A stretch of 27,535 nucleotides of DNA from a virus: positions 1 through 27,535 of the IMG/VR virus record IMGVR_UViG_3300025083_002851; one strand, given 5' to 3'. Below, in pieces: positions 1 to 27,535 of the stretch. Numbering within the stretch: the first letter of the stretch is position 1; each line of letters begins with the position of its first letter. The notes under the pieces are model-generated. The model saw nothing but the letters and a program-made list of their open reading frames with translations, was not told where the DNA came from and ran no database searches. The position numbers were made by a program, and so were the translations under genes.

Positions 1-365
1 CTCATATAACCTAAGTCGACCATTATACTTCTTCCGTTGTATGCTGTTGCTAGATCAATACGTAATTGTGTTACAGTATCTGGATTACGTGAAGGTTGTG
101 CTCTACGCCCAAACACGTCACCAAATATGTCTGCAAATGGACTGCCCTGTTCAAATGGACTGCCCCTACTGAATGGATCAGGATTGTCGTAAGCATATTT
201 TTTATCAGGGTCACTTAGTGTTTCGTATGCTTCTTGAATTTGTTTGAACTGTTCTGGGTCACCTCCCTTGTCAGGGTGATGCTTAGATGCAAGTTTGCGA
301 TATGCTTTCTTGATCTCTCCGGGTGTGGTAGTGTGATTTACACCTAACAGGTCGTAATAATTCAT
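1..365 (-). CDS. dnaJ: DnaJ-type co-chaperone, 3' end outside window
   Basis: The first 121 codons read as a J-domain protein: it starts [10 protein letters not shown], has the HPD tripeptide needed to stimulate DnaK ATPase (residues about 29-31), then a Gly/Phe-rich stretch with repeated SPF motifs (about residues 67-85), as in class A/B DnaJ. The reading frame is open to the window edge, so the substrate-binding domains lie to the left. The ATG at 365 is chosen because the J-domain starts there and a consensus sigma-70 promoter ends six bases upstream. The likely role is to recruit host DnaK for phage protein folding or replisome remodelling; the partner is inferred. Confidence 0.9.
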
Positions 366-371
366 TGTCAA

Positions 372-400
372 ATTATAGCATTATTATGCTGTAATGTCAA
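372..400 (-). promoter_or_regulatory. Consensus sigma-70 promoter for dnaJ, leaderless geometry
   Basis: On the minus strand TTGACA (400-395), a 17-base spacer and TATAAT (377-372) are a perfect match to the sigma-70 consensus. The -10 box ends six bases before the dnaJ ATG (365), so the expected start site is the A of the start codon. The -35 box overlaps the end of the acyl carrier protein gene. Confidence 0.85.
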
Positions 401-618
401 CTTAAATCATTAACTAAATCAAATAGTTCTTTGACTGTTTCCAAACCATCTATTAGGTCGTCTTCGATATCTATATCGTATTCTGTTTCTAAAGTCATTA
501 TAACTTCAACAATACTTAGACTATCAAAGTTAGGAATCTCATCAAAACGATCTTCCATCTGTAAATCAAAGTCATGCTCTGTCCTGAGCAGACGTAAAAA
601 TTCTTCTTGTGTAAGCAT
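397..618 (-). CDS. acpP: Acyl carrier protein
   Basis: This 73-residue acidic protein has the size and helical pattern of acyl carrier proteins. The motif F-D-S-L-S-I-V-E (about residues 31-38) matches the D-S-L site where 4'-phosphopantetheine is attached to serine, and the flanking acidic helix (VIMTLETEYDIDIED) fits the recognition helix used by acyl-chain enzymes. The gene starts four bases after the lipoprotein gene stops and ends inside the dnaJ promoter. No fatty-acid or polyketide enzyme is seen in the window, so it must serve a host enzyme or a phage enzyme elsewhere; it could act in lipid remodelling or acylation of a phage or surface product. Confidence 0.85.
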   Translation of the reverse strand: MLTQEEFLRLLRTEHDFDLQMEDRFDEIPNFDSLSIVEVIMTLETEYDIDIEDDLIDGLETVKELFDLVNDLS

Positions 619-621
619 AAT

Positions 622-1377
622 TTAGTCTTTGGTTTTTGGTAATCCTGGTATCAAGTTTCCGATTGAAAAACTTGATTTCTCTTCTTCAGGTTGTGCAAGT
701 TCAGATGCTTGTTGCTCGTTATCACGTTTTGCATCTTCTACTTGGTCCGCTTGGTTAGTTTCGTTCTTTTCTAACCAATCTTCTTTGCTGTCATTATCAA
801 ATCCACCGGTTGCTTCACGGTAATATAAAATAATTTCTTTTTGTTGATTGAGATAACGTTTGATCTCTTGTAAGTTGTAAGCCATGTTCTCATAGCCTTT
901 GACACTGATACCCATCATTACAAACTCACCGCCAATCTTTTTTTCCAACTCTGCTATCTTTTGATCCATGTTGCCACACACCATTATGACTTCACCGTTT
1001 TCGTCTTTGAGTTGCTCTCTGAGTATACGTTTACCTGCTTCGTCTCTGACAGCACGAGTACTTGTTGTACCATCTTCCTTGGTATACTTCTCACTCATAT
1101 ACTTCTCAGTGGTGTAATACTTTGGATTCTTGTTCTCGCCTGTTGCAGGTTTGCATGGTGTGTTAGTCATCACATACCACTGTATATCTCTCATAGATAT
1201 TTCCTGTGGTAGAGGTGGTTGATAAATGTCTAACTTGACTTCTTCTGTGAATACTTTAACTTGACTAGGTTGCTGATATGGTACACTTTGCATACTACTA
1301 CAAGAGGCTAGGAATAATACTAATCCTCCTATAACTGCAAAATCAAATATACTTTTTATTGCTTTACTTTTTGTCAT
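622..1377 (-). CDS. Lipoprotein, candidate outer-membrane spanin (o-spanin)
   Basis: A 251-residue protein with a lipoprotein signal: a hydrophobic segment (residues about 13-25) ends in L-A-S-C-S-S, with Cys26 as the likely lipidated residue. A central part contains a helix-forming stretch followed by MGISVKGYENMAYNLQEIKRYLNQQKEII, reminiscent of phage lipoproteins that accompany Rz-like proteins; the C-terminal 70 residues are highly charged. It lies immediately downstream of, and overlaps by 14 bases, a gene for a membrane-anchored coiled-coil protein; this order is that of two-component spanins, which join inner and outer membranes during lysis. At 251 residues it is long for an o-spanin. 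Function is inferred from architecture and order. Confidence 0.5.
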   Translation of the reverse strand: MTKSKAIKSIFDFAVIGGLVLFLASCSSMQSVPYQQPSQVKVFTEEVKLDIYQPPLPQEISMRDIQWYVMTNTPCKPATGENKNPKYYTTEKYMSEKYTKEDGTTSTRAVRDEAGKRILREQLKDENGEVIMVCGNMDQKIAELEKKIGGEFVMMGISVKGYENMAYNLQEIKRYLNQQKEIILYYREATGGFDNDSKEDWLEKNETNQADQVEDAKRDNEQQASELAQPEEEKSSFSIGNLIPGLPKTKD

Positions 1378-1837
1378 CTTGTGTCTCTGTCTTCAGTGTA
1401 AAATCATCGAATGCTTCTTCGCCATCGGCTTTATCTAATTCTCTGCTGTCTGCTTCAACAGATCTAAATACATCTGCTGTTGCTCTATTTGCTTTTAATT
1501 CTATACTGCCTGGTTTTGCTCTTGCTAATTTTGTTAGATCATGGTCAGCAAATATTCTCATGTAACTATCACGCTCTGCATTCAACTCATTGTTTCTATT
1601 TTGTAAACCCATCATTGCTTCTGCTTGTTGTTTTGCATTTGCTTCTAGGCTTCTAATGGTTGCTTCGTTAGTTGCGGCCGCTGTTTGCAGTGCAACATTT
1701 TCAGTGTTGAGATAATCAACTTGTGATTGTAATTGATTGATACGATTTTCTTTTTCGTTCACAATAAAACTATGAGCGGCATAACCTGCTCCTAGTATTA
1801 CTATCATGATTGGGAGTGCTTTTATAAATCCTAACAT
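1364..1837 (-). CDS. Membrane-anchored coiled-coil protein, candidate inner-membrane spanin (i-spanin)
   Basis: A 157-residue type II membrane protein: one N-terminal transmembrane segment (about residues 5-26), then a long heptad-rich periplasmic helix (about 28-95), then a segment with FADHDLTKLARAKPG, a sequence style I associate with Rz-like proteins of marine myoviruses. The architecture (N-terminal anchor plus coiled coil) is that of i-spanins. The next gene downstream encodes a lipoprotein with an overlapping start, as in Rz/Rz1-type pairs. No holin or endolysin is recognised next to it; the small membrane proteins at 3748-3951 and 4713-4943 are possible but unsupported holin candidates. 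Confidence 0.5.
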   Translation of the reverse strand: MLGFIKALPIMIVILGAGYAAHSFIVNEKENRINQLQSQVDYLNTENVALQTAAATNEATIRSLEANAKQQAEAMMGLQNRNNELNAERDSYMRIFADHDLTKLARAKPGSIELKANRATADVFRSVEADSRELDKADGEEAFDDFTLKTETQDDKK

Positions 1838-2595
1838 TGTTTTGTTACCAGTACGTTATCTTGGCTTGGATGGAATACCACGATGTAATCATCGATTGGA
1901 ACGGCTCTCATCTCACCTAACATACTGTTAAACATTCTAAGTGTACTGTCCAATGGCTTGATTGCACTTTCGTTGATTCCAACTTCTGCCATTATGTCTT
2001 TTGCAGGACCAAAGTTCACAATTTCTAATTGTGCTACATCTCTCGATCCACGCATGACAATTTTATTGTCGTTAATTCCTGCTTCTAATAAACTGCTGTC
2101 TCTTAAAAACTCTAAAATCTTATTTGAATTGTCTTGTTGCTCTGCGGCTTCTTGTGCGGCTACCTGCTCTGCATCAAATTGTTCTTTATCCATATACTTT
2201 GCTGGCTCCAGTATCACATACTTTTCAATATCGTCTTCATATAGACTGTGATACTCATCTATTAAATGTGTTTTACCTTGCCATCTCAAAGAACCTGCAA
2301 CATTTTCTAAGTCTTTGCAAATTTCTCTTATCTTGGAAAGAGCTTCTGGGTTACGATCCATTTCCACAAACACCATATAGTAACCATCTGGGTTTGGGTT
2401 TGGAGATACTTCTACGTCTCTGACATCTGCTGTGGAGTTTGAAATGTACTTGTATACATCATTGCCTACTTCACTTTCAGATACATAAAACCCAGCAGTG
2501 ATGACATCTTCTACATCACCTGTCTTAGGCACAAACTCATCAATACTAACCTTGCTGAGCATTGTGTCTTTTAATTCACCCTGCTTGATTCCCAT
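1831..2595 (-). CDS. Conserved phage hypothetical, possibly structural
   Basis: A 254-residue acidic, soluble protein with no signal peptide, membrane segment or motif I recognise. The middle (about residues 135-160) is rich in Gln, Ala and Glu and is probably a helix linking two alpha/beta parts. The start overlaps by one base the stop of the gene upstream (2595), and its own stop overlaps the candidate i-spanin start, so the three are one transcription unit. I cannot assign a function; location between a lysis-like pair and other phage hypotheticals would suit a virion or assembly protein. Confidence 0.75.
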   Translation of the reverse strand: MGIKQGELKDTMLSKVSIDEFVPKTGDVEDVITAGFYVSESEVGNDVYKYISNSTADVRDVEVSPNPNPDGYYMVFVEMDRNPEALSKIREICKDLENVAGSLRWQGKTHLIDEYHSLYEDDIEKYVILEPAKYMDKEQFDAEQVAAQEAAEQQDNSNKILEFLRDSSLLEAGINDNKIVMRGSRDVAQLEIVNFGPAKDIMAEVGINESAIKPLDSTLRMFNSMLGEMRAVPIDDYIVVFHPSQDNVLVTKQC

Positions 2596-3164
2596 TATAT
2601 AGTTCCTTGTTGCATACCCATGTTCATATCCATATTTGGATCGGTCTGCATCATATCTTGTTCTTGCTGTTGTTGTACTTCAGCATCTAGACTATCTAAG
2701 TCAACAAAGTTATCATTATCTATTTCTATACGCTCTGAACTAAATTCGTCTACGAATCTACGTGGCATTTTGATTTCAACTACCCACACAGGTTCAGATT
2801 TTGATCTTGCTTTTTTCTTGATAGACCCATCCGGTCTAGCCTCTGTTGTGATATCGTCCCAACTTTTGACTTTGATTGGACGTATAAGAGTGTCCTTTGA
2901 AAACTTTACCAAACAATCCTTAGCAAATAATCTTTTTGCTCCATATGGATCAGGCATTTCTTCATTGAGGAACATTAGTTTTACTGTTACAAAATGTCTA
3001 TCAACAATGGGACCTTCTAGTATCTCGCCTTGGTTCCAATTTTTATATGCATATAGATCAACATCATCTAATACTTTTTCAAATTCTAGAAGCATATCCA
3101 GTAGAGTATTAGTCTCTGAAATCTTTTTGATTTGATCGTTTAGTATTTTCAATGCTATAGTCAT
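2595..3164 (-). CDS. Conserved phage hypothetical with Gln/Met-rich tail
   Basis: A 189-residue protein with mixed alpha/beta composition and a low-complexity C-terminus (Gln run, then repeated Asp-Met-Asn-Met units, from about residue 163). I do not recognise a family. The start ATG at 3164 has a Shine-Dalgarno AGGAG seven to eight bases upstream, and a T4-type late promoter (GATAAATA) lies 22 bases before the start, so late expression and a virion or assembly role are plausible. It is translationally coupled to the 254-residue gene downstream. Confidence 0.75.
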   Translation of the reverse strand: MTIALKILNDQIKKISETNTLLDMLLEFEKVLDDVDLYAYKNWNQGEILEGPIVDRHFVTVKLMFLNEEMPDPYGAKRLFAKDCLVKFSKDTLIRPIKVKSWDDITTEARPDGSIKKKARSKSEPVWVVEIKMPRRFVDEFSSERIEIDNDNFVDLDSLDAEVQQQQEQDMMQTDPNMDMNMGMQQGTI

Positions 3165-3185
3165 AACAATAACTCCTGTTACAAC

Positions 3186-3193
3186 TATTTATC
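3186..3193 (-). promoter_or_regulatory. T4-type late promoter box GATAAATA
   Basis: The minus strand reads GATAAATA, matching the T4 late consensus NATAAATA recognised by a gp55-type sigma factor. It is in the 32-base gap upstream of the gene starting at 3164, followed by AGGAG and the ATG at normal distances. Confidence 0.6.
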
Positions 3194-3196
3194 AAT

Positions 3197-3748
3197 CTAG
3201 AGCGACATCCAGTAAGTCTTACGATCCGTAGTTTTTGATAACAGTTTATCGTAGAACGCAATAGCCTCTGTTTTAAGACGTGCTATCCACTCTTCTTTGG
3301 TCATTGTTGACTTAGGATTCTGCAAAAACTCTTTCATATTTTTGATTTGCAGTTGCCCTTTACCTAGATTTTGTATGCTGAGATGGTCCCAATTGAGTTC
3401 ATACACATTCAAACTAAAGTTTTTCACAATGGTTTTGTCATCGCTGTTGTATATAATAAAGTTATACATCAACGGTTTATCCAAATGTATTAGTCTGTCT
3501 ATGCTGATAAGATTAGGCATTTTGAAGTCTAATGCTTCGTCACTGCTCTTGTGATCCACATAAGTATCACCTATTGTGATGTCTTCAATGCTACGTCTAC
3601 TGCGTGGGTCTTGTACATCAGGAAAGTTCTGCTTGATAATAAGGTTGCAACGTTCTTCTATTTTGTCGGCAATACCTCTTTGCTGTAGGTTTTTGCTCTC
3701 AGGATATACAAGACGTTCTTTTAATATTTGATCTAGGTTAACTATCAT
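3197..3748 (-). CDS. Unknown protein, possible PD-(D/E)XK nuclease-like fold
   Basis: A 183-residue soluble protein. Around residues 55-88 it has an acidic residue, then a strand containing YVDHKSSD, then FKMPNLISIDRL. The D-x-K in a beta strand followed by a Met-Pro-Asn-Leu-Ile-Ser segment recalls the active-site neighbourhood of some type II restriction endonucleases of the PD-(D/E)XK superfamily, but I cannot show the full motif and the resemblance may be only structural. It overlaps by one base the small membrane protein gene upstream and is followed by a late-promoter box, so it may be the last gene of its transcript. Confidence 0.6.
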   Translation of the reverse strand: MIVNLDQILKERLVYPESKNLQQRGIADKIEERCNLIIKQNFPDVQDPRSRRSIEDITIGDTYVDHKSSDEALDFKMPNLISIDRLIHLDKPLMYNFIIYNSDDKTIVKNFSLNVYELNWDHLSIQNLGKGQLQIKNMKEFLQNPKSTMTKEEWIARLKTEAIAFYDKLLSKTTDRKTYWMSL

Positions 3749-3951
3749 CAGAATACATCAAATCCTATAAGCCACAGCACTAAACAAATAGCAGTCCACC
3801 ATCCTAGTACACAAAGGAAAAAGTAAAATGAATATGTTATGCCTCTGTAGCCATTGCTATCAAAGCCAAACATGCCTCTAATTAATAACCAGCCAGCCTT
3901 TACTATAAAGAATGTGGTTATTGCTATTAGAATTACGTTTATCAAACTCAT
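3748..3951 (-). CDS. Small two-span membrane protein
   Basis: A 67-residue hydrophobic protein with two predicted transmembrane helices (about residues 4-23 and 43-64) joined by a short loop (FGFDSNGYRGITYS). There is a strong Shine-Dalgarno (AAGGAGA) upstream of the ATG at 3951 and a good sigma-70 promoter just before it. Size and topology would allow a class II holin, but nothing specific supports that. It shares a one-base stop/start overlap with the next gene. Confidence 0.65.
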   Translation of the reverse strand: MSLINVILIAITTFFIVKAGWLLIRGMFGFDSNGYRGITYSFYFFLCVLGWWTAICLVLWLIGFDVF

Positions 3952-3974
3952 TTGTTTTCTCCTTTTACTGTATT

Positions 3975-4002
3975 ATTATAACAGATTTGAAATAAAAGTC
4001 AA
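3975..4002 (-). promoter_or_regulatory. Sigma-70 promoter for 3951-3197 genes
   Basis: Minus strand TTGACT (4002-3997), 16-base spacer, TATAAT (3980-3975); the start site is expected near 3968, just upstream of AAGGAGA and the ATG at 3951. It begins directly after the terminator of the porin gene, giving a terminator-then-promoter boundary between transcription units. Confidence 0.75.
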
Positions 4003-4003
4003 G

Positions 4004-4025
4004 AAAAAAGGCCCGGAGGCCTTTT
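4004..4025 (-). terminator. Rho-independent terminator of the porin gene
   Basis: Minus strand: an eight-base-pair perfect stem (AAAAGGCC / GGCCTTTT) closed by a UCCG loop, a member of the very stable UNCG tetraloops, followed by a run of six U. It lies 17 bases after the porin stop codon. Because the stem is A/U-flanked it might also work on the plus strand, but no plus-strand gene reads into it. Confidence 0.9.
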
Positions 4026-4041
4026 CCCTAGTTGTACAAGT

Positions 4042-4650
4042 TTAGAACCTGTAACTGTAACCAACGTAGAAGTTGTCAAGATCTTGTATTTTATCTGCAA
4101 AATCTTCATCATTACTGTCATGGTCAATGTAGCCCATTTCTAGTTCACCACCAAGTAGGTCGAAACCTTTTGATAATTTCCAGAATGAACCAGCATCGTC
4201 CCAATCACCGTATGCTACGTCTAGGTACTTTAATGCACTAGAGCTTACTTCCCAGTAATCACTTGCATCATCGAGGCCTACATGGTAACGAACTGCGAAC
4301 CAGTCAAAGTCTGCTTTAACGCCTACTTCTTCCCAGCCTTCTGAACCGTCCATGCTAAAGTTGTGATCTTGATACATAACGTTTATATCAACGCCACCTA
4401 ATTCAAGGCCGTATCCAATACCATAACTATGCATGTACTCACTGTCATCCATAGACATAAACTTAGCACCTGCCCAAATACCGCTGTCGTGATCTAAATA
4501 ACCACCTGCAGAGTATCCAAAACCGTCACTCATGTTTATACCTCTGAAATAATTGTCAGACGCAACTCCAACTTTACCACCTAATTCAACTGCATTTGCA
4601 CTGAAAGAAAAACCCAATAGTGCCACTGCAAAGATATGAAATACTTTCAT
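4042..4650 (-). CDS. Outer-membrane beta-barrel porin, TorF/TIGR02001-like
   Basis: A 202-residue protein with a cleavable signal peptide (residues 1-20, ending S-A-N-A before VELGG). The mature part is a series of short alternating strands rich in Gly, Tyr, Trp and Asp, and ends in YSYRF; a C-terminal Phe is the BAM-complex signal of outer-membrane barrels. The early segment SDNYFRGINMSDG closely matches the SDYxFRGxSxS signature of the 'TorF family putative porin' group of proteobacteria. Shine-Dalgarno AAAAAGGAG sits before the ATG. It is monocistronic, with its own -10 box, upstream inverted repeat and strong terminator. The role is unknown: uptake during infection, envelope change or superinfection exclusion are all possible. 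Confidence 0.85.
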   Translation of the reverse strand: MKVFHIFAVALLGFSFSANAVELGGKVGVASDNYFRGINMSDGFGYSAGGYLDHDSGIWAGAKFMSMDDSEYMHSYGIGYGLELGGVDINVMYQDHNFSMDGSEGWEEVGVKADFDWFAVRYHVGLDDASDYWEVSSSALKYLDVAYGDWDDAGSFWKLSKGFDLLGGELEMGYIDHDSNDEDFADKIQDLDNFYVGYSYRF

Positions 4651-4667
4651 ATTTTCTCCTTTTTGTT

Positions 4668-4673
4668 ATTATA
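4668..4673 (-). promoter_or_regulatory. -10 box TATAAT of the porin gene
   Basis: The minus strand has TATAAT 18 bases before the porin ATG (4650), but no recognisable -35 hexamer at 16-18 bases; that position is occupied by a GC-rich inverted repeat. This suggests a promoter that depends on an activator. Confidence 0.5.
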
Positions 4674-4680
4674 GTTGTAG

Positions 4681-4700
4681 GGGGTGATGCGGGTCACCCC
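4681..4700. repeat. GC-rich inverted repeat in the porin -35 region
   Basis: A perfect seven-base inverted repeat, GGGGTGA-N6-TCACCCC, spans 20 bases. It begins seven bases upstream of the porin -10 box, so it covers the -35 region. It stands out in AT-rich surroundings. As RNA on the minus strand it could be a hairpin ending the 4713-4943 gene, but no U-run follows, so an operator or activator site is equally likely. Confidence 0.6.
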
Positions 4701-4712
4701 AACCCCGTTTCT

Positions 4713-4943
4713 CTACTTGGCTTTTACTCCTAGTAGGTGAAGCACAATGATTGCTACGATTAGTCCAACTAATCCGCTTTCACCGAGTCCTGAAACTAGT
4801 GCTGTGATGTTTCCAATAACATCGCCGATAAAGAATTGATTTCCAAACAATAAGCCTGAAAGTATTCCTAAACCTAGTAGCCCAATAAAAATTGAACTTA
4901 GGCCGCCGACAAAGTCATTGACTATTTTCATAATACTATCCAT
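4713..4943 (-). CDS. Small two-span membrane protein
   Basis: A 76-residue, very hydrophobic protein rich in Gly, Leu and Ile, with two likely transmembrane helices (about residues 13-33 and 48-71) and a lysine-bearing C-terminus (VKAK). The ATG at 4943 has a good Shine-Dalgarno (TAGGAG, seven bases upstream). Expression is from a CTAAATA late-type box at 4998-4992, through a leader carrying a terminator-like hairpin. A holin-like or porin-associated role is possible, but no family is recognised. Confidence 0.65.
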   Translation of the reverse strand: MDSIMKIVNDFVGGLSSIFIGLLGLGILSGLLFGNQFFIGDVIGNITALVSGLGESGLVGLIVAIIVLHLLGVKAK

Positions 4944-4962
4944 ATGTTACTCCTATATAGAT

Positions 4963-4986
4963 AAAAAAGGTTAGTAAATACTAACC
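4963..4986 (-). terminator. Terminator-like hairpin in the leader of the 4943 gene
   Basis: Minus strand: GGTTAGT-ATTT-ACTAACC, a perfect seven-base-pair stem with a four-base loop, followed at once by six U. It is between a late-type promoter box and the ribosome-binding site of the small membrane protein gene, so if transcripts start at the box they pass through it. It could act as an attenuator or as a backstop against antisense reading from phoH. The stem is A/U rich, so strength is uncertain. Confidence 0.6.
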
Positions 4987-4991
4987 ACTTT

Positions 4992-4998
4992 TATTTAG
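4992..4998 (-). promoter_or_regulatory. Late-type promoter box CTAAATA, leftward
   Basis: The minus strand reads CTAAATA, the variant of the T4 late box used by marine T4-like phages. It is 49 bases upstream of the ATG at 4943 and mirrors an identical box facing right at 5086-5092. Confidence 0.5.
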
Positions 4999-5085
4999 TA
5001 TAAGTTGTTAAGAAATATTCTTATTTTGGCCACTTAACATGGGGGTTAACCTATAAACAACTGTGTTTTTGTGTAATTTCTCCGG

Positions 5086-5092
5086 CTAAATA
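5086..5092 (+). promoter_or_regulatory. Late-type promoter box CTAAATA, rightward
   Basis: The plus strand reads CTAAATA about 114 bases before the phoH ATG. It is the only good late-type promoter candidate for phoH, and the expected transcript passes through a terminator-like hairpin at 5148-5181. Confidence 0.5.
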
Positions 5093-5147
5093 ATATTGTA
5101 TGATGATAATCAACCATCTAAAAAGTTGGAAGACACAAAAAGTTACC

Positions 5148-5181
5148 ACGAGTACAGGGGAAACCTTCTACTCGTTTTTTT
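5148..5181 (+). terminator. Intrinsic terminator upstream of phoH (attenuator or end of small RNA)
   Basis: Plus strand: ACGAGTA and TACTCGT form a seven-base-pair stem around a 14-base loop that can extend with AGG/CCT pairs, followed by seven U. It has all features of a rho-independent terminator but sits 26 bases before phoH. Either it attenuates phoH, or it ends a small RNA of about 85 bases started near the CTAAATA box. Confidence 0.75.
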
Positions 5182-5206
5182 GTGACAAAAAAATGGGAGT
5201 ACCCGA

Positions 5207-5956
5207 ATGTCTAGAAAAGCAAGAAAGCAGAAATGCAACAAGTATCGAAAACAACAACATGGAGAATCATATTTGAGAGTAATACAAGGAGGCGTCCAAC
5301 GCAACAGACAGAGTACAGTAAACATTGTACCCAGAAATTTTAACCAAGACAAACTATTAGGTCTATTAGAAAATCCAAATGTAAACATAGTGTTTGCAAT
5401 CGGTCCAGCAGGAACGGGCAAAACACTCATATCAACACTAGCAGGCATCAAAGAACTCAAAGGAGGTGACATCGATAAGTTCGTAGTTACACGACCTGCA
5501 GTCAGTGTGGACGAGCAACATGGATTTTTACCAGGCACATTACAAGAAAAGATGGCGCCATGGACAAGACCAGTGTTTGATTTATTTGAGGAGTATTATA
5601 CTCCAGACCAAATTGAATATATGATCGGAGATAACAAGGTTGAAATTTCTCCCCTTGCTTACATGAGAGGAAGAACATTCAAGAATTCATATATCATTGC
5701 TGACGAAATGCAGAATGCTACCGACAGTCAAATGAAAATGCTACTAACCAGAATAGGTGAAGGCAGTAAGTTAGTTGTAACAGGCGACTTAGCTCAGCAC
5801 GATAGAGGTTATGAATCCAATGGCTTGAAACTGTTTATAGAAAGATTGCAAAGAATTGCATCTGACAGAATAAAGGTTGTTGAGTTTGCAAATACAGATA
5901 TCGAAAGACATCCTGTAGTTGACGAAGTGCTAGGAATTTATAACCAAGTTATATAA
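5207..5956 (+). CDS. phoH: PhoH-like P-loop ATPase
   Basis: A 249-residue protein with the PhoH core: Walker A GPAGTGKT (residues 66-73), the VVTRPAVSVDEQHGFLPGT segment typical of PhoH, Walker B IIADEMQN (163-170), and the sensor-like LVVTGDLAQHD. A basic N-terminus (about residues 1-20) precedes it. PhoH proteins are common in marine phages; their exact role (RNA/phosphate-stress related ATPase or helicase) is unresolved. It is one of only two plus-strand genes here. Its end overlaps by 19 bases the end of the opposing radical SAM gene. A GGGAG precedes the ATG. Control probably passes through the leader terminator. Confidence 0.92.
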   Translation: MSRKARKQKCNKYRKQQHGESYLRVIQGGVQRNRQSTVNIVPRNFNQDKLLGLLENPNVNIVFAIGPAGTGKTLISTLAGIKELKGGDIDKFVVTRPAVSVDEQHGFLPGTLQEKMAPWTRPVFDLFEEYYTPDQIEYMIGDNKVEISPLAYMRGRTFKNSYIIADEMQNATDSQMKMLLTRIGEGSKLVVTGDLAQHDRGYESNGLKLFIERLQRIASDRIKVVEFANTDIERHPVVDEVLGIYNQVI

Positions 5957-7365
5957 TTAACCTTACGTGATATGTATCGGCGTATATGATTATGCGCCGA
6001 TTCACCGTGTCCAGTTGTACGTGAACTAGCCCATTCCCATGGGTCTAAAGGTTTACACTTTTTCTTGCCCAAAATACTTGCGGCTCTCAATGCCGCTACA
6101 TCAGCAGTTCTCTTGTCTGTGGTTGCTGAAGTCCAAAACACATCATGTCCACTTGTTTGTTGTGTGAGACGTATTCCAAATTTTTCAGGGTTCTTGCTCA
6201 TTTCGCTGTAGTTGTGTTCATTGCCTGGTATTCTATATAAGCCTAAACTGTTAGGTATGATGCTTTTGAGTAATTTATTATCAGCAATATGACTCATTGT
6301 GTCTATGGCTTCTTCAAGAGGTTCACCGGGTATACCCATTATGTATCCAGCACAGGTGTGCCAATGTGGGAAAGTATCTCTGATAAAACGCATAAAGTCA
6401 TATGCTTTTTCTTTTCTAATACCTTTGCGAATCATTTTACTTGCTTCGCGGTTTAGTGTTTCAATACCAAAGTAATGACCATGGAAGCCACATTCATCAA
6501 GTAGTTCTGCTTGGTAAGGTTTTGCCATCATGATATCAAATCTATTGTATCCTACTATGGTAGGAACATAATCTAACATGCCTGTGGCAGTGTGCAATGT
6601 TTGTATCTTGTTGTCGTCCTCGTTAAAGGTATCGTCTACACAACTGAATGTGTCTATACCATAACGTACATTTGCTATTCTAAAAAATCTTTCTAATTTT
6701 GCTACACTGGCATCGTTTACTTTTTTAGCATTTCTAAATTCAAAATTGCAAAAAGTACAATTAAACTTGCATCCTAGTCTTGTTTCAAAATTGATAATGT
6801 CATTTTTATCCAAACAGAAATCATTGTGTAGTTCTGGTACAATAGGATCTTCGATTACTTCATTGCTTGGATTGTGAAATTTTTGAACACCATTAACAGT
6901 TTCTACAGTGTTAGGCAAAGGCTCACTGCCCTCTAACCATCTTTCAAATAAATGTAAACTTCTACCTTGGAATACTGCATCTGGAATAACACTGTCTAAA
7001 CTGTAATCTATTAGATTAATAGGTCCGCCAATGATTAATTTTATGTTGTATTCTTTTTTCACATGTTTGATAAATGCTGTCACTGTATTATCACCGCTTA
7101 ACATATAATTGTTAAACAGTGTGCTACACACAATAACAGGATTTCTAACACCAAAACGTGTTACCCATTTTTCGAACATTTCAATTAGGGTAACAGGATG
7201 CCAGAAGTCTGTGTAATTAATTACAGTGCTGGGTATGTTGCGTTTGTGAAATACTTCGTGTAATGCAAAAGGTGCAAGTGGACGTATTGTGTGGGCTCTG
7301 TATTCGTCTCTGACGTTAGTATTAGTACACTCTAATATAAATGCACCATCTATGTTTGATCTCAT
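5938..7365 (-). CDS. Radical SAM enzyme with N-terminal B12-binding-like domain (paralogue 1)
   Basis: A 475-residue protein. The radical SAM cluster motif C-x3-C-x2-C is at Cys199, Cys203 and Cys206 (LGCKFNCTFCNF); these cysteines bind the [4Fe-4S] cluster that cleaves S-adenosylmethionine. The first 150 residues have a Rossmann-like pattern with CSTLFNN and IIGGP, as in cobalamin-binding domains of class B-type radical SAM proteins, but the DxHxxG cobalt-ligating motif is not visible, so B12 may not be bound. Downstream, GIETL and the GIPGE strand motif match the SAM-binding barrel. It is clearly paralogous to the protein at 17297-18766. Substrate unknown. Its start overlaps the 103-residue gene's stop by one base. 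Confidence 0.88.
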   Translation of the reverse strand: MRSNIDGAFILECTNTNVRDEYRAHTIRPLAPFALHEVFHKRNIPSTVINYTDFWHPVTLIEMFEKWVTRFGVRNPVIVCSTLFNNYMLSGDNTVTAFIKHVKKEYNIKLIIGGPINLIDYSLDSVIPDAVFQGRSLHLFERWLEGSEPLPNTVETVNGVQKFHNPSNEVIEDPIVPELHNDFCLDKNDIINFETRLGCKFNCTFCNFEFRNAKKVNDASVAKLERFFRIANVRYGIDTFSCVDDTFNEDDNKIQTLHTATGMLDYVPTIVGYNRFDIMMAKPYQAELLDECGFHGHYFGIETLNREASKMIRKGIRKEKAYDFMRFIRDTFPHWHTCAGYIMGIPGEPLEEAIDTMSHIADNKLLKSIIPNSLGLYRIPGNEHNYSEMSKNPEKFGIRLTQQTSGHDVFWTSATTDKRTADVAALRAASILGKKKCKPLDPWEWASSRTTGHGESAHNHIRRYISRKVNYITWL

Positions 7366-7676
7366 TACATTAATTTGCGTAGTTGGTAATCGAACGGTTC
7401 AACTGTTTTAATCTCAAACGGTTTGTTAAATATGTCTTTACCAACTATATGAGTAGATGTTTTCTTTGAGACGTCCTTTAACATGAATGTTTTGCAACTG
7501 CGTCTGATAGTTTTTAATCCGTCTTGATGTTCAATAGTTTCAGAATGAAACCAAACAATTAATTCGTATTCTTCTTTGAATAGACTAAGCCACCATTGCC
7601 ATAGTCGTTTGTACCAAGGTAATTTCTTGATTACGACTTCTTTATCTTCAACTATGGTTTGTTTATTATCAGCCAT
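7365..7676 (-). CDS. Conserved hypothetical next to clamp loader
   Basis: A 103-residue protein. An acidic N-terminus is followed by a Trp-rich amphipathic segment (LPWYKRLWQWWLSLF, about residues 19-33) that could lie on a membrane; the rest looks like a small beta domain ending in KTVEPFDYQLRKLM. I recall similar short proteins in marine T4-like phages but no function. The ATG at 7676 has AGGAG and follows a late-promoter box, separating it from the clamp-loader gene upstream. In T4 the position after gene 44 is held by gene 62, but this protein does not look like gp62. Confidence 0.7.
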   Translation of the reverse strand: MADNKQTIVEDKEVVIKKLPWYKRLWQWWLSLFKEEYELIVWFHSETIEHQDGLKTIRRSCKTFMLKDVSKKTSTHIVGKDIFNKPFEIKTVEPFDYQLRKLM

Positions 7677-7695
7677 GTATTCTCCTGTGTAACAC

Positions 7696-7703
7696 TATTT
7701 ATC
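7696..7703 (-). promoter_or_regulatory. T4-type late promoter box GATAAATA
   Basis: Minus strand GATAAATA lies in the 29-base gap between the clamp-loader stop and the ATG at 7676, followed by AGGAG at a normal distance. It would drive the 103-residue gene and the radical SAM gene behind it at late times. Confidence 0.6.
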
Positions 7704-7705
7704 GA

Positions 7706-8629
7706 CTACATACTGTTTAAGTGTAGTTCTATAAGTGTTGCACTGAGATTAATTTCTGGGTCAGCACATGATACGCTCTTAACCATACCATCTCTGATAA
7801 TAACAACTGCTTGGTCTTGTTGCTGTTCTGTTGTTCCCCACAGTTCCAGGTTCCTGTACATGAACTTGTACACGTCATCATACTCTTCTGGTCTTGCTTG
7901 ACTAACAATCAGTTCACGTGCCTGCTTGTATTGCCCTGCTTTGAACATTTCAACAACTTTCAACATCCAATCACTAGCACTTTGATCACCTTCTTGTGGC
8001 TTTTGTAGTGAATTGTCTACTACATTTTGTTGTACTAGATTAATGCTTTTACGCAAGTCTGGATAACTTGCTTGTACATAAGTATCTAGTGTGTCTAAGT
8101 CTACTTCAACGTTTTCATCTATACAAATTTTTGCAATTCTTGCAGTGAACTCATTGATGTCTAACTTCTCAATGTGAAAGCCTTGGCATCTACTGTGTAG
8201 TGCAGGAATAATACGTTGTGGATAATTACATGTTAGAATGAATCTACAACTTGTATGATACATCTCCATTACACCACGTAATGCCGCTTGTCCATTTGGC
8301 GTGATATAATCAGCCTCATCTAGTAACACATATTTCAAATCACCAAAAGGCATAGTGCTACTAAAGTTTGTAATCTTGTTTCTAATTGTGTCTACATTGT
8401 TTTCATTACTAGCATTAATCTCTAATACATCCATGTCTGCTACGTCTAGTTCACGCAACAATACTTTTGCTAATGTAGTCTTACCAGTGCCAGGTGCACC
8501 GCTAAACAGCAAGTGAGGCAATGCGCCATCATTTACCCAACCAGCAACTTGCCTACGTTGGTTATCATCACGGAATACATACGTATCAATTGTGCTTGGT
8601 CGATATTTTTCAGTCCAAAGTTCTTTCAT
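7706..8629 (-). CDS. 44: Sliding-clamp loader large subunit, T4 gp44-like
   Basis: A 307-residue AAA+ ATPase that loads the DNA polymerase sliding clamp. It starts with the clamp-loader opening LWTEKYRPSTIDTYVF, has Walker A GAPGTGKT (residues 44-51), Walker B VLLDEAD (101-107), the sensor-1 ILTCNYP and the Ser-Arg-Cys motif (146-148) whose Arg acts as the trans finger between subunits. Length matches T4 gp44 (about 319). The start overlaps the glycosyltransferase stop by 20 bases. No gp62 or gp45 homologue is recognised in the window. Confidence 0.93.
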   Translation of the reverse strand: MKELWTEKYRPSTIDTYVFRDDNQRRQVAGWVNDGALPHLLFSGAPGTGKTTLAKVLLRELDVADMDVLEINASNENNVDTIRNKITNFSSTMPFGDLKYVLLDEADYITPNGQAALRGVMEMYHTSCRFILTCNYPQRIIPALHSRCQGFHIEKLDINEFTARIAKICIDENVEVDLDTLDTYVQASYPDLRKSINLVQQNVVDNSLQKPQEGDQSASDWMLKVVEMFKAGQYKQARELIVSQARPEEYDDVYKFMYRNLELWGTTEQQQDQAVVIIRDGMVKSVSCADPEINLSATLIELHLNSM

Positions 8630-9740
8630 TATAAATCCAGTTTGTTTTATCTCTTAGTGTCATATAGTTATGCTCTGCGATAGGTCGAACGTTACTTAAA
8701 AAGGTTTTAAGTTGTTGGTTATCTAGTTCGCATAGTATTTTAATCTGCTCTAATATTTTAACATATCTTGTTAAATCGTCAACCTCTAAATCATAACTTT
8801 CATCAATGTAAGGATGAAACGTTTTGTATCCTAACTCACGTAATTTTGCCAATGCACCTGGCACACCACATAAAACAAAAGGGTGTCCATATTGCATGGC
8901 CTTAAATGTTTTCTCAGTAAAGAACATTGGATCACCATTGCATGTAAATGTTTCGTTGATCACAGTAAAGAAGGATTGATTTATCATAGGCAGTAAACTA
9001 AAATGGCATGGGCCATCTAATACATCAGATACATTACATTCTTTAAGCCATCTATTGGACATAATGTTTGATGCAGTGTCTTTGCCTTTCATGTTCCTGT
9101 CAACAACCAAGTTATCTAAAAATCTTCCGTCATTGGGTATAATAACTGACTCGCTTGAATTTTGTACAAAGTCTATTACTGCTTTTATACCATCTCGCCA
9201 ATTGTATAATTTTGTTGGTTTCCATGTTGCAGGTAATAAACTCACAAAGCCTTTGTCTAAAAGATTTCTATACTTCAGCCCAAGTATCATGAACAACCTA
9301 GTCACATTTCTTCTACCATTAAGTGATATAAACTTTTTGTTTACTGCTTCGTTGTGGCACATTTCCTCTAACACAAAGTTTTCTTGATGATAGGTGTGCA
9401 TGTATTCAAACCACATAAACCTATGCACAGAGACGTTCTCTGTGCTTCTAAGACCTAGATTATTGGTTATTAATGTAACGTTTTTGAGATTCCAATCTTC
9501 TATAGCAAACATTATATCTTCGAATGCTTCTGAATATTGTATTACAGCAATGTCTTTGTTGTGAAAATTTAACTCTTGCCAATTGCAACTGGTTAGATCT
9601 TTTCCGCCGTAGCAGAGTATACAAAATTTATCTTTAACTAGATGTTTTATTGGTCCCCACCATGGTGGTTCTATATCTAAGTGATAGATAGAGCCAGCAT
9701 GTGTTCTAATTATCTGCGTCATTTCTGTACACTTTGTCAT
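8610..9740 (-). CDS. Probable glycosyltransferase
   Basis: A 376-residue soluble protein. The C-terminal half holds FFTEKTFKAMQYGHPFVLCG followed by LRELGYKTFHPYIDESYD, the style of nucleotide-sugar-binding regions in fucosyltransferase/exostosin-type phage glycosyltransferases (Glu-Lys-x-x-Lys-Ala and Pro-Phe-Val with a following Gly). The N-terminal part is less distinctive. It directly follows a UDP-sugar dehydrogenase gene, overlapping by 35 bases, which supports a role in sugar transfer to DNA, virion or envelope; the acceptor is unknown. A second ATG at 9722 is also possible, as neither has a clear Shine-Dalgarno. Confidence 0.65.
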   Translation of the reverse strand: MTKCTEMTQIIRTHAGSIYHLDIEPPWWGPIKHLVKDKFCILCYGGKDLTSCNWQELNFHNKDIAVIQYSEAFEDIMFAIEDWNLKNVTLITNNLGLRSTENVSVHRFMWFEYMHTYHQENFVLEEMCHNEAVNKKFISLNGRRNVTRLFMILGLKYRNLLDKGFVSLLPATWKPTKLYNWRDGIKAVIDFVQNSSESVIIPNDGRFLDNLVVDRNMKGKDTASNIMSNRWLKECNVSDVLDGPCHFSLLPMINQSFFTVINETFTCNGDPMFFTEKTFKAMQYGHPFVLCGVPGALAKLRELGYKTFHPYIDESYDLEVDDLTRYVKILEQIKILCELDNQQLKTFLSNVRPIAEHNYMTLRDKTNWIYNERTLD

Positions 9741-10521
9741 TTAATTTTACAGCAGTTTTTAACACTCCTAAATCTGCTTGTAGTTTATTAGCATAGTGTA
9801 ACAGTGCTTTGGTGTCCTTAGGGAAACAATGTCCACCAAAACCAAACGAACCATCTGGACCAGGTACTTGCATGTGTGTTTTACCCATGCGTGGATCTGT
9901 TTGTAATATTTCTGTGAATTGCTCCCAAGTAGAATTAGAACCACTTTGTGTAAACAAGTTGTGCAAGTCATTCATAAAAATGACTTTGGTTGCAAGCCAA
10001 CTGTTTATAGTGTACTTGATTAAACTTGCTGTGATGAGATCTACTTTGAATGTAGGCACAGTTTTTACTTTGCTGTGTCTTGCGTATGCTTTTTCTACTT
10101 TGTCGCAGAATTTCCAACTGCCACCTAACACTTGCATGTTTGGATTTATAAAGTCTTGATGTGCATTTGCTTCTGTGAGAAACTCTGGATTGTACACCAA
10201 GTTTATTGCAAAATCCTTTTTCATTTTTGTTAGATGTTTAGGTGTGATTGTGCTTTTGATTACCACAATGCCTTTGTACTTTCTGTCAGCAAGATCGCTT
10301 AGTGTTTGTCTTGCTATAGATACATCAACATCACCTGATTCTGTTTCTGGTGTAGGTACACAAACAAAAAGAAGTGGTGGATCATATTTGACAAGGTCAT
10401 CAATTGTGTTGTCGTTATATAGTGGATCCACCACAAACTGGTCTACAGTATCAGTATCAAATCCTTCAATTACTGAACCGCCTACAAAGCCGGCACCAAT
10501 GATGCCTAGTTTCAACTTCAT
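9706..10521 (-). CDS. UDP-glucose/GDP-mannose dehydrogenase family protein, lacking the C-terminal domain
   Basis: A 271-residue protein with the N-terminal NAD-binding Rossmann motif GIIGAGFVGGS (residues 6-16), the conserved VCVPTP (53-58), the strand VVIKSTITP and YNPEFLTEANA, and the active-site GFGGHCFPKD with catalytic Cys232. These enzymes oxidise a nucleotide sugar twice to a uronic acid. Family members are usually about 390-450 residues; here the C-terminal UDP-binding domain is missing altogether and the stop is clean. It may act on an unusual substrate, pair with another protein, or be a minimal form. The family is usually dimeric through the central helix, which is kept. Confidence 0.85.
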   Translation of the reverse strand: MKLKLGIIGAGFVGGSVIEGFDTDTVDQFVVDPLYNDNTIDDLVKYDPPLLFVCVPTPETESGDVDVSIARQTLSDLADRKYKGIVVIKSTITPKHLTKMKKDFAINLVYNPEFLTEANAHQDFINPNMQVLGGSWKFCDKVEKAYARHSKVKTVPTFKVDLITASLIKYTINSWLATKVIFMNDLHNLFTQSGSNSTWEQFTEILQTDPRMGKTHMQVPGPDGSFGFGGHCFPKDTKALLHYANKLQADLGVLKTAVKLNDKVYRNDADN

Positions 10522-10737
10522 TTATAATAAGCCTGCCACTACCTTGATTGCGTCAATTGCTTTTACTACTTTGTTTTTGAGATCTTCTGTTGCTAAGTCA
10601 TCTTGAATCTTGGCAATGTCAATGACATCTTCTACAAGTTCTTTGTATTCGCTTTCTGAGATGCCGCCGCTTTCCCATAGATTCTTAAGTTCTCTGACTT
10701 CTTTTTCTTTGCTGGTTTGCCATTGTTCTACATTCAT
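10522..10737 (-). CDS. Small helical hypothetical
   Basis: A 71-residue protein, mostly charged helix with a hydrophobic C-terminal end (VVKAIDAIKVVAGLL). The first part (KELWESGGISESEYKELVEDVI-like) resembles the short 'SHOCT-like' helical linker pattern W-x-x-G-x-I-x-x-x-E-Y-x-x-L. It is coupled by a four-base overlap to the lipoprotein gene upstream and abuts the dehydrogenase gene start. Function unknown. Confidence 0.6.
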   Translation of the reverse strand: MNVEQWQTSKEKEVRELKNLWESGGISESEYKELVEDVIDIAKIQDDLATEDLKNKVVKAIDAIKVVAGLL

Positions 10738-11117
10738 TTTCTGTCTCCAAATGTTGCCAAGGCTTGTTCTGATATGTTAGCAATACCCTGTCTTTTTATT
10801 TTACAATAGCCTTCGCTAGGATTTTTTCTGTCGTATAGTTCCTGTGTTAAGTCTTGTATTGCTGTGTAAATGTTTTTGATGTTGTCGTTTAATCTGTGTT
10901 CGCTGTATACTGTTAAAATTTTAGCATTGTGGTTCATCATGCCAATGTCTGCTCGTCCGCACCAGTTAACACCATCTAATGGCTCTTCTGCTATCACATG
11001 CAGTTCTGCTAATTTACCAAACTCTACATTATCAAAGTCACTAGGAATATACTTTGCTACGTTTGCACATCCTGTGACAAATAATATTGATAGTAATACT
11101 GCTAATCTAGTATTCAT
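10734..11117 (-). CDS. Small lipoprotein of unknown function
   Basis: A 127-residue protein with a lipoprotein signal peptide: a hydrophobic segment then F-V-T-G-C, with Cys17 as the lipidated residue. The mature part has two further cysteines (about residues 53 and 104) that could form a disulfide in the periplasm. Downstream and upstream genes overlap or touch it. It is preceded by a 79-residue gene and a 55-residue membrane protein, so this could be part of a cell-envelope or lysis-related group, but no family is recognised. Confidence 0.65.
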   Translation of the reverse strand: MNTRLAVLLSILFVTGCANVAKYIPSDFDNVEFGKLAELHVIAEEPLDGVNWCGRADIGMMNHNAKILTVYSEHRLNDNIKNIYTAIQDLTQELYDRKNPSEGYCKIKRQGIANISEQALATFGDRK

Positions 11118-11357
11118 TTATCCCCCTCCTAATTTTTTGAAGGCTTTTTCATCCTTCCTTTCCTGTAACCATTCTTCCTCGCCGAAATATGAAGGACCAT
11201 TTTCTATTGCTTCTTTTGCTTGAAAGTAAACTTCATATATTTTTTGTTTACAACCCCAACCATTGAAGCCATCTATGTTAGGGTCATGCATTACACCTTC
11301 CCATTGCCACAGTTGCTCTCTGATTGCTTTGTTGCCTGTTTTTTCTATGTACGGCAT
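11118..11357 (-). CDS. Small soluble hypothetical
   Basis: A 79-residue protein rich in aromatic and charged residues (starts MPYIEKTGNKAIREQLWQWE, ends in KKLGGG). I chose the ATG at 11357 because it forms a TAATG stop-start overlap with the 55-codon membrane protein gene; a longer form starting at 11426 would overlap that gene almost entirely and has no ribosome-binding site. No family recognised. Confidence 0.6.
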   Translation of the reverse strand: MPYIEKTGNKAIREQLWQWEGVMHDPNIDGFNGWGCKQKIYEVYFQAKEAIENGPSYFGEEEWLQERKDEKAFKKLGGG

Positions 11358-11524
11358 TATTGATTTCTTCCTGATTCGTAACCCATTCCAGCCATTATCA
11401 TTACTATTGAAACTATTAACCACCATGGATTTAGACTGCCAAATATAATTCCTGCTAGAATTACATTTCCTGTCAACCCTGCTGTGGTTAAGCCTACTCT
11501 GTTTTGTATGTTAGGTAACTTCAT
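11357..11524 (-). CDS. Small membrane protein, 55 residues
   Basis: A short gene with two hydrophobic stretches (about residues 12-30 and 33-47; the second contains PWWLIVSIVMIMAGMG), so a one- or two-span membrane protein. Its ATG overlaps by one base the stop of the GroES-like gene, and its stop forms TAATG with the next start. This exact coupling at both ends supports it being a real gene rather than a chance frame. Function unknown; a holin-like role is possible because a lipoprotein gene follows. Confidence 0.6.
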   Translation of the reverse strand: MKLPNIQNRVGLTTAGLTGNVILAGIIFGSLNPWWLIVSIVMIMAGMGYESGRNQ

Positions 11525-11892
11525 TAATCTCTCTGTTTGCGATATACATCACCAAATACGTCAGCAACACTGACTCCATCTGGTTTTTCGTCTGCAACTG
11601 CTAAACAACCTTTAGGATCTACTTTCCATACATCTGCTTTGTTGTCATCAGTTTCAAACCTATCGTCGGACAGTTTCATTGCTTCAGTCCATCTACCATA
11701 TTCTACATATACCCATTGCCCTGGTGTTAACCAATCAATGTCTGGGCCTACTTCAAATACCTTAAACCAACGTGAATATATACCTTCTTCTTTACCGCTG
11801 GTGTTTTGAATAATAATACCGCTTTGAGTAACTTGCTCTCCGAAGTCACCATCTACACAAAGTATATTATCGTTAATTGCTCTAATTTTCAT
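11524..11892 (-). CDS. GroES-like co-chaperonin
   Basis: A 122-residue protein with the start of a GroES fold (MKIRAINDNILCVDGDF), a segment like the GroES mobile loop (VTQSGIIIQNTSGKEEG, residues about 21-37, with the Gly-Ile-Ile triplet that binds GroEL), then FKVFEVGPDIDWLTPGQWVYVEYG, matching the G-x-V-x-x-V-G-x and P-G-x-x-V strands. T4 replaces host GroES with gp31 to fold its capsid protein; this is probably an equivalent. A roughly 35-residue C-terminal extension is unlike bacterial GroES. The start overlaps the gene upstream by 11 bases. Confidence 0.75.
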   Translation of the reverse strand: MKIRAINDNILCVDGDFGEQVTQSGIIIQNTSGKEEGIYSRWFKVFEVGPDIDWLTPGQWVYVEYGRWTEAMKLSDDRFETDDNKADVWKVDPKGCLAVADEKPDGVSVADVFGDVYRKQRD

Positions 11893-12211
11893 TTTTTATC
11901 CGGTTCAATGCTATTTGTGATTTGAGAACATCTTTGAGGTCCTCATCATTCTCAAATATATCTATGACAGCAAATACCTTTTCCAAACTTTTTTCGGTCA
12001 ACTCGTATTTGCCTATCTTTACAGGTAAGTCCTCAAACAAATTACCTGTGTTGATTGTGAGATCATCGTAACCACTTATTGTGGAATAGTCGCTGTCAGT
12101 GGTCACAGTAATAGAATCACTATTCCAGTCACTGTCACACATTGTATATGTGCTAGTAGGAGTTGAAATAGTTACTGTACTGTTGAAATCTAAATCTAGT
12201 TGTTTGCTCAA
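11882..12211 (-). CDS. Phage hypothetical, Thr/Ser/Asp-rich
   Basis: A 109-residue acidic protein. The first 55 residues are Ser/Thr/Asp-rich and probably beta or disordered; the last 50 look helical (TEKSLEKVFAVIDIFENDEDLKDVL). Its ATG overlaps by four bases the stop of the gene upstream. I recognise no family; position between two conserved phage genes suggests it is part of the same late or assembly unit. Confidence 0.65.
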   Translation of the reverse strand: MSKQLDLDFNSTVTISTPTSTYTMCDSDWNSDSITVTTDSDYSTISGYDDLTINTGNLFEDLPVKIGKYELTEKSLEKVFAVIDIFENDEDLKDVLKSQIALNRIKNEN

Positions 12212-12732
12212 GGTGCGTCTTCCTCTCGGTAATAAGGAACCATTTCAATATCGCCATTGGGTAATTCTACTTCCTTAAAACCTAGAGGTTGTACTTCATC
12301 AAAGTTTTCACCTTCGGGTGGAGTGGGATCATCAAATGATTCTGTGTCATGTTCTTGTCTGTTGTCAAACCCGGCACTAGCATCATCTAATACTTCTTTA
12401 ACTGTTTCTGTAACTGATGGTTCAGCGGAGGTTCGTACATTTTCAGATGCTGTCTTTGCAGTCTTAACATCATTCATTGCAGGGTCAGTGTCAGGTGTTA
12501 ACGTTCTAGTTTCACCTTTGAGACTGACTTGATCATTACTAACAGTTTCTGTTTTTGCATAGGTTCTACGAACTCTTGCTTCAGCAGGTTCTACCACTTC
12601 ATTACGTGGACCAAGCCTATCGCCTTTGGCATTTACACCCATGTTTCCTAGTGCAGGACTACTTGGATTCTGTTTTGCCATAAGTGCATCAAAATCAATT
12701 GGAGCACCTCTGTTAGTTTTTCTTGTTACCAT
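12208..12732 (-). CDS. Conserved T4-like phage protein, mostly disordered
   Basis: A 174-residue protein with a conserved N-terminal head (MVTRKTNRGAPIDFDALMAK, then GNMGVNAKGD) followed by a long Thr/Ala/Glu/Pro-rich, probably disordered part. I recall the KTNRGxxxDFDALMA opening from marine T4-like phages, which supports the phage assignment, but the function is unknown to me. The ATG at 12732 overlaps by one base the stop of the DnaE-like gene upstream. Confidence 0.75.
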   Translation of the reverse strand: MVTRKTNRGAPIDFDALMAKQNPSSPALGNMGVNAKGDRLGPRNEVVEPAEARVRRTYAKTETVSNDQVSLKGETRTLTPDTDPAMNDVKTAKTASENVRTSAEPSVTETVKEVLDDASAGFDNRQEHDTESFDDPTPPEGENFDEVQPLGFKEVELPNGDIEMVPYYREEDAP

Positions 12733-13202
12733 TATTTCAAAAACTCTCTTATATCTAAGTTATACTTTATACTGTCTACTTTATGTATGCCCAATAGGAA
12801 CAGTACATAACTTGCAACACTACTACCTCTTCCAACACCCCAAATGAGGTTGTTTTTCCGCATTGTGTCTATAATATATATCAAAAGTTGTAGAACAGGA
12901 TATAGGTTCCTGGCATTAAATTCGGCTAATTCCATTTCTACTCTGGCTTCGACAGCCTCGGCTGAATCTCCGCTTGTAGGAATTAGTCCTCTTACATATT
13001 CCTCAACATCTAAGTCTTTGTAGTATTGTGGTATATTAAATTCTTTGCTCCAATTACCTTCGCTAGTAATTGGCATGATGTTTAGTTCTTCACAAACACT
13101 GTTATATCTTTTTACAACATCTTCTAAAAAAGGAACATCTTGTATAGATTTATTTCTATACAACATTTCAATACCGACTTGTTCTTCATTTAGAATTTGC
13201 AT
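12732..13202 (-). CDS. Orphan fragment-like protein related to DNA polymerase III alpha (DnaE)
   Basis: A 156-residue protein. Residues 80-156 align by eye with the start of the DnaE polymerase core: an ARVEMELAEF helix, a YPVLQLLIYIIDTMRKNNL helix, the Gly-Arg-Gly-Ser motif in GVGRGSSVASYVLFLLGI (122-139), and DSIKYNLDIREFLK, equivalent to DPLEYDLLFERFLN. It stops just before the place where DnaE has its catalytic Asp-x-Asp (PDFDVDF), so the parts that bind the incoming triphosphate are kept but catalysis should be impossible. It has its own leaderless sigma-70 promoter, so it is an expressed unit rather than debris. Role unknown: nucleotide sensor, inhibitor of host Pol III, or part of a split enzyme. 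Confidence 0.75.
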   Translation of the reverse strand: MQILNEEQVGIEMLYRNKSIQDVPFLEDVVKRYNSVCEELNIMPITSEGNWSKEFNIPQYYKDLDVEEYVRGLIPTSGDSAEAVEARVEMELAEFNARNLYPVLQLLIYIIDTMRKNNLIWGVGRGSSVASYVLFLLGIHKVDSIKYNLDIREFLK

Positions 13203-13207
13203 ACTGT

Positions 13208-13236
13208 ATTATACCTTATAAATGCTTTTTTGTCAA
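13208..13236 (-). promoter_or_regulatory. Consensus sigma-70 promoter for the DnaE-like gene, leaderless geometry
   Basis: Minus strand TTGACA (13236-13231), 17-base spacer, TATAAT (13213-13208), both perfect. The -10 box ends five bases before the ATG at 13202, so the start site falls on or next to the start codon and there is no room for a Shine-Dalgarno in the message. Confidence 0.85.
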
Positions 13237-13961
13237 ATGTTTTTTTCAGGTTTCTTTTTACCAAAGTCAACTTTAATTAGTTCTCCAGGAGGGGAGTTGT
13301 CAAGTTTTTGCCAAGACTCTAAAATTTCTATTTCTATTTCTTTGAATGTTTCTGTGTTACACTTTTCTACTTCATCAAATTTTGATTGCCATTCTTCTAA
13401 TTCTTCATGTGAGGTTGCTAACTTATCAGACGTACTAATATCATTTCTAAACCACCAAGGTATCTGCCAGTAGCTCATGTCTGTTACCCATTCGTTGATA
13501 GCAGGTAATTCCATGTAAGCATCTTCGTTGTTGTGTGAATACTCATACATCATGTTTTCGTTTATGTCTTCTAACTTGACAGTTTCAATTACTGTGTTTG
13601 GACCTGTGATAGTGTTTAACTTGCTGTGTAGCATTGCACATATAGTTTGTTCTGATGTATCAGGTAATGCCACAAAGTTGTTTTCTATGCCTTTGAATAT
13701 TACATCAACATCTAGTTGATTGTCCTTCATAACGTACATTATGCTTTTGTTTAACACACCTTCTATGAATGTAAGTGCTTTTGCAAAACTCACGTTCTGT
13801 TGTTTTTGTGCATTCAATACACTTTCTTCACTGATGTCTGACACGCCTGTGTACATACTGAATGAAAAATTGTATTCAATTATTTCAAATCCTTTTTGTA
13901 TATCATCAAGTAATATAAACTTTAATGGTGTTGTTTTTTGTAGTGTAAATTTATTGTCCAT
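13233..13961 (-). CDS. Phage hypothetical
   Basis: A 242-residue protein (from the ATG at 13961, MDNKFTLQKTTPLKFILLDDI). A second in-frame ATG at 13970 would add three residues; the inner one has AAGG nine bases upstream. The protein is acidic, has a Trp-rich patch (WVTDMSYWQIPWWF, about residues 164-177) and ends with a basic KKKPEKN tail. No family recognised. It overlaps by 11 bases the gene upstream, and its stop overlaps the promoter of the DnaE-like gene. Confidence 0.7.
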   Translation of the reverse strand: MDNKFTLQKTTPLKFILLDDIQKGFEIIEYNFSFSMYTGVSDISEESVLNAQKQQNVSFAKALTFIEGVLNKSIMYVMKDNQLDVDVIFKGIENNFVALPDTSEQTICAMLHSKLNTITGPNTVIETVKLEDINENMMYEYSHNNEDAYMELPAINEWVTDMSYWQIPWWFRNDISTSDKLATSHEELEEWQSKFDEVEKCNTETFKEIEIEILESWQKLDNSPPGELIKVDFGKKKPEKNI

Positions 13962-14265
13962 CCGGCCCATCCTTACCTAAGTATGATCTTACAATCTCAA
14001 TCATTAATTCATCTTTGCTGTATTCTTCTGGTATGTAATCAACACTTTCCATCTCACCAATGTCAATTACTTTGTCCTCTACTTTGACTCTTGCTTTGAA
14101 AAGGGAATCTTGATATGCTTGTTGTGCCATTTCCAACATGCCTTGTAGTTGTCCTACAACAGGAGATGTTGGAGATGTTGCTAATAAACGTTTTGTTACT
14201 TTGTCAATTTCAGTAACAAGTTTATCTTCTGATAACTTATTAACATAATCATAATAATCAAACAT
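13951..14265 (-). CDS. Small helical phage hypothetical
   Basis: A 104-residue protein, predicted mainly helical, with an LxxMLEMAQQAYQDSLF helix in the middle. Overlaps by eight bases with the gene upstream and by 11 with the one downstream, so it is translated with them. I do not recognise it beyond resembling short proteins of T4-like phage gene clusters. Confidence 0.7.
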   Translation of the reverse strand: MFDYYDYVNKLSEDKLVTEIDKVTKRLLATSPTSPVVGQLQGMLEMAQQAYQDSLFKARVKVEDKVIDIGEMESVDYIPEEYSKDELMIEIVRSYLGKDGPDGQ

Positions 14266-14590
14266 CTTTCAAATAATCCTTTGCAATACTTAACTTACTT
14301 ATCGCCGCTAAGTCGGGTGTCCTGAAGCGAATCTGGCCGCTTTTTAATTGAAAATCCCAAAAATCTTGCAATCCGTAGTCAATAAGTACCTTACGTAACT
14401 CTCTATCTGATTTACCTCTGATTAGCATATATCTGTTTGGACGCCATTCAAGCCAGCATTCTGCAAAGTATGCAGTGCGTTCTGTTAGTGTTGGATTAAG
14501 TTTACCAAATGCTTCAAACATTTTCTCATCTGAGAACATATTGGCATACGTATTACTACGTGGAAGAGTATCTATTTCAAATCCGTTCAT
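14258..14590 (-). CDS. Phage hypothetical, 110 residues
   Basis: A soluble alpha/beta protein with a Trp/Arg-rich centre (FAECWLEWRPNRYMLIRG, about residues 42-59) and RKVLIDYGLQDFWDFQLKSGQIRFRTPDL after it. Such a pattern could form a small nucleic-acid- or protein-binding domain but I recognise no family. The start overlaps by 14 bases the VOC-like gene upstream; ends overlap the next gene. Confidence 0.65.
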   Translation of the reverse strand: MNGFEIDTLPRSNTYANMFSDEKMFEAFGKLNPTLTERTAYFAECWLEWRPNRYMLIRGKSDRELRKVLIDYGLQDFWDFQLKSGQIRFRTPDLAAISKLSIAKDYLKDV

Positions 14591-15422
14591 AGTGTGATAA
14601 TATGTTGTGTTCTAGTATGTGTATGGTCTGCTTTCTCTGTCTGAATATCACATCTAATCCGGGTAATGCTTGGACTACTTTGTTTTCTATGCTATATGAT
14701 TCTTCGTTGCCAAATGCTAGGCAGTTGTAGGAATTGATTTTGTAATTCAATGCACCAAAATTATCTACTGTTGCATTGTACTCTTTTAAGTCTAAGTTAT
14801 TAACAAGTAGACTTGCTGTAGATGCAAACACATCGTTAGTGTCTACTATCATTGCAGGAACATTATTGTTTCTACTTGTCCTGTCTATCAGTATGCTGAA
14901 TCTATTGTTGTTGCTCACCAATGTGTTATAGGTTTCTCCTTGCTTGGTAAATTTGAATCCTATATCTTGGTAATGGTCCATCACTGATCTGTGATGTTGA
15001 TTGTACACTATGCCTGATATGTGTTGAAACTCAGGCTTGGAATATGCAGGTAAGTCGTATACTTTGTGTCTTTGCAGTATGTTTCGTATCTTGGCATATT
15101 CATCTTCATCAACAAAAAGACTTCTAAAAGGTGTTCCATTATCGAGAATGTACATTGCTAAGTCATCATCATACTTAACAGGCAAGTGTTCTATTGATGA
15201 CAGTGGGGTAACAAATCCTATCCCTGATATGCCATCTTTTTCTGCATCGTCATTTCTGTTTAATAAAATAATTGAATTACGTTGGGTCCACAGTTGAGCA
15301 TTGTTTGTTTCACTTGATGTACGCATACGAAAACCCAAGGCGGCAAACTGCTCACCTATGCTCTCATCTGAATACCTACTTGGATTATATGTGTATTCTA
15401 AAAATGCGTACTCTGTTGTCAT
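14577..15422 (-). CDS. Glyoxalase/VOC-fold protein resembling 4-hydroxyphenylpyruvate dioxygenase
   Basis: A 281-residue protein. The N-terminal 80 residues (AFLEYTYNP, then EQFAALGFRMRT, then AQLWTQRNSIILLNRNDDAEKDGISGIGFVT) match the first half of HPPD-like proteins, where a phase of strand-helix-strand ends in a hydrophobic 'xLxRQGxINFxLN' unit. The second half shows a repeated weaker version (DHYQDIGFKFTKQG...NRFSILIDR), consistent with two or more VOC modules. I cannot see the full His-His-Glu iron-binding triad, so catalysis is doubtful. The gene is coupled to the Fe-S carrier upstream by a four-base overlap. Confidence 0.5.
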   Translation of the reverse strand: MTTEYAFLEYTYNPSRYSDESIGEQFAALGFRMRTSSETNNAQLWTQRNSIILLNRNDDAEKDGISGIGFVTPLSSIEHLPVKYDDDLAMYILDNGTPFRSLFVDEDEYAKIRNILQRHKVYDLPAYSKPEFQHISGIVYNQHHRSVMDHYQDIGFKFTKQGETYNTLVSNNNRFSILIDRTSRNNNVPAMIVDTNDVFASTASLLVNNLDLKEYNATVDNFGALNYKINSYNCLAFGNEESYSIENKVVQALPGLDVIFRQRKQTIHILEHNILSHYERI

Positions 15423-15784
15423 ATGCTAAATGTTACTGATTCCCCGCAACCACATGCACTGTCTGCTAATGGTGCTTTGATTTCTATGTGTTGTCCAGCA
15501 ATGCCTGTGACCAATTCTATGGTACTGCCTGCTAGATACTGTTTACTTAACGTGTCTAAATAAAATGTCCAACCGTTGTATTCTTTGCTGTAGTCTGTTA
15601 AGTTGATGTCTGATATATCGCTGATCAATTTCCAGTCGTACATAAAACCTGCACAACCTCCGCCAGTCAAACTTAACTTAATGCCAATAGCATCAGCACC
15701 TTCTGTTTGAGCAAGAAAGTGTTGTTGGGCACTTTCTGTTAGGGTTACTAGATCCTGGTTTGGATCAAATGTTTTAATCTCCAT
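15419..15784 (-). CDS. A-type iron-sulfur carrier (SufA/IscA/ErpA-like)
   Basis: A 121-residue protein with the three cysteines that define A-type carriers: Cys44 in GGGCAGF, and Cys111 and Cys113 in SACGCGESVTF near the C-terminus. These proteins receive Fe-S clusters from the scaffold and pass them to target enzymes. I start it at the ATG at 15784; a GTG at 15799 would add five residues. No Shine-Dalgarno is visible. It sits between ClpP and the VOC-like gene, about 700 bases from a SufE-like gene and 1.5 kb from a radical SAM gene, which are its likely partners. Confidence 0.92.
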   Translation of the reverse strand: MEIKTFDPNQDLVTLTESAQQHFLAQTEGADAIGIKLSLTGGGCAGFMYDWKLISDISDINLTDYSKEYNGWTFYLDTLSKQYLAGSTIELVTGIAGQHIEIKAPLADSACGCGESVTFSI

Positions 15785-15829
15785 ACTACTATTTAACACA
15801 ATTAAAGCATTGTTTATATAGTATGTGAA

Positions 15830-16420
15830 TTAAATTCGCTTGGTAATGATTTCGTCTACAAGGCCAAAGTCTAATGCTTCTTGGGCAGTCATAAAGTTAT
15901 CACGATCCATTGCTGATTCAAACTCTTCGTATGTTTTACCAGCAGTGTTGTGCTTAACGTATGCTTCTGTGAGTTCACGTTTGATACGCACAATCTCTTT
16001 AGCACGTATTTCAATATCACTTGCTTGTCCTTGAGCACCACCTAATGGTTGATGAATCATGTGCCTTGCTCCTGGTAACATAAAACGTTTACCTGGTGCA
16101 CCTGCGTTAGCAAGGAATGAACCCATGCTGGCCGCTTGTCCCATTACAATAGTCGATACTTCTGGCTTGATGTATTGCATTGTGTCATACATTGCCATAC
16201 CTGCTGTTACAACACCCCCAGGTGAATTGATATAGAAGTTGATGTCTGTGTCTGGATCATCTGCTTCTAGGAATAGTAACTGAGCACAAATGCTATTACT
16301 TACTGCATCATTGACTTCTCCGTTGAGAAATACAATTCTTTCTTTTAGCAGTCTGCTGTAGATATCGTAACTACGCTCTCCTGCACTTGTTTTTTCAATT
16401 ACGTATGGGACAAAATTCAT
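15830..16420 (-). CDS. clpP: ATP-dependent Clp protease proteolytic subunit
   Basis: A 196-residue protein with the full serine protease triad: Ser98 in GQAASMGS, His123 in MIHQP, and Asp174 in DRDNF. INSPGG (residues 64-69) forms the oxyanion strand. Length matches bacterial ClpP without propeptide. No ClpX or ClpA is in the window, so it must work with host unfoldases, perhaps to shift which host proteins are degraded. It has its own sigma-70 promoter with the -35 box overlapping the SufE-like stop. Phage ClpP genes are known in marine T4-like phages. Confidence 0.95.
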
Positions 16421-16446
16421 TTTTATTACCTGTTTGTTAAAAGTTA

Positions 16447-16475
16447 ATTGTATAACAATTTGTTAAGTATGTCAA
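16447..16475 (-). promoter_or_regulatory. Sigma-70 promoter for clpP with inverted repeat at the -10
   Basis: Minus strand TTGACA (16475-16470), 17-base spacer, TACAAT (16452-16447). The -10 sits in the inverted repeat AATTGT-TAT-ACAATT (16446-16460), which could be a repressor site. Start expected near 16440, giving a leader of about 20 bases with AGG before the ATG. Confidence 0.75.
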
Positions 16476-16864
16476 TCACTAAGTGCAATACTGTATATTT
16501 TATTGATGAATTTTTGAAATGATCGTTTTCTTTCAAACAATAAAAATCTTGTTATATTGTCAAAATCTCTAAATTTAACTTGTAAAATCTCTTGTTTAGT
16601 TTTGTTACCGTAAACGTCTGTGAGTATTTTACCAATGCCATTAACAAACTTACTGTCGGAAAGAAAAGTAAAACTAAATGTACCATCAGCATTCTTAGCA
16701 CCTGTAATCCATACAGGTGAACTACAACCTGCTACATAGTCTTCTTCATTTCTTGCTGTAACTTTAGTAAGTACTCCATCTGATATGGAGTTTAACCAAG
16801 CGACATAATCGTTTGGATTATCAATTGGCAATGCTTGAGCATTGTATTCTTCTAATGATGACAT
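16472..16864 (-). CDS. SufE-like sulfur acceptor
   Basis: A 130-residue protein from the ATG at 16864. The core VAGCSSPVWITG (with Cys47) matches the SufE/CsdE active site V-x-G-C-x-S-x-V-W, where the cysteine takes persulfide from a SufS-type desulfurase. The following F-x-F-x-S-D-S-K-F-V-N-G-I-G-K-I-L and Y-x-x-K-T-x-Q-E-I-L are also SufE-like. Length fits the family (about 138). No SufS, SufB or SufC is in the window, so it would tap the host desulfurase. Its start is five bases after a TATAAATA late box. An upstream GTG (16900) is less likely. Confidence 0.85.
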   Translation of the reverse strand: MSSLEEYNAQALPIDNPNDYVAWLNSISDGVLTKVTARNEEDYVAGCSSPVWITGAKNADGTFSFTFLSDSKFVNGIGKILTDVYGNKTKQEILQVKFRDFDNITRFLLFERKRSFQKFINKIYSIALSD

Positions 16865-16869
16865 ACTGA

Positions 16870-16877
16870 TATTTATA
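16870..16877 (-). promoter_or_regulatory. T4-type late promoter box TATAAATA before the SufE-like gene
   Basis: The minus strand reads TATAAATA, a perfect T4 late box, ending five bases before the ATG at 16864. With normal late-promoter geometry the transcript would begin at or next to the start codon. Almost the same string (ATATAA[A/G]TATCAGTATG) occurs before the coiled-coil gene that starts at 23834. Confidence 0.6.
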
Positions 16878-16925
16878 TCCTGAGTTAGGTTGTGGCCCAC
16901 GGAAGTGAACCACGAGTGTTTTTTG

Positions 16926-17087
16926 TTACATAATTGGTTGCATAGCCACCCACATCATCCATGCCGTAGTTAGACTCAAAAAACCCATTGCAATATCATC
17001 GCAAAAGTGTCCGTCGTTGCAGACGCGGTCTTTGAACTCGTTCCAGGTATCGGTGATTGAGTGAGCAACCTTTGTCAAGGTTGTCAT
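16926..17087 (-). CDS. Small membrane-anchored protein, 53 residues
   Basis: The ATG at 17087 is chosen because a clear GGAG lies eight bases upstream; a GTG at 17129 would add 14 residues but has no such site. The N-terminal half is soluble and contains two cysteines (about residues 23 and 29); the C-terminal half is a transmembrane helix (about residues 32-50, MGFLSLTTAWMMWVAMQ). No family is recognised. It lies between the two iron-sulfur-related genes. Confidence 0.6.
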   Translation of the reverse strand: MTTLTKVAHSITDTWNEFKDRVCNDGHFCDDIAMGFLSLTTAWMMWVAMQPIM

Positions 17088-17296
17088 GTTATTCTCCAGT
17101 CCTAAATTAAATTTAGCAACTTCGTTCACTGCCTCTTACGAGCACAGCTCAGTGTAAAAAAAGTTCCTTAACTTTTGTAGACCCTCATACACATACATAG
17201 TGTAGGCATAATAGCCCGAGGCATCAACATTTACATTGTTGTGGAAGGGAAGTGCCCTACCTTCCAACATCTATTTATCAATAGTTAAAACATCAG
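17088..17296 (-). other. 209-base intergenic leader, structured
   Basis: Between the radical SAM stop and the 53-residue gene. On the minus strand it begins with a late-promoter box (17279-17272), then a stem TGTTGGAAGG paired with CCTTCCACAACA (two-base bulge), then an AAAAGTT-AAGG-AACTTTT hairpin with a short U-run. A 44-codon frame (17270-17136) is present but starts one base after the promoter box, so it would not be in the transcript. A structured 5' leader or small RNA is the better reading. Confidence 0.4.
17272..17279 (-). promoter_or_regulatory. T4-type late promoter box GATAAATA
   Basis: Minus strand GATAAATA, 17 bases after the radical SAM stop and 184 bases before the ATG at 17087. 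It would give an unusually long leader for this genome. Confidence 0.55.
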
Positions 17297-18766
17297 TTAA
17301 GTTTTCTGGTTATTTTTGAACCATTCTGACTTTTGAGTGAAATATTGTTTGCGAATCTTTTTTGCAACACTCAGAGATCGCTTTTTAATTTGTTGTGTGT
17401 ATGCCACCATGTCAGGAACATTACTCACAACACCATGCGCCATAAAGTTCAAGTATTCAAATGAACTCAACCCTGTTGGAAAATTAACAGACCTCAAGTA
17501 AGCATCTGCCTTGTCTCTGATTGTGAGTGCAGATTTAGAATCAGTCCATTCGTTCTTCCAATGCATTAATTTTTTACTGACTCTGAAATCTTCTTCTTCA
17601 GTGATTGTGTAACCATACTTTTCAGGGTTAGCACTCATATCGCTTACATAGTTATCGTCATATACATCACTGTTGGGTTTGCCAAGTTCCAGTACACTGA
17701 TATACAATGCATCTAATAATTTTTCGTCCGCTATACGTTTTATATTGTTGAGAAAACTTTGTTCACTTTCTCCTCTAAGACCTAAAATTATTCCACTGCT
17801 TATTAGTGTTTCAGGAGATAATTGTTTTAGTTTTTTGAGAATGTCAACTGTCTTGTGTATGTTACCACTTTTGTTTGCCAACTTTGCACTGCTACTTTCT
17901 AAAGTTTCAATACCAAAACTAACACCTGATATTTTTAATTGTTCCCAAAGCTCTTGTTGTTCTTGCATACCAAACAGTTCAACCCTAAAAAACCCGGCCA
18001 ACTTTGGATCAAAGTCTAAATTGTTTTTTACTTCTAACAGTGTTCTAAGTTTTTGGGTATCATCATTACAGGTGTCATCAGCAAGATAAAAATGTTCTGA
18101 ACCGTACTTGTTATTCATGTGTTCCATGAATTGAGTTATATATTCAGATTGTTGCAGTAATGGATTTTTTGTATTACGCAAATCAAAACTGCAAAAACTA
18201 CAATTAAATTTACAACCTAAACCTAATTCAAATCCCACAATGTCCTTGCTAGTGATAAAGTCACAGTCTCTGAAGTAACCAATCACAGGCTTCTCAATGT
18301 TGACATCTACGTTGCGATTTATAAACACATTAGGATAAGGTGTAGCAAACCTGCTCATGTCCTCATCATCTAACCATGCTTCAAATATCTCCATACTGCG
18401 ACCAACAAAGAAATAATCAACTAAATTTAAGAGTCCTTTTTCAAAGTATCTATTGCCACCAAGGAGTATTTTGACATGTGGTATTTCTTGCTTAACCTGC
18501 AACAAAACGTTCTCAATTGAATAAGTTACATGATTACTAAACGGCGTACTTAATGCAATAATTGGGTCTTTAGAGTCCTTAAGATAAGTTATTATAGAAT
18601 CTAGTAATAGGTCTTTGGGCCAATGACTGAACCAATCAATTATGGTGTTCTCTATTCCTCTGCTATCGAGTCTTCTAGCAACATCTGTGGCTCCTATATT
18701 TCTGTATGTATTACTGGTATACAGGTCAGTTCCCACTGTGTTTTCACTGAGAATTAAAACTTTCAT
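17297..18766 (-). CDS. Radical SAM enzyme with N-terminal B12-binding-like domain (paralogue 2)
   Basis: A 489-residue protein with the same layout as the one at 5938-7365: a Rossmann-like N-terminal domain (residues 1-130, ALSTPFSN and LLGGN), then the radical SAM motif at Cys185, Cys189, Cys192 (LGCKFNCSFCSF), then matching blocks such as LADDTCNDDTQKLRTL, SFGIETLES and MSANPEKYGYTIT. The DxHxxG B12 motif is not visible. The two proteins differ enough to have distinct substrates. A GTAAATA late-like box lies six bases before the ATG, directly after the terminator of the upstream gene, so it is expressed separately. It is near the SufE-like and A-type carrier genes. Confidence 0.88.
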   Translation of the reverse strand: MKVLILSENTVGTDLYTSNTYRNIGATDVARRLDSRGIENTIIDWFSHWPKDLLLDSIITYLKDSKDPIIALSTPFSNHVTYSIENVLLQVKQEIPHVKILLGGNRYFEKGLLNLVDYFFVGRSMEIFEAWLDDEDMSRFATPYPNVFINRNVDVNIEKPVIGYFRDCDFITSKDIVGFELGLGCKFNCSFCSFDLRNTKNPLLQQSEYITQFMEHMNNKYGSEHFYLADDTCNDDTQKLRTLLEVKNNLDFDPKLAGFFRVELFGMQEQQELWEQLKISGVSFGIETLESSSAKLANKSGNIHKTVDILKKLKQLSPETLISSGIILGLRGESEQSFLNNIKRIADEKLLDALYISVLELGKPNSDVYDDNYVSDMSANPEKYGYTITEEEDFRVSKKLMHWKNEWTDSKSALTIRDKADAYLRSVNFPTGLSSFEYLNFMAHGVVSNVPDMVAYTQQIKKRSLSVAKKIRKQYFTQKSEWFKNNQKT

Positions 18767-18787
18767 ATAGTGTATTTACGTTAAAGA

Positions 18788-18813
18788 ATAAAAAGCCAGC
18801 ATAGAGCTGGCTT
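18788..18813 (-). terminator. Rho-independent terminator
   Basis: Minus strand AAGCCAGC-TCTAT-GCTGGCTT, an eight-base-pair perfect stem with a five-base loop followed by TTTATT. It ends the transcript of the EF-hand membrane protein (stop at 18836) and isolates the radical SAM gene. Confidence 0.88.
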
Positions 18814-18835
18814 CTTATGTTTGCAAACAAAAGAA

Positions 18836-19147
18836 TTACTTCTTTTGATCTTTGATGCCTTTTTTAAGATCGGCAATCATTGTATCTTTGTTTTTTCTCT
18901 TGTCTAGCTCAACACCAAAATCACGACCTAATTCCTCAAGTTGTGCTTTAGTTTGTGCTTTGAGTTTAGCAAGTGTAGGAAGTTTTTTAACTTCTGCTTT
19001 AACGCCTGCCTTGGCATTTTCTACTGCTTCTTTAACATCAGCAACATCAACCTTTCCGTCATTGTTGACGTCAAGACCTTTGTCTTTGTTAAAGTAGTAA
19101 ACAACACCACCCAATACTAAGAGACCAATAATGAATACAATTTCCAT
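18836..19147 (-). CDS. Membrane protein with dockerin-type EF-hand loop and HeH/SAP-like domain
   Basis: A 103-residue protein from the ATG at 19147 (AGGAG upstream; a TTG six bases earlier is not needed). Residues 1-18 are a membrane anchor. Residues 26-37 read D-V-N-N-D-G-K-V-D-V-A-D, a perfect dockerin-type calcium loop. After an Ala/Lys-rich helix, residues 63-98 (KAQTKAQLEELGRDFGVELDKRKNKDTMIADLKKGI) match the helix-extension-helix/SAP-like fold (x-x-L-E-E-L-G-x-x-x-G-V-E-L-D-K-R-x-x-K-x-x-M-I). This joins calcium binding to a possible DNA- or protein-binding tip at the membrane. Role unknown. Confidence 0.7.
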   Translation of the reverse strand: MEIVFIIGLLVLGGVVYYFNKDKGLDVNNDGKVDVADVKEAVENAKAGVKAEVKKLPTLAKLKAQTKAQLEELGRDFGVELDKRKNKDTMIADLKKGIKDQKK

Positions 19148-19149
19148 AA

Positions 19150-20094
19150 TCAACTCCTAAGATATATATCTAATTGTTCTAAGTCCTCATAACGTGAACT
19201 ATCGAACGGGTGTACAAGATTGAAAGGATTTGCTCGTTTGTAAGTAGTACTCCTCACTCTGTCAGCGACAGCCTGAACAATCGCTTTATCTTGCTCGTTA
19301 AGTGATTCCATATCGACTCCACCCCTCATAAGAGAGAATAGAGCGATATCGAACTCCAAGTAACTAAAACCAAATTGGTCCTCGTCACCGTCGGCAATGC
19401 CTAAACCGTCTGTAGGTTTTGCCTCCACAATGCTTTGTGGTACTCCGAGATATTCTGCTAACGCAGGTATCTCCCAGCTCTTGGTCATTGCTTGGATAGG
19501 TGAGACGTCACCAACATCACCATGCAATGTCCAAAACCCTGCCGCAAGTTCTGAGAAGTTATCTGTACTTGCCACACAACCTCCTAGTTTACTTGCTAGA
19601 TTATAAAGTGTAATCATTCTAAGTCTGGCTCGAATGTTACCCTTTCTAATATTTTGTTCTTTCATGTTAACACCAACAAGTTCTTTGTGGAAGTCAACAT
19701 CTGTGTTTTGATAAAATTCTACTAAGTTGTCAAAGGCATCAGTAAGGTCAATCTTTAGCATTCTAATACCTAATGCATTACATGCTTCTATGCCTCTGTT
19801 AGTTTCTTCTGGATTTTGATGTATAGGCATTACTACACCTGTAACATTCCATCCAGCATTCTTGAATAGTGCGGCAGTAACAGCACTGTCTATGCCGCCA
19901 CTCATGCCAAGTACAATATTATCTATACCATGTTGGATTTTGTACTTTGCTAATTCGCTGACAACAGATCTACTTAAATCTGCTATATTATTGTGATAGA
20001 CTCCATAAGAAATAAGATCTGTGAGTCTCTCTTGAAACCAAGGTGACAGAGAAGGATCTCTGTTGTACCTTTGAATATTTTCTTGTATGCTCAT
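19150..20094 (-). CDS. nadE: NH3-dependent NAD+ synthetase
   Basis: A 314-residue protein that makes NAD+ from deamido-NAD, ATP and ammonia. It has the PP-loop SGGIDS (residues 65-70) that grips ATP, then STDNFSELAAGFWTLHGDVGDVSPI, the glutamate/threonine/aspartate cluster for deamido-NAD, and the lid ADGDEDQFGFSYLE. Bacterial NadE is about 275 residues; here an N-terminal helical extension of about 40 residues precedes the core. Glutaminase domain is absent. It has a late-type AATAAATA box ten bases before the start. NAD synthesis genes are a known phage cargo that also counters NAD-depleting defences. Confidence 0.93.
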   Translation of the reverse strand: MSIQENIQRYNRDPSLSPWFQERLTDLISYGVYHNNIADLSRSVVSELAKYKIQHGIDNIVLGMSGGIDSAVTAALFKNAGWNVTGVVMPIHQNPEETNRGIEACNALGIRMLKIDLTDAFDNLVEFYQNTDVDFHKELVGVNMKEQNIRKGNIRARLRMITLYNLASKLGGCVASTDNFSELAAGFWTLHGDVGDVSPIQAMTKSWEIPALAEYLGVPQSIVEAKPTDGLGIADGDEDQFGFSYLEFDIALFSLMRGGVDMESLNEQDKAIVQAVADRVRSTTYKRANPFNLVHPFDSSRYEDLEQLDIYLRS

Positions 20095-20104
20095 AATTTA
20101 ATTT

Positions 20105-20112
20105 TATTTATT
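20105..20112 (-). promoter_or_regulatory. T4-type late promoter box AATAAATA before nadE
   Basis: Minus strand AATAAATA in the 28-base gap between the GMP reductase stop and the nadE ATG. It would start a transcript close to the start codon. Confidence 0.5.
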
Positions 20113-20122
20113 AAAACACCTA

Positions 20123-21241
20123 TTATTCACCAACAGTAAATGGTTCGTAAGTGGTGTTGAATTGTTTGCCATTGTTAACTTGCACAAAAGTAGTGCGTTT
20201 GCTGAGTTCTTTCAAACTCTTTGCACCAACATAAGTACAAGTACTGCGGAGACCGCCAAGAATGTCTCCAATAACGGATTCGACAGGACCTTTGTAAGGT
20301 ACACGAACCACCCGGCCTTCACTTGCTCTATACTCTTTTGTTCCACCATGTTTCTCCTGTGCCGCGGTACTGCTCATACCATAAAATTGTACAAATTGTT
20401 TCTCAACTTTTTTACCTACTCCTGCACTTGTGCTAGGTGCTTGTTCATCAGTAATAAAAGTTTTTGTAATTACTTCGCCACCGCCTTCGTCTGTGCCTGA
20501 CAACATACCGCCCAGCATCACAAAGTCTGCTCCAGCACCAAATGCTTTTGCTACGTCACCTGGTGAACTGCATCCGCCATCGGCGATGATGTGTCCGCCA
20601 AGACCATGAGCGGCATCTGCACATTCAATGACTGCTGATAATTGTGGATAGCCCACACCAGTTTTAATCCGAGTAGTGCAAACACTACCAGGGCCAATGC
20701 CCACTTTAACGATATCCGCTCCATTTAATATTAACTCCTCTGTGATATCCGGAGTAACAACATTGCCTGCAATGATAGTTACATTAGGATGATTGTCTCT
20801 AAAACGTTTAACAAAATCTATAAATCTTTCTGAATAGCCATTAGCAACATCAATACACACATAGTCAATAGATCTGCTGAGTGATAATGTTTTATCAATG
20901 CGTTCGAGATCAATGTCTGTGATGCCTGTGCTGACTGCAACTGTTTGACGCAAATCATCTTTGTTAGTATGATTATTTAACCAATCCCAAATTTCTGCAG
21001 GTTGATAACTTTTTGCTAAACAGGTAAACATTCCTTTTTTAGCCAATGGTAATGCCATATCAAATGTACCAACACCATCCATGTTAGCGGCCATGATAGG
21101 AATACCTCTGTACGTTTTGCCGCTATTCCTAAAATTATATTCTCTGTTTAAGTCAACGTCCTTGCGACTGCCTATTTCACTTCTTTTAGGTCTAAACAGT
21201 ACATCAGCATAATCTAATTTTACGTCACGTTCAATTCTCAT
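20123..21241 (-). CDS. guaC: GMP reductase
   Basis: A 372-residue IMPDH/GMPR-family barrel enzyme that converts GMP to IMP with NADPH. The start [26 protein letters not shown] is like E. coli GuaC, the catalytic Cys188 lies in [11 protein letters not shown], and [22 protein letters not shown] and [24 protein letters not shown] match GuaC (347 residues in E. coli) rather than IMPDH; no CBS domains are present. It would return guanine nucleotides to the purine pool for dATP or dGTP balance. The start is coupled to the SGNH gene by a four-base overlap. Confidence 0.93.
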
Positions 21242-22281
21242 TGTTTATTGCCCTCATAGTCATAAACACTATCAATCCATTCTGCGGAATTATAGTAATT
21301 CCATTTTTCTTTGGTGCTAACCCATTTGCCCTGATGATATAAATCAATGATAGGACTACCGCCATGATCAACATCAACATCTTTCATTTGATTGAAAAGG
21401 TCTAGTATTGTTTGTGCTAACAGATTATTGTTATCAATATTCATATGACACAAACGCAAGTCTCTGCCATGGAACTCCCATTTTGTATCAGCATCGTTAT
21501 GCGGTGGTAGCCAACAGTCATGGAAGTCACCATTATTCATGTACCGACTTGGTGTTCCAGTTTCACCAAAACATATATTTTGCAATCCTGATATCACTGG
21601 TCCTGCTCTGTTTTCTACGTCCACTACTGGAACATCAGGCATGAAAGGTATACTAGGGCCAGAGTTTCTAAATGGCATAACATTAATTAAATTGAAGTTG
21701 TGTTGTTTTGACAAGTTTTGTACAGTATCAAAAACCATTTGTCCAAACATGTCATTTAACATTACATCGTGGCTGTACTTGAAAAATAGATTTATATAAT
21801 TTTGAATATTGTCTTCACCCTGTAATTCGTCTTCTATATGTGCAAATTGCGGTGACAGGAAAGACCTAGTTTCATTTGGTTCTAGCAGGGAAATAATACG
21901 TTGTGGATTTGTGTGTACAAAAACTACATTTTTAATTTCGTCAGTTTCGTTGATGTCAGCAATTAGGTTATTAAGTGACCACCATAGGTTGGTGCCACCT
22001 CGACCTTTTATTTCAACAGGCCCTTTGTACGAATGTCCTCTGAGAGTGTCTTCATAATCTTCTTCAGACAGATCAGCACCTGCCATTCCTAAAAAGTATT
22101 CTGCTAATAAACTAGGCCACGGCTGAGCATCTAAATGGTCTGGGTCACACATTTCTGTGTTAGTAGGATCAGCAAAACTATCACCGTATATAGATAGTTC
22201 AAGTGTGCCTTTGTGAGCGTTATCTTTTACAGACGCTTCTGTAACAACTGTATCGAATACACGTCTGGATTCATTTAACAT
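21238..22281 (-). CDS. SGNH/GDSL-type hydrolase
   Basis: A 347-residue protein with Ser35 in the block I motif (SIYGDSFAD), a Gly-Gly-Thr-Asn block II (RGGTNLWWS), a block III strand (NVVFVHTNP) and a C-terminal DLRLCHMN-x-D-N-x-N-L-L-A block V carrying the histidine. SGNH enzymes are esterases or acetyl-transferases acting on sugars, lipids or peptidoglycan. About 300 residues is usual; the insert around residues 150-250 is phage-specific. It could remove or add acetyl groups on host glycan. Overlaps the GMP reductase start. Confidence 0.75.
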
Positions 22282-22547
22282 TAACTAGTTCCTGCTAATT
22301 TTCGTTCTATTATTTTTTCAACTGTTTCGTATTCAACACGATTAAATGCACCTTCAGGAAATTGAGGAGGTGTCCATTCTACAATCCTTTCTCTCCTGTA
22401 CACGTATTTAAGCCACACTCGTTGTTCACTAAGTGTTTTAATGGGCCGCCACGCAAATACTTTTTGCCACTTGGTGTACTTGGCATCTGTTGGGCCTGGT
22501 TTCAAATGTGGGTACCTAGTGTAAGCCGGATGGCCGTACATACTCAT
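22281..22547 (-). CDS. Conserved phage hypothetical, 88 residues
   Basis: A basic, Trp/Tyr-rich protein with KVFAWRPIKTLSEQRVWLKYVYRRERIVEWTPPQFPEGAFNR in the middle. The K-x-FAW-P-x-KT and WTPPQFPE motifs recur, as far as I recall, in short proteins of marine phages. Function unknown. The gene overlaps the stop of its upstream neighbour (ATGA) and the start of the SGNH gene by one base. Confidence 0.7.
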   Translation of the reverse strand: MSMYGHPAYTRYPHLKPGPTDAKYTKWQKVFAWRPIKTLSEQRVWLKYVYRRERIVEWTPPQFPEGAFNRVEYETVEKIIERKLAGTS

Positions 22548-23239
22548 TCGTCAAAGTAGCCATCTTCCTCTAACTGTTCAACAGTGTAATGATCAAGTGG
22601 GTCATGCCACTTTCTATTGACGTAACCAACATGAGCATAGTATGCCTTGCCAGTTGTGTCGTTGTAATCATAGTTTGCTTCAAGTTCTTCTTTGCCGTAG
22701 TAAACTGCTTCAACAAGATCTGCAAGGTCACTTTCACAACTGCCAAATCTCAATTTCTCTGCATCAAACTGTTCATCGGTATCCAAGAACCAACATGCAA
22801 ATGTACCTTTCTCTGAACTGTGAAATGCTAACACAGGCACAGTTTGATCTTCGTACTCTTCGTCAACCTCATCTGAACTGTAACATTCTCTGCTGTACAT
22901 GTGAGTAGGTTCAACTTCGATTGAATCTTCGTATGCCCAATCATCTGAACCGTCTGTTGGTACAGGTGTAACTGTCCAACTGCCATCTGAATAACAACCA
23001 TTTTGATGTTCTAGATCATCAATGTCATGCCAGTAATTGTCTACCATTGGTGGTCCATCAGGATTCTCTAATGCATCTTCAGGTTCATCATCATCCATAT
23101 CATCAAATGATATTACTTGATCAATGAGGTCTTCTTGCTCCTCATGTTTCCAATACTCAACAAATTCTGCTGGTACTTCGCCGACAGTGAGTTCACCACC
23201 GTAGTTGCCTGCTTCAATTCTATATCTAAATTTAGCCAT
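22544..23239 (-). CDS. Highly acidic hypothetical
   Basis: A 231-residue protein with a striking excess of Asp, Glu, Tyr and Trp, giving a very low isoelectric point. The opening is a short strand pair (KFRYRIEAGNYGGELTVGEV), then long acidic tracts (DDMDDDEPEDALE), then a more ordered part (VPVLAFHSSEKGTFACWFLD). Such composition can mimic DNA phosphate; anti-defence or DNA-mimic action is only a guess. Shine-Dalgarno GGAG precedes the ATG at 23239. Confidence 0.7.
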   Translation of the reverse strand: MAKFRYRIEAGNYGGELTVGEVPAEFVEYWKHEEQEDLIDQVISFDDMDDDEPEDALENPDGPPMVDNYWHDIDDLEHQNGCYSDGSWTVTPVPTDGSDDWAYEDSIEVEPTHMYSRECYSSDEVDEEYEDQTVPVLAFHSSEKGTFACWFLDTDEQFDAEKLRFGSCESDLADLVEAVYYGKEELEANYDYNDTTGKAYYAHVGYVNRKWHDPLDHYTVEQLEEDGYFDE

Positions 23240-23629
23240 TTAATTCCACTCCTTAGTATCACCAATTGCTCCTACTGGTGATGTTTTGTATGAATTCAAA
23301 AGGGTTACCCTATCAATAAAATACATATATGCTGTTACTTTAGCAGATGATATATTAACTGATATTTTTTTCCTATTATAGAAATCTGGATACCCTTCAA
23401 TTGCATCTAAGTATTCAAATGTTTCATCATCGACAGCATATACTTCTCCTTTGATTTTATACTTGCCTTCTGTGACAGCAGGAAAACTTCCCAAGTCAAA
23501 GATGTCATGTATGTTATCCGAGGTAATGCCTTCACCCACAAACTCAGCACCTTCGAAATATTGCATTCCTCTGGTTGTGTTACCGGTTTTGAGAGTTCCG
23601 TAGACGAAAACTAGTCTAGGTTTTTTCAC
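23240..23629 (-). CDS. Gamma-glutamylcyclotransferase-like (GGCT/AIG2 fold) protein
   Basis: A 129-residue protein with YGTLK (residues 10-14), the substrate-binding signature, and the LDAIEGYP segment with Glu78 as the expected catalytic residue, plus GEVYAVDDETFEYLD. These proteins cleave gamma-glutamyl groups to 5-oxoproline. Phage members may act on gamma-glutamyl modified amino acids or glutathione-like compounds; substrate unknown. It overlaps by 14 bases the coiled-coil gene upstream. Confidence 0.85.
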   Translation of the reverse strand: MKKPRLVFVYGTLKTGNTTRGMQYFEGAEFVGEGITSDNIHDIFDLGSFPAVTEGKYKIKGEVYAVDDETFEYLDAIEGYPDFYNRKKISVNISSAKVTAYMYFIDRVTLLNSYKTSPVGAIGDTKEWN

Positions 23630-23834
23630 TTATCTGTTCCTCTAATGCTTGGATTCGTTGATTCATCAACGTCAGCAATTTACTTGCATCAGCATCCATA
23701 GGAACCGCTTGACTACTTATTGCCATTCCCTCTAACTCATCGATACGATCGTTGAGGTCGGCTATAAGTATATCTTTGTTTTTGATAGTTTCTATCAATT
23801 CAGACTTTGTCATTTGCGTAGTGCTTTTCTTCAT
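23616..23834 (-). CDS. Small coiled-coil protein
   Basis: A 72-residue protein from ATG 23834 (MKKSTTQMTKSELIETIKNK...). It has two heptad-repeat stretches (about residues 9-34 and 48-70) split by a Gly/Ala/Pro linker. A longer version beginning with a cysteine-rich segment would need an upstream start inside the promoter, so I reject it. It is the first gene of the leftward transcript from the 23888 promoter. Function unknown. Confidence 0.65.
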   Translation of the reverse strand: MKKSTTQMTKSELIETIKNKDILIADLNDRIDELEGMAISSQAVPMDADASKLLTLMNQRIQALEEQISEKT

Positions 23835-23860
23835 ACTGATACTTATATTAATAAAACAAC

Positions 23861-23888
23861 ATTGTAGCATTTTTCTGGTGTTTGTCAA
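23861..23888 (-). promoter_or_regulatory. Sigma-70 promoter, leftward
   Basis: Minus strand TTGACA (23888-23883), 16-base spacer, TACAAT (23866-23861). It would begin transcription about 20 bases before the coiled-coil gene ATG and drive the run 23834 to 20123. It faces the rightward promoter of the 42-codon gene. Confidence 0.75.
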
Positions 23889-23935
23889 CCTTTTTGAAAG
23901 TCATTCTATAATCAGTTAATAAACACTGTGTTAAT

Positions 23936-23943
23936 GATAAATA
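23936..23943 (+). promoter_or_regulatory. T4-type late promoter box GATAAATA, rightward
   Basis: The plus strand has GATAAATA 107 bases before the ATG of the 42-codon gene, upstream of the TGTAACA repeats. It may give a second, later transcript for that gene. Confidence 0.5.
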
Positions 23944-23946
23944 TTC

Positions 23947-23986
23947 TGTAACACGATTGTAACATTTAAGTTGCCCGATTGTAACA
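23947..23986 (+). repeat. Three phased TGTAACA repeats
   Basis: TGTAACA occurs at 23947-23953, 23958-23964 and 23980-23986: start-to-start spacings of 11 and 22 bases, one and two helical turns. The last two are part of an 11-base repeat (CGATTGTAACA). All lie on one face of the helix just upstream of the -35 box at 24000, the place expected for an activator or repressor array. Confidence 0.65.
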
Positions 23987-23999
23987 GTACTCATTAGAG

Positions 24000-24028
24000 T
24001 TGACGTTACTGGTGCTTTGTGGTACATT
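24000..24028 (+). promoter_or_regulatory. Sigma-70 promoter, rightward
   Basis: TTGACG (24000-24005), a 17-base spacer and TACATT (24023-24028). Start expected near 24035, six bases before GGAG and 16 before the ATG at 24051. The -10 box is weak, in keeping with control by a bound factor. Confidence 0.6.
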
Positions 24029-24050
24029 GTGTCATACATAGGAGAATGAA

Positions 24051-24179
24051 ATGGCGAAATCCATAGGAATAGTAGCCAGTGCAACTCATCGTTTAGCATT
24101 GGACTACTTTAGAAAATTTGATACCATGATGAAGCAAGGGCGTCTTGAGGTCGTTGCTCAAAATATGTGGCCTGAATAA
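24051..24179 (+). CDS. 42-residue plus-strand gene
   Basis: A short gene with GGAG six bases before the ATG, a promoter and a repeat array upstream, and a stop one base before the converging nfuA stop at 24181. The peptide starts MAKSIGIVASATHRLALDYF and ends VVAQNMWPE; it is helical, with both basic and hydrophobic residues. Because it has such a well-built control region on the opposite strand from its neighbours, I think it is real. Small phage proteins expressed this way are often early host-takeover factors; this is inference. Confidence 0.6.
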   Translation: MAKSIGIVASATHRLALDYFRKFDTMMKQGRLEVVAQNMWPE

Positions 24180-24180
24180 A

Positions 24181-24762
24181 TTAAGTGTAATAGGCGTTAC
24201 TGGTATCTGTATGATCAGTAATATCTTTAACGCCTTTGACTTCGGGCACTGCCTTCATAATAGTGTCTTCCACAACATGTTTAAGTGTTGCATCAACTGC
24301 ACTACATCCTTGACACCCACCACCGAAACTGATGATAGCAACATCCTCATCTGTGATTTCAACAAGTGAAACTTCGCCACCATGCATCTTGACCATTTCA
24401 TTTACTTCGTTATATAGAACATAATTTACTTTGTCACTGAGTGTGGCATCAGGTCCCAACTTAGGTAACTTACTGTTAGGTGCTTTGATAGTCAGTGTTC
24501 CACCAGCAAAGTCAGCATCATAATTAATTAATGCATCATCAAGATATTTCACACTCTCACCAACAGCATAAACATCAAGTGGACCAAATGACTCTTTCAC
24601 ATCTGTTTCTTCGATACTTGATTCTTTGGCATAAGTTAATAATGTTTCTGCACGTGGTGTTCCAGGCTTGTCTACAAACAACCTCACACCAATTGCTTCA
24701 CTATTTTTACTGAGTAAGTTGCTGAGATATTCTCTTGCTGTTTCTGTTACTGTTATATTCAT
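24181..24762 (-). CDS. nfuA: NfuA-like iron-sulfur carrier
   Basis: A 193-residue protein (E. coli NfuA is 191). The N-terminal half is a degenerate A-type domain with no cysteines, as in NfuA; the C-terminal half is a Nfu domain with Cys150 and Cys153 in GGGCQGCSAVDATLK, which hold a [4Fe-4S] cluster shared between two subunits. NfuA passes clusters to enzymes and protects them under oxidative stress. The gene is coupled to the dCMP deaminase gene by a four-base ATGA overlap. Confidence 0.93.
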   Translation of the reverse strand: MNITVTETAREYLSNLLSKNSEAIGVRLFVDKPGTPRAETLLTYAKESSIEETDVKESFGPLDVYAVGESVKYLDDALINYDADFAGGTLTIKAPNSKLPKLGPDATLSDKVNYVLYNEVNEMVKMHGGEVSLVEITDEDVAIISFGGGCQGCSAVDATLKHVVEDTIMKAVPEVKGVKDITDHTDTSNAYYT

Positions 24763-25166
24763 ACCTTTATTACCTCAATGCCACTGTCGATTAAAAATTG
24801 TTTACCAGTGCCTTTGGCGGCTTGGTATTCTTCTCGGTAGTACACAGTGACTATACCACTTTGATGAATTAGTTTAGCACATTCCATACAAGGTAAGTGT
24901 GTGCAAAATAGTTCTGAGCCTCTACTGCTCTCTGAACTTTGTGCTACTTTGGCAATAGCATTAGTTTCTGCGTGAAGAACTTCTGGTTTTGTTTTTCCAT
25001 CTTCTTCACATTCATTATCCCAACCTGATGGCATACCATTGTAACCAATAGAAATAATTCTATTGTCTTTTACAATAAGTGCTCCAACCTTTGCTCTGGT
25101 TGCTGTACTTAATTGTGCAAATCTTTCTGCACAGTCCATGAATGCTGAAACAAATTTAATTTTCAT
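24759..25166 (-). CDS. Deoxycytidylate (dCMP) deaminase
   Basis: A 135-residue zinc enzyme that turns dCMP into dUMP for dTTP synthesis. Zinc ligands are His65 in HAE with catalytic Glu67 (HAETNAIAKVA), and Cys93 and Cys96 in LPCMECAKLI. The opening MKIKFVSAFMDCAERFAQLSTATRAKVGALIV matches phage dCMP deaminases. The ATG at 25166 is preferred: GAGG lies seven bases upstream, and a TTG at 25178 would only add residues encoded inside the Shine-Dalgarno region. It overlaps the Bfd-like gene by 11 bases. Confidence 0.92.
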   Translation of the reverse strand: MKIKFVSAFMDCAERFAQLSTATRAKVGALIVKDNRIISIGYNGMPSGWDNECEEDGKTKPEVLHAETNAIAKVAQSSESSRGSELFCTHLPCMECAKLIHQSGIVTVYYREEYQAAKGTGKQFLIDSGIEVIKV

Positions 25167-25317
25167 CTGTGTCCTCAATTTTTATGTCTGTGCCTGGGTA
25201 TTTATTTTCTTTTAACCATTCTAGACACTTACCACAATTAGAGCCAATCTTCTTTTTTAACTCTGGGTTTTCTTTTAGCATGGTTGTGGTAATTGCATTG
25301 CACACACAAATATACAT
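25156..25317 (-). CDS. Bfd-like [2Fe-2S] ferredoxin
   Basis: A 53-residue protein that starts MYICVCNAIT and has GSNCGKCLEWL: Cys4, Cys6, Cys28 and Cys31 give the C-x-C...C-x2-C pattern of bacterioferritin-associated ferredoxin. E. coli Bfd is 64 residues, with its second pair at 38 and 41; here the helix between the pairs is about ten residues shorter. Bfd reduces bacterioferritin to free stored iron. It lies next to nfuA and dCMP deaminase, with an 11-base overlap downstream. The start is one base after the cupin stop codon. Confidence 0.82.
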   Translation of the reverse strand: MYICVCNAITTTMLKENPELKKKIGSNCGKCLEWLKENKYPGTDIKIEDTDEN

Positions 25318-25318
25318 A

Positions 25319-25750
25319 CTACCCTTTGTAACGTTCAGCCAAATACTGTTCGTGTTGTTTCCATTCGCCTTTGTCTATAAATCCCCATTCCCTTAATTGG
25401 GGGCCTGGAATAAAAAGAGTCCAGCAATCAACGCCAGGTTCCAACTCAATACGGTGTAGGCTACGACTGCCAGCAATGCGTCCTTGACCTGGGGACCTCC
25501 ATTTTCGCTCGCCAGTCTCAAGGTGCTCCCAATAGCCACCTTTAAGGATAATAGTGAAATAAGGCCAAGGGTGATCATGTAAATCATCCGGGTCTCCTTT
25601 GTGAAAGTTATGAAGGAATATATTAAAAGGGAACCACTTGCGTTCCTTCAGAAACAAGTAGTATCTTGTTAAGTATGGTTCGTTACTGAGACGATCCATT
25701 ATAACTCTTTTACGTCCTAATTTTTCCAGAAGTGTGAGTACTATATTCAT
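25319..25750 (-). CDS. Cupin-fold protein with metal-binding HDHPW
   Basis: A 143-residue protein with a single jelly-roll: FHKGDPDDLHDHPWPYFTIILKGGYWEHL (the first cupin motif, with His residues of HDHPW as likely metal ligands) and SLHRIELEPGVDCWTLFIPG as the second. The N-terminus is basic. Similar short cupins occur in phages and can be isomerases, dioxygenases or sugar-binding proteins; I cannot name a reaction. It has a leaderless sigma-70 promoter. It is followed one base later by the Bfd-like gene, so an iron-linked role is possible. Confidence 0.8.
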   Translation of the reverse strand: MNIVLTLLEKLGRKRVIMDRLSNEPYLTRYYLFLKERKWFPFNIFLHNFHKGDPDDLHDHPWPYFTIILKGGYWEHLETGERKWRSPGQGRIAGSRSLHRIELEPGVDCWTLFIPGPQLREWGFIDKGEWKQHEQYLAERYKG

Positions 25751-25756
25751 ACTATA

Positions 25757-25784
25757 AGTATACGCTCTTTTACTGTGATGTCAA
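25757..25784 (-). promoter_or_regulatory. Sigma-70 promoter for the cupin gene, leaderless geometry
   Basis: Minus strand TTGACA (25784-25779), 16-base spacer, TATACT (25762-25757). The -10 ends six bases before the ATG at 25750, as at dnaJ. The promoter overlaps the end of the DUF6580-like gene. Confidence 0.8.
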
Positions 25785-26240
25785 GTATTTGATGTTTGAA
25801 ACGAATCTTTTTACACCATCAAACAATGCTAGGAACAGCATTGTACTGAGTAATAATCTCATGTCAAATATCATTGCTTCTGCACTAAACGGCGGATATC
25901 CATGCCCTGTGACGTACACAGCACCGTTTACAGCAATGTGCCAAATCAGTACACTCAATGCACCAGACATATAAATATTCTTGTTAAAACTGCTTATAAT
26001 AGGTGCTAGACCCATGCATAGGTACACTATGGGCATTACAGTGTAGAAACCCAAAACAATGTCTGTTAAGAATAGAATTGATATTGGAAAAAGTACTTGC
26101 GTCAACCTGTTTGACATCATTTGAGGAATAAAAATGGCTGACGCAAGTAAGGGTGTAAAGTTTGCTGGTAATTCAGCAAATCTACTCACCAAAATTGCAC
26201 CAAATAAAAGTGCAAAACTATTTAGGTAATTGTACAACAT
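25770..26240 (-). CDS. Integral membrane protein, DUF6580-like
   Basis: A 156-residue protein from the ATG at 26240 (AAGGAG just upstream; a GTG at 26273 is less likely). It has four to five transmembrane helices. The early motif PANFTPLLASAIF and the segment FPISILFLTDIVLGFYTVMPIVYLCMG match the DUF6580 pattern (P-x-N-F-T-P-x-x-A-x-A-x-F ... P-x-x-x-L-x-x-x-D-x-x-L-G). The family resembles substrate-binding subunits of small-molecule (ECF-like) transporters but has no known function. It overlaps the nucleotidyltransferase gene upstream by 23 bases. Confidence 0.75.
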   Translation of the reverse strand: MLYNYLNSFALLFGAILVSRFAELPANFTPLLASAIFIPQMMSNRLTQVLFPISILFLTDIVLGFYTVMPIVYLCMGLAPIISSFNKNIYMSGALSVLIWHIAVNGAVYVTGHGYPPFSAEAMIFDMRLLLSTMLFLALFDGVKRFVSNIKYLTSQ

Positions 26241-26688
26241 CGCTCCTTGAAAATTTTTCTGCTTCAGCAACACGCCTTCTCAAACTTGTACTACTGAAAC
26301 TGTGGTCTCTGCCGTTGTAAATAATCTTACTACCACGTTGTTTGGCAATGTCTTTACCTGTAAAATCTTTACCTTTGTATTCGTCTCCTAGTATTCTAAC
26401 ATCAATTGGTAATGTTAGTAACAAGTCAACAAGATCTTGTTCTGTTGAATAGATAACAATCTCATCAACATATTTAACAGCACTGAGCTGAACTTGTCTT
26501 TCTACAATAGACTGTACAGGTCTGTTTTTACCTTCTCTGTCTAGTGTAGGGTCTGTTTGTAAACCAACAATTAAGTAATCACAATGTCTTTTTGCTTCTT
26601 CCAACATTGTGATATGACCTGCATGTAGCAAGTCAAATGTGCTACATGTAAATCCTACTGTGCCTACGCCTTTATAATCTAGTTTCAT
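26218..26688 (-). CDS. Cytidylyltransferase-like nucleotidyltransferase (TagD/RfaE type)
   Basis: A 156-residue protein from the ATG at 26688. VGFTCSTFDLLHAGHITMLEEAK contains the HAGH motif (residues 22-25) that binds the nucleotide triphosphate, and NGRDHSFSSTSLRRRV is in place of the TEGISTTxL motif. The family joins CTP or ATP to glycerol-3-phosphate, heptose or related phosphates. A TTG six bases earlier is not needed. It overlaps the oxygenase-fusion gene by 17 bases and the membrane protein gene by 23. Substrate is inferred to be a sugar or polyol phosphate. Confidence 0.85.
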   Translation of the reverse strand: MKLDYKGVGTVGFTCSTFDLLHAGHITMLEEAKRHCDYLIVGLQTDPTLDREGKNRPVQSIVERQVQLSAVKYVDEIVIYSTEQDLVDLLLTLPIDVRILGDEYKGKDFTGKDIAKQRGSKIIYNGRDHSFSSTSLRRRVAEAEKFSRSDVVQLPK

Positions 26689-27535
26689 TCTCAATGCCTA
26701 ATGTGATATTTGGATTGGTATTTTCATTTACAAATTCAAAAATATGTTGAACGTGTTTGATATCATCTTCATTTACAACTCTGGTTACTTCGTTAGCAAA
26801 GTGTAACTCTACACCATTGTCAACTGCCATTTTGAGTAACTCATAACGTCTAAATGGATTATCTGGTAAACAATAGATACTGCATAACACAATACCTTCA
26901 ACACCATATCCAGTTATCATTTTTTCTAAGCCTGGGAACCAATTGAGATATTCATTCTCAAATTGATAGTCATTTATTTCAATACCAAACTTATTTGTAT
27001 ACTGTCCTATTATAGCACGTTGCATTGGTAAGGGCAAGTGTTCGCTCCACTTACTGTTCCAACCTGCATAAGTAATCCACTTTTTAGTTGTATCTATTTC
27101 ACGTTTGTCATCACGTTCACCAACAAATCTAAAATACCCACCTGGTAGTTTTCTATGATAATGTTGTCCTTTAGGTAATACTCTACCATCCATGCTCCAA
27201 CGTGTGATATCTGTGTCGTTATTAAAGTTACCATGAATGTGATGTTGCTGGAACAAGTGTGCTTGACCAGGTTCTAGTGTTACAGGATAAACATGCTTAC
27301 GGCATTCATCTTGTATTTTATCATAGTCCCATTGTTCTTTGTATGCATTTGCTGTTAGTTCATCTGACGTTTCCCAATCCATAATCTGCATACTGTTATT
27401 TCCATAACATTTTGTAAAGGGTGTCCATATTGTTCGTAAGCCTAAACCGTTGCCTACCCATATGCCTTGATGGAATGCAAGTAGTCTACCTACTTTTGCT
27501 TGATTGGGTATTACAATTCTTACAGTAAAGAATCT
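26672..27535 (-). CDS. 2OG-Fe(II) oxygenase fused to a sporadic-carbohydrate-cluster domain, 5' end outside window
   Basis: The frame is open to the right edge (287 residues seen). Residues about 1-135 look like the 'sporadic carbohydrate cluster' oxygenase: LLAFHQGIWVGNG, then LFQQHHIHGN and RWSMDGRV, giving one His and the distal His plus an Arg for 2-oxoglutarate; the usual Asp of HxD is not clear (here His-Gln-Gly). Residues about 140-270 (LPLPMQRAIIGQYTNKFG, then GIVLCSIYCLPDNPFRR, then GVELHFANE) resemble the LIC12192-type partner protein, which is usually separate. So two partner proteins are fused. It is likely to make or modify an envelope or virion sugar, together with the adjacent cytidylyltransferase. 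Confidence 0.65.
   Translation of the reverse strand, partial: RFFTVRIVIPNQAKVGRLLAFHQGIWVGNGLGLRTIWTPFTKCYGNNSMQIMDWETSDELTANAYKEQWDYDKIQDECRKHVYPVTLEPGQAHLFQQHHIHGNFNNDTDITRWSMDGRVLPKGQHYHRKLPGGYFRFVGERDDKREIDTTKKWITYAGWNSKWSEHLPLPMQRAIIGQYTNKFGIEINDYQFENEYLNWFPGLEKMITGYGVEGIVLCSIYCLPDNPFRRYELLKMAVDNGVELHFANEVTRVVNEDDIKHVQHIFEFVNENTNPNITLGIENETRL

Follow-up and report, generated by a model that had tools for sequence, protein, structure and literature searches.

Iron-sulfur cluster assembly genes in a fragment of a T4-like marine phage: probably one state of a variable phage-encoded module

The stretch of viral DNA analyzed here (27,535 nucleotides, hereafter the window) encodes a SufE sulfur-transfer protein, an A-type Fe-S carrier, NfuA, a short Bfd-like protein and two radical SAM enzymes, all on one strand and with their cysteines intact. 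The virus belongs to a large T4-like marine phage lineage, with marine bacteria on the host side, and a 97-kb contig matching the window at 99.94% represents the same virus. The A-type carrier (IscA/SufA/ErpA family; 15419..15799, minus strand) matches PF01521 with 40 bits (cut-off 26.3) and the NCBIfam model TIGR00049 with 62.9 bits (cut-off 58.8). It has the three cysteines of the Fe-S_biosyn domain, at positions 44, 111, and 113 from a probable ATG start at 15787, and cysteines aligned with C50/C114/C116 of E. coli SufA are present in 20/20 phage A-type carriers. SufE (16472..16900, minus strand) has a clear SufE domain (PF02657, 48 bits, cut-off 27) and scores 35.6 bits against the NCBIfam SufE model, below its cut-off of 160. 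Its probable start is the ATG at 16864, which makes the persulfide cysteine Cys47; a cysteine aligns with the persulfide-accepting C51 of E. coli SufE in 35/35 phage SufE proteins, residue counts here keeping duplicates (G008 enters twice, and the SufB of G022 equals that of G008). With these two starts the cysteine numbers given in the preliminary description are correct. ClpP protease (15830..16420, minus strand; PF00574, 271 bits) lies between the two genes, a position that it also holds in many relatives, and SufE is found in 23 of the 23 records that carry ClpP, the window counted.

Further along the same strand is a full-length NfuA of 193 amino acids (24181..24762, minus strand), in which a degenerate, cysteine-free A-type domain (29.6 bits, cut-off 26.3) is fused to a NifU C-domain (PF01106, 64.2 bits, cut-off 27) with the CXXC motif at Cys150/153. 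TIGR03341 matches it end to end (residues 3-192) with 237.7 bits, below the equivalog cut-off of 269.35, and the CXXC is kept in all eight full-length sequences aligned, the window counted. NfuA overlaps by 4 nt with a deoxycytidylate deaminase-like gene (24759..25178, minus strand; 88.9 bits against the ComEB model, below its cut-off), which in turn overlaps by 23 nt with the Bfd-like gene (25156..25317, minus strand), and this order of overlapping genes is also seen in G010 and G024. The Bfd-like protein is the weak member of the set. It retains the four cysteines attributed to it earlier (C4, C6, C28, and C31), but its Fer2_BFD score (PF04324, 20.2 bits) is below the curated cut-off of 26 and the spacer between CxC and CxxC is shorter than in canonical Bfd. 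The best PDB match is a Bfd with an E-value of 0.13, and the AlphaFold2 model (pLDDT 60) is of too low confidence for a fold search. The short form is found again in relatives, and G026 has a homologue of greater length that scores 31.1 bits; across six aligned proteins, the window counted, CxC...CxxC is always present, six residues including all four cysteines are invariant and the spacer is shortened in five. Relative to G003, dN/dS was 0.06 for the A-type carrier, 0.08 for NfuA, 0.23 for SufE and 0.10 for the Bfd-like gene, the last on 37 codons only because the G003 copy is 37 amino acids long.

The two radical SAM enzymes are paralogous, as their profiles find each other. One (rSAM2; 17297..18766, minus strand; PF04055, 42.7 bits, cut-off 29.5) has a B12-binding-like N-domain and its CX3CX2C motif at C185/C189/C192, and its AlphaFold2 model (pLDDT 90.2) gave CysS, TsrM, OxsB, RimO, and MiaB among the best Foldseek matches. 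The other (rSAM1; 5938..7365, minus strand; PF04055, 51 bits, same cut-off) lies outside 15419-25317, the span in which both had been placed. The CX3CX2C motif is invariant in 13/13 radical SAM proteins. The B12-binding Pfam score (23.8) is below the cut-off of 32.1, and the fold resembles CysS, TsrM, and OxsB. An assignment as MiaB/RimO methylthiotransferases was rejected, since the closest NCBIfam model is the PhpK P-methyltransferase (54 bits of 600) and the PDB matches are mixed. The presence of four Fe-S proteins and two radical SAM enzymes, as first described, thus holds by domain matches, intact cysteines and dN/dS values well below 1.

The gene order of the window recurs in 27 related records, and SufE-ClpP-A-type forms a second recurring gene block. 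Among 50 relatives defined by gp44, hand-picked mainly by length from 80 listed gp44 loci (L096, L098, and L103, of 43-60 kb, are among those omitted), SufE was found in 25, compared with 0/33 control contigs, these being the contigs longer than 10 kb out of 80 control loci. Recurrence of the same genes in the same order, low dN/dS and this excess of SufE place the set beyond chance. Of the neighbouring genes, HSP20, ClpS, Redoxin (Prx), ClpX, DUF1289, RpiB, PhoH, DnaJ, and GGACT were confirmed by Pfam in one member each; those labelled GroES and gp62 lack a Pfam match and are presumed to be so, and NAM, MTMH, and names such as o12208 are working names. Co-occurrence of the families, which had been proposed as a check, gave a divided answer: SufE associates with NifU and IscU with PF01521, but SufE associates positively neither with PF01521 (12/25 with SufE vs. 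17/25 without, p 0.25) nor with PF00266 (p 0.50), in tests weakened by fragments and by kinship among records. The PF01521 count (29/50) is an undercount because it lacks A-type carriers that tblastn finds in G001 and G002, and some of the matches are NfuA A-domains. Radical SAM genes are present in 42/50 relatives, with 8 to 16 each in 8 of the 11 relatives above 200 kb. The supply of clusters to rSAM1 and rSAM2, as first suggested, is therefore plausible but unspecific, as radical SAM genes are also found in relatives without detected assembly genes.

Both the window and its 97-kb contig stop short of the next conserved block. Past the window's right edge, relatives with the same gene order have a ferritin-like gene, IscS-IscU and/or SufS. 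Eight relatives reach ClpS, and in six of them a desulfurase occupies the slot past the window edge (SufS in G005, G008, G012, G014, and G027; IscS in G024 and G027), with none at this slot in G010 and G035. G005 and G027, both with SufS, are close to the window by their clamp loader (87%). The G024 IscS scores 672.8 bits against TIGR02006 (cut-off 643.2) and its IscU 140.8 bits against PF01592 (cut-off 22); phage IscU reaches 165 of the 192 set by NCBIfam, and the catalytic residues of relatives' IscS and IscU are kept. The iron-storage-like protein of relatives matches ferritin/Dps-like chains, and together with the shortened Bfd this makes the proposed release of iron from bacterioferritin by Bfd a weak part of the original interpretation. 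The pairing of Bfd with bacterioferritin was not accepted as established.

The first reading of this DNA was that the virus encodes only SufE, carriers and Bfd, with desulfurase and scaffold supplied by the host; such a booster would raise flux at limiting steps. A host-dependent view of sufE is also taken in a study of Eastern Tropical North Pacific viromes, in the portion available (PMC8940887). We consider host dependence of the window virus to come close to an even chance, and it is a special case of a phage-encoded module rather than its full opposite. In agreement with it, PF00266, SufBD, and IscU have no match within the 97 kb of the window virus, and in G010, whose A-type carrier is 79% identical, ClpS directly adjoins Prx without SufS. 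Two large records point the same way: in G009 (250 kb), SufE occurs with an A-type carrier but nothing matches PF00266, SufBD or IscU, and in G035 (307 kb), SufE, a NifU C-domain, an A-type carrier and IscU are present and PF00266 is again without a match, so that by gene content part of the lineage looks host-dependent. On the other hand, the G010 record stops before the IscS-IscU slot, and the window and its contig end before the desulfurase slot that is filled in six of eight relatives; absence of SufS does therefore not establish host dependence, and a lack of SufS in this phage was rejected as a finding since the window is a fragment.

Some relatives carry far more of the pathway. SufB, SufC, SufD, and SufS occur together in 24 of their 41 SufB loci, a combination that is a property of the relatives and not of the window. 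In six loci SufB, C, S, E, and T and an A-type carrier are located shortly before DnaE, where the window has SufE-ClpP-A-type; the order in L317 is SufB-x-SufC-SufD(short)-SufS-RpiB-SufE-glutaredoxin-SufT-ferredoxin-A-type, followed by two genes and DnaE-o12208. Catalytic residues of the SUF operons are kept, the SUF proteins of G008 pass Pfam domain cut-offs and relatives' SufB is above the NCBIfam cut-off, with SufS (295 and 318 of 475), SufD (110 of 222), SufC (206 of 213), and SufT (118 of 143) below theirs. The claim of a coordinated set is in this way supported at the level of gene linkage: there are two recurring blocks, and relatives add assembly genes at matching positions.

It could be argued that the genes came from hosts, have no link with one another and persist by chance, or that the contigs are host DNA wrongly binned as viral. 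Several SufB do appear to be separate gains: in a quick, midpoint-rooted tree (8 of the 41 phage SufB left out as shorter than 440 aa or identical; bacterial set the best 80 of at least 589 plus E. coli) four fall among bacteria, L311 with Lysobacteraceae/Rhodanobacteraceae, L320 with Pelagibacteraceae, and also L318 and L319, and 5/41 SufB loci (L304, L314, L318, L319, and L320) have fewer than two other marker genes. However, 29 of the 33 distinct phage SufB lie on one side of a branch with modest support (SH-aLRT 85), and 36/41 loci carry at least two of 18 lineage marker families, some of them generic (ClpX, Hsp20). A clamp loader is present in 8/41 SufB loci and a terminase in 7/7 searched records above 200 kb (8/44 records overall), i.e., on some of the same contigs. 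As the synteny is moreover repeated on contigs of many metagenomes, with dN/dS well below 1 and intact active sites, this explanation is largely contradicted and extremely unlikely. Among phage records (INPHARED), window positions 3000-27000 gave by megablast just one 275-base stretch at 74% in two records named Staphylococcus phages; in tblastn window SufE gave no match at E 0.01 and a relative's SufE two weak ones. NfuA matched 6 records, IscU 9, SufB 24, and the A-type carrier 9. Several of these look from their names or annotations like bacterial DNA or the edge of a prophage; of two examined, MaAM05 has sufBCDS near panB and panC, and C48C1 is a Kyanoviridae phage with a NifU-type gene.

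The window is probably best seen as one state of a variable Fe-S cluster assembly module encoded by this T4-like marine lineage. The DNA shows directly which genes these are, that their active sites are intact and their order is conserved, that they are under purifying selection, and that they lie in a phage setting; on that basis we infer that the products are active and act jointly. SufE would take persulfide sulfur from a cysteine desulfurase, which in the window virus may be encoded beyond its edge, the A-type carrier and NfuA would bring clusters to apo-enzymes, and the Bfd-like protein may provide electrons or iron. Some relatives themselves encode a desulfurase (SufS and/or IscS), a scaffold (SufBCD or IscU), and a ferritin-like protein, with the genes in matching order and some of them just past the position of the window's right end; in others, where carriers and SufE alone are seen, the remainder would come from the host. 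During infection such a module may synthesize or replenish clusters for Fe-S enzymes of phage and host alike, with the radical SAM enzymes of the phage as the likely first clients. SufE-type proteins can also serve other acceptors, and it is conceivable that the sulfur is destined for other ends, e.g., nucleotide or tRNA thiolation, with carriers kept for unrelated needs; a neighbouring gene resembling NAD synthase matches MnmA weakly. That neighbour is, however, above the NAD synthase cut-off, and the operon partners are parts of cluster assembly (SufB, SufC, SufD, SufT, A-type, glutaredoxin, ferredoxin), which makes such sulfur trafficking very unlikely.

A stronger form of the module explanation is that part of this giant phage lineage is near self-sufficient in Fe-S biogenesis. 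Its members would have retained a SUF pathway (SufBCDS-E-T, A-type, glutaredoxin, ferredoxin), or replaced it by a phage IscS-IscU pair alongside NfuA and proteins resembling Bfd and ferritin, over a time sufficient for most phage SufB to come to lie on a branch of their own; the window set would be one module state with the desulfurase just past its edge, charging phage radical SAM enzymes. We put this forward tentatively, at somewhat less than an even chance: a clear desulfurase (strong PF00266 match) was seen in just 2 of the 11 gp44-relatives above 200 kb, G008 and G022, which have identical SufB, while PF00266 matches of 22 to 78 bits in G031, G034, G049, and G051 were excluded from the count. 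The SUF and ISC loci suggest that some relatives make a key enzyme cofactor with machinery of their own, beyond borrowing that of the host. Phage metabolic genes are usually interpreted as isolated additions that boost what the host pathway already does. If the stronger form is true, a virus can bring along an essential assembly machinery in its entirety, which would help to explain how a phage with about ten radical SAM genes keeps them charged. The short contigs also advise caution in inferring host dependence from them.

Single Fe-S genes of phages have been published before, while no published report of phage SufBCDS was found. T4-like marine viral genomes with an A-type carrier and/or IscU were described together with up to 12 radical SAM genes, glutaredoxin, ClpP, and paaD, and in the parts available cluster supply or recycling was already proposed for the viral proteins (Nishimura et al., 2017; PMC5332604). 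By word search, the main text of that paper contains no NfuA, SufE, SufB, SufS, IscS, desulfurase or ferritin, all present among the window and its relatives; its paaD possibly corresponds to the SufT-type protein (PF01883) of relatives' SUF operons, which also matches PaaD models. The Pacific viromes mentioned above contain viral sufE and nifU without sufS, and a host desulfurase was assumed; as far as the available portion goes, these are virome gene counts and not one genome, whereas here some relatives have sufS. Further cases are iscU and erpA in HMO-2011-type phages (PMC9038755), sufA in OM43 phages (PMC10580990), iscA in Chlorobium viruses (PMC8226683), and iscS, a desulfurase, in phages of phototrophic sulfur bacteria (PMC11041744), none of which, in the sections of these reports at hand, has SufB/SufC/SufD or an IscS-IscU pair in one phage. 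The SUF (sufABCDSE) and ISC operons of E. coli consist of the same families with the same catalytic residues as the phage genes. Compared with E. coli SUF, however, the phage order differs, the genes are located near phage replication genes, SufD is short in some, and the operon of L317 includes SufT, glutaredoxin, and ferredoxin.

The preliminary description listed four iron-sulfur proteins and two radical SAM enzymes in the window, and the A-type carrier, SufE, NfuA and both radical SAM proteins indeed all score above their Pfam cut-offs. The Bfd-like protein (25156-25317, minus strand) is less clear-cut, as it reaches only 20.2 bits against a cut-off of 26, although its four cysteines are invariant across an alignment of six proteins and, in relative G026, a longer homologue exceeds the cut-off. 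Its gene, the deoxycytidylate deaminase-like gene (24759-25178, minus strand) and the NfuA gene overlap by 23 and 4 nt. In the Bfd-like proteins of the window and of relative G008 (25646-25813, locus L262), CxC and CxxC are separated by a spacer that is shortened in the same way. Because this shortening is common to five of the six aligned proteins, they may form a distinct small family instead of being Bfd proper. Compared with relative G003, dN/dS was 0.234 for SufE, 0.062 for the A-type carrier, 0.076 for NfuA, 0.128 for the radical SAM gene at 17297-18766 and 0.102 (from 37 codons) for Bfd, next to 0.054 for ClpP and, against relative G002, 0.049 for the clamp loader. Judged by these values, the Fe-S genes of the window look functional and under selection.

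The two radical SAM proteins (5938-7365 and 17297-18766, both minus strand) are paralogues with an invariant CX3CX2C motif. The predicted structure of the second (pLDDT 90.2) best matches cobalamin-dependent radical SAM enzymes (CysS, TsrM, OxsB), followed by RimO and MiaB. Among the eleven relatives longer than 200 kb, eight have 8-16 radical SAM matches (G045 16, G047 14, G051 13, G009 and G049 12 each, G008 and G035 11 each, G048 8) and three have fewer (G030 and G037 5 each, G022 2); only G037 lacks assembly genes.

The window matches part of the 97,319-base record IMGVR_UViG_3300006752_006525 (G001) with 99.94% identity over its full 27,535 bases. Nearly all mapped genes lie on the minus strand, and they include a clamp-loader gene (PHROG 168), PhoH, a DnaJ domain and ClpP (Pfam), NAD synthase, GMP reductase and a UDP-glucose dehydrogenase-like gene; a tRNA search of the window found none. 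A small acyl carrier protein-like gene (397-618; PF00550, 26.3 bits, cut-off 20.8) is also present in 15 of 27 relatives read. A 156-aa protein (12732-13202) matches only part of PF07733, the alpha domain of bacterial DNA polymerase III (41 bits, over residues 79-155), and such a DnaE-like gene of about 150-180 aa, a stand-alone fragment in a T4-like phage, is kept in most relatives read.

Relatives were picked by clamp loader without reference to Fe-S genes; IMG/VR gave 246, of which 80 were listed and 50 of these searched whole. SufE was found in 25/50, PF01521 in 29/50 (a count that takes in the NfuA N-domain besides A-type carriers), the NifU C-domain and IscU in 10/50 each, Fer2_BFD in 4/50 (one above cut-off), SufB/D in 2/50, PF00266, which takes in the desulfurases, in 11/50 (seven records at 260-304 bits) and radical SAM genes in 42/50. 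At least one of SufE, PF01521, NifU C-domain or IscU occurs in 42/50. SufE was absent from all 33 control contigs, for which the helicase of C48C1, a T4-like phage, served as query (Fisher p 2e-7, with no correction for kinship or for the length of contigs). Among the records read nearly in full, namely the window and 27 relatives, all 23 with ClpP also carry SufE, and G007, G015 and G025, which lack SufE, likewise lack ClpP and DnaE.

Co-occurrence of the Fe-S families was seen for some pairs only. All ten NifU C-domain records have SufE (p 0.0006) and all ten IscU records have PF01521 (p 0.003), but no positive association was seen between SufE and PF01521 (present in 12/25 with SufE and 17/25 without, p 0.25) or PF00266 (p 0.50), p values among the 50 relatives being indications only because the records are mostly fragments and related to each other. 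Gene order is the better evidence, with the orders Bfd-deaminase-NfuA and SufE-ClpP-A-type recurring among relatives.

In G008 (339,794 bases) the slot between ClpS and peroxiredoxin holds SufB, a DUF1289 gene, SufC, SufD, SufS and SufT. With this SufB as query 41 viral loci were found, of which 24 have SufB, SufC, SufD and SufS and 31 have SufB, SufC and SufS; SufT is present in 26, SufE in 10 and a separate A-type carrier in 7. In six loci (L305, L306, L307, L315, L317, L321) SufB, SufC, SufS, SufE, SufT and the A-type carrier are co-directional shortly before DnaE and the gene o12208, which in L305-L307 are followed by the clamp loader. In the window, the corresponding stretch is occupied by SufE-ClpP-A-type, followed by four more genes and then DnaE. 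L317 additionally has RpiB, glutaredoxin, ferredoxin and a short SufD. In L311 SufB follows the deaminase-NfuA pair, ordered as in the window, and SufC and SufD were not found beside it with their own profiles. SufD-like proteins of about 145-195 aa stand beside full-length SufB and SufC in L305-L310, L313, L315, L317 and L321; the three scanned comprise the C-terminal part of SUFBD_core only, and together with SufB and SufC they possibly make up a minimal scaffold.

A SufS lies between ClpS and peroxiredoxin in G005, G012, G014 and G027, and in G010 and G024 ClpS adjoins peroxiredoxin with no SufS there. A SufS scan gave 22 viral loci, several of which belong to records mentioned above. Of the 22, 7 read ClpS-SufS-peroxiredoxin, 13 ClpS-SufB-C-D-S-SufT-peroxiredoxin, and 2 are cut before ClpS. 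The genes at the end of G001 are those that follow peroxiredoxin at about 1.1 kb in G024, and G001 therefore stops just short of this block. Going by the layout of G024, the block would follow within a few kb of the left end of G001, either with SufS in it or with the ferritin-like gene, IscS and IscU further out. G024 and G027 also carry a ferritin-like gene, IscS and IscU in the region before the NfuA block (assigned by family matches and own profiles, respectively). In L407, L409, L411 and L416 genes for ClpX, ClpS, Hsp20, peroxiredoxin and a ferritin-like protein form a block around the desulfurase slot, with ClpP located elsewhere; these may be a set with which the phage encodes protein quality control.

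Catalytic residues, scored by alignment to the E. coli proteins, were conserved: SufS C364 in 38/39 (one gap) and K226 in 39/39, SufE C51 in 35/35, SufB C405 in 41/42 (one gap), SufC K40 in 36/36, SufD H360 in 26/27 (one gap), the A-type cysteines in 20/20, the IscU ligands in 4/4 and IscS C328 in 2/2. In a quick, midpoint-rooted SufB tree with 33 distinct phage rows and 81 bacterial ones (the best 80 of at least 589, plus E. coli), 29 phage proteins fall on one side of a branch with no bacterial rows among them (SH-aLRT 85, below the tool's star). Those of L311, L318, L319 and L320 were placed among bacteria and therefore point to separate gains. The SufB of L320, a 328,149-base record with terminase, groups with those of Pelagibacteraceae on a branch that the tool starred, which hints at an independent gain and at Pelagibacter as host. 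Of 44 records searched for terminase, 8 have it, among them all seven above 200 kb; the majority of SufB records are shorter fragments that lack terminase. In MW495066.1 (Microcystis phage MaAM05), which is labelled a complete phage genome, the stretch that contains panB, panC and sufBCDS looks bacterial.

Among the eleven relatives above 200 kb a strong desulfurase match is limited to G008 and G022, whose SufB proteins are identical. G009 has only SufE and an A-type carrier; in G035, with SufE, A-type carrier, IscU and NifU C-domain, no desulfurase was found. The module thus varies from near-complete to carriers only. From its parts, their order and the intact sites, as read from sequence, we infer that sulfur would pass from a phage or host desulfurase to SufE and on to a scaffold (phage SufBCD or IscU, or a host scaffold), and that A-type carrier and NfuA would deliver from there to radical SAM and other enzymes, while Bfd-like and ferritin-like proteins may help with iron or electrons. 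The nearby ClpX, ClpS, ClpP, Hsp20 and peroxiredoxin genes would fit a stress setting.

Fe-S genes of marine phages, radical SAM clients and the idea of cluster supply have been published (PMC5332604), as have virome sufE without sufS (PMC8940887), phage iscU and erpA (PMC9038755), sufA (PMC10580990), iscA (PMC8226683) and iscS (PMC11041744). For Nitrospira viruses, a protein of cluster biosynthesis together with ferredoxin is on record as well (PMC7678222). The sufB passage checked in PMC12570018 deals with a Pelagibacter methylome and with no phage gene. Among the matches listed, a scope outside which bioRxiv preprints and most subscription papers fall, neither phage SufBCDS nor an IscS-IscU pair in one phage is reported.
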